Below are positions 1-64,000 of a stretch of 64,000 nt of DNA, piece after piece. The stretch is taken from positions 124,001 to 188,000 of the forward strand of contig NC_088302.1 in assembly GCF_032854445.1 (NCBI RefSeq), read 5' to 3'. The notes beneath the pieces were generated by a model. It was not told the origin of the DNA. It ran no database searches and worked only from the letters and a program-made list of their open reading frames with translations. Numbering within the stretch: the stretch's first letter is position 1; each line of letters begins with the position of its first letter. Position numbers and translations under genes: made by a program. This DNA is from Liolophura sinensis. Its lineage: Eukaryota; Mollusca; Polyplacophora; Chitonida; Chitonidae.

Positions 1-256
1 CTTAGGGCACACAATCCAATGTTACATGTGGCTCTTTCTTGGGGCACCCAAGCAAGTGTTACGTGTATCTATCTCTTAGCGCACACAAACCCATGTTACG
101 TGTATCTGTCTCTTAGCGCACACAAACCAATGTTGCGTGTATCTATCTCTTAGCGCACACAAACCAATGTTCCGTGTATCTATCTCTTAGCGCACACAAA
201 CCAATGTTGCGTGTATCTATCTCTTAGCGCACATAAACCAACGTTACGTGTATCTA
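1..256. repeat. Tandem array, about 37 bp unit, cut by window start
   Basis: About seven copies of a unit containing tctcttagcgcacacaaa and ccaatgttacgtgtat, truncated by the window edge. The middle copies are close to identical and the outer copies diverge. Confidence 0.9.
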
Positions 257-1959
257 AATCTGCTCCTTGTTTCTCTCGTTTTAGTGTGCCATCAGCGAAC
301 AAGAAAAAAGATAAAAGTTGATAATTATAAACAGCCAAAACAGCCAAAATAAAAGATTACATCAACTTTCTAGAGAAAGGAAATCAAATTCCTTCAAAGA
401 TGACACAGTGATCAACCCTTATTTGACTGACCCTAATCTAAAGTTTTTTTCTTTCTGTCTTGGGTCTCATTTGTACGTAAGTTAGTTCAAAGTACGCAGC
501 CGTAAAGCTGTACCAAAAAATAAAGCATCAAAAAGCTGGGCTTGTATCGCATTATTTTTAACTTTTCACGACCAAGTATATCTTTATTCAAAAGGCGATA
601 CCTAAAGTATCCCGCGTTAACGCTTCTGTAACAGTTTGTAACACTGTGCAGATTCGCCTTACAAACTGCAGCACGTCCGTTAAAATTTCACAACAGTGTG
701 TAGTTTACCAGAAATACTAAGTTGCACTTGAGATATCACAAAGCCCGTAATTCTCGTTCGTTTTTCTCTATGCTCTTATTAGTTAATGTTACATAACTGT
801 AACAGTTAGCCTATGTATAGATCCAGCGAGATAAAAATAATCCAGAGTGTTGTTTAGTTAAAGACACCATGCAATATTTTGTTAGAATGTCACCTCGACA
901 TGTTGTCAAAGCTGGCTGTGATCGAGGCAACGCCGGATTGATATATACTAATATGTAGGTTGAGTCAATATTATATACCGCTACTTGATACGCTGAATGT
1001 TAAATGTGTGCGCGCTGTACTGAAAGGCACTCCTAGACTTTCACCGATATGGAAAAAATATCAAATTGTTATGTTTTGGCCTGTCGTCTCAATTTTGTCG
1101 CCGTATCTGCATCTCCAGGAGATCAGGATTTGGATTAAACAATGTATACCAATAGATCTCTCTGCAATGCGGTTCAACTTTGCGTAGACTAACAAATGTT
1201 TTGATTAAAAGTTAATCTATAACCAGTACAACTGTTTTAGAGAAAATCTTTCACATGGCTTTTACCAGCCACTGCCGCCCAATTAAGTATATAGAACATA
1301 GGATTCCCGTCGATACACGTTTGGATTCAGATCTTAATACTTACACAATACTTACATTTCTAGAACATGTCTATTGTGTCACATAAACCATTCGTATTTG
1401 TCCACAAATTCATATGAATAATATTTGTTCACATCACCGGAATGCCAGGGGCTCTTCAAGATTAGGTCCATCTCTCTCTCCTCACCTACTACGAAAAATT
1501 AGACACTGAATTTCGTGAGAGCAAAATGTCAAATAGTGTGAGCATTGTTACAGGTAGGGTGAAATTGATGAGTGCGAACTTGGGGATACTTATGCGCGGA
1601 CCTCCAAGTCAAGTCACCTGCAGGACCCACGAAATGGGCCATTTATATGCATCCCCAAGCTCCCAATTACCACACCAGTAGTTTTACTGGTCGTTTGAAC
1701 TCAAGGGGTTGATAAAAGCGGCGGCTGCAAAACAGGAAATGTACTCGGAGACAGCCCTTCCGGCAAATGCTTGTAAAAAAAACCTAGTTAATGTGTCAAA
1801 GGTTTAGCTAATTCACTTAATAGAGTGTTTGATGTACTACAAAGTTATAACTTGTATGGCAAATTTATTGGACATGTAAGTTATCTGGCCTCGTGAAAAA
1901 CAATTCTCGTGGAACATATCTAGCGAATATCACGATTGCAAGTTTGATCCATTTGTTTA
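257..1959. other. AT-rich sequence downstream of the gene, no feature recognised
   Basis: Unique-looking sequence with short chance open frames only (for example 75 codons at 960-1187, not starting at ATG). I see no protein family, tRNA or array. Confidence 0.5.
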
Positions 1960-2490
1960 AGTATCATAGCGTGGTTATAGTAGGGAAACTATTAGTATAG
2001 TAGGGATTGTCTATACATCATTGTGTGGTTAAAGTTCAGAAACGGATTTGTCTAGGCATCATCGCGTGGTTATAATCGGGAAATTGATTTGTCTCGGCGT
2101 CATCGCGTTATTATAGTCGGGAAACGGGTTTGTCTATGCATCATCACACGGGTAGCGTCGGGAAAAGGGTTTGTCTAGGCTTCTTCACGTGGTTATAGTG
2201 GGGACACGGGTTTTAGTCACCATTCCATGGTTAACGTCGGGAAAAGGGTTTGTCCAGGCATCACCGGTTAGTTACAGGCGGAAAAAGAGTTTGTCTAGGC
2301 ATCATCATATGGTTTACGTCGGGAAAAAAGAGTTCGTCTACGCATCATCGCGTGGTTACAGGCGGAACAAGGGTTTGTCTACTCATCATTCAATGGTTAA
2401 AGCCGGGGAAAACATTTTTTTTTACAACATTGCGTAATTGAATTCGGGGAAAGGACTTGTCTAGGCATCTTTGTGCAGTTGAAATCAGGA
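1960..2490. repeat. Diverged tandem array, about 43 bp unit
   Basis: About a dozen degenerate copies of a unit with tctaggcatcatcgcgtggt followed by a gggaaa...gggtttg stretch. Copies vary strongly, which suggests an old array. The overlapping short open frames are by-products. Confidence 0.85.
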
Positions 2491-3504
2491 AGCTAAGAGA
2501 ATTTTGATGACCGTATCTTTTAAGTAAAGCATTCATAGAGCTATGCAAAGGTGGCTGGGTAAGGGGCCGGAAAAACACTTACTCCACTTTGACTCGCGAT
2601 AATGACATTAGGGCTAAGTGACAATTTTAATTACGTCCAGGATAAATCCACAGGGGGAATTGTTATCTGAAAAGTGGAATAGACCTTCTAATAGATTACT
2701 ACTTCGTCTCACCCCTGACCCATTTCGCATAAGATTTTTAAAATTCCCCTATCGTCTTGAGCAAATAAGATGGGGCGAGAAGAGCGGACAAGTGATAGAT
2801 TTATTACCGGTTAATAGTTATTCGCCACACATGTCCGCCTACAGATCTGATCGAAGGAATGCCACGGGAACAGAAGTTAACGTACAAAGATCTGATGTTA
2901 AAACACCTTTACAGGCTACATCAGCTCCGTAAACTTTGTCTCTGTCATATGTCAAGTTGTCGTTTTAAAACCCCGACTCCTACACACGTTGTTTGTGATG
3001 ATCTTTGCGGTTATCAGAATAAGCTGGGGTTTGTTTTCCGTGCACAATGACAAATCTAATCAACACACGTACAAGGCATTGTAGGAGGTCAAGACGACTG
3101 CAAATAAAGAAAACCTGAACACGGAGAAATTTATAGCTGTGACGCCATCATTCTAAATGATTACTTTAATGTGTTAACAGGTGTTAAAGACAATTTAGAG
3201 CTGTGATGGTAGCCGATAATCACTACAAGCAGAACATGCTGATGTCGTGTACATGGAGAGTATACCATTTATTTATTTACCACGCCGTTTATCTTTCACT
3301 CGAGGAGCATATCACAACTAACAATTTACAATTTAGTTCGTTGAGGAAATAAGCGAAACATAATCTTGAAACGCGCTTACACCAATCAGTTGTTCAGTGG
3401 TAACATAAGTAACCGAAGGGAAGCAACTCTGGATGGATAGCATTCTGGAATCAGTGTGGAGCCCGCAACATAGTGTTAAGGAAAAACCTAGCGTCACGAT
3501 AAGG
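2491..3504. other. No supported feature
   Basis: It contains a 104-codon plus-strand open frame at 2618-2932 that begins without ATG and shows no recognisable domain, splice signals or codon pattern. I treat it as chance. Confidence 0.4.
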
Positions 3505-3820
3505 TAACAAGTCACCGTGATGATGCTTGTAATAAGCCACCGTGATGATGCATGCAAGATATCACCGTGATGATACGTACATTTACAAGTTACCGTGATG
3601 ATACATCTAACAAGTCATCGTGAGCATACATGTAACATGACATCTTGATGATAGCATGTAGCATGTCACCGAGATTATACATGTAACAAGTTACAGTGAT
3701 GATACATCAAACATGTCACCGTGATGATACATGTAACCATGATGATAAATCTAACAAGTCATCGTATGATACATCTAACACACTATCGTGACGATACATG
3801 TAACAAGTCACCGTGCTGAC
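3505..3820. repeat. Degenerate tandem array, about 25 bp unit
   Basis: Roughly a dozen copies around caccgtgatgatacatgtaa and acaagt, with many substitutions and length changes. Confidence 0.85.
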
Positions 3821-4204
3821 AGATGCGATGATAGACCTGCAAGAGCTGGACTCTCACAGCGATCGTATTGATAAGAGGCTGCTTAGTCATTCTACCGCGC
3901 AGGCACGTTGACCACCTCGCCCCACAGAAGCAGATGGTAGTCCCCGCACAAGGGATACATTCTAATAAATGTGGAACACGGTAACGTCAGACCTGTGTTG
4001 GGTCCATCATAATAATTCTATCACTATCCATTAAATGTCTTCATTTTGTACTTATGGTACAAATTGTCAAGGTAAACTGTTGAAAAATGTGCCCTTTATA
4101 TGAAGTTCTATTTAAAACTTTTCTTATTAAATACAAGAGACCATTGCTAGACAAAGATATAGCGCTGTGACTTAACGTACTTAATACAGAATCTTCTTGG
4201 AATT

Positions 4205-4352
4205 CTTCGTTTGGACATGATCTGTTTAGATTTGGTTATCTAATGCCTCGGCCGTCTGGACATGCTCGGTTTAGATTTGGTTATCTAACGAATCAACCGT
4301 CTGGACATGATGTTTAGATTTGGTTATCTAATGAATCAACCGTCTGGACATG
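4205..4352. repeat. Three-copy tandem repeat, about 50 bp
   Basis: Three copies of gtctggacatg, a short variable stretch and tttagatttggttatctaa. It is followed by unrelated sequence. Confidence 0.8.
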
Positions 4353-4562
4353 GTGTGTTTATTAGAAGGAACACTGTTTATAAAAAAAAAAGAAGAAACA
4401 GAAAACAGCACGTCCATGTCTGAGGTCAACCGAATGAGTTTATTATTAAAACTGTTTAAGTTTTCACGACTCAGCACAGTTACAATACAATTCCCTTGCA
4501 AAGTCAACATCGCACAGAGCGGAGTGGTGCAGACCTAGTAAATTCAGCATGGCATTATTGAA

Positions 4563-4716
4563 TGCACCTATAGCCCTGCAGGCACCTACTGTCCCGAGGC
4601 ACCTACAGTTCTACAGCTCTGAGGCACCGGCAGTTCTGGAGGCATCTACATCTCTGAAGACACCTACAGCTGTGCAAGCACCTACAGCTGTGCAGGCACC
4701 TACAGCTTTGCAGGCG
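4563..4716. repeat. Short tandem array, about 18-21 bp unit
   Basis: About eight copies around ctgcaggcacctacagct. The array gives the alanine/threonine-rich 73-codon frame at 4549-4770, which is not supported as a gene. Confidence 0.75.
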
Positions 4717-5639
4717 CATCAGGACCAGCAGCAGATTAGTATCTCCAGTGTTTCTAATCCATATGGCTGATTAATACTCGACTAGCTTGTATTCACACTC
4801 AAATCTCCTCAAAATGTTATATACGCTATACATGTATCCCTGTGAAAGAAACTTGTACGAGTTTTAGGTAAGTATAGTCTTATATTATTTCTTACGATTC
4901 ACAACTCAAGTGAAATCTTCAAGAATCATTTCTTTTGTTTTACAATGCCCACGATTCAAGTGGCCACAGATATACCAGCAGGCTGCTTGTTGTCTCAGAT
5001 AGATAAGCACTAGTAACAGGTAATTGTAACGTGAACTCACAAATCAAGCGGAATCCCTCTTGAAGCTTACATTATGCAATCCTTCGGATAGGTGTGTAGT
5101 TGAATTATATGACGTCAATCGTGTGCCTCCACCACCAGATACAATGATTTGACGGAGTCACGGATCTGTACAGAAAAATATATACCAGGGTAACTAGATA
5201 AACGTTAGATGACCTATAAAGCCTTGTACGTGTTGTTTATTACAAATAATCTGGGTTTAAGGCAATGTCAAAGTTTCGCCTAACAAGTAGTGGGTGTAGG
5301 CAAATTACAATTGGGCCTTTATGTAAAAGTACATGTAGATGAGAGAAGTTCTATTCACTGTTTGCTGATCTCTAAGGTGTCGCATAGTGTTTAAATGTCA
5401 TTTCTTGTACTAGATGTTGGAATTTGACGGTGCCGGCGGTCTTTACTGGATATTCATCAGGAAGCATTTGCACATATGCATGCATATTTTATTTGATTCC
5501 CACGTTTAGCCTTTCATGTACATGTATCCAACTTTTTTACGCAAAATTATTTTTGTTTTGTTTAAAATTATCAATCAAATGCTGTGATTATTCAATCAAT
5601 TTACGAGATGTACATTTCTGAAACAACACTTCAGTTGAA
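4717..5639. other. No supported feature
   Basis: AT-rich, unique-looking sequence. Open frames are short and match no recognised family. Confidence 0.4.
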
Positions 5640-6280
5640 CATTTTACTGGCATTTGATGTGTTACAGTCACACTTATACCACAGCTGGCATGTGATGTGT
5701 TACAGTCACACTAATACCACAGCTGGCATGTGATGTGTTACAGTCACACTTATACCACAGCTGGCATGTATGGTGGCACAGTCACACTTATAATATAGCT
5801 GGTATGTGAAGTATTACAGTCAAATTTAAATCACAGCTGACATAGCTGGTATGTAAAGTGTTACGGTCAAACTTATACAACAGCTGACATGTAAAGTGTT
5901 ACAGTTAGACTTATACCACAGTTGGCATATAAAGTGTTACAGTCACACTTATAACACAGTTGGTATGTGAAGTGTTAGCCACACTTGTACCACAGCTGGC
6001 ATGTGAAGTGTTAGTCACACTAATACCACAGCTAGCTTGTAAAGTGTTACAGTCACATTTATACCACAGCTAGCATGTAAAATGTTACAGTCACAATTAT
6101 ACCACAGCTGGCATGTGAAGTGTTACAGTTACACTTATACCACAGCTAGCTTGTAAAGTGTTACAGTCACACTTATACTACAGCTATCATGTAAAGTGTG
6201 ACAGTAACACTTATACCACAGCTGGCATATAAAGTGTTATAACATTACTTATAACATAGCTGGCATGTAAAGTGTGAGAC
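5640..6280. repeat. Tandem array, about 39 bp unit
   Basis: About sixteen copies of a unit with gtgttacagtcacacttata and ccacagctggcatgt. The unit includes the pseudo-palindrome cacagctg. Confidence 0.9.
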
Positions 6281-6389
6281 GCCCTTTCAGTGAAGACAAT
6301 AGGGATACTGTTTAGGATATGGCTACACAGTACATCAAATATCCTTCATTAGCTACTGTGCGATATGAACAAGTACATTTCTGTTCAGA

Positions 6390-7400
6390 TTTTACAGAGG
6401 AATGACAATCCAAACAGATATTTGTACAAAGGAATGACAATAAAAGCAGACATTTGTACACAAGAAAGACAATCCAAACAGGCGTGCCACATGGTGATGA
6501 CAATCCCAACAGACATATGTACACAAGAATGAAAATCCAAATAGACATGTGCCACATGGTGATGACAATCCAAACAGACATATGCCACATGGGGATGACA
6601 ATCCAAACACACATATGCACACAGGAATGACAAACCCAACAGCCATATGCCACACAGGAATGACAATCCAAACACACATATATACACACGGAATGACAAT
6701 CGAAGCAGATGTTTCTATAAAAGAATGACAATCCATACAGACATATGCCACACGGCGATGACAATCCCAACAGACATATGTACACAGGAATGACAATCCA
6801 AATAGACACATGTATATGTCACACAGGAATGACAATCCCAACAGACATATACCACACCAGAATGACAGTCCAAACAGATATATGCCACATAGGAATGACA
6901 AACCCAACAGACATATGCCACACAGGAAAGACAATCCAAACAGATACAAGTATATGTCACACAGGAAAGACAATCCAAACAGATATTTGTACGAAGGAAT
7001 GACAATCCTAGCAGGTATCTGTACAAGGGAATGGCAATCCACGCAGACATTTGTACACAAGGATGACAATCCAAACAGACATATGCCACACAGGAATGAC
7101 AATCCAAAGAGACATATGCCACATGGCAATGACAATCCAAACAGACATATGCCACATGGTGATGACAATCCCAACAGACATATGTACACAGGAATGACAA
7201 TCCAAACAGACATATGCCACACAGGAATGACAATCCAAACAGACATGTGCCACACAGGAATGACAATCCAAACAGACATGTGTACATATGAAATGACAAT
7301 CCAAACAGACACATTTATATGTCATCCAGGAATGACAATCCCAACAGACATATGCCACACAGGAATGACAATCCAAACAGACATCTGCACAATATGCTCA
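6390..7400. repeat. Tandem array, about 33 bp unit
   Basis: About thirty copies of ggaatgacaatccaaacaga followed by catatgccacaca, mixed with variants carrying tgtacac or ggtgatg. Frames of up to 306 codons on the minus strand are stop-poor by-products that repeat CLDCHSCVAYV-like strings. Confidence 0.92.
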
Positions 7401-8689
7401 AAACCTATAATCGTATAGCACAAACAAAAACAAAACAGACAAACAACAATTTACCAATTTTGCCCAAACACATGTTGCTCACAACAAGGTTACATCCTGG
7501 GAAATAGAATTGCCGCAAATGTCAAATCAAAACAAATATAAGTCTACATACAGTAGTATAAATTCTACCAAACACAACAAATATGGCAGTTTGAATTATT
7601 TATATTACATATATTTGACGTACTTGGCACTATTTCAGATTACTTCCAAAGTGTATGAAAATTAACACACAAATCATCCAGCCACACTCCTTGGCTGATA
7701 ACATAAGATAGCTCAGTTCTAATAGGTACCCATACAATTTTACCATACACAATTTGTGCACACAAGTTACATGGAGTGCACAAAGTATTACAACAATGTA
7801 AATCATTTATATTTAAATAGTACACATGTTCACATGTTAGTATGGGTATACATTTGTACAAGTAGAATATAATATAATTAAAGACGTACAGCACAGAGAG
7901 TAAAACCAGAGCAGTGAAAACTGTGCGACAGCTGGCAAATGGTCATATGTAACTGCTGAAATGCAGCCCCCTGTCCACCTACCTCAGTCAGGGTTTTTTT
8001 TCTAACTGTTCATGAAAAATAGATCCATTAATTTGCTCTATTCTGGGCAAAGAACACCCTTTTGCTCTGTGTGTAAAACCATGGCATATAAGAAAGTCAC
8101 ATCAAATGCTGCCTGTGTTAATTTACAGGTGTGAGGAGTCTAATGCCTTCTTCATTGAGACATAACATTGAATTAACAGTGTAGATTTACACCTATAATA
8201 TATAGAAAAACAAGCTAAACATAAGTTTTTGAAATCCACTGAGAGTTTATATTTCATCTACTGTATTAAAATGAGGCTAGCTACATGTACATGTACTGTA
8301 TAGCAGCAACTTTTGCAATGCAAGTGACCCATATGGCTTTTGTCTGAAATGCTATCAATGTTTCAGATGCATGTTTGCAAATGGTAGGCCTACACCAGTA
8401 CATCTCTTACCATGCAAGTCGCATAAGTAGCATAATTCTCCATCTATCTCTAAAAACACTACAAGCACAATCTTGCTGTCTTACGTCTGAATTTACCAAC
8501 GCACCACAATGAGCACAAAGATACATGTACCTGTAATAATTATTACCATGTTGCTGGTTTCGAAAATCTGAGACACTTCCATGCCAGCTAGATGTTTCGG
8601 TTTTCACACTTTAGCCTGAATCTGTCAAATGTACAAACCTGGCTGGATAATTACTACTTGTACTAAACCGGGATGCACCAGACCTGGAC
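7401..8689. other. AT-rich spacer without a supported feature
   Basis: Unique-looking sequence with a few tacatgtac-type palindromes. No exon with TSR cysteine spacing, no RNA gene and no tandem unit seen. Confidence 0.4.
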
Positions 8690-10275
8690 AAATCAGCCAT
8701 GTGAGATCTGATTAAATCAGCCATGTCAGATCTGCATGAATCAACCATGTCAGATATGGTTAAATCAGCCATGTCAGATCTGGTTAAATCAGTCATGTCA
8801 GACCTGAATGAATCAGCCATGTCAGATATGGTTGAATCAGCCATGTCAGATCTGGTTGAATCATCCAGGTCAGATCTGGATGAATCAGCCATGTCAGATA
8901 TGGTTGAATCAGCCAGGTCAGATCTGCATGAATCAGCCATGTCAGATATGGTTAAATCAGCCATGTCAGATCTGGTTAAATCAGCCATGTCAGACCTGGA
9001 TGAATCAGCCATGTCAGATATGGTTAAATCAGCCATGTCAGATCTGGATGAATCAGCCATGTCAGATATGGTTAAATCAGCTATGTCTGACCTAGATAAA
9101 TCAGCCATGTCAGATATGGTTAAATCAGTCATGTCAGACCTGGATGAATCAGCCATGTCAGATATGGTTAAATCAGTCATGTCAGACCTGGATGAATCAG
9201 CCATGTCAGATATGGTTAAATCAGCTATGTCAGACCTAGATAAATCAGCCATGTCAGATCTGGTTAAATCAGCCATGTCAGACCTGGATGAATCAGCCAT
9301 ATGGTTAAATCAGTCATGTCAGACCTGGATGAATCAGCCATGTCAGATATGGTTAAATCAGTCATGTCAGACCTGGATGAATCAGCCATGTCAGATATGG
9401 TTGAATCAGCCATGTCAGATCTGGTTAAATCAGTCATGTCAGACCTGGATGAATCAGCCATTTCAGGCCTGGATAAATCAGTCATGTCAGATCTGGATGA
9501 ATCAGCCAGGTCAGACCTGGATGAATCAGCCATGTCAGATCAGCCATGTCAGACCTACATAAATCAGCCATGTCAGACCTGAATTAATCAACCATGTCAG
9601 ACCTGGATAAATCAACCATGTCACATCAGCCATGTCAGATCTAGTTAAATCAGCCACGTCAGGCCTGGATAGATCAAGGAATCAGACCTGGATGAATCAG
9701 TCACATCAGACTTTGGCTGAATTGGACACAGTAGATCTTGGTGGATCAGCCACACTAGACCTGGGTGGGTAACCCTCACTAGTTATGTCTGGATCAGCCA
9801 GACTAGGTCTAGGTGGACCACCCTGATTAGATCTGGGTGGATCAGCTACACTAGGTCTGGGTGGATCAGCTACACTAGGTCTGGGTGGATCAGCCAGACT
9901 AGGCTTGGGTGGATCCGCCAGACTAGGTCTGGGTGGATCAGCCAGACTAGGTCTGGGTGGATCAGCCAGACCAGGTCTGGGTGGGTCACCCTCACGAGAT
10001 CTGTTTGGGTCAGCCAGACTCTAGTGTTTGTGGACCAGCCTGATTAGATCTGGGTGGATCAGTCATACTGGATCTGAGAGAATCAGCCACATTGAATCTG
10101 GGAGGATCATCCACACTGGATCAGGGTGGACCAGCCTCATTAGATCTGGGTAGATCAGGCACACTGGATCAGGATGGATCAGCCACTCTGGATCTAGGTG
10201 GATCAACCACATTGGATCTAGGTGGAAGAGGCACACCAGATCAGGAAGGATCAGCCACACTGGATCAGGAGAGAT
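8690..10275. repeat. 24 bp tandem array with two subfamilies
   Basis: From 8690 to about 9700 the unit is gttaaatcagccatgtcaga plus tatg or cctg. From about 9700 to 10275 the unit keeps the 24 bp period but becomes ggatcagccagactaggtct plus gggt. Because 24 is a multiple of three, long frames stay open on both strands (279 and 229 codons) with eight-residue periods such as MSDLVKSA; these are not genes. It lies just downstream of the ADAMTSL stop and could fall in the 3' UTR or beyond. Confidence 0.92.
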
Positions 10276-10560
10276 GTATGCATGCCCACCTAACCAACCC
10301 TGAGAAAATCTCATCAGTGAGTTCATGTGTCCTGCATGCATGCACACATAACCAACCCTGAGAAAATCTCATCAGTGAGTTCATGTGTCCTGCATGCATG
10401 CACACCTAACCAACCCTGAAAAAATCTTGTCAGTGAGTTCATGTGTCCTGCATGCATGCACGCATAACCAACCCTGAGAAATCTTGTCATGCATGCACAC
10501 CTAACCAACCCTGAGAAAATCTCATCAGTGAGTTCATGTGTCCTGCATGCATGCACACCC
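10268..10560. repeat. Tandem repeat, about 57 bp unit, five copies
   Basis: Five near-identical copies around tgcatgcatgcacacctaac and caaccctgagaaaatctcat; one copy is internally deleted. It abuts the 24 bp array. Confidence 0.9.
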
Positions 10561-10879
10561 TGGTTTCTTTCACTCACAAATTTTTAAGGATTAGTCCATG
10601 AGGTAACCCCAAATGTACTCATACCTTGCATTGAAAAGAATCCTTGGGGTGAACTACACCTACTGTCTCTTTTTGTGAGCCATGCTTTACATGTACAACC
10701 ATGTGAGGACAGACTATATAACAATAATATCAACATTTTCACACATCCTCCGCCCCACAAAGACTTTGTACCACCTACATGTAACAAGAACACATGCATC
10801 CTCGGCCCCAAAAAGTCTTTGTACCAACTACAACAGGCACAAAACAGAAGGTATATAAGGTTTCCAGTCACCCTGTTTG
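10561..10879 (-). other. Probable start of the ADAMTSL 3' UTR
   Basis: This stretch directly follows the PLAC-exon stop on the minus strand. I see no exon-like sequence and no clear AATAAA or ATTAAA signal. The assignment is by position only. Confidence 0.4.
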
Positions 10880-10995
10880 CTACGAGTGGTTCTGGCACGA
10901 TAAGCAGCACCTTTCTTTGTAATAGTCATAACTACAGAGTCGAGCCTGAACAACCATGATACAGAAGCTGGCATACTTGTCCCTGCATCCAGGAT
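10880..10995 (-). CDS. ADAMTSL terminal exon: PLAC domain and stop
   Basis: Sense acceptor is ttctgttatag (116 nt including the stop TAG at 10882-10880). It encodes DPGCRDKYASFC, then IMVVQARLCSYDYYKERCC and LSCQNHS. Six cysteines in the C-x5-C ... C ... CC-x-x-C order identify a PLAC (protease and lacunin) domain, the usual C-terminus of papilin, several ADAMTS and several ADAMTSL proteins. I saw no AATAAA signal within a few hundred bases after the stop, so the 3' UTR length is unknown and may run into the repeats at 8690-10556. Confidence 0.93.
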
Positions 10996-13900
10996 CTATA
11001 ACAGAAAAATAGACAGAGATTATTGATACTGATATCAATGTATGAGTGTAGGAGAGTGGACACATGGCGCTAGTTCAGAAGGTTCACGTGCTGCCTCATT
11101 GTAACCAGTAAGCTCTTGAATAATTAGGTCATGTGTTATAATCCCGCCCTCGATCATTATCCTGTTACGGCCACGACTATAGGTCACAGGGTTTGTCAGT
11201 TGGTTTACCCTGAGCACCCTGAAATCATCTTCCCATGAACCTTAGGTACCCCATCATACAAACATAACATTCTTGAGCACACCAATCAATACATCAATAC
11301 ATCAACGCATTCAGCCTCCCCTGCCCTCACTGCCACCACATATGTAAAATAGCTAACTCCATGATCATCAGACAACTGGACAGCTGAGCAATGGTCTGAC
11401 TGCAGGTAAGTGTATACTTGTAAGTATTTCTGAAATTATTCCACTGTCAAGAGTTGGGCACTTTTCTTGCAGTTCTAACCCTTGTCTACCCCTAATTTTG
11501 TTCCCCTCCAATTTACCTTTGTCTAGCTGTGGCCTGTGGCAGGAATGTTTGTTACAGCTCTGTCTCTCCGCCGGTCGCCCCTTTTCTGGGCATTGCTCGC
11601 TCACCTTTAAGCTGGGATAGAGACACTTGAGTTCACGTGTCCTCACACCTGTCCCACAGCTCACTGAGCACTGTCAGGCAAAACAACAACAACAACAAAT
11701 CCTGAAGTGTGTCCAGTCTGCTAAATGGGCCTTCCACAATCAATATAATATTAATCATAAATTAACAGATATTTTCACATAAAAGGCCATCATAAAATGT
11801 ACTCCAAATACTGTCGATTTATTTATTTGATTGGTGTTGTAAGCTATACTCTAAAATATTTCACTATTTTCACCATGCTATGTTAACTCCCGTTGTCCAG
11901 CTCACCTCTCCTCAGTCTGCCATGAACCAGCCTGTTATCTCTTTTGTCTAGCTAACCTCTCCTTAGTTTGTCATGAACCACCCTGTTACCCCATTTTGCT
12001 CACCTCACCGGTCTGCCAAGAACCACTATGTGTTACCTGCCTTTTGTCCAGCTTACCTCTCCCCAGTCTGCCATGGAACACACTGTGTCAACTCCCTTTG
12101 TCCAGCTCACCTCTTCCCAGTCTGCCATGAACCAGCCTGTTATCTCTTTTGTCTAGCTAACCTCTCCTTAGTTTGTCATGAACCACCCTGTTACCCCACT
12201 TTTGCTCACCTCACCAGTTTGCCCAGAACCACTATGTGTTACCTGCCTTTTGTCCAGCTTACCTCTCCCCAGTCTGCCATGGAACACACTGTGTCAACTC
12301 CCTTTCTCCAGCTCACCTCTTCCCAGTCTGCCATGAACCAGCCTGTTATCTCTTTTGTCTAGCTAACCTCTCCTTAGTTTGTCATGAACCACCCTGTTAC
12401 CCCATTTTGCTCACCTCACCGGTCTGCCAAGAACCACCATGTGTTACCTGCCTTTTGTCCAGCTTACCTCTCCCCAGTCTGCCATGGAACACACTGTGTC
12501 AACTCCCTTTGTCCAGCTCACTTCTTCCCAGTCTGCCATGAGCCAGCCTGTTATCTCTTTTGTCCAGCTTACTTCTCCTTGGCCTGTCATGAACCACGGG
12601 CTTTGCCCAACTAACATGCACCTCTTCAGTCAGTTAGGAACCACTGTGTTACCCCCTTTTGTCCTGCTTACCTCTCCCCAGTCTGTCATGAATCACTAAG
12701 TTTTAACCCCTCTTTGTTCAGCTCACCTCTCCCAGACTGTCATGAACTACTCTCTGTTACCCCGCTTTTGCCCACCTCACCTCTTCCCAGTTTGCCATGA
12801 AGCACTCTATGACTCGCAATGTCCAGCTTACTTCCCCCCATTCTGTTATGAACCAGTGTGTTACCCACTTTGTCGAGCATAAAATGCACCTCTCACGAGT
12901 CTGCCATGAACCAGTCTGTTACCCACTTTGTCCAGCTAACCTCTCCCTAGTCTGTCATGAACCGGTCTGTTTCCCGCTTTGTCCAGCTTACCTCTGCCCA
13001 ATATGTCATAAATCAGTCTGTTACCCACTTTGTCCAGCTAACTCTGTGTTTATTCCCCTTCTGTCCTGCTTACCTCTCCCCAATCTGTCATTATAACCAC
13101 CCTTTTACCACCCCACCAATGTATCCCCTTTTGTCCAGCTTACCTCTCCTCACTCGATCATGAACCAGTCTGTGTTTATACCCCTTTTGTCCTGCTTATC
13201 TCTCCCCAATCTGTTATTATAACAACTCTGTTGCCACCTTCTGTTCACCTCATCTCTCCCCACTCAGTGATGAACCACTCTATGTCACCCTTTTTGTTCT
13301 GCTTACCTCTCCCCAGTCTGACATTATCACCACACTGTTGCCACCTTCTGTTCACCTCATCTATCCCCAGTCAGTCATAAACCACTATGTGTGACCCCTT
13401 TTGTTCTGCTTACCAATCTACCCTGAAATATTCTGTTACCGCCATTTGTCTTGCTTACCTCTCCCCAGTCTGTCATGAACCATTCTGGGGAACAAGGACC
13501 CAGATCCCCACACGGCTCCTCTGATATGGGCCTGTCCTCAGCCAGGCAGTTGACGTTCTTCACCGGAGATAGGAGAGTCGAGCTGATCCTCTTCATACAG
13601 ACCACATCACGCGTCCGCATAGCAATACCACAGGTGGCTGAACACTAAAATATAGGTAGAACAAGAAACTGGCACTATGGATACTGACAACATCACACAA
13701 CCACAGTGCGATACCACACATGGCTGAGCACAGTCATACAGTATACAGAGAAGAAGGACCTGACACTAGGGATACAGACCACATCATATGACCACAGGGT
13801 GATACCACACATGGCTGAGCACTGTCATACAGTATAGAGAGAAGAAGGACCTGACACTTGGGATACAGTCCACATCATACGACCACAGGGTGATACCACA

Positions 13901-16900
13901 CATGGCTGAGCACAGTCATACAGTATAGAGAGAAGAAGGACCTGACACTTGGGATACAGACCACATCATACGACCACAGGGTGATACCACACATGGCTGA
14001 GCACAGTCATACAGTATAGAGAGAAGAAGGACCTGACACTTGGGATACAGACCACGTCATACGACCACAGGGTGATACCACACATGGCTGAGCACAGTCA
14101 TACAGTATAGAGAGAAGGACCTGACACTAGGGATACAGACCACATCATACCACCACATGGTGATACAACACATGGCTGAGCACAGTCATACAGTATAGAG
14201 AGAAGAAGGACCTGACACTTGGGATACAGTCCACGTCATACAACCACAGGGTGATACCACACATGGCTGAGCACAGTCATACAGTATAGAGAGAAGAAGG
14301 ACCTGACACTTGGGATACAGTCCACGTCATACGACCACAGGGTGATAACACACATGGCTGAGCACAGTCATACAGTATAGACAGAAGAAGGACCTGACAC
14401 TTGGGATACAGGCCACATCATACGACCACAGGGTGATACCACACATGGCTGAGCACAGTCATACAGTATACAGAGAAGAAGGACCTGACACTTGGGATAC
14501 AGACCACATCATACGACCACAGGGTGATACCACACATGGCTGAGCACAGTCATACAGTATAGAGAGAAGGACCTGACACTAGGGATACAGACCACATCAT
14601 ACCACCACAGGGTGATACCACACATGGCTGAGCACAGTCATACAGTATAGAGAGAAGAAGGACCTGACACTTGGGATACAGTCCACGTCATACAACCACA
14701 GGGTGATACCACACATGGCTGAACACAGTCATACAGTATACAGAGAAGAAGGACCTGACACTTGGGATACAGGCCACATCATACAACCACAGGGTGATAC
14801 CACATATGGCTGAGAACAGCCATACAGTATAGAGAGAAGAAGGACCTGACACTTGGGATACAGACCACACATGGCTGAGCACAGTCATACAGTATAGAGA
14901 GAAGAAGGACCTGACACCTGGGATACAGACCACATCATACCACCACAGGGTGATAGCACACATGGCTGAGCACAGTCATACAGTATAGAGAGAAAAAGGA
15001 TCTGACACTTGGGATACAGACCACATCATACGACCACAGGGTGATACCACACATGGCTGAGCACAGTCATACAGTATAGAGAGAAGAAGGACCTGACACT
15101 TGGGATACAGACCACACATGGCTGAGCACAGTCATACAGTATAGAGAGAAGAAGGACCTGACACCTGGGATACAGACCACACCATACCACCACAGGGTGA
15201 TACCACACATGGCTGAGCACAGTCATACAGTATAGAGAGAAAAAGGATCTGACACTTGGGATACAGACCACATCATACGACCACAGGGTGATACCACTCA
15301 TGGCTGAGCACAGTCATACAGTATAGAGAGAAGAAGGATCTGACACTTGGGATACAGACCATGTCATATGACCACAGGGTGATACCACACATGGCTGAGC
15401 ACAGTCATACAGTATAGAGAGAAGGACCTGACACTAGGGATACAGACCATGTCATATGACCACAGGGTGATACCACACATGGCTGAGCACAGTCATACAG
15501 TATAGAGAGAAGAAGGACCTGACACTTGGGATACAGTCCACGTCATACGACCACAGGGTGATACCACTCATGGCTGAGCACAGTCATACAGTATAGAGAG
15601 AAGAAGGACCTGACACTTGGGATACAGACCACGTCATATGACCACAGGGTGATACCACACATGGCTGAGCACAGTCATACAGTATAGAGAGAAGAAGGAC
15701 CTGACACTTGGGATACAGACCACATCATACGACCACAGGGTGATACCACACATGGCTGAGCACAGTCATACAGTATAGAGAGAAGAAGGACCTGACACTT
15801 GGGATACAGACCACGTCATACCACCACAGGGTGATACCACACATGGCTGAGCACAGTCATACAGTATAGAGAGAAGAAGAACCTGACACTTGGGATACAG
15901 ACCACGTCATACGACCACAGGGTGATACCACACATGGCTGAGCACAGTCATACAGTATAGAGAGAAGAAGGACCTGACACTTGGGATACAGACCACACAT
16001 GGCTGAGCACAGTCATACAGTATAGAGAGAAGAAGGACCTGACACTTGGGATACAGACCACACATGGCTGAGCACAGTCATACAGTATAGAGAGAAGAAG
16101 GACCTGACACTTGAGATACAGTCCACATCATATGACCACAGGGTGATACCACACATGGCTGAGCACAGTCATACAGTATAGAGAGAAGAAGGACCTGACA
16201 CTTGGGATACAGGCCACATCATACAACCACAGGGTGATACCACACATGGCTGAGCACAGTCATACAGTATAGAGAGAAGGACCTGACACTAGGGATACAG
16301 ACCACATCATACGACCACTGGGTGATAGCACACATGGCTGAGCACAGTCATACAGTATAGAGAGAAGAAGGACCTGACACTAGGGATACAGACCACATCA
16401 TACGACCACTGGGTGATAGCACACATGGCTGAGCACAGTCATACAGTATAGAGAGAAGGACCTGACACTTGGGATACAGACCACGTCATACGACCACAGG
16501 GTGATACCACACATGGCTGAGCACAGTCATACAGTATAGAGAGAAGAAGGATCTGACACTTGGGATACAGTCCACATCATACGACCACAGGGTGATACCA
16601 CACATGGCTGAGCACAGTCATACAGTATAGAGAGAAGAAGGATCTGACACTTGGGATACAGTCCACGTCATACGACCACAGGGTGATACCACACATGGCT
16701 GAGCACAGTCATACAGTATAGAGAGAAGGACCTGACACTAGGGATACAGACCACATCATACGACCACAGGGTGATACCACACATGGCTGAGCACAGTCAT
16801 ACAGTATAGAGAGAAGAAGGACCTGACACTAGGGATACAGTCCACATCATACGACCACAGGGTGATAGCACACATGGCTGAGCACTGTCATACAGTATAG

Positions 16901-19900
16901 AGAGAAGAAGGACCTGACACTTGGGATACAGACCACATCATACGACCACAGGGTGATAGCACACATGGCTAAGCACAGTCATACAGTATAGAGAGAAGAA
17001 GGACCTGGCACTAGGGATACAGACCACATCATACCACCACAAGGTGATACCACACATGGCTGAGCACAGTCATACAGTATAGAGAGAAGAAGGATCTGAC
17101 ACTTGGGATACAGTCCACATCATACGACCACAGGGTGATACCACACATGACTGAGCACAGTCATACAGTATAGAGAGAAGAAGGACCTGACACTTGGGAT
17201 ACAGACCACGTCATACGACCACAGGGTGATACCACACATGGCTGAGCACAGTCATACAGTATAGAGAGAAGAAGGACCTGACACTAGGGATACAGTCCAC
17301 GTCATACAACCACAGGGTGATACCACACATGGCTGAGCACAGTCATACAGTATAGAGAGAAGAAGGATCTGACACTTGGGATACAGTCCACATCATATGA
17401 CCACAGGGTGATATCACACATGGCTGAGCACAGTCATACAGTATAGAGAGAAGAAGGACCTGACACTTGGGATACAGTCCACATCATACGACCACAGGGT
17501 GATACCACACATGGCTGAGCACAGTCATACAGTATAGAGAGAAGAAGGACCTGACACTTGGGATACAGTCCACATCATACGACCACAGGGTGATAGCACA
17601 CATGGCTGAGCACAGTCATAGAGTATAGAGAGAAGAAGGACCTGACACTTGGGATACAGACCACGTCATACGACCACAGGGTGATACCACACATGGCTGA
17701 GCACAGTCATACAGTATAGAGAGAAGAAGGACCTGACACTTGGGATACAGACCACGTCATACGACCACAGGGTGATACCACACATGGCTGAGCACAGTCA
17801 TACAGTATAGAGAGAAGAAGGACCTGACACTTGGGATACAGTCCACATCATACGACCACAGGGTGATGCCACACATGGCTGAGCACAGTCACACAGTATA
17901 GAGAGAAGAAGGACCTGACACTTGGGATACAGACCACATCATACAACCACAGGGTGATACCACACATGGCTGAGCACAGTCACACAGTATAGAGAGAAGA
18001 AGGACCTGACACTTGGGATACAGACCACATCATACAACCACAGGGTGATACCACACATGGCTGAGCACAGTCATACAGTATAGAGAGAAGAAGAACCTGA
18101 CACTTGGAATACAGACCACATCATACCACCACAAGATGATACCACACATGGCTGAGCACAGTCATACAGTATAGAGAGAAGAAGAACCTGACACTTGGGA
18201 TACAGACCACACATGGCTGAGCACAGTCATACAGTATAGAGAGAAGAAGGACCTGACACTTGGGATACAGACCACGTCATACGACCACAGGGTGATACCA
18301 CACATGGCTGAGCACAGTCATACAGTATAGAGAGAAGAAGGACCTGACACTTGGGATACAGACCACATCATACGACCACAGGGTGATACCACACATGGCT
18401 GAACACAGTCATACAGTATAGAGAGAAGGACCTGACACTAGGGATACAGACCACGTCATATGACCACAGGGTGATACCACACATGGCTGAGCACAGTCAT
18501 ACAGTATAGAGAGAAGAAGGATCTGACACTTGGGATACAGTCCACATCATACGACCACAGGGTGATACCACACATGGCTGAACACAGTCATACAGTATAG
18601 AGAGAAGAAGGACCTGACACTTGAGATACAGTCCACATCATATGACCACAGGGTGATACCACACATGGCTGAACACAGTCATACAGTATAGAGAGAAGAA
18701 GGACCTGACACTTGAGATACAGTCCACATCATATGACCACAGGGTGATACCACACATGGCTGAGCACAGTCATACAGTATAGAGAGAAGAAGGACCTGAC
18801 ACTTGGGATACAGTCCACGTCATACAACCACAGGGTGATACCACACATGGCTGAGCACAGTCATACAGTATAGAGAGAAGAAGGACCTGACACTTGAGAT
18901 ACAGTCCACATCATATGACCACAGGGTGATACCACACATGGCTGAGCACAGTCATACAGTATAGAGAGAAGAAGGACCTGACACTAGGGATACAGTCCAC
19001 ATCATACGACCACAAGGTGATAGCACACATGGTTCAGCGATACCACACATTGCTGAGTGATATCACACATTGCTGAGTGATATCACACATGGATGAGCAA
19101 GGTCATACAGTGCAAGGACAAGGATGTGACGCAAGCTATAGGTCGAAACAAAAAGTGATTGGCTGTTGATACAAGAACCACAACAAAGACAAAGAAACAA
19201 ATGGAAGTTGACAGGTGATTAAATTCCGAATCATCTTACACCAGTCCAGGGTCCAGCAAACCATAGCCCACCGCAAGGCTTCTTCTGTTTGCAGTGCTTC
19301 TTGCTGCGTGGCTTGTGGCCGGGACATCGGCTCTCTGGCAGGTTGGAGCCATCATCAGCTGAACAGAACACCTTCCTCTCATGGAAGCCTTCTCCACACT
19401 CTGAAGAACACTGTCAACATCGGTATGTGTGAGCAGCCTGCAGGTTTGCTCAGATGAGACAGATTAGTGTGTTATCGGCCTACAGATTTGCTCAGATCTG
19501 ACAGATTAGTGTGTGAGCAGCCTACAGGTTGCCTGGGCCTGAAAGAGTAGTGTGTGAGCAGCCTACAGGTTGCCTGGGCCTGACAGATTTGTGTGTGAGC
19601 AGCCTACAGGTTGCCTGGGCCTGACAGATTAGTGTGTGAGCAGCCTACAGCTCTGCCCAGGTCAGACACACTAGTGTGTGAGCAGCCTACAGATCTGCCT
19701 AAGTCAGACAGATTTGTGTGTGAGCAGCCTACAGGTCTGCCAGGTCAGACAGATTAGTGTGTGAACAGACTACAGATTTGCTAGGTGAGACAGATTACTG
19801 TGTGAACAGCCTACAGGTCTGCCAGGTGACACAGACTAGTGTGTGAGCAGCCTACAGGTATGTCCATGTGAGACAGATTAGTGTGTGAGCAGCCTACAGG

Positions 19901-22900
19901 TTTGCGAGGTGTGACAGATTAGTTTGTGAGCATCCTCAAACACACTAGTGTGTGAGCAGCCTACAGATCTGCCTAAGTCAGACAGTGTGTGAGCAGCCTA
20001 CAGGTATGTCCATGTGAGACAGATTAGTGTGTGAGCTGCCTACAGGCTTGCGAGGTGAGACAGATTAGTTTGTGAGCATCCTCAGACAGATAAGTGTGTG
20101 AGCAGCTTACAAGTCTGCCTAGGTGAGACAGATTAGTGTGTGAGCAGTCTACAGGTTTGCCCAGGTCAGACGATCAGTGTGTGAACAGACTACAGATTTG
20201 CTAGGTGAGACAGATTACTGTGTGAACAGCCTACAGTCTGCCAGGTGACACAGACTAGTGTGTGAGCAGCCTACGGGTATGTCCATGTGAGACAGATTGG
20301 TGTGTGAGCAGCCTACAGGTTTGCGAGGTGTGACAGATTAGTTTGTGAGCATCCTCAGACACACTAGTGTGTGAGCAGCCTACAGATCTGCCTAAGTCAG
20401 ACAGTGTGTGAGCAGCCTACAGGTATGTCCATGTGAGACAGATTAATGTGTGAGCAGCCTACAGGCTTGCGAGGTGAGACAGATTAGTTTGTGAGCATCC
20501 TCAGACAGATAAGTGTGTGGGCAGCTTACAAGTCTGCCTAGGTGAGACAAATTAGTATGTGAGCAGTCTACAGGTTTGCTAAGTGAGACAGATTAGTGTG
20601 TGAGCAGTCTACATGTGTGCCCATATCAGACAGAATAGTGTGTGAGCAGTCTACAGGTATGTCCAGGTCAGACACACTAGTGTGTGAGCAGCCTACATGT
20701 GTGCCCAGGTCAGACAGATTAGTGTGTGAGCAGCCTACATGTGTGCCCAGGTCATACTGATTAGTGTGTGAGCAGCCTACATGTGTGCCCAGGTCAGACA
20801 GACTAGTGTGTGAGCAGCCTACATGTGTGCCGATCAGACAGATTAGTGTGTGAGCAGCCTACATGTGTGCCGATCAGAGAGACTAGTGTGTGAGCAGCCT
20901 ACAAGTGTGCCCAGATCAGACAGATTAGTGTGTGAGCAGCCTACAGGTATGTCCAGGTCAGGGAGGCCAGTGTGTAAGCAGCCTACAGGTCTGCCAGATC
21001 AGACAGATTAGTGTGTGAGCAGCCTACAGGTCTGCCATGTCAGACAGATGAGTGTGTGAGCAGCCTACAGGTATGTCCAGATCTGAGAGGCTATTGTGTG
21101 AGCAGCCTACAAGTCTGCCAGATCAGACAGATTTGTGTGAGAGCAGCCTACAGGTTTGACTGAGTTAGAAAGATTAGTGTGGGAGCAGCCTTTGCTACAG
21201 GTTTGCCCGGCTCAGACAGATGAGCAGATCTCCTCTTTAAAGTAATTGCTAAGAAATAGTATTATTTACTGATTGTTTTGATTGATGTTTTATGCCATAC
21301 TCAAAAATATTTCACTCATACAATGACAGCAAGGGTTATTGGGGAGGAAACCAGGCAAAGTCCGGGGCAAACACACAATCATCTGCAGGTTGTTGGCAGA
21401 CCTTCCCACATACAACTGGACTTGAACTCACAGTGAAGGCATTTGTGAGAGGCTCCCGCGTCATTGGCATGCTAATCACAGAGGCCACAGCAGCAGTTAT
21501 TCACTTAATAATCTAAATGTATTTCTTATAGACCAAAACTCAATCTAGTCATCTAGGAAGCAAAATTTAATTTTGTAAAATGAAAATTTCACACAAGAAT
21601 TTAAGACAGTAAAATTTGTATTAAAACTGTTCATGAATGGCACAAAAATCTGTACAGAGAAAAGACGCAGTGTCAATGAATGACGTCACAGTATCGTCAC
21701 ATTGCTAATGGCGATGTGCCATATAAACACTGCTAATGGCAATGTGCAACATAAACATTGCTAATGCCAATGTGCAATATAAACACTGCTAATGGCAATG
21801 TGCAAAATAAATACTGCTAATGGCAATGTGCAAAATAAACACTGCTAATGGCAATATGCAATATAAACATTGCTAATGGCAATGTGCAAAATAAACACTG
21901 CTAATGGCAATATGCAAAATAAACATTGCTAATGGCAATGTGCAATATAAACATTGCTAATGGCAATGTGCCAAAAAAATACTGCTAATGGCAATGTGCA
22001 AAATAAACATTGCTAATGGCAATGTGTGAAATAAACATGTAAACGTTGCTAATGGTGATGCGCAATACACAAAATATGTCCAGCATAATCGCCACAATGT
22101 TAAATGGTAGACAAACTTGGATTTATGGTGGGAGGAAACTGAGCAGTGTCTGGGGAAAATCTCCAGGATGCTGGCAAACCTTCGCATATTCAGGCAAACT
22201 TGGAAGGTACACAATACATTCATTTCTGCTTACATGTACAATGTACAAGTCTGTCAGGTTGTCAACCAAGAAATGGCCTAGAAAAGCTTGTAACATATGA
22301 TGTGTATTTAGAAAATAAAAAAAGCGTTGTGTCCTACTTGTTTGGACCAGCGAGTATAAAACCAGTCCTTGGCACAAGACCCCATGTCACAGACTTCTTC
22401 AGATGGAGGCTTGGCATCTTGACAATGGGCTACCGGCAGCTTCTCCTCAGTAGCTCCTACACAAGTTACCTCCCTTGTGCGTTGTCCTAGGCCACAGTTA
22501 GTGGAGCACTGAAACGAAGGTCAGGGGCTATCTAACAAACACTTTAGGTAGAAAGATGAATCCACATTATACATCCATATGGCACAAAAACAAAGGAGCC
22601 AATATTCAAGTACTTATTATGTCACATAAACATTACAACCATCTCAACAGTTAACCCTTTATTTGTTTTTAACATTTCATTGTTACTATAAACAAGACAC
22701 CTTCCTTAGGATTTCAGTCCTACATTGCCTTAGACAAGAACAAATCATATATATATATATGTTTTGGGGACAGTCCTCATAAATTGTTTCACCATGATAT
22801 GGCTGAAATATTGCCGATGTGGCGTTAAGCCACAATCATTCATTCATTCAAATCATTGCTTCAGTTTCAGTTAAAACAATTTAAATGAACAAACACTCAC

Positions 22901-25900
22901 ATGGTGGGTGTCTAGCTGTTCTTAATAATGTTTGTCTTGTCAACACACCACACTAACAATTAAAGCAGTACATTAAATACCAAAATCAGATACGAATCAA
23001 GTTTGAGTTTTTATCTGAGCTTTCTCACCTTTCAGTTACTTGGTTTAAACAAATGTAATGTGTTAAGGAGTTGAATGTTATGTGGTCTGATTTACGTGGA
23101 GTCTATGGGGTCTATACATGAATGAAATTCAAGAGGATTGTCATTTGATCACTGAATAATTTTGCCTTACTTTTGAATAAAGCTTGCAAACAAATGCCAA
23201 TGAGGGTAAAACAATTGTGCCCGACAAAACCGGCTTTCCCTTTACTGGTCACTTGTACACCTTGGCAGAACACTGACATCAAGCTGACAGCTCACTCTCA
23301 AGAATAGGGACAGAGGGATGGGGAAGGCTAATCAGGATGGCATCAATTTGCCGAAAATTATTCAAGTTTAAGAACTATTGGTTTACAAAACAGATTAATT
23401 TAATAAAGATAAGTTCCCAATTTTCCAATTTATTTCTAGGAGTATTTGAAGGCAAAGCAAGTATCGCATTCATGTAATCTACTGTAGTCACTTTTACCAT
23501 AATGACTTCCAAGCCTACCATCACCATAATATGTTGGAAGAGTGTATCAATCACTGGGTAGGGGGCAGCACACGCGATGCTGTTAAAGGCTATATGCAAT
23601 TCAATAGAAAGTATAAATAATGTTTGCTCAGTTGACAACAAAGTTGGGGCGGTTCCACCTAACTGAAAAGATGAAATGCCTGATTTCTTGATTTCCACTG
23701 ACTTGAAAACTGTTGACGGAAATCGTGGTTATACATGTAGAAGGACCTGTCATCCGTCAAAGACAAACCAGGTACATTTCATGTGGCACCTTCAGCCCTA
23801 GGACAGGTGAGGTTCTGTCCGGTCTCCCTCAATCCACAAGACAACATACATGCATGACGTTTGTCCTAATATTGTTTGCAGTAAATTTAGAATTGCCAGG
23901 AAATGTCTACAGTAAATGTAATCCATAAGAGTATTTGTATATACACCAATTATTCTAACTGTATGCTGGAAGATTAGCTCTGTGATTACGTATACTATCA
24001 CAGCCCTGTCTTGTTCCATAAGCTTATCTTGAACACCTCAGTACTTCCCTTGCTGGCTTCAGTACACTACTATTGGGCAACAAATAATTTGTCTGTCTGT
24101 TGTCACAGTTATCTCAGCCATCACTTCCAGGTAGGTGTTCCCATGTGTCATCACGAGTAAACCCACACAAGCATGAAACTATAGCTGAAACTGGATAAAT
24201 TCCAACACAAAAAGCCATGTTTGAATACATACTCCTTACAGTGAGGGGAATCATGTATACAATTACCACTGCCACTATTAGGCAAGTTAGACCTTTTGAC
24301 ACGCATATTGGCTATTGTTTACGATCAGTCTCACCAGTAATTACCTAGTGGGAACCATAATCAACATTGATCATTAAAATCATTTCTCAAATAAATTAAA
24401 CAAAACTGAAAAAAAGATTCTTCATAATATGCTAGAAGTGTCAGTAGTTATCCCCCTTGTCTAGGCTTTGAGGGTTTACTCGTGATGACACATGGGAACA
24501 CCTACCTGGAAGTGATGGCTGAGATAACTGTGACAACAGACAGACAAATTATTTGGTGCCCAGCACTAGCATACTAAAGCCAGCAAGGGAAGTACTGAGG
24601 TGTTCAAGGTAAGCTTATGGAACAAGACAGGGCTGTGACAGTACATGTAATCACAGCCCTACAGAGCTACTTGAAGATATGGATGCATTCAGGCGTGGCA
24701 TGTGATTTCCAGTAAATACATGACCTCTGCTACTATCCCTGATAGAAGTCTCACTCACTTCTTCAAACTTAGATTGAACTGAAGATAGATTTTCACTTGG
24801 ACAAGAATGACACAAACAACAGAATGTATATGGATTACACTAGAACCGCTACAGGTATTTACTTAGCACACAACAAAAAGCATGATTAAAAATTTTTACA
24901 AGGCTTCAAACAAAAGCTGAAGTTAACAGCTTGTACATTAATGTAACCAGCTGAAATTTTAAAGCAGCTTTCCACATAATAAACACTGGTAGGCCTACTT
25001 CTGCACATTTTGTTTCACCAAGACTTTGTGTGAGTAGATGCTGACAACTGGTTATAATCTTAAGAACGACGATGAAGACTTTCAAATAGAGGGAGCAGGC
25101 CTCATCCGCAAGAGTCCTCAACACCTGCATGGCGCCCTGGGCCACATCCTGTGTCAAAAGGCTGGATATAACAATTCACATTAAATGACAAATATTCTTT
25201 ATTATGTCTCAAAGATTTTCCAAAATTGCACAGTATAGTACATGTTGTAAGCATTTGACACTGGCTAGTGCAACCCTCCAGTGCTACTGCAGGATCTAAA
25301 ATGACCTGAGACAAGAGTTTCTGACATAGGCTGGCTTGCATACAGTATGTCCGACCACATATTAATTCTTTTATACTGGGTATCGTTGGGCTCGGGAACA
25401 TTGTCAAAATATGTACGTGCGAAACTTGAGCTTTCGTGGGAAAGGGTTTAACAAGTGGAGCCATTTTTGTTGTTGTTGTTTCTTCAGATTGTTTCAAGTG
25501 TAGACTGATCACCACTTTGCCCATTGCTGTTTTACAGATCTCTGGGTTAAACAAAGATCTTTAAATGTATCACTACACAGTGACTGACCGGTATGGGGAT
25601 ATGTTTGATTCCTTTAATTGCTTAAATGGAATGAGCAAACAAGGGGTGGAGTTTGCATTCGTTTCTTTGGAGAAAAAAAAACCTAAACAAATGCAATTTC
25701 TGGCGATGGTCCCTCAGTGGAACTATCAAAGATGTCACCAACATGATTTTCTTGAAATTTTGCCGGTAGCCATTTACAAACTCACACACAATAGATTAAA
25801 ATATTAAATCTTATAAAATTAAGTTTATCCTGATACCAACATCAGACATATTACACTTTATAAGGGTAATGCTCACCTTGGACCAGTTTTCTGTCTTCCA

Positions 25901-27137
25901 GGAGGAGCATGGTTTATTGTTACACTGACCATAGGAGACTGGCCTAGTCTGGTCAAGGCACAGGTCTGCTGATACACTGACAGACAGAGTGGAGGAGATT
26001 TTCTTACGGCACTCAACTAGGCGAGTTCTGGAGCCCTCTCCACAGGTGGTGCTACATGGCCCCCATCCCTTAGCCAACCATCTGAAGGACAAACAGACTG
26101 TTCACATACACATACCATTACCAGCCACCAGACAAACTGACATACATACAGTTAAGACACAAGTACCATTACCAGCCACCTGACACAGAAACAGACAGAC
26201 ACACAGACAGACAAATGCACAGTTAACATAGATGTACCACTACTACCAACCTGACAAACAGACAGACAAATGTAGAGCTAAATGTAATGTACAAGTATCA
26301 TTACTAGCAACCTGGCAGACAGAGAGACAGAGAAATGCACAGTTAACATATATGTACCAATACCAGCAGCCTGACAGGCAGAAAAACAGACAGACAAATG
26401 TTCAGTTAACATACATGTCCCATCACCAGCCATCTGGCCCACAAACGGACACTTCTCATACATGTACCATTACCAGTCACCTCACAGACAAACAGACAAA
26501 CGCACAAATAACATTACCAGCCAGGTGATGTACAGACAGATAAATTTCGAGTTAACATCATTTTTAGCAAACCTGACAGAATGACAGACAGACAGAAAGA
26601 CTTACAGTCGACATACATATACCATTTCCAGCCACCTGGCAGACAGACAGTCAACATTAACATATCATTACCAGCCAATTGGTAAATTAACATGACAGTT
26701 AACATACATGTACCATTATCAGCCACCTGACAAACAGACAAATGTACAGTTAAAGACAAGATATCATTATCAGCCATCTGACAGACAGACAGACACTTCA
26801 CATACATGTACCATTACCCGCCATATGACAGACATAAAGACACTTCACATCCTTGTACCATTACAAGCAACCTGACAGACAGACAGACAGAGAAATGTAT
26901 ATTTAAGATACATGTATCATAAATAGCAACCTGACAGACAAACAAGTTAAGACACATGTACCATAACTAGCAACCTCACAGGCAGGCAGACAGACAGACA
27001 AATGCACAGTTACATGTACGGGTAGCATACAACTATCATTAGTAGCAGCCAGATTGACAGACAGACAGACAGACAGGCAGGCAAACATACAGTTACATGT
27101 AACATACAAGTATCATTACTAGCAACTTGATAAACAA

Positions 27138-27168
<31 letters not shown>

Positions 27169-30100
27169 TATAGACAGACAGGCAAATATACATGTTACAT
27201 GTGCCATACAAGTATCATTACTACATGTAGCAACCTGACGGGCAGACAGACAGGCAAATGTACACTTACATGTAGCATACAAGTATCAAAACTAGCAGAC
27301 AGACAGATAAACATTCAGTTAAGATACATGTACCATCACTAGCAGCCTTACAGACAGACGCAACTAATATAAATGTGCCATTCCCAGAACTGTGACAGAC
27401 AAATGTACAGTTATGTGTAGCACACAAGTATCATTACAAGCAAACAGACAGACAGGTCATACTGCTGATCATTCTGTTGGTGGTCATACTGTTGGTCACA
27501 CTGCTGGTCATACTGCTGGTCATTCTACTGGTCATACTGTTGGTCATTCTGCTGGTCGTTCTGTTGGTCATACTGCTGGTCATACTGCCGGTCACACTGC
27601 TGGTCATACTGTTGGTCACACTACTGGTCACACTGCTGGTCATACCGCCAGTCATACTGCTGATCATACTGTTGGTGGTCACACTTTTGGTCTTTCTGCC
27701 TGTCATAATGCTGGTTAGTCTGCTTCTCATACTGCTGGTCATACCGCTGGTCATACCACCGGTCATACTGTTGGTCGTTCTGTTGGTCATACTGCTGGTC
27801 TTACTGCCGGTCATACTGCCGGTCATACTGCTGGTCACATTGCCAGTCATTCTGTCGGTCATTTTGTTGGTGGTCATACTGTTGGTCACACTGCTGGTCA
27901 TACTCTTGGTCATTCTACTGGTCATACTGCCAGTCATACTGCTGGTTATACTGCTGGTCACATTGCCGGTCATTCTGTCGGTCATTCTGTCGGTCATTCT
28001 GCTGGTCATACTGTTGGTGGTCACACTTTTGGTCATTCTGCCTGTCATAATGCTGGTTAGTCTGCTGGTCATACTGCTGGTCATACTGCTGGTCATACCG
28101 CCGGTCATACTGCTGGTCGTTCTGTTGGTCATACTGTTGGTCATTCTGCTGGTCTTACTGCTGGTCATACTGCCGGTCATACTGCTGGTCACATTGCCGG
28201 TCATTCTGCTGGTCATTCTGCCGGTCATCCTGCCGGTCATAATGCTGGTCACATTGCCGGTCATACTGCTGGCCATACTGCCGATCATACTGCTGGTCAC
28301 ATTTCCGGTCATACTGCTGGTCATACTGCCGGTCATTCTGCTGGTCAAATTGCCGGTCATTCTGCTGGTCACACTGCCGGTCATTCTGCTGGTCATACTG
28401 CCGGTCATACTGTTGGTCATACTGCCGGTCATACTGCTGGTCACATTGCCGGTCATTTTGTTGGTTATACTGCCGGTCATACTGCTGGTCACATTGCCCG
28501 TCACACTGCTGGTCATACTGCTGGTCACATTGCCGGTCGTACTGCTGGTCATACTGCCGGTCATTCTGCTGGTCACATTGCCGGTCATTCTGCTGGTCAT
28601 ACTGCCGGTCATACTGTTGGTCATACTGCCGGTCATACTGCTGGTCACATTGCCGGTCATACTGCTGGTCATACTGCCGGTCATACTGCTGGTCATACTG
28701 CTGGACACATTGCTGGTCATTCTGCTGGTCATACTGCTGGTCATACTGCCGGTCATACTGCTGGTCATACTGCTGGTCATACTGCTGGTCACATTGCCGG
28801 TCATACTGCAGGTCATACTGTTGGTCATTCTGTTGGTGGTCAAACTGTTGGTCATTCTGTCAGTCATTCTGCTGGTCATCCTGTCGGTCATTCTGCTGGG
28901 CGTTCTGTTGATCATACTGCTGGTCATTCTACTGGTCATTCTGTTGGTCATTCTACTGGTCACACGGCTGGTCATAATGCTGGTCATAATGCTGGTCATA
29001 CTGTCGGTCATTCTGCTGGTCGTTCTGTTAGTCATACTGCTGGTCATTCTGTTGGTCGTTCTGTTGGTCATACTACTGGTCATTCTGTTGGTCATACTGC
29101 TGGTCATTCTATCGGTGGTCACACTGCTGGTCATACTGCTGGTCACATTGCCAGTCATTCTGCTGGTCATTCGGTTGGTGTTCATAGTGCTGGTCAGTCT
29201 GCTGGTCACACTGCCGGTCATTCTGTTGGTCATACTGCTGGTCATTCTACTGGTCATACTGTTGGTCATTCTGCTAGTCGTTCTGCTGGTCATACTGCCG
29301 GTCACACTGCTGGTCACACTGCTGGCCATAATAATGGTCACTCTACTGGTCATACTGTTGGTCATTCTGCTGGTCATTCTGCTGGTCTTACTGCCAGTCA
29401 CACTGCTGGTCATAATAACTGTCATTCTACTGGTCATACTGTTGGTCATTCTGCTGGTCGTTCTGTTGGTGGTCATACTGCTGGTCATTCTGCTGGTCAT
29501 TCGGTTGGTGGTCATAGTGCTGGTCAGTCTGCTGGTCATTCTGCTAGTCGTTCTGCTGGTCATACTGCTGGTCATTCTACTGGTCATACTGTTGGTCATT
29601 CTGCTAGTCGTTCTGCTGGTCATACTGCCGGTCACACTGCTGGTCACACTGCTGGCCATAATAATGGTCACTCTACTGGTCATACTGTTGGTCATTCTGC
29701 TGGTCATTTTGCTGGTCTTACTGCCAGTCACACTGCTGGTCATAATAACGGTCATTCTACTGGTCATACTGTTGGTCATACTGCTGGTCGTTCTGTTGGT
29801 GGTCATACTGTTGGTCATTCTGCTGGTCGTTCTGTTGGTGGTCATACTGCTGGTCATACTGCCAGTCATTCTGTATATGGGGCACTGATAGTATGAAATC
29901 GTACATCAGAATCACAAAAACATTCCCTTATGACAGAGAAGTGAAAACCAACATGTACATACTGTGGGGGGCAGGGCTGACTGTTACAGACAACAATGTT
30001 GGATGGAGGTCTGCTTTTGCCCACACAGTTCTCATCAGTCACCACTGCCTCAGACTGCCCCTTCACGCACACTACATTTGTCTCTTGTGTTCCTGTAAAA

Positions 30101-33100
30101 AAATAAACAATTCCGCATAAAAAGTAATGCCACCTGAACTTTGTACACCCCTACCCTTACACACCCTACCCCATAACACACCTTCCTACCCCATGATACA
30201 CCCTCCTACCCAAAAACACACCTTTCACACTATCCTACCCCATGACTCACCTTCAAACTCTTTGACACACCCACCACACCCTCTTACCCATGACACACCC
30301 TCCACATACCCTACCCCAAGGCACACCTTCCCCACCAATTACCTCATGACACACCCTGCTACCCCATGACACATCCTCCAGACTCCTACTCTATGACACA
30401 CCTTATCCCATGACACACCCCATCCTATGGAACCCTATTGTTCATGACAACCTCCTACCCCATGACACTAATCTCCCACCCAGAGACACACCCTCTACAC
30501 TCTCCACTCATTCTACCCCAAGGCACACACTCCATATCCCTTAACTCATGACACACCCTTCCCCATGACGCACATTCCTACCATATGATACACCTTCCAT
30601 ACCCTTTACTCCATCACACACCCTCCATAATTCTACTTTATGACACACCCCACCCCATAACACACCAGCCTCACACCTCTACCCTGTGACACACCAGCCA
30701 CACCCACCCTACTCCATAACACACCAGCCTCACACCTCTACCCTGTGACACACCAGCCACACCCACCCTACTCCATAACACACCAGCCTCACACCTCTAC
30801 CCTGTGACAAACCAAGCACAACCACTCTACTCCATAACACACCAGCCTCACACCCCCTAATCCATAACACGCCAGCCACACACCCCTACTCACTGACACA
30901 CCAGCCACACCCACCCTACTCCATAACACACCAGCCTCACACCTCTACCCTGTGACACACCAGCCACACCCACCCTACTCCATAACACACCAGCCACACA
31001 CCCCCTACTCCATAACACACCAGCCACACCCACCCTACTCCATAACACACCAGCCTCACACCTCTACCCTGTGACACACCAGCCACACCCACCCTACTCC
31101 ATAACACACCAGCCACACACCCCCTACTCCATAACATACCAGCCTCGCACCTCTACCCTGAGACACACCAGGCACACCCACCCTACTCCATAACACACCA
31201 GCCTCACACCTCTACCCTGTGACACACCCACCCTACTCCATAACACACCAGCCGCCCCCTATTCAATGACACACCAGCCACACACCTCGTACTCTGTGAC
31301 ACACCAGCCACATCCCCTACCCCATAACACGCCAGCCACACACCCCTACTCACTGACACACCAGCAATTCCCCCCCACATACCGAGACACACCACACCCC
31401 CCTACTCAATGACACACCAGCCCCCCCCCCTCCACACATGCCAAGACACACCAGTCACACCCCTACTCAATGACACACCAGCCACTCCTCCCCCCACATA
31501 CCAAGACACACCGGTCTCACCCCTACTCAATGACACACCAGCCATCCCTCCCCCACATGCCAAGACACACCAGTCACACCCCTTACTCCATGACACACCA
31601 GCCACACCCCATACTCCATGCCACACCTGCCACACACCCTTGCTCTGTGATGCACCAGCCATCCCCCTTCCCCCCAACAATACCACAACGCACCGCTGCC
31701 CCCCCCCAACCCCACCCCACCGTGCTAATCCATAACACACCAGCCAAACACTCAGAGTGGCCAGACAGACTGACAGACGAAGACAGTTCAATACTCCCAG
31801 TAAGCATGTACAAAAGAGTGGGCAGACAGACTGACAGATGACAGTTCAATACTCCCAGTAAGCATGTTGAAGAGAGTAAAAGGTCAAACTGACAGATAAA
31901 GACATTTCAATACTCCCAGTAAGCATACTAAAGAGAGTGAAAGGTTAAAGTGACAGATGAAGATAGTTCACTACTTCCAGTAAACATGTACAAAAGAGTG
32001 GGCAGACAGACTGACAGACAAAGACAGTTCAACGCTCAGTAAGCATGTAGACGAGAGACCTGACAGATAAAGACAGTTCAATATCCCAGTAAGCATGTAC
32101 AAAAGCGTGGGCAAATGGACTGACAGATAAAGACACTCCATACTTCCAGTAAGCATGTACAAAAGGGTGGGCAGACAGACTGACAGTTCAATACTCTCAG
32201 TAAGAATATACATTTACAAGACAGCTAAACAGACGACCGAGAAGAAAGAAGCAACAGGAAGGCCAGATAGTGAGTGACATATTCATTTATGACTACAATG
32301 GCAAATGTTTCATGTAATATATGTGTATATACATGTAAAACAATAAAAATACCAATCAAATATAATATACCATACAAGAATATATTAAACTATAAATCAC
32401 ATATTTTAATATTTTATAATGCAAATTCTACACCAAAGTAGTTCATCAATACAGAGGTGGCTGAAAAATGATCTTAAAATATGGTCTTTCTGATTGAACA
32501 AACAGTTCAAAGAGCCTAGCTCATAAGCAAATCCTTTGCTTTTGTAAATGTTTAGCCTCTCCAAACAGTGTTCAAATACCGAATATAGAGAACAGGTGTC
32601 AGACTGCTATCATGGCTGCATGACTGAGGGGTGCTGCCAGTTTATCTACTCCCTAGTCAAGTGCCCTTTATAGAATAGCCCTGGTTTTATACTTAACTAA
32701 ACATCAGTGAAGTTCAATCATGTTTGCTTTGTATTGTACAGGTTTCACAGTCCATGTAGAGTGCTCAGCTTTCAGTTCTACAGTCCTCAGTAATTACAGC
32801 CACATACTTTACATACACACACCCTACGGTACCTATCTTGTCACCTTTCACAACTACAGAGGCCCAGGGTAATGAGCAGATCTTTCATGCCTTCCACCTT
32901 CATGCCAGTTTGGAAGGCTTTAATTTTTAGGGTATGTGACTGGAAACCATGAGCACATGATGCTGAATTTTCAACTAGGTAGAGAGGACTTCCCAACCTC
33001 CAGAACATGATGCTGAACATTGTTTAAATCATCAATTACATGTAGCTAGTGTGGACGTCCCAACCTCCAGAACATGATGCTGAACATTGCTTAAATCATC

Positions 33101-36100
33101 AATTACATGTAGCTAGTGAGGACATCCCAACCTCCAGAACATGATGCTGAACATTGCTTAAATCATCAATTAGGTAAAGAGGATGTCCCAACCTTCAGCA
33201 CATGATGATGAACATTGCTTAAATCATCAATTACATGTAGCTAGTGAGGACATCCCAACCTCCAGAACATGATGCTGAACACTGCTTAGTCATCAATTAG
33301 GTAAAGAGGATGTCCCAACCTCCAGCACATTATGCTGAACATTGTTTAAATCATCAATTACATGTAGCTAGTGTGGACGTCCCAACCTCCAGAACATGAT
33401 GCTGAACATTGCTTAAATCATCACTTACATGTAGCTAGTGTGGACTTCCCAACCTCCAGAACATGATGCTGAACATTGCTTAAATCATCACTTACATGTA
33501 GCTAGTGTGGACTTCCCAACCTCCAGAACATGATGCTGAACATTGCTTAAATCAACAATTACATGTAGCTAGTGTGGACGTCCCAACCTTCAGCACATGA
33601 TGATGAACATTGCTTAAATCAACAATTACATGTAGCTAGTGAGGACGTCCCTACCTCCAGCACATGATGCTGAACATTGCTTAAATCATCAATTACATGT
33701 AGCTAGTGAGGACGTCCCTACCTCCAGCACATGATGCTGAACACTGCTTAAATCATCACTTACATGTAGCTAGTGAGGACGTCCCTACCTCCAGCACATG
33801 ATGCTGAACACTGCTTAGTCATCAATTAGGTAGAGAGGACTTCCCAACCTCCAGCACATGATGCTGAACATTGTTTAAATCATCAATTACATGTAGCTAG
33901 TGAGGACGTCCCAACCTCCAGCACATGATGCTGAACACTGCTTAAATCATCACTTACATGTAGCTAGTGCAGACGTCCCTACTGTACCTCCACCACATGA
34001 TGCTGAACATTGCTTAAATCATTAATTAGCCACTGTGGATGTAGATACCTTCAGCACATGATGATGAACATTGCTTAAATCATCAATTACAAGTAGCTAG
34101 TGCAGACGTCCCTACTGTACCTCCACCACATGATGCTGAACATTGCTTAAATCATCAATTAGGTAAAGAGGATGTCCCAACCTTCAGCACATGATGATGA
34201 ACATTGCTTAAATCAACAATTACATGTAGCTAGTGAGGACGTCCCAACCTCCAGAACATGATGCTGAACACTGCTTAAATCATCAATTACATGTAGCTAG
34301 TGAGGACGTCCCAACCTCCAGAACATGATGCTGAACATTGCTTAAATCATCACTAACATGTAGCTAGTGAGGACGTCCCAACCTCCAGAACATGATGCTG
34401 AACATTGTTTAAATCAACAATTACATGTAGCTAGTGAGGACGTCCCTACCTCCAGCACATGATGCTGAACACTGCTTAAATCAACAATTACATGTAGCTA
34501 GTGAGGACATCCCAACCTGCAGCACATGATGCTGAACATTGCTTAAATCATCACTTACATGTAGCTAGTGAGGACATCCCAACCTCCAGAACATGATGCT
34601 GAACATTGCTTAAATCATCACTTACATGTAGCTAGTGAGGACGTCCCAACCTCCAGAACATGATGCTGAACATTGTTTAAATCAACAATTACATGTAGCT
34701 AGTGAGGACGTCCCTACCTCCAGCACATGATGCTGAACACTGCTTAAATCAACAATTACATGTAGCTAGTGAGGACATCCCAACCTGCAGCACATGATGC
34801 TGAACATTGCTTAAATCAACAATTACATGTAGCTAGTGAGGACGTCCCTACCTCCAGCACATGATGCTGAACATTGCTTAAATCAACATTACATGTAGCT
34901 AGTGAGGACATCCCAACCTTCAGCACATGATGATGAACATTGCTTAAATCAACAATTACATGTAGCTAGTGAGGACGTCCCTACCTCCAGCACATGATGC
35001 TGAACACTGCTTAAATCATCAATTACATGTAGCTAGTGCAGACGTCCCTACTGAACCTCCACCACATGATGCTGAACATTACTTAAATCATCAATTAGGT
35101 AAAGAGGATGTCCCAACCTTCAGCACATGATGATGAACATTGCTTAAATCAACAATTACATGTAGCTAGTGAGGACATCCCAACCTCCAGCACATGATGC
35201 TGAACATTGCTTAAATCATCAATTACATGTAGCTAGTGAGGACGTCCCAACCTCCAGCACATGATGCTGATCATTCCTTCAATTATCAATTACATGTAGC
35301 TAGTTAGGACGTCCCAACCTCCAGCACATGATGCTGAACATTGCTTAACTCAACAATTAGCTGGTTTGGCCATCCCAACCTGCAGCACATGATGCTGAAC
35401 ATTGCTTAAATCATCAATTACATGTAGCTAGTGAGGACGTCCCAACCTCCAGCACATTATGCGGAACATCGTTTAAATCATCAATTACATGTAGCTAGTG
35501 AGGACGTCCCAACCTCCAGCACATGATGCTGATCATTCCTTCAATTATCAATTACATGTAGCTAGTGAGGACGTCCCAACCTCCAGCACATTATGTGGAA
35601 CATCGTTTAAATCATCAATTACATGTAGCTAGTGTGGACGTCCCAACCTCCAGCACATGATGCTGAACATTGCTTAAATCAACAATTACATGTAGCTAAT
35701 GAGGACGTCCCTACCTGCAGCACATGATGCTGAACATTGCTTAAATCATCAATTACATGTAGCTAATGTGGACGTCCCTACCTGCAGCACATGATGCTGA
35801 ACATTGCTTAAATCATCAATTAGCTAGTGTGGATGTCCCTACCTCCAGCACATGATGCTGTACACTGCTTAAATCCAGCAATCTTCCAGGTGTACTCAAT
35901 GCGGGCACCAGCAGATGATTGAGGGTTGAGGGCATCATCTATGAACGGCTGCCCTTTGGATTTTGCTCCTGGCTGAGACACATTGTTTGTGTCTGATGAA
36001 GAACTTTGTGAAGGGTAGTTGTTGATCTTAAGGGCCTGCCTGCCTGGTGATTGCGGGGGTATGTACCGTAGGGGTTGGTAGCGTCCTGGAATCAAACCCC

Positions 36101-39100
36101 TATTATCATGTCTGTGGGCGAGTCGTTGTTGATGTGTTTGATATGGTGGGATATAATGAGGCTGCCGGCCGTATTGCAATGCACGCACATCAGACCCTTG
36201 ATACGCCTGGCTCGATGTCCTATGTGTGGAGCCTCCAGAGTGACTGTGGGCAAAAGTGGAGTGTCTATTGCCAAACACCGAATGCCTGTTGCTACCTGAA
36301 GAGTGTCTGTTGCCACCTTCGAAGCGCCTAGTATTGCCAAGGGCATGCCTTATGCCACTTGATTGATGATGCCTTGCTCCTGTAGATGCTGGCAAGTATG
36401 TGTTGTGGCTGTGGCTGGCATATTTAGAGTGACCTGAAGGATCACCAGACTGATGTTGATTAGATTGACGACCCGAATGATGTCGGTATGTGGTGGAACC
36501 CGCCAGATGGAGAGCCTGTGACCCATAACTTGGTGAGTGCTGAGACTGGGGGTGGGAATCGATCTTCTCTGGGGCAGACAACTGTTGAATCTGAGGTGTC
36601 CTGACTGGCTCTGCTGTCTGACCTTCCTGGTGTCTCCTATGACCTTTCCTATGGTTACCATGGTGATGTCGTCTACTGTGTTGCTGTTGTTGGAAACCTG
36701 CCTGGTTTCTTCTGGGGTTCGATTTCTCTGTTCTTGAGATAGACAACATATCTGCCATGACTTTGTCTACCATGCCTAGCGGCACTGTAAAGCTATAATG
36801 GATGCCCGGGTTCTTCTGGTAAGCCAGAAGCTGAAAGACACAAACCCAATGTTTTATTGAGACAAAGTTGCTCCCAATTTTAGTATAGAGACATGAGTGG
36901 CATGACTGACACCAGAGGCTGATTTGGAAGTTCCATCAACTTCCTTCCCTTGAAAATAAGCTTAAGCACCAAAAGTACTCATAAAATGCACATATACATG
37001 AGAGAAATTTGAGGTCAATGTGTATCAAAGGAATTTCATCTCTGTATAATTTTTTTATGATCTGTCCATATGATGACAGTCAAAAGCATCATTTCTGAAA
37101 TATCACTGCCGCTATTAGACTGAGTTGGAGCATGCAGCCACATACAAAGATGCGCACGCTGTACATGCAGTGTATGCAAAAGCCAGCCACATACAAAGAT
37201 GTGCACTCTGTACATGTAGTGTATGCAAATGCCAGCCACATAGCGATGCACACACTGTACATGCAGTGTATGCAAAAGCCTGCAGCATTCCAAGACGCAC
37301 ACACTGTACATGTAGTGTATACAAAAGCCAGCCACATACAAAGATGTGCACTCTGTACATGCAGTGTATGCAAAAGCCAGCCACATACAAAGATGTGCAC
37401 ATTGTACCTGTAGTGTATGCAAAAGCCAGCCACAATAACAGATGTGCACTCTGTACATGTACTGTATGCAAAAGCCAGCTACATACAAAGATGCGTACAC
37501 TGCACACATAGTGTATGCAAAAGCCAGCCACATACAATGATGCACACTCTGTACATGCAGTGTATGCAAAAGCCAGCCACATACAATGATGCACACTCTG
37601 TACATGTAGTGTATGCAAAAGCCTGCAGCATTCCAAGACGCACACACTGTACATGTAGTGTATGCAAAAGCCAGCCACATACAAAGATGTGCACGCTGTA
37701 CATGCAGTGTATACAAAAGCCAGCTACATACAAAGATGCACACTCTGTACATGTAGTGTATGCAAAAGCCAGCCACATACAAAGATGCACACTCTGTACA
37801 TGTAGTGTATGCAAAAGCCAGCCACATACAAAGATGTGCACTCTGTACATGCAGTGTATGCAAAAGCCAGCCACATACAAAGATGTGCACATTGTACCTG
37901 TAGTGTATGCAAAAGCCAGCCACATACAAAGATGTGCACATTGTACATGCAGTGTATGCAAAAGCCAGCCACATACAAAGATGCGCACTCTGTACATGTA
38001 GTGTATGCAAATGCCAGACACATACAAAGATGTGCACATTGTACATGTAGTGTATGCAAAAGCCAGCCACATACAAAGATGTGCACTCTGTACATGTAGT
38101 GTATGCAAAAGCCAGCCCCATACAAAGATGTGCACATTGTACATGTAGTGTATGCAAAAGCCAGCCACATACAAAGATGCGCACTCTGTACATGTAGTGT
38201 ATGTAAATGCCAGCCACATACAAAGATGTGCACATTGTACATGCAATGTATGCAAAAGCCAGCCACATACAAAGATGCACACTCTGTACATGCAGTGTAT
38301 GCAAAAGCCAGCCACATACAAAGATGCGCACTCTGTACATGTAGTGTATGCAAAAGCCAGCCACATACAAAGATGCACACTCTGTACATGTAGTGTATGC
38401 AAAAGCCTGCAGCATTCCAAGACGCACACACTGTACATGTAGTGTATGCAAAAGCCAGTCAAATACAAAGACGCGCACACTGTACATGTAGTGTATGCAA
38501 AAGCCAGCCACATACCAAGATGTGCACACTGTACATGAAGTGTATGCAAAAGCATTAAATATTATGCATTTGACTTCTACAAAGCATCATATAATGATGT
38601 TACAGATGTTAAGAGTGAGACAAACCTGTAAGTCCACAGTTCTGTTTGTGGGACCATGAGCAAAGATACACTGCCCTGGGCAAAGGTGGGTGCGCAGTCT
38701 CGAATAGGTAAAGGTGGTGCCTATGGCTTTGTACTGACCAGAAGGGGACGGTCTCCAATTTCCATTGAAAATGTACTCACCCCCAAATTTCTGCAAGGCT
38801 GAAACAGGAAAAACATTTAGAATGCATTAAGCCGATATTAACAGCCACTTAATATTGAGAATGCGCATTCTACATCGAATGGCTTGTTTCCGTTTCAACT
38901 ACTGGCAAGAAGTCTTTGATAGCCTGAAATGTATACAGAAACATACTTAGCCATCACCTTAAAACAGTTTCAATGAAAAAATGTGCTTTCTTTGATTTTG
39001 GAAAAGTTTTCGCCTCGAGTGTTATTAAAGTCAGAAAATAATTCGTAAAGTTTATTTTCTACATAAATCTTTGTATTACTTTTATACATGCAAGTTATAC

Positions 39101-42100
39101 GTGAACACCTCTTATCTCTTTGTGCTCCAAAAGTCCTAACACCAATCTGTAGTGGTCTCTTTTGAGCTCTAAATGAATGTCAGGGTCACTACATCACTGT
39201 GAGTAAGTGAGTGCTCTGGGTTTAACTTCGTACTTAACAATTCTTCAGGCATATGATGACAAAGGAGTCCTTAGGGTGCATGTAATGTGCCTTCTTGTTG
39301 CAGGACGGATTTATACTACTCATTTATCCTGTACTGCTTCACTGAGACGACTTAGCGAAGGCAAGTAAGCTACTCCACCCAACCCATTATACTGATACAG
39401 GTCAACCTGTTGTTGCACTATTCCATTAATGCTGAATGCCAAGTGAGGAAGCTAGAACTTTCTCCTTTAAAGTTGCGACTCAGGACTGACCCTGGATCTG
39501 CCACCCCTGAAGCGGACGCTCTACCAACTGAGCCCTTGGGGCCGCTACATTTTCATGATAGCTTATGTTGTCTGATGTGGAGAAGTGCCAAGTGGATGTC
39601 AGGACCACTACAACACCATGATGTTACATGTTACGTAACGTTGAATGCCAAGTGGATGTCAGGACCACTACAACACCATGACCTTACATGCTATGTAATG
39701 TTGAATGCCAAGTGGATGTCAGGACCTCTACAAAACCATGATGTTACATGTTATGTAATGTTGAATGCCAAGTGGATGTCAGGACCACTACAACACCATG
39801 ACCTTACATGCTATGTAATGTTGAATGCCAAGTGGATGTCAGGACCACTACAGCGCCATAATGTTACATGTTACGTAATGTTGAATGCCAAGTGGATGTC
39901 AGGACCACTACAACACCTTGACCTTACATGTTACGTAATGTTGAATGTCAAGTGGATGTCAGGACCTCTGCAAAACCATGACCTTACATGTTACATAATG
40001 TTGAATGCCAAGTGGATGTCAGGACCACTACAACACCATGACCTTACATGTTATGTAATGTTGAATGCCAAGTGGATGTCAGGACCACTACAACACCATG
40101 ACCTTACATGCTATGTAATGTTGAATGCCAAGTGGATGTCAGGACCACTACAGCGCCATGATGTTACATGTTACGTAATGTTGAATGCCAAGTGGATGTC
40201 AGGACCACTACAACACCATGACCTTACATGTTATGTAATGTTGAATGCCAAGTGGATGTCACGACCTCTACAACACCATGACCTTACATGTTATATAATG
40301 TTGAATGCCAAGTGGATGTCAGGACCTCTACAAAACCATGATGTTAAATGACCTCTACAATGCCATGACCTTGTTGTGTGATGTTGAGTGCTGAATGAAT
40401 GTCAGAAACACTACAATGTCATGTCATTACATGTTGTGTCATGTGGCTGAGTGCCAAGTGGATGTCAAGAGCACTACACTTCTCAAAACATAACAGGTTG
40501 TGTGATGATGTTCAGTGCTTCTGTAGCTGCCACAACACTTTCAATAAACTCAACAACTCAGCAGGATGCCGTCACAACAAATGGAAAAGTCCTACTATTC
40601 AGTGATTCACTACTTCAAGGGTGGGACTGCAGCATCACAAAGTGGTAAAGTCAACCAGCTTTCTTAGACATTATACTCTCTTTAGAAAGGTTCTACAAAG
40701 CCAACATATTACCACACCTTGTCTGCCGCTGTAGTGTCTGGGGTAGAGTTCATCAGCAAACACTGAGAAGCTTACCAAACTACAGAAAAGTGCTGTTCGC
40801 ATAATACTAAGTGTTTATATAACTGCTCCTAGTACAGCCCTCTTTGGTCAACTGCAACAGATGCTTTTTACAGAGAGTTAATTTCAAAGTTCTTTGCCTA
40901 TTATTTAAAGTCATCAATAACTCAGCCCTAAATTATCTAAAAGAACTCTTCTTGCCAAATATGTTTACACTGCTGCTCTGCGTTTAACGAGTCATAATAT
41001 GTAGGCTACATTCCTAAATTCAGAACCAGGTATCTCCAAGCTGGCTTCTCAGTGCTGGGTGCAGCAATATGAATTCTGTATCAACTGAAATAAAATCAAG
41101 TGGCCCCACTCAGTCCAACAAAAGGAAAATTTGAAAATGATACCGTTTCAGGCAGTTTAAGGTTTATGACTGATAACTGCATTCTTGTGTTTTTATTATT
41201 AGTATTGGAGATCTTTATAACTACTGCTCATTAAGGCCAAGAATGAGGCCATGTCCCACTCACTTGGTTTATGTTTTGTACATGGGGGGTTCCAGCAGGA
41301 GAGGGGGGGGGGGTTATTGGGCCGTCCTGTCTATCCTGTCTCACCTGGATGGGACATTTGCAGTAGCAGTAGTCATATCAGTCCTTAGTTAAGGTATAAC
41401 TGTTTCTATGAATTGTTTTGTATTTGTTTGTGAAGGCCTTGAGGAAGAGTTTGGCACAAATTGACTGAGTTACCTTCAATAAATACAATAGTCCACACAA
41501 TTATAGAAGCATTCCAGGCCAACACACATGTAGAAACACTCCAGATCACCCTAGTAACAACCCAGATAAATTCATTTTACTTCAGACAAAATGGTGAGTA
41601 CAAAATTACAAATATTTTTGTCCAAAATAAAATGTTTACTAAATAAATATAAGCCTTTGTCTCACCTTATAATTACTTGCCATTCAGTGTGCAAGTATTG
41701 AACAATCATAGAGCACGCATATATTTAGCCCTGATTATTCCAAGATGGCTGCCCCTGACCAAGGTGCATAGGTATTCCAGGCTGTGGGAAAACAACCCAA
41801 TTGTATGCTGATTGATGCTTACTGGGACAGCATTTGTAATATGTTTGGGTACATGAAATGGCCAAATAGCATCGGAAAGGAGTAGCATTAAATTTTGATC
41901 AAGCAGCCAGAAAGCCTCATGTAAATGTGTACCATTGTTGTTGTTGCTGTAAGTCAGCTGAGATTTACAGATACTGTAAACAAAGAACAGCATGCACTTA
42001 CAAACTTATTTAAACCTATCTATAATTTATACAGCCAATATTTAAGTGTTTTGAGCTTGGTTTCTAACAAAATAAAATTGAAAAACGTGTACATCCATCT

Positions 42101-43329
42101 TGCAAATAAGCATGTACCTCAGCTATATCTCAGTTGTACCTCAGATACACCTCAGGCATCAGATTTTTTACCTCATATTTACAGGGCACACCTCCACTGA
42201 GGTGTAATACAGATGTACTTGAGGTACTAATTTGCATAATTGGCAGTACCTCAGATACACCTTCAATACACCTCAGATACATCTCAAGTACACCTTTGAC
42301 ACACTTCAGTTCAGATATGCTACACCTCAATGGTACACTTCAGATGTACCTCCAGCATACCTCTAGTACACCTTAATAGGGTAAGGGCCACTCTATATTT
42401 TACACCTTTATACATGTACATGTATCTACTGTCAAAATGCACTTAGAAGTGGCTCCTAGTGTCTATCACAAACAAAAAGTGAGAAAGCATTACTGAAAGT
42501 TTATTTTCATGTGCTGACACAAGCTAATTCCTGCAGTATTTTCCTGTTCTACTGTGTGTACATAGTCAAGTGTCACCTCATTCAGGAATATTAAATCTCC
42601 AGGTGGTATGTGACAGCAAAACTTTCATTACTTATTTCTTCAACTCTGACCTTACAAGGACACATATACATGCAGCATAGCAAATTGATGCTTTGAATAC
42701 TACAAGCGTTATTAAGACAGGTGAAGGATCTATACAGCCCATGACTGTACACATGTAGTTTACCAGTGTCCAAAACATAGGCTGGAGCAAAGCAAGCTCA
42801 TTACAGTCACAGCTTTACATTGTATTACAGTCATAAACCCTGAAATATCAACCATAAAATGTGTCAAAAGAATAATAAATTACACAGAGAACTTGAAGGT
42901 GTGTTTGAGGGGGGGAATGGGTAGGGAAAGTGGTAATAAGTCAGAAAAACAACTGGCCAACAAAATCCAGCCATTTTAAACTCAAATCTCAATCTAAACT
43001 GTGTATGCTTGTATGTATCTGAACATGTACTGCCTATTTTAGAATACTGTGCAACACATTACAAGACTGCATGTACATGTAGGTGTTACAGACTTACAAT
43101 TCACCATTACTGTGGAAAGCTTACCGAGGTAGTTACGGCTAGGTCTGGCTTCTGTAATGTTGATGTTACACGACCCACCAGGGATTTTACTGATGGTGTT
43201 GTAGCCATACTTCAGGTGGGGTCTCATGAAAATCCCAGAGATGATACGACATGTGGAGTTATCTCCCTGACAAACTCCACACTGGTCATTAGCTGCTGAT
43301 GAGCCCACGATCCCATCACAGCCAACTCT
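10880..43329 (-). CDS. ADAMTS-like secreted matrix protein (ADAMTSL4/ADAMTSL6/papilin-type), C-terminal 832 codons, ten exons
   Basis: Joined minus-strand model: 43329-43125, 38798-38626, 36830-35843, 30092-29963, 26081-25877, 22508-22338, 19410-19240, 13644-13459, 11670-11517, 10995-10880 (2499 nt, exactly 833 codons with stop). Every intron is GT-AG and all phases agree. Approximate residues: cysteine-rich tail 1-31, spacer 32-144, low-complexity linker 145-436, six TSRs with six cysteines each from 440 to 788, PLAC domain 796-832. ADAMTS-like proteins are secreted, lack the metalloprotease domain and bind extracellular matrix such as fibrillin microfibrils; that role is family knowledge. 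Six TSRs plus PLAC with no Ig or Kunitz domain seen favours ADAMTSL4 or ADAMTSL6 over ADAMTSL1/3 or classical papilin, but orthology is not settled. The 5' part is missing from the window. Confidence 0.88.
11517..11670 (-). CDS. ADAMTSL exon: body of sixth and last TSR
   Basis: Sense acceptor is tgcctgacag and donor is GTAAAT (154 nt, phase 0 to phase 1). It encodes CSVSCGTGVRTRELKC, LYPSLKVSEQCPEKGRPAER, then QSCNKHSCHRPQLDK. Six cysteines complete the TSR that begins as WFMTDWGE in the preceding exon. The extra base joins the next exon to make aspartate (DPGCRDK), leading into the PLAC domain. Confidence 0.92.
11812..11885. mobile_element. Fragment of a dispersed SINE-like element
   Basis: The stretch gattggtgttgtaagctata and the following ctctaaaatatttcac match the 5' part of the copy at 21275-21515. 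It lies in the last-but-one intron of the gene. The family assignment is from memory of molluscan repeats. Confidence 0.5.
11890..13458. repeat. Array of about 33 units derived from the donor edge of exon 13459-13644
   Basis: Each unit of about 46-50 bp carries, in sense orientation, about 30 bp that match the exon end encoding WFMTDWGE, followed by a donor-like GTAAGC, GTGAGC or GTTAGC and about 16 bp of intron. The 20 bp spanning the junction, cagactggggagaggtaagc, occurs in the real exon and in several units. The array is contiguous with the true donor. A higher-order block of about four units (around 200 bp) recurs near 11900-12550. Confidence 0.9.
13459..13644 (-). CDS. ADAMTSL exon: body of fifth TSR and W motif of the sixth
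   Basis: Sense acceptor is tatattttag and donor is GTAAGC (186 nt, phase 0). It encodes CSATCGIAMRTRDVVCMKR, ISSTLLSPVKNVNCLAEDR, PISEEPCGDLGPC and SPEWFMTDWGE. Six cysteines in TSR order. Both edges are the terminal units of intronic arrays: the acceptor edge of the 5.4 kb array at 13645-19025, and the donor edge of the 1.6 kb array at 11890-13458. Confidence 0.92.
13645..19025. repeat. 5.4 kb array (about 59 units, mostly 92 bp) derived from the acceptor edge of exon 13459-13644
   Basis: In sense orientation each unit contains a 50 bp copy of the exon start: TGCTCAGCCATGTGTGG against the exon TGTTCAGCCACCTGTGG, continuing to gatgtggtctgtat in both. In frame this reads CSAMCG...DVVC, a TSR core. 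The upstream part of the unit matches the intron before the exon. Short units of about 60 bp, for example near 14861, 15110, 15990, 16050 and 18205, lack 32 bp between two accaca motifs. The real junction is the last, most diverged unit. Confidence 0.9.
19240..19410 (-). CDS. ADAMTSL exon: body of fourth TSR and W motif of the fifth
   Basis: Sense acceptor is cgatgttgacag and donor is GTAAGA (171 nt, phase 0). It encodes CSSECGEGFHERKVFC, then SADDGSNLPESRCPGHK, then a very basic stretch PRSKKHCKQKKPC and GGLWFAGPWTG. Six cysteines follow the TSR spacing. The lysine cluster could be a glycosaminoglycan-binding patch (inference only). A 42 bp array starts about 14 bp upstream of the acceptor. 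Confidence 0.9.
19424..21230. repeat. Tandem array, about 42 bp unit, beside the acceptor of exon 19240-19410
   Basis: About 43 copies of gtgtgtgagcagcctacagg, tctgcccaggtcagacagatta and length variants. The first unit starts about 14 bp from the acceptor. A block of about 370 bp near 19750-20100 recurs near 20170-20530, so part of the array grew by block duplication. Confidence 0.9.
21275..21515 (-). mobile_element. Decayed SINE copy (molluscan type)
   Basis: The sequence runs from gttttatgccatactcaaaa through ggaggaaaccaggcaaagtc, ctgcaggttgttggcagacc and cttgaactcacag to a decayed tRNA-like end near 21470-21500. I recall this element as a common dispersed repeat in molluscan genomes. Orientation is inferred from the tRNA-like end. 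A related fragment lies at 22060-22210. Confidence 0.6.
21695..22060. repeat. Tandem array, about 27 bp unit
   Basis: About fourteen copies of attgctaatggcaatgtgca plus atataaac, between two SINE-like fragments in the intron 19411-22337. Confidence 0.92.
22060..22210 (-). mobile_element. SINE-like fragment
   Basis: Contains ggtgggaggaaactgagcag, gatgctggcaaacctt and related stretches resembling the middle of the element at 21275-21515, diverged. It directly follows the 27 bp array. Confidence 0.5.
22338..22508 (-). CDS. ADAMTSL exon: body of third TSR and W motif of the fourth
   Basis: Sense acceptor is cttcgtttcag and donor is GTAGGA (171 nt, phase 0 at both ends). It encodes CSTNCGLGQRTREVTC, then a loop to HCQDAKPPSEEVCDMGSC, then AKDWFYTRWSKQ. 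The boundaries fall just before the C-S of each TSR, the same organisation as the next two exons. Six cysteines are present. No large array touches this exon. Confidence 0.92.
22770..22855. mobile_element. Second SINE-type remnant
   Basis: Contains caccatgatatggctgaaa, attgccgatgtggcgttaag and a terminal attcattcattca tract. I recall this 3' end motif with a short tandem tail from molluscan dispersed repeats. Confidence 0.5.
22856..23977. other. Intron sequence without a recognised feature
   Basis: Part of the intron between exons 25877-26081 and 22338-22508. AT-rich; no array, no TSR-like exon. The 107-codon minus-strand frame at 23375-23698 has no recognisable domain. Confidence 0.4.
23978..24656. 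mobile_element. Foldback (long inverted repeat) with arms of about 180 bp
   Basis: Left arm is about 23978-24164 and right arm about 24472-24656; the second is close to an exact reverse complement of the first over about 165 bp, with a loop of roughly 307 bp. Example: ccaggtaggtgttcccatg on the left and catgggaacacctacctgg on the right. It lies in an intron, so the transcript could form a long hairpin. It may be a foldback or MITE-like element; no target-site duplication was established. Confidence 0.85.
24657..25876. other. Intron with one GC-richer stretch, no supported exon
   Basis: Minus-strand frames of 150 codons (25102-25554) and 83 codons (24906-25157) overlap a GC-richer patch around 25085-25150. 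Neither shows a known domain and neither is needed to join the flanking exons. A possible 24 nt microexon at 25125-25148 is discussed in the findings. Confidence 0.35.
25877..26081 (-). CDS. ADAMTSL exon: second C-terminal TSR and W motif of the third
   Basis: Sense acceptor is tgtccttcag and donor is GTGAGC (205 nt, one base plus 68 codons). It encodes WLAKGWGPCSTTCGEGSRTR, then LVECRKKISSTL, ADLCLDQTRPVSYGQCNNKPC in two stretches, and WKTENWSK. It has a complete six-cysteine TSR with the usual W-x-x-x-x-W-x-x-C-S-x-x-C-G core. The basic ISSTL stretch resembles the TSR of exon 13459-13644, so the two repeats may be internal duplicates. The acceptor side is repeated many times in the intron at 26082-27425. 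Confidence 0.92.
26082..27425. repeat. Array of about 24 units derived from the acceptor edge of exon 25877-26081
   Basis: In sense orientation the exon edge is cttcag then ATGGTTGGCTAA; the units read ctgtctgtcag then GTGGCTGGTAATGG. Each unit (about 50-60 bp) thus contains a pyrimidine tract, an AG and exon-like bases, preceded by gtatgttaactgt-type sequence as upstream of the true acceptor. The array is contiguous with the exon. Number of (gaca) repeats and unit length vary. Confidence 0.85.
27440..29875. repeat. 12 bp tandem array, 2.4 kb
   Basis: About 200 copies of ctggtcatactg with t/c and a/t variants (attctg, acattgc, gttctg). The period is a multiple of three, so frames of 803 codons (plus strand) and 811 codons (minus strand) remain open; they encode monotonous LVILLV and MTSSMTG strings and are not supported as genes. 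Blocks of several hundred bp recur, for example around 29220-29480 and 29570-29800. Confidence 0.95.
29963..30092 (-). CDS. ADAMTSL exon: rest of first C-terminal TSR
   Basis: Sense acceptor is tttttttacag and donor is GTATGT (130 nt). With the G from the previous exon it reads GTQETNVVCVKGQSEAVV, then TDENCVGKSRPPSNIVVC, then NSQPCPP. This supplies the remaining four cysteines of a six-cysteine TSR. It ends two bases into a codon completed as Q by the next exon. If the donor is skipped, the frame reaches a stop near 29866, so intron retention would truncate the protein. Confidence 0.9.
30150..31745. repeat. C-rich tandem array, 59 bp core unit
   Basis: Units around cataacacaccagcctcaca, cctctaccctgtgacacacc and agccacacccaccctactc. 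The 30150-30650 side is degenerate with period about 20; the 30650-31200 side is homogeneous. Strong strand bias: the plus strand is almost free of G. Confidence 0.9.
31750..32215. repeat. Tandem array, about 62 bp unit, seven to eight copies
   Basis: Units around gacagttcaatactcccagt, aagcatgtacaaaagagtgg and gcagacagactgacaga, immediately after the C-rich array. Confidence 0.88.
32216..32929. other. Intron sequence without a recognised feature
   Basis: AT-rich unique-looking stretch between two arrays in the 5.7 kb intron between exons 35843-36830 and 29963-30092. Confidence 0.4.
32930..35842. repeat. 2.9 kb array (about 45 units of about 64 bp) derived from the donor edge of exon 35843-36830
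   Basis: In sense orientation each unit has about 34 bp matching the exon end, followed by GGAG and a GTAGGG or GTTGGG donor-like site and about 30 bp of intron ending in ctagctacatgtaat. Exon TGTACAGCATCATGTGC and unit TGTTCAGCATCATGTGC differ by one base. In the exon frame the unit reads FKQCSASCAG against FKQCTASCAG. The array runs without a break into the true donor. Confidence 0.93.
35843..36830 (-). CDS. ADAMTSL large exon: spacer end, His/Ser/Gln/Arg-rich linker, start of first C-terminal TSR
   Basis: Sense acceptor is tgtctttcag and donor is GTAGGG (988 nt, phase 0 to phase 1). It begins LLAYQKNPGIHYSFTVPL, the end of the spacer. About 290 residues without cysteine follow, dominated by H, S, Q, R, G and N, with runs such as QQQQ and RRHHH and a degenerate NRHS-type repeat (GSNRHSVFGNRHSTFAHSHS). 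It closes with YTWKIAGFKQCTASCAG, the tryptophan and first two cysteines of a TSR. The linker is probably disordered. The last 34 bp and the donor are also the template of the adjoining intronic array at 32930-35842. Confidence 0.9.
37127..38550. repeat. 49 bp tandem array, about 29 copies
   Basis: Units around tacatgtagtgtatgcaaaa, gccagccacatacaaagatg and tgcactctg, with one variant containing cctgcagcattccaagacgc at four places. Frames up to 497 codons on the minus strand are by-products. It lies in the intron between the spacer exon and the linker exon. Confidence 0.93.
38626..38798 (-). CDS. ADAMTSL exon: middle of spacer domain
   Basis: Sense acceptor is ctgtttcag and donor is GTTTGT (173 nt). 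With the G from the previous exon it reads ALQKFGGEYIFNGNW, then RPSPSGQYKAIGTTFTYSR, then HLCPGQCIFAHGPTNRTVDLQ. The NGNW motif is typical of ADAMTS/ADAMTSL spacer domains. NRT is a potential N-glycosylation site. It ends in phase 0 and joins LLAYQKNPGIHYSF in the next exon, completing the spacer. Confidence 0.9.
38799..39165. other. Intron start without a recognised feature
   Basis: AT-rich sequence upstream (gene sense) of the acceptor of exon 38626-38798. No array or exon seen. Confidence 0.4.
39190..39548 (-). mobile_element. tRNA-derived SINE, minus orientation
   Basis: Reverse complement of 39476-39543 begins with a tRNA-like head: ggctcagttggtagagcg is an A-box-type stretch and gatccagggtcagtcctg fits a B-box position. 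The body contains gtttaacttcgtacttaaca, aggagtccttagggtgcatg and gcaggacggattt, which I recall from abundant molluscan SINEs. Repeat-unit sequence (gtcagg and cactaca) occurs on both sides, so it was inserted into the 60 bp array. Confidence 0.75.
39590..40480. repeat. 60 bp tandem array, about fourteen copies
   Basis: Units around gttgaatgccaagtggatgt, caggaccactacaacaccat and gaccttacatgttatgtaat. Because 60 is a multiple of three one plus-strand frame stays open (313 codons at 39410-40351) with a 20-residue period; not supported as a gene. The last units (after 40350) are degenerate. Confidence 0.93.
40687..41100 (+). pseudogene. Decayed LINE reverse-transcriptase C-terminal fragment
   Basis: The plus strand shows ANILPHLVCRCSVWG, then EKLTKLQKSAVRIILSV, APSTALFGQLQQMLF and, after a frameshift near 40880, RVNFKVLCLLFKVINN and SALNYLKELF. 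This matches the conserved tail of jockey/RTE-like non-LTR retrotransposon ORF2 proteins (the Y-x-x-ILPHLxYCSxVWG and LQKxAxRxI motifs, then a P-x-YL motif), as recalled from the family. Stops and the frameshift show it is dead. It sits in the intron between exons 43125-43329 and 38626-38798, antisense to the gene. Confidence 0.7.
42080..42385. mobile_element. Cassette of degenerate 11-13 bp motifs (tacctcagatacacctc type)
   Basis: About 300 bp in which gtacctcagatacacctca-like motifs recur in irregular spacing, mostly in one orientation with an inverted segment (gaggtgtaatacagatgtac and gaggtactaatttgca) near 42200-42235. It is not a regular tandem array. It resembles in design the larger cassette at 47573-48577. 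The mobile-element assignment is inference. Confidence 0.4.
42386..43124. other. Intron sequence without a recognised feature
   Basis: AT-rich intron adjoining the donor of exon 43125-43329. No array; short chance frames only. Confidence 0.4.
43125..43329 (-). CDS. ADAMTSL exon: end of cysteine-rich module and start of spacer
   Basis: Sense acceptor is ttcatttcag and donor is GTAAGC; it starts in phase 0 and ends with one extra base (205 nt). It encodes RVGCDGIVGSS, then CGVCQGDNSTC, the cysteine signature closing the ADAMTS cysteine-rich module, then the first spacer strands (GIFMRPHLKYGYNTISKIP) and NINITEARPSRNYL. Potential N-glycosylation sites are NST and NIT. The phase-0 start implies an upstream exon ending near a GxCQ motif, which I could not find. 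This is the most 5' exon recognised in the window. Confidence 0.9.
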
Positions 43330-43489
43330 CTGAAATGAACAGGCAAATGTTAATACCTCCTCCACATTGGATGATCAAACTGTTCACCAGTTTGACCAAA
43401 TCCAGGTGGTGTTTTTACATCACGATCACGAAGCAATTCTAGACTAAAGTCAAAATTTAAATCTTGCAAATGAATGCTTCCAAATTTCA

Positions 43490-44115
43490 ACACCAGTGTA
43501 GTAATGTATATGAATTTTAACACCATTATACTAGTACAGTAAAGTTTATGAAGTGCAACACCATCATACTAGCATGGTAATGTTTATGAATGTCAACGCC
43601 ATCATATTAGCACAGTAATGTTCAGGAATTTCAACACCATCATATTAGCACAGTAATGTTCAGGAATTTCAACACCATCATACTAGCCTAGTAATGTTTA
43701 TCAATTTCAACACCATCATACTAGCCTAGTAATGTTTACCAGTGTAATAATGTTAATAAATTTCAAAATCATAATACTAGTGTAGTAATGTTTAGGAATT
43801 TCAACACCATCATACTAGCCTGGTAATGTTTATCAATTTCAACACCATCATACTAGCCTAGTAATGTTTACCAGTGTAATAATGTTAATAAATTTCAAAG
43901 CCATAATACTAGTGTAGAAATGTTTAGGACTTTCAACACCATCATACTAGCCTGCTAATGTTTAGGAATTTCAACACCATCATACTAGCCTAGTCATGTT
44001 TAGGAATTTCAACACCATCATACTAGCCTAGTCATGTTAAGGAATTTCAACACCATCATACTAGCCTAGTCATGTTTAGGAATTTCAACACCATCATACT
44101 ACAGTAGCAATGTTT
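43490..44115. repeat. Tandem array, about 38 bp unit, upstream of exon 43125-43329
   Basis: About sixteen copies of tttcaacaccatcatactag plus cctagtaatgtttaggaa. In sense orientation the unit (cattactaggctagtatgat) weakly resembles the acceptor edge of the exon; the similarity is short and about 160 bp separate the array from the exon. Confidence 0.88.
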
Positions 44116-44860
44116 ATGAATTTTAATATGGGATCATATATCGCAGTAATATTTCAGAATTTGACATTGTCATACTAACCTAGAGCCACTATACAATTTT
44201 AACACCATCATATCCATCACAAAAGACCAAGCATGACATAAAGATGACTTTTCTGCCACTTTAGGCTGAGCATATATACATGTATCATGGTGTGCTTTTG
44301 TCTGCTCTTCCAATGCATCTACATGTACATGTGACTACAATGTATACTAAACTACATATAACTAAAAGTTTTACACAGAATGTTGCCAAAAAACCAAATA
44401 CAGAGTCTTGGGGCATAAAAAAATAAAAAGGCATGCAGTATAAACCTGGCTTTAACAAGATTTCTTAAAATCAAAGCTAATACAGTCCATATTGTGATGG
44501 CAGGTGCATCACCACATTTTTTACTTCCACTACTCCTAATTAGAGGGTCAAACTGAGAGAATATTTAGGAGAAAGGTGGCATTGTCTGTCATTCACCTAC
44601 AGTTTACAACAACTCCTTTATTTATGTCTTAGCCACAGGCAAAACCTACAAGGTCATTAGGGTCAACTAATTACACCCTCCTTAATTAATCCTAATGCCT
44701 AAAACAGCAGACATGTGACATTAATCAATCTTACAAGGCCAATGTACATGTACAAATACTTCACATGTATACAATGTTTACGTTAAAACCCAAGCACTCA
44801 CTCACTGTACAATATTTACTAGTAATCCCTTTCTTCAAGGTTTACTACAGTGCAGCTGAT
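44116..44860. other. No supported feature
   Basis: AT-rich. Searched for a TSR1 or cysteine-rich ADAMTSL exon on the minus strand; none recognised. Confidence 0.4.
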
Positions 44861-44861
44861 G

Positions 44862-45440
44862 ATAGCTGGATGGACAAGCAGATTCTACATGTAGCAGATA
44901 ATGGGTGGATGGACAAGCAGATTCTACATGTAGCTGATGATGGGTGGATAGACAAGCAGATTCTACATGTAGCTGATGATAGCTGGATGGACAAGCAGAT
45001 TCTACATGTAGCAGATAATGGGTGGATGGACAAGCAGATTCTACATGTAGCTGATGATGGGTGGATAGACAAGCAGATTCTACATGTAGATGATGATGGT
45101 TGGATAGACAAGCAGATTTTACATGTAGCTGATGATGGATGGATGGACAAGCAGATTCTACATGTAACTGATGATGGATGGATGGACAAGCAGATTCTAC
45201 ATGTAGCTGATGATGGATGGATGGACAAGCAGATTCTACATGTAGCTGATGATGGATGGATGGATGGACAAGCAGATTCTACATGTAGCTGATGATGGAT
45301 GGATGGATGGATGGACAAGCAGATTCTACATGTAGCTGATGATGGATGGATGGACAAGCAGATTCTACATGTAGCTGATGATGGATGGATGGACAAGCAG
45401 ATTCTACATGTAGCTGTTGATGGATGGATGGACAAGCACT
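44862..45440. repeat. 39 bp tandem array with tgga slippage
   Basis: About fourteen copies of tgatgatgggtggatggaca plus agcagattctacatgtagc; the ggat tract grows by 4 bp steps around 45250-45320. Both strands stay open because 39 is a multiple of three. Confidence 0.93.
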
Positions 45441-45447
45441 TTCTAGA

Positions 45448-45622
45448 GTATACCTACATTATCACACTATACCTACATTATCACAGCATACATGTACATG
45501 CATTATCACAGAATACACACATGTGCATTATCACAGAATACACACATGTACATTATCACAGAATACACACATGTACATTATCACAGCATACATGTATCTA
45601 CATTATCACAGAATACACACCA
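45448..45622. repeat. 24 bp tandem array
   Basis: About seven copies of tatcacagaatacacacatg plus tacat, directly following the 39 bp array. Confidence 0.88.
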
Positions 45623-47164
45623 GTGCTGTAAATACAATGTAGTAACTTTTGGTGTAGAATTAAATCATTTGCAGGCAGAGAATGATTGTTATTACAATAC
45701 AGAACAAAGATAAAATTCTTCAGGATTTGTCAACTTGTCTAAGGCTTTTTGACTGGCAATTGCTTGAACACAGGATGTAGCGTATACCAGCAGATACCAT
45801 GGTCGAATTAAGCTGCGTTGTGACATGTCTCAGATGTTAAGATTACCCTTAAATATAAAGTGTTATCTCACAAGACTCATAATATGTTAACCAGGCAATA
45901 TGAAAAGCATGGATGGTATTCAAACACTGTAACACATGTGGTTGAGAATAAAATCTATTGCAAGGTATAAAACCAAAACAATAAAATTCAGAGCAAAAAA
46001 GGAAACATATAGGCTATAATCTACTTTCTGAATGATCAGGTCCATGTCGTTTCACAAAAATAAATTATTTTATGACCTTATTATAAAAACCAAATCCTAA
46101 CAACATGAACGTGAACCATCACGCAGTCTTATCGGCCCAAGTCTCTCTAGCAAGCATTAATTATCTATGGCATAAAAATCCACATCGCCCATGTTTAATA
46201 CTCTGGAGTATATTTGTACTCAGTCATGTAATATTATGGCTACCAGTGTGTTACAATTCATTTTTTTTGTTTGCTTGGGATTTAACACTGTCAACTAAAC
46301 ATCATTTCAGTTGTCTCCCTCAATCACAATTTATAATTCTGCTCACCAAACTTCATTTAATAGCCAAAGATATGAAAGTAGGAATTCACTTTATTTTAAT
46401 TACTTTTTTCAAAGACTTCAGCTCTGCATAATCGGTTCAACGATTTATGCCATACTAAGGAAATATGAACACCATGACAATATAAAAGCCCATTCATGTC
46501 AGTCTAGTGCTCACATATGTACATGTATGTCCACAAACTCACTGGCTGGCTGGAAGTGTACACAACCAATGATGACAACAACAGTTAGCGTAACGCCTGA
46601 ACACTAACACATCACAAGAGGTGGATTCGGGGGAGTGAATGTGATCTATCTAACTGTGTGTACTGCTGAGGGCAAGGCATTGTACAAACATGAACAGACA
46701 TGGGCTAGCATCAACCATCTCCAGCGTCTTTGTGCCCATTGTTCCTGAGCACAAAGTACATGGGCATGATGGAAGGGATCTCTATGAGGGCTGATCCAGT
46801 CTAAGTTTCACCCCCACAGGGGACACTATCAAATGATCCCCAGGGCTTGTTCTGTCCCAGTTGATCACATAACAGTGATATAACCCCAGGGAAATAGCTG
46901 GCTGATAATCAATGACGGGCTAACAATGATGACCACTGAAGTACAGAACTGGCACTTAAATTGGACATACCATAAGCATTGTATACCCATCATATCATAG
47001 ACAAAGTAAAACCAGGATCTCAGCTTAAAACTAAATTTAGACAAACATACAAAACAGCATTTGAGAGCAGTTTACATTCATAAAGTTCACCTCAAAGCAA
47101 AGGAAACCTCTTTCCCTTCAAATATACTTTGAACAGGACAGAAGAGTAACAGGAATTCGGATCT
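45623..47164. other. No supported feature
   Basis: Unique-looking sequence with a GC-richer patch at 46600-46900. I searched the minus strand for the missing N-terminal ADAMTSL exons and found no convincing cysteine pattern with splice sites. Confidence 0.4.
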
Positions 47165-47572
47165 CACATTAGAATACTATAACTTAGTCCATATGTTGTC
47201 CTGTTTCAAAATTTTAACATTGCCATACTATAACTTAGTCCATATGTTGTCCTGTTTCAAAATTTTAACATTGCCATACTACAACTCAGCCACTATGCTA
47301 TCATGTTTCAGATGTTTTAACCCTGTCATATGAATTACCTATAGTCACTATGTTGTCATGTTTCAGAATTGATTTTTTTTATCTATAATGTCCATTATTT
47401 ATTAACAACCATATTTTGAGAACTTTCACATTGTAATAACCCAACCACTATATTGGACAATTTGAAAACTTTCACACTGCAATAACTCATCCACCACACT
47501 ATAATGTTTGAAAATTCCACCTAGCCACCATATTAGGCGGTAACATTTGAGAACTTTCACATTGTAACAACC
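47165..47572. repeat. Degenerate tandem array (about 55-65 bp), left part
   Basis: Units around cttagtccatatgttgtcct, gtttcaaaattttaacattg and later ccaccatattaggcggtaac, tttgagaactttcacattgt. The same units resume at 48578, so this array is split by the cassette in between. Confidence 0.8.
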
Positions 47573-48577
47573 CACGCAGCTCCAAAAAGAGGTACTAGTA
47601 TCTGTGCTAGTAGAAGTGCTTCTGAAGTACCTCTGAAGTACCTATGAAGTAAGCGCTTTCACAACGCTTCAGTCAAAGCACCTTTGAAGCCCCTAATCCT
47701 GACCTCACTGAGGTAGAGGGAAGTGCCCTAGAAGCACGTCCAAAAAATGCAAATGAGGCTTCTAGGGAACTTCACGGAGCATCTCAGGAGCGCCATCAAG
47801 CTACCATTATACAGCACACTGGTAACCCATCTGAAGCGCACAGGAAGCCCCTCAGGAGCACACTGGAAGCCCATGTGGAGGGCACATGAAGCCCCTCTGA
47901 AGCCCCTCTGAAGTTCACAGGAAGCCCCTCTGGAGCTCTCTAGAAATCATGTCTACACTGCCGTAGTGGGCCCCAACATTTTAAAAGGAGTATGGTTTTC
48001 TTCATTTAAAAATAATCAGCTATGTTCACATTTCATGGACAAGTGGTACAGTGAAATGTTATTCAATGTAATGTCATTTGAATGATTTTGTCATGGAAAT
48101 AGTTAGTAATTGAATTTTAGCTCTATTCTGGCGATCAATTTAAGGCCACACTTTCTGCAGTTAACAAAAAAATACCTGAGTTTGTCATGTTTGTAGAGTG
48201 CCTCTGAAGTCCCTTGCACTAGGCTACTCCTCAGTACAAGTTTGTGAAACGCCTCAGAAGCCTCCCATGGCGACTAAATAATTGTGTAAGTTTCAGACGC
48301 CCTTCTGAAGCCCATCTTACAGGCTGAGCAGAAGTAGAAAAATTGTCCAAATTTGAAAAACGCCCCTGAAGCCCTCCATACTAGGCTGTGTGGGAGCGGA
48401 AAAATCGCTCAAACCCCTAATGCTTTCAGGCGCTTCTACTGAAGTGCATGGGAAGTGCTTTATAAGCACCGAGGCTTCGGAAGGAGCGTTCTAAGCCTGT
48501 TGGAAGCACCACTGAAGCTCCTGTGGAGCACATCTGAAGTAGGGGGCTTCAGCTGGAGCGGATGCTCCTTTTCCAGG
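47573..48577. mobile_element. 1.0 kb cassette of degenerate gaagcccctctgaagc motifs, inserted in an array
   Basis: The stretch is full of motifs such as gaagcccctctgaagc, ggaagcacc and cttcag in both orientations, without a fixed period. Its edges cut the same repeat unit (ccaccatattaggcggtaac on the left, ccactatattaggctgtaac on the right). The left end agctccaaaaagaggt and the reverse complement of the right end cctcctggaaaaggagc are loosely similar, as in a terminal inverted repeat. No coding frame. The family is not known to me. Confidence 0.55.
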
Positions 48578-48839
48578 AGGGTAGCCACTATATTAGGCTG
48601 TAACATTTTAGAACTCTCACACTGTAACAATCCATACACCATATTAAGTTGTAACATTTGAGCACTCTAACACTCTAACAATCCATGCACCATATTAGGT
48701 TGTAACATTTGAGCACTCTAACACTGTAACAATCCATATACCATATTAGGTTGTAACATTTGAAAACTCTCACACTGCAACAATCCCTCCACCATATTAA
48801 CATTGTAACATCTGAGAGCTTCCATATACATGATATTAT
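48578..48839. repeat. Degenerate tandem array (about 57 bp), right part
   Basis: Four to five copies of accatattaggttgtaacat plus ttgagcactctaacactgta and acaatccat. It continues the array interrupted at 47573 and leads into the 41 bp array. Confidence 0.85.
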
Positions 48840-51800
48840 TACTATGCCATGGATTTCCTGTTTGTGCTCATCAATACTGTCACAATGCCATGGTTTTCCT
48901 GTTTGTGCTCATCAATACTGTCACAATGCCATGGTTTTCCTGTTTGTGCTCATCAATACTGTCACAATGCCATGGTTTTCCTGTTTGTGCTCATCACTAC
49001 TGTCACAATGCCATGGTTTTCCTGTTTGTGCTCATCAGTACTGTCACAATGCCATGGTTTTCCTGTTTGTGCTCATCAATACTGTCACAATGCCATGGTT
49101 TTCCTGTTTGTGCTCATCAATACTGTCACAATGCCATGGTTTTCCTGTTTGTGCTCATCAATACTGTCACAATGCCATGGTTTTCCTGTTTGTGCTCATC
49201 AATACTGTCACAATGCCATGGTTTTCCAGTTTGTGCTCATCAATACTGTCACAATGCCATGGTTTTCCTGTTTGTGCTCATCAGTACTGTCACAATGCCA
49301 TGGTTTTCCTGTCTGAGCTCATCAATACTGTCACAATGCCATGGTTTTCCTGTCTGAGCTCATCAGTACTGTCACAGTGCCATGGTTTTCCAGTTTGTGC
49401 TCATCAATACTGTCACAGTGCCATGGTTTTCCTGTTTGTGCTCATCAATACTGTCACAATGCCATGGTTTTCCTGTTTGTGCTCATCAATACGGTCACAA
49501 TGCCATGGTTTTCCTGTTTGTGCTCATCAGTACTGTCACAATGCCATGGTTTTCCTGTTTGTGCTCATCAGTACTGTCACAATGCCATGGTTTTCCTGTT
49601 TGTGCTCATCAGTACTGTCACAATGCCATGGTTTTCCTGTTTCTGCTCTTCAATACTGTCACAATGCCATGGTTTTCCTGTTTGTGCTCATCAATACTGT
49701 CACAATGCCATGGTTTTCCTGTTTGTGCTCATCAGTACTGTCACAATGCCATGGTTTTCCTGTTTGTGCTCATCAGTACTGTCACAATGCCATGGTTTGC
49801 CTGTTTGTGCTCATCAGTACTGTCACAATGCCATGGTTTTCCTGTTTGTGCTCATCAGTACTGTCACAATGCCATGGTTTTCCTGTTTGTGCTCATCAGT
49901 ACTGTCACAATGCCATGGTTTTCCTGTTTGTGCTCATCAATACTGTCACAATGCCATGGTTTGCCTGTTTGTGCTCATCAGTACTGTCACAATGCCATGG
50001 TTTTCCTGTTTGTGCTCATCAGTACTGTCACAATGCCATGGTTTTCCTGTTTGTGCTCATCACTACTGTCACAATGCCATGGTTTTCCTGTTTGTGCTCA
50101 TCAGTACTGTCACAATGCCATGGTTTTCCTGTTTGTGCTCATCAGTACTGTCACAGTGCCATGGTTTTCCTGTTTGTGCTCATCAGTACTGTCACAATGC
50201 CATGGTTTTCCTGTTTGTGCTCATCAGTACTGTCACAATGCCATGGTTTTCCTGTTTGTGCTCATCAGTACTGTCACAATGCCATGGTTTTCCTGTTTGT
50301 GCTCATCAATACTGTCACAATGCCATGGTTTTCCTGTTTGTGCTCATCAATACTGTCACAATGCCATGGTTTTCCTGTTTGTGCTCATCACTACTGTCAC
50401 AATGCCATGGTTTTCCTGTTTGTGCTCATCAATACTGTCACAATGCCATGGTTTTCCTGTTTGTGCTCATCAATACTGTCACAATGCCATGGTTTTCCAG
50501 TTTGTGCTCATCAGTACTGTCACAATGCCATGGTTTTCCTGTTTGTGCTCATCAATATTGTCACAATGCCATGGTTTTCCTGTTTGTGCTCATCAATATT
50601 GTCACAATGCCATGGTTTTCCTGTTTGTGCTCATCAGTACTGTCACAATGCCATGGTTTTCCTGTCTGAGCTCATCAGTACTGTCACAGTGCCATGGTTT
50701 TCCTGTTTGTGCTCATCAGTACTGTCACAATGCCATGGTTTTCCTGTTTGTGCTCATCAATACTGTCACAATGCCATGGTTTGCCTGTTTGTGCTCATCA
50801 ATACTGTCACAATGCCATGGTTTTCCTGTTTGTGCTCATCAGTACTGTCACAATGCCATGGTTTTCCTGTTTGTGCTCATCAATACTGTCACAATGCCAT
50901 GGTTTTCCTGTTTGTGCTCATCAGTACTGTCACAATGCCATGGTTTTCCTGTCTGAGCTCATCAGTACTGTCACAGTGCCATGGTTTTCCTGTTTGTGCT
51001 CATCAGTACTGTCACAATGCCATAGTTTTCCTGTTTGTGCTCATCAATACTGTCACAATGCCATGGTTTTCCAGTTTGTGCTCATCAGTACTGTCACAAT
51101 GCCATGGTTTTCCTGTTTGTGCTCATCAATACTGTCACAATGCCATGGTTTTCCTGTCTGAGCTCATCAGTACTGTCACAGTGCCATGGTTTTCCTGTTT
51201 GTGCTCATCAGTACTGTCACAGTGCCATGGTTTTCCTGTTTGTGCTCATCAATACTGTCACAATGCCATGGTTTTCCTGTTTGTGCTCATCACTACTGTC
51301 ACAATGCCATGGTTTTCCTGTTTGTGCTCATCAGTACTGTCACAATGCCATGGTTTTCCTGTTTGTGCTCATCAGTACTGTCACAATGCCATGGTTTTCC
51401 TGTTTGTGCTCATCACTACTGTCACAATGCCATGGTTTTCCTGTTTGTGCTCATCAGTACTGTCACAATGCCATGGTTTTCCTGTTTGTGCTCATCAGTA
51501 CTGTCACAATGCCATGGTTTTCCTGTTTGTGCTCATCAATACGGTCACAATGCCATGGTTTTCCTGTTTGTGCTCATCAATACTGTCACAATGCCATGGT
51601 TTTCCTGTTTGTGCTCATCAATACGGTCACAATGCCATGGTTTTCCTGTTTGTGCTCATCAGTACTGTCACAATGCCATGGTTTTCCTGTTTGTGCTCAT
51701 CAATACTGTCACAATGCCATGGTTTTCCTGTTTGTGCTCATCAGTACTGTCACAATGCCATGGTTTTCCTGTTTGTGCTCATCAATACTGTCACAATGCC

Positions 51801-53085
51801 ATGGTTTTCCAGTTTGTGCTCATCAATACTGTCACAATGCCATGGTTTTCCTGTTTGTGCTCATCAGTACTGTCACAATGCCATGGTTTTCCTGTTTGTG
51901 CTCATCAATACGGTCACAATGCCATGGTTTTCCTGTTTGTGCTCATCAGTACTGTCACAATGCCATGGTTTTCCTGTTTGTGCTCATCAATACTGTCACA
52001 ATGCCATGGTTTTCCTGTTTGTGCTCATCAATACTGTCACAATGCCATGGTTTTCCTGTTTGTGCTCATCAATACTGTCACAATGCCATGGTTTTCCAGT
52101 TTGTACTCATCAATACTGTCACAATGCCATGGTTTTCCTGTTTGTGCTCATCAATACTGTCACAATGCCATGGTTTTCCTGTCTGAGCTCATCACTACTG
52201 TCACAATGCCATGGTTTTCCTGTTTGTGCTCATCAATACTGTCACAATGTCATCGTTTTCCTGTTTGTGCTCATCAATACTGTCACAATGCCATGGATTT
52301 CCTGTCTGAGCTCATCACTACTGTCACAATGCCATGGTCTTCCTGTTTGTGCTCATCAATACTGTCACAATGCCATGGTTTTCCTGTTTGTGCTCATCAG
52401 TACTGTCACAATGCCATGGTTTTCCAGTTTGTTCTCATCAATACTGTCACAATGCCATGGTTTTCCTGTTTGTGCTCATCAATACTGTCACAATGCCATG
52501 GTTTTCCTGTCTGAGCTCATCACTACTGTCACAATGCCATGGTTTTCCTGTTTGTGCTCATCAATACTGTCACAATGTCATCGTTTTCCTGTTTGTGCTC
52601 ATCAATACTGTCACAATGCCATGGATTTCCTGTCTGAGCTCATCACTACTGTCACAATGCCATGGTCTTCCTGTTTGTGCTCATCAATACTGTCACAATG
52701 CCATGGTTTTCCTGTTTGTGCTCATCAATATTGTCACAATGCCATGGTTTTCCTGTTTCTGCTCATCAATACTGTCACAATGCCATGGTTTGCCTGTTTG
52801 TGCTCATCAATACTGTCACAATGCCATGGTTTTCCTGTTTGTACTCATCAATACTGTCACAATGTCATGGTTTTCTTGTTTCTCCTCATCAATGCTGTCA
52901 CAATGCCATGGTTTTCCTGTTTCTGCTCATCAATACTGTCACAACAGCATGGTTTTCCTTTTTGTGCTCATCAATACTGTCACAATGCCATGGTTTTCCC
53001 ATTTGTGCTCATCAATATTGTCACTATGTCATGGTTTTCTTGTTTTTGCCCATCAGTATTGTTACTGTGCCATGGTTTAAAGTGT
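48840..53085. repeat. 4.2 kb array of a 41 bp unit, about 103 copies
   Basis: Unit: gccatggttttcctgtttgt plus gctcatcaatactgtcacaat, with variants at fixed positions (cagta/cacta/caata, ctgtctgag, ccagtt, tacgg). Three units of 41 bp equal 123 bp, so plus-strand frames remain open in all three phases, the longest 1444 codons. The frame changes phase every unit, all copies share the same sequence, and it ends in ordinary DNA. It is not supported as a gene. Confidence 0.96.
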
Positions 53086-56000
53086 ACGGTATGAACTAGC
53101 TCTTGATATACACAGAAAGGTGAGTAGAGAACCTGAATCTAAGTAAGCGTGTCCTTGCATTGCGAAATTTAAAACCTTGGCAACAACCAAAACTGTCTAT
53201 CATGGGTAGATAATATTAAATTCACCCATAATGCCTATAAATTAACAGCAGAACACTTATATGTGACCTCATAAAACAGTCTAGTCCTGCCGAACACAAA
53301 TGCGAAGAACATCCTTTTGAAGTGTGTGCTTTCCTTGATGGTCTGCTTTATCACAGATGGGTTATCGTCTCTAACTTTCAGGGGAGTCTATTGAGCAAAG
53401 AATATGGCTGGCTGAATGATTGTCAGACAAGTAATTCCTTTTTTTGTTTGCCCTATGAAAAAGTTCAACCTCCCTGAGAGCTCTTTTCTGAATGAAGAAA
53501 TTCCTTATGTGAGTTTAAAACTGGGTCACACATTCCAAATAATATACTGATACAGACCAGTTAAATATTCCAGATGGACTGTTTTCTGTATGAAACTTTC
53601 CTGGACATGAAGTCTTCTCTATAGCAATATGAGCACACAGCTGAACATCTCCACACATAACTCAAATAGACCATTTCTACATGAATTCAGGTGAATCTCC
53701 AAAATATCCACAAGAAGTAAAACACTTTAGTATGACCAAGTTTTCACGCAAAATGCACATTCTGCAAAGGAAAACATTTCAATCACTGATCCTAAAAGAG
53801 ATAAAAGCCTGCATTATAAGTGCATTCTCCATGAATAGTAACCTAAGCAGAAAAGCTGGGAATCGCATCATTTTTCTACTTAAGTACACATACGTGAATG
53901 TCAGAGATGTCACCAAGAAAACAAATGTGGCAAACCTTAAGCCTAGGCACAATGACCTAAAATGTTTTTTTTTTTTTTTTTTTTTTTGGGGGGGGGGGGG
54001 GGGTGGTGGCATAATTCCAAGGAAGAAGATTTCAACCTGACATGTCTGCTCAAATAATAATCAATGCATGCATTTCAAACAGGTTCATCAATCCTCTCTT
54101 TTTACACCAGTTTACCTAAGGAATCAGACTATGTCTTGCAGAGGGAAACATTTTCCAAAAATTCCTTCATTGTCTATATAGACGTAACACAGCAACAGCC
54201 TAGACAAAAAGCTTCCTATACACCCATTACTATGGTCGCCATGAATTGTGTACACACCAGTGACCATGGTGGTAATGACTTGAGCACAATCATCACAATA
54301 ACCAGGTACCTGTCAGTCTCCACAGGTAGGCCCCATGCCTGTGGGTACAAGTAAGCTGTAGACATCAATCAGTATGCTCAACACAATGCACCCACCATAC
54401 ATACCATTAATTAAGGTGTCTTGCGGGCTTTTAATTGCTTTCAGCCTTTAAATGTTTTTACTTTTTTCTGTCCATTAGACTAGACTGCATGTTTTTCTTA
54501 GCGTGTGACAGTCGAGTATTTGAGTTGTTTCTTTACCTAGATGTACCGCCCATTACAGCTCATTTGTATTCATGTGCTGTAAACTGAGATTTAATCAAGT
54601 CAACCAATGATGGTCCAATGATTTGTCCAGAGACACAGGGAAAATGTCACAGGAGATTGCTGATTGCCCTGAGCTTAGGTATTCACTTCTCCTGGCCTCA
54701 CCTCCTAACACAGTGCTACATATATGGAACTGACCAATGAGTAAACATTGGCCTCTAATGCCTCCACACAAGTGCTTCACAAGCAGATCACAAAACTATG
54801 ACTTTTTAGGTATTTCCCTCAGGTTGTTCAGTGGACAAAAATCAACACGATAAAAGTAACTTGCACAGCGATTGTGGCCAAATATTTACACATGAACCAT
54901 CTGAGCAATGGCTGGCCAATTATCCCAATACATCAGCTTTTTACATGTCCTCATTAAGATCAGTCACAGTGGAGACTGTCCCAGCTAATTGGCATCACTG
55001 TCATGCCAGACAACCTTCATTGTATAGAGGTTAGGTAGACACTGCTAAACACACCATATGATCAGCTGATCAAATACATGTAGCTCTGCCTAAACACTGC
55101 ATCATCAGCCGATCAAATATGTCTCCCTAAACACATATTATCTTGTCCATCTTTATTCTGCTAATATTCAACCTTGGCTAAAATGCACAGCCATATTCTA
55201 AAATTCACACTCTAAAATAGAGATGTACCTACTGCCTTTGTTGGGCTTACATCGCTAATAGATTTGGACGCGATCCTGTTTACAACAGCGACGCCAAATG
55301 CATGGATTGTGCATTACATCACCTGATCAGAGATGACTACTTTCGCCTCATGTAAACAACTGCACACGATGGCGAACGTACCGAACTGTTGAGCAGTGCG
55401 CTATTTACAGGCATTCGTTGTGGGCATTATTATCATCTCCATCTGTACTCAAACTCAACCACAGCAATTTAAATAAACATGTATATTTACACACTTACCA
55501 CTTGATTTTGCATAACACAATTCACATCGGATACAACAATAGCTATTGTGAGGTCTTCACTGTGTTCTTGATGCTGGATGACCCAAGGTATAAGCTTATA
55601 TACAAGACTTTTACCATACCCAGTCGATTAGACTGCAATGACATCTCTTGTCTCAAATACTGCATGAACAGTGGTGACCTGCTTTGCCTTAAACCCTACA
55701 GAAATGCCATCATTGTTTTGACATATGCAATTACTACTTCAAACTCTCTATTCATGCCGTCTTGTGGGCACTGCCATGTTGAATAACTTAATATTCATTA
55801 GCTAACACGTGAGTTTATTTTTATTTTGGATGTTTTTGATTAATTCAGATGCAGGTAGTTGCTTGATTTTCTACCACTGACACTGATTTAGACTCAAAGA
55901 ATCTGAAAATACCCCTCCAATAACAATTATTCCTAAATTTGGGGAGAAATGGCTGATGGTACCTATACATGAGCCTTGTCTCGGTACCACAGAATCACAT

Positions 56001-56165
56001 AGAAAGGCTCCTGATCTCAAATGCCCTATAGCAGTGCTAAACACTTACAAAGAATTTACATCATTCGGATTGGTAAAATCATTTAAAAAGTAAAGCCCCT
56101 CTCTTGCTACACGGCTTCAGGCCAAATAAGTACATAGGGATGTTTGTCTAACTGCCAGAGTCAAC
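53086..56165. other. No supported gene; contains a T23-G16 homopolymer junction
   Basis: Unique-looking sequence. T23 at 53965-53987 is followed directly by G16 at 53988-54003. A moderately CpG-containing patch lies around 55260-55420. No ADAMTSL exon, tRNA or array recognised. Confidence 0.4.
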
Positions 56166-56169
56166 TGCA

Positions 56170-57672
56170 GCATAATGTCAGTTTGAGTCTACATGTACCT
56201 CCTGGGATCAGCTCTAGCCTGATGTCAGTTTGAGCCTAGCTCCTGGGATCAGCTCTAGCCTGATGTCAGTTTGAGTCTAGCTCCTGGGATCAGCTGCAGC
56301 CTAATTTCAGTTTGTCTAGCTCATATGATCAGCTGTAGCCTGATGTCAGTTTGAGTCTAGCTCCTGGGATCAGCTGTAGCCTGATGTCAGTTTGAGTCTA
56401 GCTCCTGGGATCAGCTGTAGCCTGATGTCAGTTTGAGTCTAGCTCCTGGGATCAGCTCTAGCCTGATGTCAGTTTGAGTCTAGCTCCTGGGATCAGCTCT
56501 AGCCTGATGTCAATTTGAGTCTAGCTCCTGGGATCAGCTGCAGCCTGATGTCAGTTTGAGTCTAGCTCCTGGGATCAGCTGCAGCCTGATGTCAGTTTGA
56601 GTCTAGCTCCTGGGATCAGCTCTAGCCTGATGTCAGTTTGAGTCTAGCTCACAGGATCAGCTGTACCCTATGTCAGTTTGAGTCTAGCTCCTAAGATCAC
56701 TTGTAGCCTTATGGCCATTTGAGTCAGAGTCCCAGAGTCAGCTGTAGCCTGATGTCAGTTTGCGTGGTTCACAGGATTAGCTGCAGTCAGCTGCACACAG
56801 TTTGAGTCTAGCTTCCAGGATCAGCTGCACATAGTTTGAGTCTAGCTCCCCCAGTCAGCTGCAGACAGTTTGAGTCTAGCTCCTGCACTCGGCTGCAGAC
56901 AGTTTGAGTGTAGCCCCCACAGTCAGCTGCAGACAGTTTGAGTGTAGCCCCCACAGTCAGCTGCACACAGTTTGAGTCTAGCCCCCACAGTCAGCTGCAC
57001 ACAGTTTGAGTCTAGCCCCCACAGTCAGCTGCACACAGTTTGAGTCTAGCTCCCGCAGTCAGCTGCATACAGTTTGAGTCTAGCCCCTACAGTCAACTGA
57101 ACACAGTTTGAGTCTAGCCCCCAAAGTCAGCTGCACACAGTTTGAGCCTAGCCCCCACAGTCAGCTGAACACAGTTTGAGTCTAGCTCCCCCAGTCAGCT
57201 GCAGACAGTTTGAGTCTAGCTCCTACACTCGGCTGCAGACAGTTTGAGTCTAGCCCCCACAGTCAGCTGCACACAGTTTGAGTCTAGCTTCCATGGTCAG
57301 CTGCACACAGTTTGAGTCTAGCTTCCACAGTCAGCTGACAGCTTCGCAGCTTCACGCTGATGTGTCAGTCAGCCAGTCAATCAATGGTAGCTTTACACCA
57401 GTCAGTCAGTCAGTCTATCATTGGCTGCTTCACACCAGTCAGCTGGCCAATCAGTGGCTGCTTCACAAATGTCAGTCAACCGATCAGTGGTGGCTTCACA
57501 CCAGACAGCCAATCAGTGGCAGCTTCATACCAGTCAGTCAGCCAATCAGTGGCAATTTCACACAAGTCAGAGAGCCAATCAGTAGTGGTTTCACACAAGT
57601 CAGTCAATCAGTGGTGGCTTCACACCAGTCAGTGAGCCAATCCGTCCCAGCTTCACACCAGTCAGTCAATAA
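56170..57672. repeat. Composite tandem array whose unit changes from 41 to 34 to about 33 bp
   Basis: From 56170 to 56775 the unit is tgatgtcagtttgagtctag plus ctcctgggatcagctgtagcc (41 bp). From 56780 to 57345 it is cagctgcacacagtttgagt plus ctagcccccacagt (34 bp). From 57345 to 57672 it is agtcagtcagccaatcagtg plus gtggcttcacacc (about 33 bp). Shared blocks (cagtttgagtctagc, gtcagctg) link the first two; the link to the third is weaker. Confidence 0.88.
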
Positions 57673-58435
57673 GCCATTCTAGAAAGAGAAGAGGTGAAAC
57701 CAATGATCATCCACAAATTTTTTCCTACCACTCTTCTGAAGATTGCTAAATACTTTTGATAATGAACTAAAACAATGTGGTCACACTTTGAAGTAGTTCC
57801 TACATGAATTTGATAATCAACACTGCACCACATACAGATATTACAATCCTTCCCACAACAGCTAGCCACAGCTTACACAAATAGAACGCAACCATGTATT
57901 TACTTTGCTGGTGTTTTAATCACTGTCCAGTTAATTAAAACCAGCTACTTGACACCCCTTTCATAAAAGCTCCTGTTTGTTTGGTGCCCGGCTGTCAACT
58001 TTACAAAACCAATCAGCAAAAATCCTTCCCGTTATATAACTGTACAACTGACAGACTGTACCGACACTGTGTTTACTCTATCAAAGACAGAACTCTATAT
58101 AAGAAAGTTGTACAAATTTGTTAAAGGCTTAAACATATTAATCACTTCAAAGTGAAAAGTGGGCAACCCTTAATACAACAATTTAGCTGGTTTTCCCAAC
58201 AAACCCAACTATAGCCTGTAAGTGGAGTTAAACTGTAACTCAAGCTTAGAAAGTATTAATCAATTTAAAATGAAAAGTGTGCAACCCTCCATACACCGCA
58301 CATGATGGTACTGTTACTTTCCACATATTAACGTGAATGAACACTGTGCAAAATGAGAGACATGCTGCAGGCTATCAGTGTGACCCAGAACTGATGTGTA
58401 AGTTGTTTATTAGAAGAAGTAAACTGTATAATATG
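57673..58435. other. No supported feature
   Basis: AT-rich, unique-looking sequence between arrays. Two stretches near 58140 and 58255 (taatcacttcaaagtgaaaa and taatcaatttaaaatgaaaa) are a loose pair of direct repeats. Confidence 0.4.
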
Positions 58436-58439
58436 AAGA

Positions 58440-58810
58440 TACAGCACAGAATAGAACACAGTAGTGTGCAAAAGCATCCAGAGCAGAGTGGAACAGAACA
58501 CAGTGGTACACAAAAGCAGACAGAGCAGACTGGAGCAGAACATAGTGGTATACAAAAACAGACAGAGCAGACCGGGACAGAACACGGTGATATACAAAAG
58601 CAGACAGAGCAGATAAGAACAGAACACAGTGGTATACACAAGGAGACAGAGCAGACTGGAGCAGAACACAGTGGTATACAATAGCTGACAGAGCAGACCT
58701 GAACAAAACACAGTGGTATACAAAAGCAGACAGAGCAGACTGGAATAGAACACAGTGATATAGAAAAACAGACAGAGCAGATAAGAACAGAACACAGTTG
58801 TTTGTAAAGC
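58440..58810. repeat. 42 bp tandem array, about nine copies
   Basis: Units around acacagtggtatacaaaagc plus agacagagcagactggaacaga. The 42 bp period keeps frames open on both strands. Confidence 0.92.
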
Positions 58811-59214
58811 AGACAGATGGGAAGAACAGTGTGCAAAGTTTGTAACACATTAGAGACATAATAGGCCACACACACAAAATATATCCTAAACAGCAAAATT
58901 CTTATTTCAAAACAGATCTAATTCACATTCATACACTGTATGTATATGTATGTGTTTTGAAATAACAATTCTGCTTTTTACTTTATATGGATATGGGCAA
59001 ATACCTTGGATGTACTTTGTACTGAGAGATAAGTGTCATGCCTGGATCGACCTTTGACAAGTAATTAGATAACATCTTTTTAATTTCCTAAAAATGTACA
59101 TATAAACTAAAGTTAAGATGTTAAGACTGGCAAAAAAAATTCAATAAGACTCAGCTGACTTGTGTTGAATTCCCCAACATCCACTGTCAGAAACAGTGTA
59201 TCACAGACTTATTA

Positions 59215-61405
59215 GCATACAAATACATCAGGAGACGATTGGTGACTCCTAGAGAGCGACCCGAAAAACAGTAGATATAACACAAGTGGAGACGATTGAT
59301 CATTAATGGAGAGCAACATGAAGATCAGTAGACATAATGCAACAGGTAATGATTGATGACTCCTAGAGAGAGACCCGAAGATCAGTAGATATAACACAAG
59401 AGGAGACGATTGGTCATTAATGGAGAGCAACACAAAGATCAGTAGACAAAATGCAACAGGAAATGATTGATGACTCCTAGAGAGAGACCCGAAGATCAGT
59501 AGATATAACACAAGTGGAGACGACTGATCATTAATGGAGAGCAACACGAAGATAAGTAGACATAATGCAACAGGAAATGATTGGTGACTCCTAGAGAGAG
59601 ACCCTAAGATCAGTAGATATAACACAAGAGGAGACGATTGGTCATTAATGGAGAGCAACACGAAGATAAGTAGACATAATGCAACAGGAAATGATTGATG
59701 ACTCCTAGAGAGAGACCCTAAGATCAGTAGATATAACACAAGTGGAGACGACTGATCATTAATGGAGAGCAACATGAAGATCAGTACACAAAATGCAACA
59801 GGAAATGATTGGTGACTCCTAGAGAGAGACCCGAACATCAGTAGATATAACACAAGAGGAGACGATTGGTCATTAATGGAGAGCAACACAAAGATCAGTA
59901 GACATAATGCAACAGGAAATGATTGATGACTCCTAGAGAGATACCCGAAGATCAGTAGATATAACACAAGAGGAGATGACTGATCATTAATGGAGAGCAA
60001 CACAAAGATAAGTAGACATAATGCAACAGGAAATGATTGGTGATTCCTAGAGAGAGACCCGAACATCAGTAGATATAACACAAGAGGAGACGACTGATCA
60101 TTAATGGAGAGCAACACAAAGATCAGTAGACATAATGCAACAGGAAATGATTGGTGACTCCTAGAGAGAGACCCGAAGATCAGTAGATATAACACAAGAG
60201 GAGACGATTGGTCATTAATGGAGAGCAACACGAAGATAAGTAGACATAATGCAACAGGAAATGATTGGTGACTCCTAGAGAGAGACCCGAAGATCAGTAG
60301 ATATAACACAAGTGGAGACGACTGATCATTAATGGAGAGCAACACGAAGATCAGTAGACATAATGCAACAGGTAATGATTGATGACTCCTAGAGAGAGAC
60401 CCGAAGATCAGTAGATATAACACAAGAGGAGACGATTGGTCATTAATGGAGAGCAACACAAAGATCAGTAGACAAAATGCAACAGGAAATGATTGATGAC
60501 TCCTAGAGAGAGACCCGAAGATCAGTAGATATAACACAAGTGGAGACGACTGATCATTAATGGAGAGCAACACGAAGATAAGTAGACATAATGCAACAGG
60601 AAATGATTGGTGACTCCTAGAGAGAGACCCGAAGATCAGTAGATATAACACAAGAGGAGACGATTGGTCATTAATGGAGAGCAACACGAAGATAAGTAGA
60701 CATAATGCAACAGGAAATGATTGATGACTCCTAGAGAGAGACCCTAAGATCAGTAGATATAACACAAGTGGAGACGACTGATCATTAATGGAGAGCAACA
60801 TGAAGATCAGTAGACAAAATGCAACAGGAAATGATTGGTGACTCCTAGAGAGAGACCCGAACATCAGTAGATATAACACAAGAGGAGACGATTGGTCATT
60901 AATGGAGAGCAACACAAAGATCAGTAGACATAATGCAACAGGAAATGATTGATGACTCCTAGAGAGATACCCGAAGATCAGTAGATATAACACAAGAGGA
61001 GATGACTGATCATTAATGGAGAGCAACACAAAGATAAGTAGACATAATGCAACAGGAAATGATTGGTGATTCCTAGAGAGAGACCCGAACATCAGTAGAT
61101 ATAACACAAGAGGAGACGACTGATCATTAATGGAGAGCAACACAAAGATCAGTAGACATAATGCAACAGGAAATGATTGGTGACTCCTAGAGAGAGACCC
61201 TAAGATCAGTAGATATAACACAAGAGGAGACGATTGGTCATTAATGGAGAGCAACACGAAGATAAGTAGACATAATGCAACAGGAAATGATTGGTGACTC
61301 CTAGAGAGAGACCCGAAGATCAGTAGATATAACACAAGTGGAGACGACTGATCATTAATGGAGAGCAACACGAAGATCAGTAGACACAATATGACAGGAG
61401 GCATT
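59215..61405. repeat. Three-level higher-order array: 57 bp, 114 bp, 1026 bp
   Basis: Two related 57 bp halves, one starting gatcagtagacataatgcaa and one starting gatcagtagatataacacaa, form a 114 bp dimer. Nine dimers form a 1026 bp block that occurs twice: the variant caggtaatgattgatgactc lies at 59343 and again at 60369, exactly 1026 bp apart, and other variants (gatacccg, gtgattcc) also recur in order. The minus strand has a 730-codon open frame with a 38-residue period; I judge it a by-product. Confidence 0.95.
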
Positions 61406-61449
61406 TAGTCCTGACACGATGTTCAGTGACCATGAAAATCCAGCCAATA

Positions 61450-61990
61450 TAGCACTAAGTACCTGAACGGGAGTGTCTATGAAAACAATAACCGGATTGT
61501 AATTAAGCTTAAACTTGTAATTAATGAAGCGTGGACAAGTTCAGATTACAGGAAAGATGTACATGTATTCAAGATTCATGGAAATAGTCAGTACTTTGGG
61601 AAGAGCTGTATGGACAAAATCTGAGTGTACGGAAAAGGACTATATGCAAAGTCCTAAACGGGGGAACTTATGAAAATAATTTACCTGATTTCCATTAAAA
61701 TTAAGTATGCACAAGTTCAGATGATAGGCAAGATTTTGGTAAATTTCATCAAAATCGGTGCAGTAGTTTTGGAGTAGATGCATTGACAAAATCTGAATAC
61801 ATGAAAAAGCACTGTTATGTAAAGTCCTAAATGGGAGTAATTATGAAAATGATTACCCAGTTGCCATTAAACCTATGGTTGCACAAGTTCAGATGATACG
61901 CAAGATGTACATGTTAAGTTTCATCAACATACATGTAGGTGCAGTAGTTTGGAGGAGATGCATAGACAAAATCAGGTATGCCAACAGACA
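61450..61990. repeat. Three diverged copies of an approximately 185 bp repeat
   Basis: Each copy has aagtcctaaacgggg- or acctgaacgggag-like start, then tatgaaaataattacc, a cacaagttcagatgata stretch, and a gtgcagtagttttggag stretch with gcatagacaaaatc. Similar text occurs in many invertebrate dispersed repeats, as I recall. The copies are old and diverged. Confidence 0.65.
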
Positions 61991-62545
61991 TGCAGACTGA
62001 CAGACAGTCCGACTACAGTGATTTCACTGTATTATCCTTGGTTCTCATATCTAAATAACTTCATACCAAGTAAACACATTCCTCCACTTGTAAGGGTGTA
62101 GTCATGCACTAACAATGATCACATTTATCTCCTACATGCTATACTGTATCCTTGAATTTTATTTTCTGGATGTGAATATGCACATTTTCGAATAAAATGA
62201 CTTAATACATAAAGTAAATAAAACAGAAGAACATGCAGGTATTCTTATAGCCTAACAAAGCGAACTCAAACATCTGCACCCAAGCACTCACTCACTCAAA
62301 CATCTGTGTGCTTGTACATGTGTAATGGCACAAGAAAGTGTTTGTATGCTTGTCATACTTCCCCGAGCACATGTCCAAGTGGCAATTAGGTATCTCATTT
62401 TTACTGATTGGCAAGATTGTTTAATCAACAGACTTGTGTACTTGGTGATTTAAAAGTTGGTGGCAATTTTGGCAGTTGCCCTTAAATGCCTAAAGCCTGT
62501 TGACATGGTTACACTATACATGTACATGTGGCCATATTTCACAAG
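61991..62545. other. No supported feature
   Basis: AT-rich sequence leading to the terminal array. No exon or RNA gene seen. Confidence 0.4.
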
Positions 62546-62549
62546 CAGA

Positions 62550-64000
62550 CAAAAGAGTAGCCAGGCCACCGAGAAGACAAAAGTGTAGCCAGGCCACCGA
62601 GATGACAATAGTGTAGCCAGGCCACCGAGATGACAATAGTGTAGCCAGGCCACCGAGATAACAAAAGTGTAGCCAGGCCACCGAGATGATGAAAGTGTAG
62701 CCAGGCCACCGAGATGACAATAGTGTAGCCAGGCCACCGAGATGATGAAAGTGTAGCCAGGCCACCGAGATGACAAAAGTGTAGCCAGGCCACCGAGATG
62801 ACCAAAAGTGTAGCCAGGCCACCGAGATGACAATAGTGTAGCCAGGCCACCGAGATGATGAAAGTGTAGCCAGGCCACCGAGATGACAATAGTGTAGCCA
62901 GGCCACCGAGATGACAATAGTGTAGCCAGGCCACCGAGATGACAATAGTGTAGCCAGGCCACCGAGATGATGAAAGTGTAGCCAGGCCACCGAGATGACA
63001 AAAATGTAGCCAGGCCACCGAGATGACAAAAGTGTAGCCAGGCCACCGAGATGACCAAAAGTGTAGCCAGGCCACCGAGATGACAATAGTGTAGCCAGGC
63101 CACCGAGATGATGAAAGTGTAGCCAGGCCACCGAGATGACAAAAGTGTAGCCAGGCCACCGAGATGACAAAAGTGTAGCCAGGCCACCGAGATGACCAAA
63201 AGTGTAGCCAGGCCACCGAGATGACAAAAGTGTAGCCAGGCCACCGAGATGATGAAAGTGTAGCCAGGCCACCGAGATGACAAAAGTGTAGCCAGGCCAC
63301 CGAGATGACAAAAGTGTAGCCAGGCCACCGAGATGACCAAAAGTGTAGCCAGGCCACCGAGATGACAAAAGTGTAGCCAGGCCACCGAGATAACAAAAGT
63401 GTAGCCAGGCCATCGAGATGACAGAAAGTGTAGCCAGGCCACCGAGATGACAAAAGTGTAGCCAGGCCACCGAGATGACAAAAGTGTAGCCAGGCCACCG
63501 AGATGACAATAGTGTAGCCAGGCCACCGAGATGACAATAGTGTAGCCAGGCCACCGAGATGATGAAAGTGTAGCCAGGCCACCGAGATGACAAAAGTGTA
63601 GCCAGGCCACCGAGATGACAAAAGTGTAGCCAGGCCACCGAGATGACCAAAAGTGTAGCCAGGCCACCGAGATGACAAAAGTGTAGCCAGGCCACCGAGA
63701 TAACAAAAGTGTAGCCAGGCCATCGAGATGACAAAAAGTGTAGCCAGGCCACCGAGATGACAAAAGTGTAGCCAGGCCACCGAGATGACAAAAAGTGTAG
63801 CCAGGCCACTGAGATGACAAAAGCGTAGCCAGGCCACTGAGATGACAAAAGTGTAGCCAGGCCACCGAGATGACAAAAAGTGTAGCCAGGCCACCGAGAT
63901 GACAATAGTGTAGCCAGGCCACCGAGATGATGAAAGTGTAGCCAGGCCACCGAGATGACAAAAGTGTAGCCAGGCCACCGAGATGACAATAGTGTAGCCA
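62550..64000. repeat. 28 bp tandem array running off the window
   Basis: About 52 copies of gtgtagccaggccaccgaga plus tgacaaaa, with gatgaaa, acaata and accaaaa variants. A marked variant (ggccatcgagatgaca) at about 63410 recurs about 309 bp later, showing a higher-order period of roughly eleven units. Open minus-strand frames near 500 codons in all three phases are by-products. The true array length is unknown. Confidence 0.95.

Follow-up and report, generated by a model that had tools for sequence, protein, structure and literature searches.

Results

A THSD4-like gene in a minisatellite-rich neighbourhood

The window analyzed here is a 64,000-nt stretch of Liolophura sinensis DNA. A protein search with its readable exons returned 100% identity over 788 residues to the predicted Liolophura sinensis protein P0001 ('thrombospondin type-1 domain-containing protein 4-like isoform X1', 1001 residues), a predicted isoform by its name. 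Mapping P0001 back onto the window recovered ten minus-strand exons (Table 1), which when spliced give residues 170-1001 (the last 832) with zero mismatches, and all nine introns between them are GT-AG. As residues 1-169 had no convincing match within the 64,000 nt, the first exons of the gene probably lie past position 64000. The gene had been called ADAMTS-like in the first-pass annotation, and the Pfam accessions of the protein (TSP1, ADAMTS spacer and PLAC) agree with that name. The window gave zero matches to RNA families at gathering scores, and no tRNA genes were found in it.

Arrays of at least 100 bp reported by Tandem Repeats Finder (TRF) span 34,846 of the 64,000 bases (~54%), and merging the TRF output by hand yielded 36 arrays covering 36,835 bp. 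The whole neighbourhood is thus rich in minisatellites, exon edges not alone, and array seeds are plentiful. The congener L. japonica has a far lower reported repeat share, 27.89% of a genome of about 609 Mb, where unclassified repeats make up 14.04% and the class to which simple repeats belong 0.08% (PMC11068029); the repeat annotation of that genome may leave minisatellites uncounted.

Table 1. Exons of the THSD4-like gene and arrays at its exon edges (window positions)
Feature	Position	Strand	Basis or remark
THSD4-like / ADAMTS-like gene (part)	10880..43329	-	exact spliced translation
Exon E1	43125-43329	-	
Exon E2	38626-38798	-	
Exon E3	35843-36830	-	
Exon E4	29963-30092	-	
Exon E5	25877-26081	-	
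Exon E6	22338-22508	-	
Exon E7	19240-19410	-	
Exon E8	13459-13644	-	
Exon E9	11517-11670	-	
Exon E10, stop codon	10880-10995	-	
E3 donor junction array	32976..35882	-	z 19.0; anchored test 0/500 shuffles; unit table
E8 acceptor junction array	13595..19032	-	z 11.8; unit table; consensus-anchored test 0/3000 shuffles
E8 donor junction array	11881..13487	-	z 8.4; anchored test 0/500 shuffles
E5 acceptor probable junction array	26067..27440	-	anchored tests; unit table
Contrast array near E7	19426..21191	-	42 nt unit; ends 15 nt upstream of exon 7; no junction copy

Arrays built from exon-intron junctions

Three arrays have a unit that consists of exon edge, splice site and adjoining intron, with an exon-derived part of 25-50 nt. 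The 67-nt unit at the E3 donor combines about 33-40 nt of the end of exon 3, the GT and about 32 nt further into intron 3, and is present in 43 copies besides the functional junction at 35843. At the E8 donor, the 51-nt unit (30 copies) joins about 25-29 nt of the end of exon 8 to the GT and about 24 nt further into intron 8, while the 91-nt unit at the E8 acceptor (60 copies) comprises about 45 nt of the end of intron 7 and about 46-50 nt of the start of exon 8. A fourth array, at the E5 acceptor, has a 47-nt unit to which the start of exon 5 contributes only about 15 nt; its 27 copies are degenerate, with a mean copy identity of 0.66.

To gauge the matches, we aligned the 60-nt exon edge at each of the 19 junctions in the window to its own intron and compared the result with 200 dinucleotide shuffles. 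The E3 donor (40 nt at 93%), the E8 acceptor (50 nt at 80%) and the E8 donor (29 nt at 90%) stood out, none of the 200 shuffles scoring as high in any of the three (z scores in Table 1). The other 16 junctions gave z scores of -1.0 to 2.4, with no signal at the E5 acceptor (z -1.0). The donors of E1 and E4, considered as further cases, had best matches of 14 nt (z 2.3 and 2.4), as expected by chance among 19 tests, and were set aside.

A second, ungapped test was anchored on the junction and asked, against 500 shuffles, whether intron-side matches extend across it into the exon. They did so beyond every shuffle at the E3 donor (57 sites) and the E8 donor (17 sites). At the E5 acceptor (26 sites), the best extension was reached by 0/500 shuffles, while the mean extension had p = 0.06; the E7 acceptor (11 sites) gave p 0.33. 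The E8 acceptor gave no signal (53 intron-side sites, p 1) because its copies have small gaps beside the functional junction; in the gapped unit table, the match runs through the junction.

The third test was anchored on the array consensus, allowed gaps and used 3000 shuffles. In this test, the E3 donor, E8 donor and E8 acceptor beat every shuffle. The E5 acceptor score was reached by 77/3000 shuffles and by 20/3000 random coding 24-mers, and its value of 6.5 was nearly equalled by one of nine other exon starts (6.0); overall, the anchored tests place this array at p 0.007-0.06. The array near E7 had an exon-side score of 0 (3000/3000 shuffles as high) and was dropped as a fifth case, having no exon match in either the anchored tests or the unit table. 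Thus the E3 donor, E8 donor and E8 acceptor arrays are certain cases of junction copying, and the E5 acceptor array is a probable one. The earlier count of four such exon edges, whose identity we take from the coordinates given, therefore holds firmly for three and only probably for the fourth.

As had been proposed, the functional junction forms the terminal unit of each of these arrays, and the annotated (predicted) protein uses these terminal junctions only and none of the decoys. Any tandem duplication that crosses an exon edge would, by its geometry, leave the functional junction in this terminal position.

Independent arrays, copied from exon to intron

The proposal that the arrays are unrelated to one another was borne out: in 10 pairwise comparisons of consensus sequences, which took in the E7 array, between 5 and 94 out of 100 shuffles scored as high, so that no pair stands out and there is no sign of a common origin.

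To assess the direction of copying, we aligned P0001 with relatives, taking 18 of 120 listed proteins, one of which was the query's own. The exon-edge peptides carry a cysteine and tryptophan framework present in all 17 aligned relatives, including molluscs and arthropods, which argues that the arrays were copied from the exons and not the reverse. The converse, that intronic arrays came first and supplied the exon edges, would also fit the sequence common to arrays and exon ends, but the exon-edge peptides are conserved domain sequence, and the copies carry gaps as well as, in two of three arrays, stop codons. We regard it as extremely improbable. The conservation argues against such a reversal for E3 and E8; it would be possible mainly for the 15 nt of E5.

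At the E8 donor, similarity between the functional junction and the copies (0.79) exceeds that among the copies themselves (0.725), as a founder would show; at the E3 donor, these figures hardly differ (0.89 and 0.906). Copies at the E8 acceptor are 0.954 alike and 0.75 identical to the functional unit, pointing to an old copy that was amplified later by internal expansion. The E5 acceptor array is ragged, with 0.58 to the functional junction and 0.657 among copies. In the E3 donor, E8 donor and E8 acceptor arrays, copies close to the functional junction are not clearly more similar to it than distant ones, so the functional junction is not visibly feeding new copies into them. At the E5 acceptor, the two adjacent copies resemble it somewhat more (0.64) than the others do. 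Part of the E8 donor array forms a four-unit higher-order repeat of about 205 nt (TRF period 205; lag-4 identity peak), and five 65-nt variant units at the E8 acceptor have a 26-nt deletion in common; both are ordinary turnover of a kind typical of unequal exchange. Array expansion is read here from one assembled sequence.

Copies show no sign of constraint

A constraint that preserves the junctions had also been suggested, and the copies do not support it. In the exon-derived parts of three arrays, the observed synonymous fraction of distinct changes matched expectation (0.20, 0.14 and 0.26, against 0.22, 0.12 and 0.23), and the copies contain 6, 12 and 0 stop codons. Diversity in exon-derived and intron-derived columns, respectively, was 0.079 and 0.100 at the E3 donor, 0.269 and 0.264 at the E8 donor, 0.060 and 0.029 at the E8 acceptor, and 0.321 and 0.335 at the E5 acceptor. 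As a control, we rotated the junction round the unit through all positions; the difference between exon-derived and intron-derived diversity was as low or lower in 14/67, 33/51, 66/91 and 14/47 rotations for the E3 donor, E8 donor, E8 acceptor and E5 acceptor, none of them remarkable. The splice dinucleotides were likewise equalled or bettered by neighbouring column pairs at 16/67, 5/51, 63/91 and 32/47 positions in the same order, the E8 donor dinucleotide coming closest to special preservation. These data indicate that the copies evolve neutrally.

The same measurements bear on the idea that the copies are functional, whether as decoy or reserve splice sites or through stepwise (recursive) removal of units as small GT...AG introns that recreate the donor. 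Consistent with such a role, GT is kept in 43/43 E3 donor copies and 26/30 E8 donor copies, and since the exon ends in AG at both donor arrays, the copies read AG/GT. Scored with a donor matrix, decoys match or beat the real donor in 9/43 E3 copies and 8/29 scored E8 copies. However, the splice dinucleotides are no better kept than many other columns, the exon-derived parts are neutral, and AG is lost in 14/27 copies at the E5 acceptor (kept in 13/27) and replaced by TG in 58/60 at the E8 acceptor. Moreover, use of a decoy is predicted to produce a premature stop in all 40 located E3 cases (3/43 were not located) and in 23 of 24 located E8 cases (2/26 were not located); use of the E8 decoy at 13414 would add 45 nt in frame. 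A function for the copies is accordingly very unlikely. The TG at the E8 acceptor could have arisen by a single early mutation that was then amplified; another possible reason for the AG loss is selection against an active upstream acceptor.

A modest excess of arrays at exon edges

In our chance model, each array was collapsed to one unit and placed at random, under three settings of the required and allowed exon overlap. With the 12 arrays and 18 junctions of the gene, this model predicts 0.46-0.63 junction-spanning arrays, and with the 36 arrays and 19 junctions of the window 0.49-0.78; the three or four observed represent a roughly four- to ninefold enrichment over random seeding. The probability of at least three was 0.007-0.020 (gene) or 0.011-0.041 (window), and of at least four 0.0006-0.0017 or 0.0018-0.0070. 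When arrays that come to within 15 nt of an edge are counted together with those spanning one, the total is five, where 1.17-1.55 would be expected (P = 0.0034-0.018).

The first-pass annotation had favoured a junction-targeting mechanism or a constraint "rather than chance". The excess lends that contrast weak support: it is modest, post hoc and drawn from one gene in which two of the arrays flank exon 8, and preferred birth at exon edges is neither proven nor excluded by it. Minisatellites could arise preferentially at exon edges, with co-transcriptional R-loops, nucleosome edges or steps in base composition among the conceivable causes, and both the excess and the arrays on either side of exon 8 are what such a preference would produce. 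Yet at 14/19 edges the nearest array is more than 15 nt away, the arrays were merged by hand, and the strict count of three is borderline. We consider this explanation unlikely.

Discussion

Building on the observed anatomy of the arrays, the exon-to-intron direction, the absence of relationship among the arrays and the neutrality of the copies, we conclude that these are very probably mirage-type minisatellites formed by ordinary tandem duplication, for which no junction-targeting mechanism would be required. A short tandem duplication, by replication slippage or unequal exchange, would by chance cross an exon edge. With exon and splice site kept in place by the outermost copy, the mRNA would be unchanged and the duplication therefore tolerated, and only alleles with an intact outer copy would survive. 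From then on, the intronic copies would expand and contract without selection, as minisatellites generally do, and selection on the exon would hold the terminal copy. Two observations count against ordinary duplication: uniform seeding explains three or four arrays only at P 0.0006-0.04, and the E3 donor, E8 donor and E8 acceptor arrays lack a similarity gradient toward the functional junction.

It is also conceivable, if rather unlikely, that exon edges in chitons (and amphioxus) act as genuine hot spots for the birth of minisatellites, with junction-copying arrays a widespread and recurrent route of intron lengthening. Introns would then lengthen, gather decoy splice sites and supply raw material for new introns.

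Whatever their origin, the arrays offer a natural set-up for studying how the spliceosome selects the correct donor among dozens of near-identical ones, and for asking whether tandem duplication at exon edges contributes to the growth and gain of introns. They are also a warning for annotation, as such arrays hold many plausible false splice sites.

Several known systems resemble parts of this arrangement. The human ABCA7 intron 18 VNTR, for which measurements showed one unit being retained and exon 19 being skipped in a length-dependent manner, is likewise an array next to an exon, with the functional exon 18 donor as its first two bases; unlike the chiton units, the 25-bp unit begins at the GT, and the description that we draw on states no exon copy (PMC5954066). 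Similar unit retention and length-dependent exon skipping would be a fair prediction for the chiton gene. The Rogers model of intron gain, as presented for potato RdRp, likewise invokes tandem duplication across an intron-exon boundary, but there a new intron arose, whereas none is evident in the chiton gene (PMC4974935). Human genes in segmental duplications have minisatellite repeats at exon edges that are able to alter gene structure, although these are described as having few units (on average 30 bp x 4) and as lying in recent paralogues (PMC2812944).

The closest parallel is found in amphioxus. The first-pass annotation knew of no named class with this property; a name exists, however. 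Mirages, described in amphioxus Adh3 and in the globin genes BflGb6 and BflGb9, are tandem repeats that span exon-intron boundaries, and the globin paper credits the name to the Adh3 work (PMC3087553). According to that account, duplication can involve both boundaries, splice signals occur in many copies while regular splicing is apparently unharmed, and the repeats may seed new introns (PMC3087553).

The chiton arrays have the corresponding anatomy. They are tandem and minisatellite-like by TRF and the unit tables; their unit spans the boundary strongly at 3/19 junctions, and probably at the E5 acceptor; and the normal product, judged on the annotated predicted isoform, uses the authentic boundary. 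Many but not all copies keep splice signals (GT in 43/43 and 26/30, AG in 13/27, and only 2/60 at the E8 acceptor). Homogenization within the array that leaves out the boundary unit fits the E8 acceptor (0.954 versus 0.75) but not the E3 donor (0.906 versus 0.89) or the E8 donor (0.725 versus 0.79). By these anatomical features, the arrays can be classed as mirage-type minisatellites in a mollusc. Our literature search turned up no mirages in molluscs, from which we do not claim that none are in print. What is new relative to amphioxus is the taxon (a mollusc rather than a cephalochordate), the size (27-60 copies and up to 5.4 kb, compared with 3 and 6 units in the two BflGb6 haplotypes reported) and the presence of three or four arrays in one gene (PMC3087553). 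Mirage repeats, which we found described only in amphioxus, would thus extend to molluscs, where they form long arrays, several to a gene.

Tandem arrays in and beside the gene

By TRF, tandem arrays with many different units account for more than half of the window (1-64000), a content that is dense relative to animal gene regions. At exon 7, the array on the acceptor side was considered as a mirage (a tandem minisatellite whose unit spans an exon-intron boundary) and was rejected: it abuts the exon edge without carrying a copy of the junction, which was absent from its 42 nt units in both junction-anchored and consensus-anchored tests. A second array, of 12 nt units, adjoins the exon 5 acceptor array.

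Within the junction array upstream of exon 8 (13645-19032), five 65 nt variant units share the same 26 nt deletion (unit table), possibly a trace of slippage. By eye, this deletion is flanked by short repeats (TGTGGT).

Dispersed and inverted repeats

Also by eye, 39440-39540 resembles the head of a tRNA-derived SINE (ARAGORN found no tRNA gene), and 21270-21480 resembles a dispersed element, with hints of the same element near 11815-11870 and 22100-22200. Intron 5, where TRF found no array, contains an inverted repeat that looks like a foldback element.

Repeat features adjoining or within the gene
Feature	Position	Strand	Description
Exon 7 acceptor-side array	19426-21191	-	42 nt unit; 15 nt gap to exon 7
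12 nt unit array	27455-29873		~199 copies, unit GGTCATACTGCT (TRF)
Inverted repeat, intron 5	arms 23975-24167 and 24469-24661		each arm 193 nt; 93% complementarity between the arms; spacer of 301 nt
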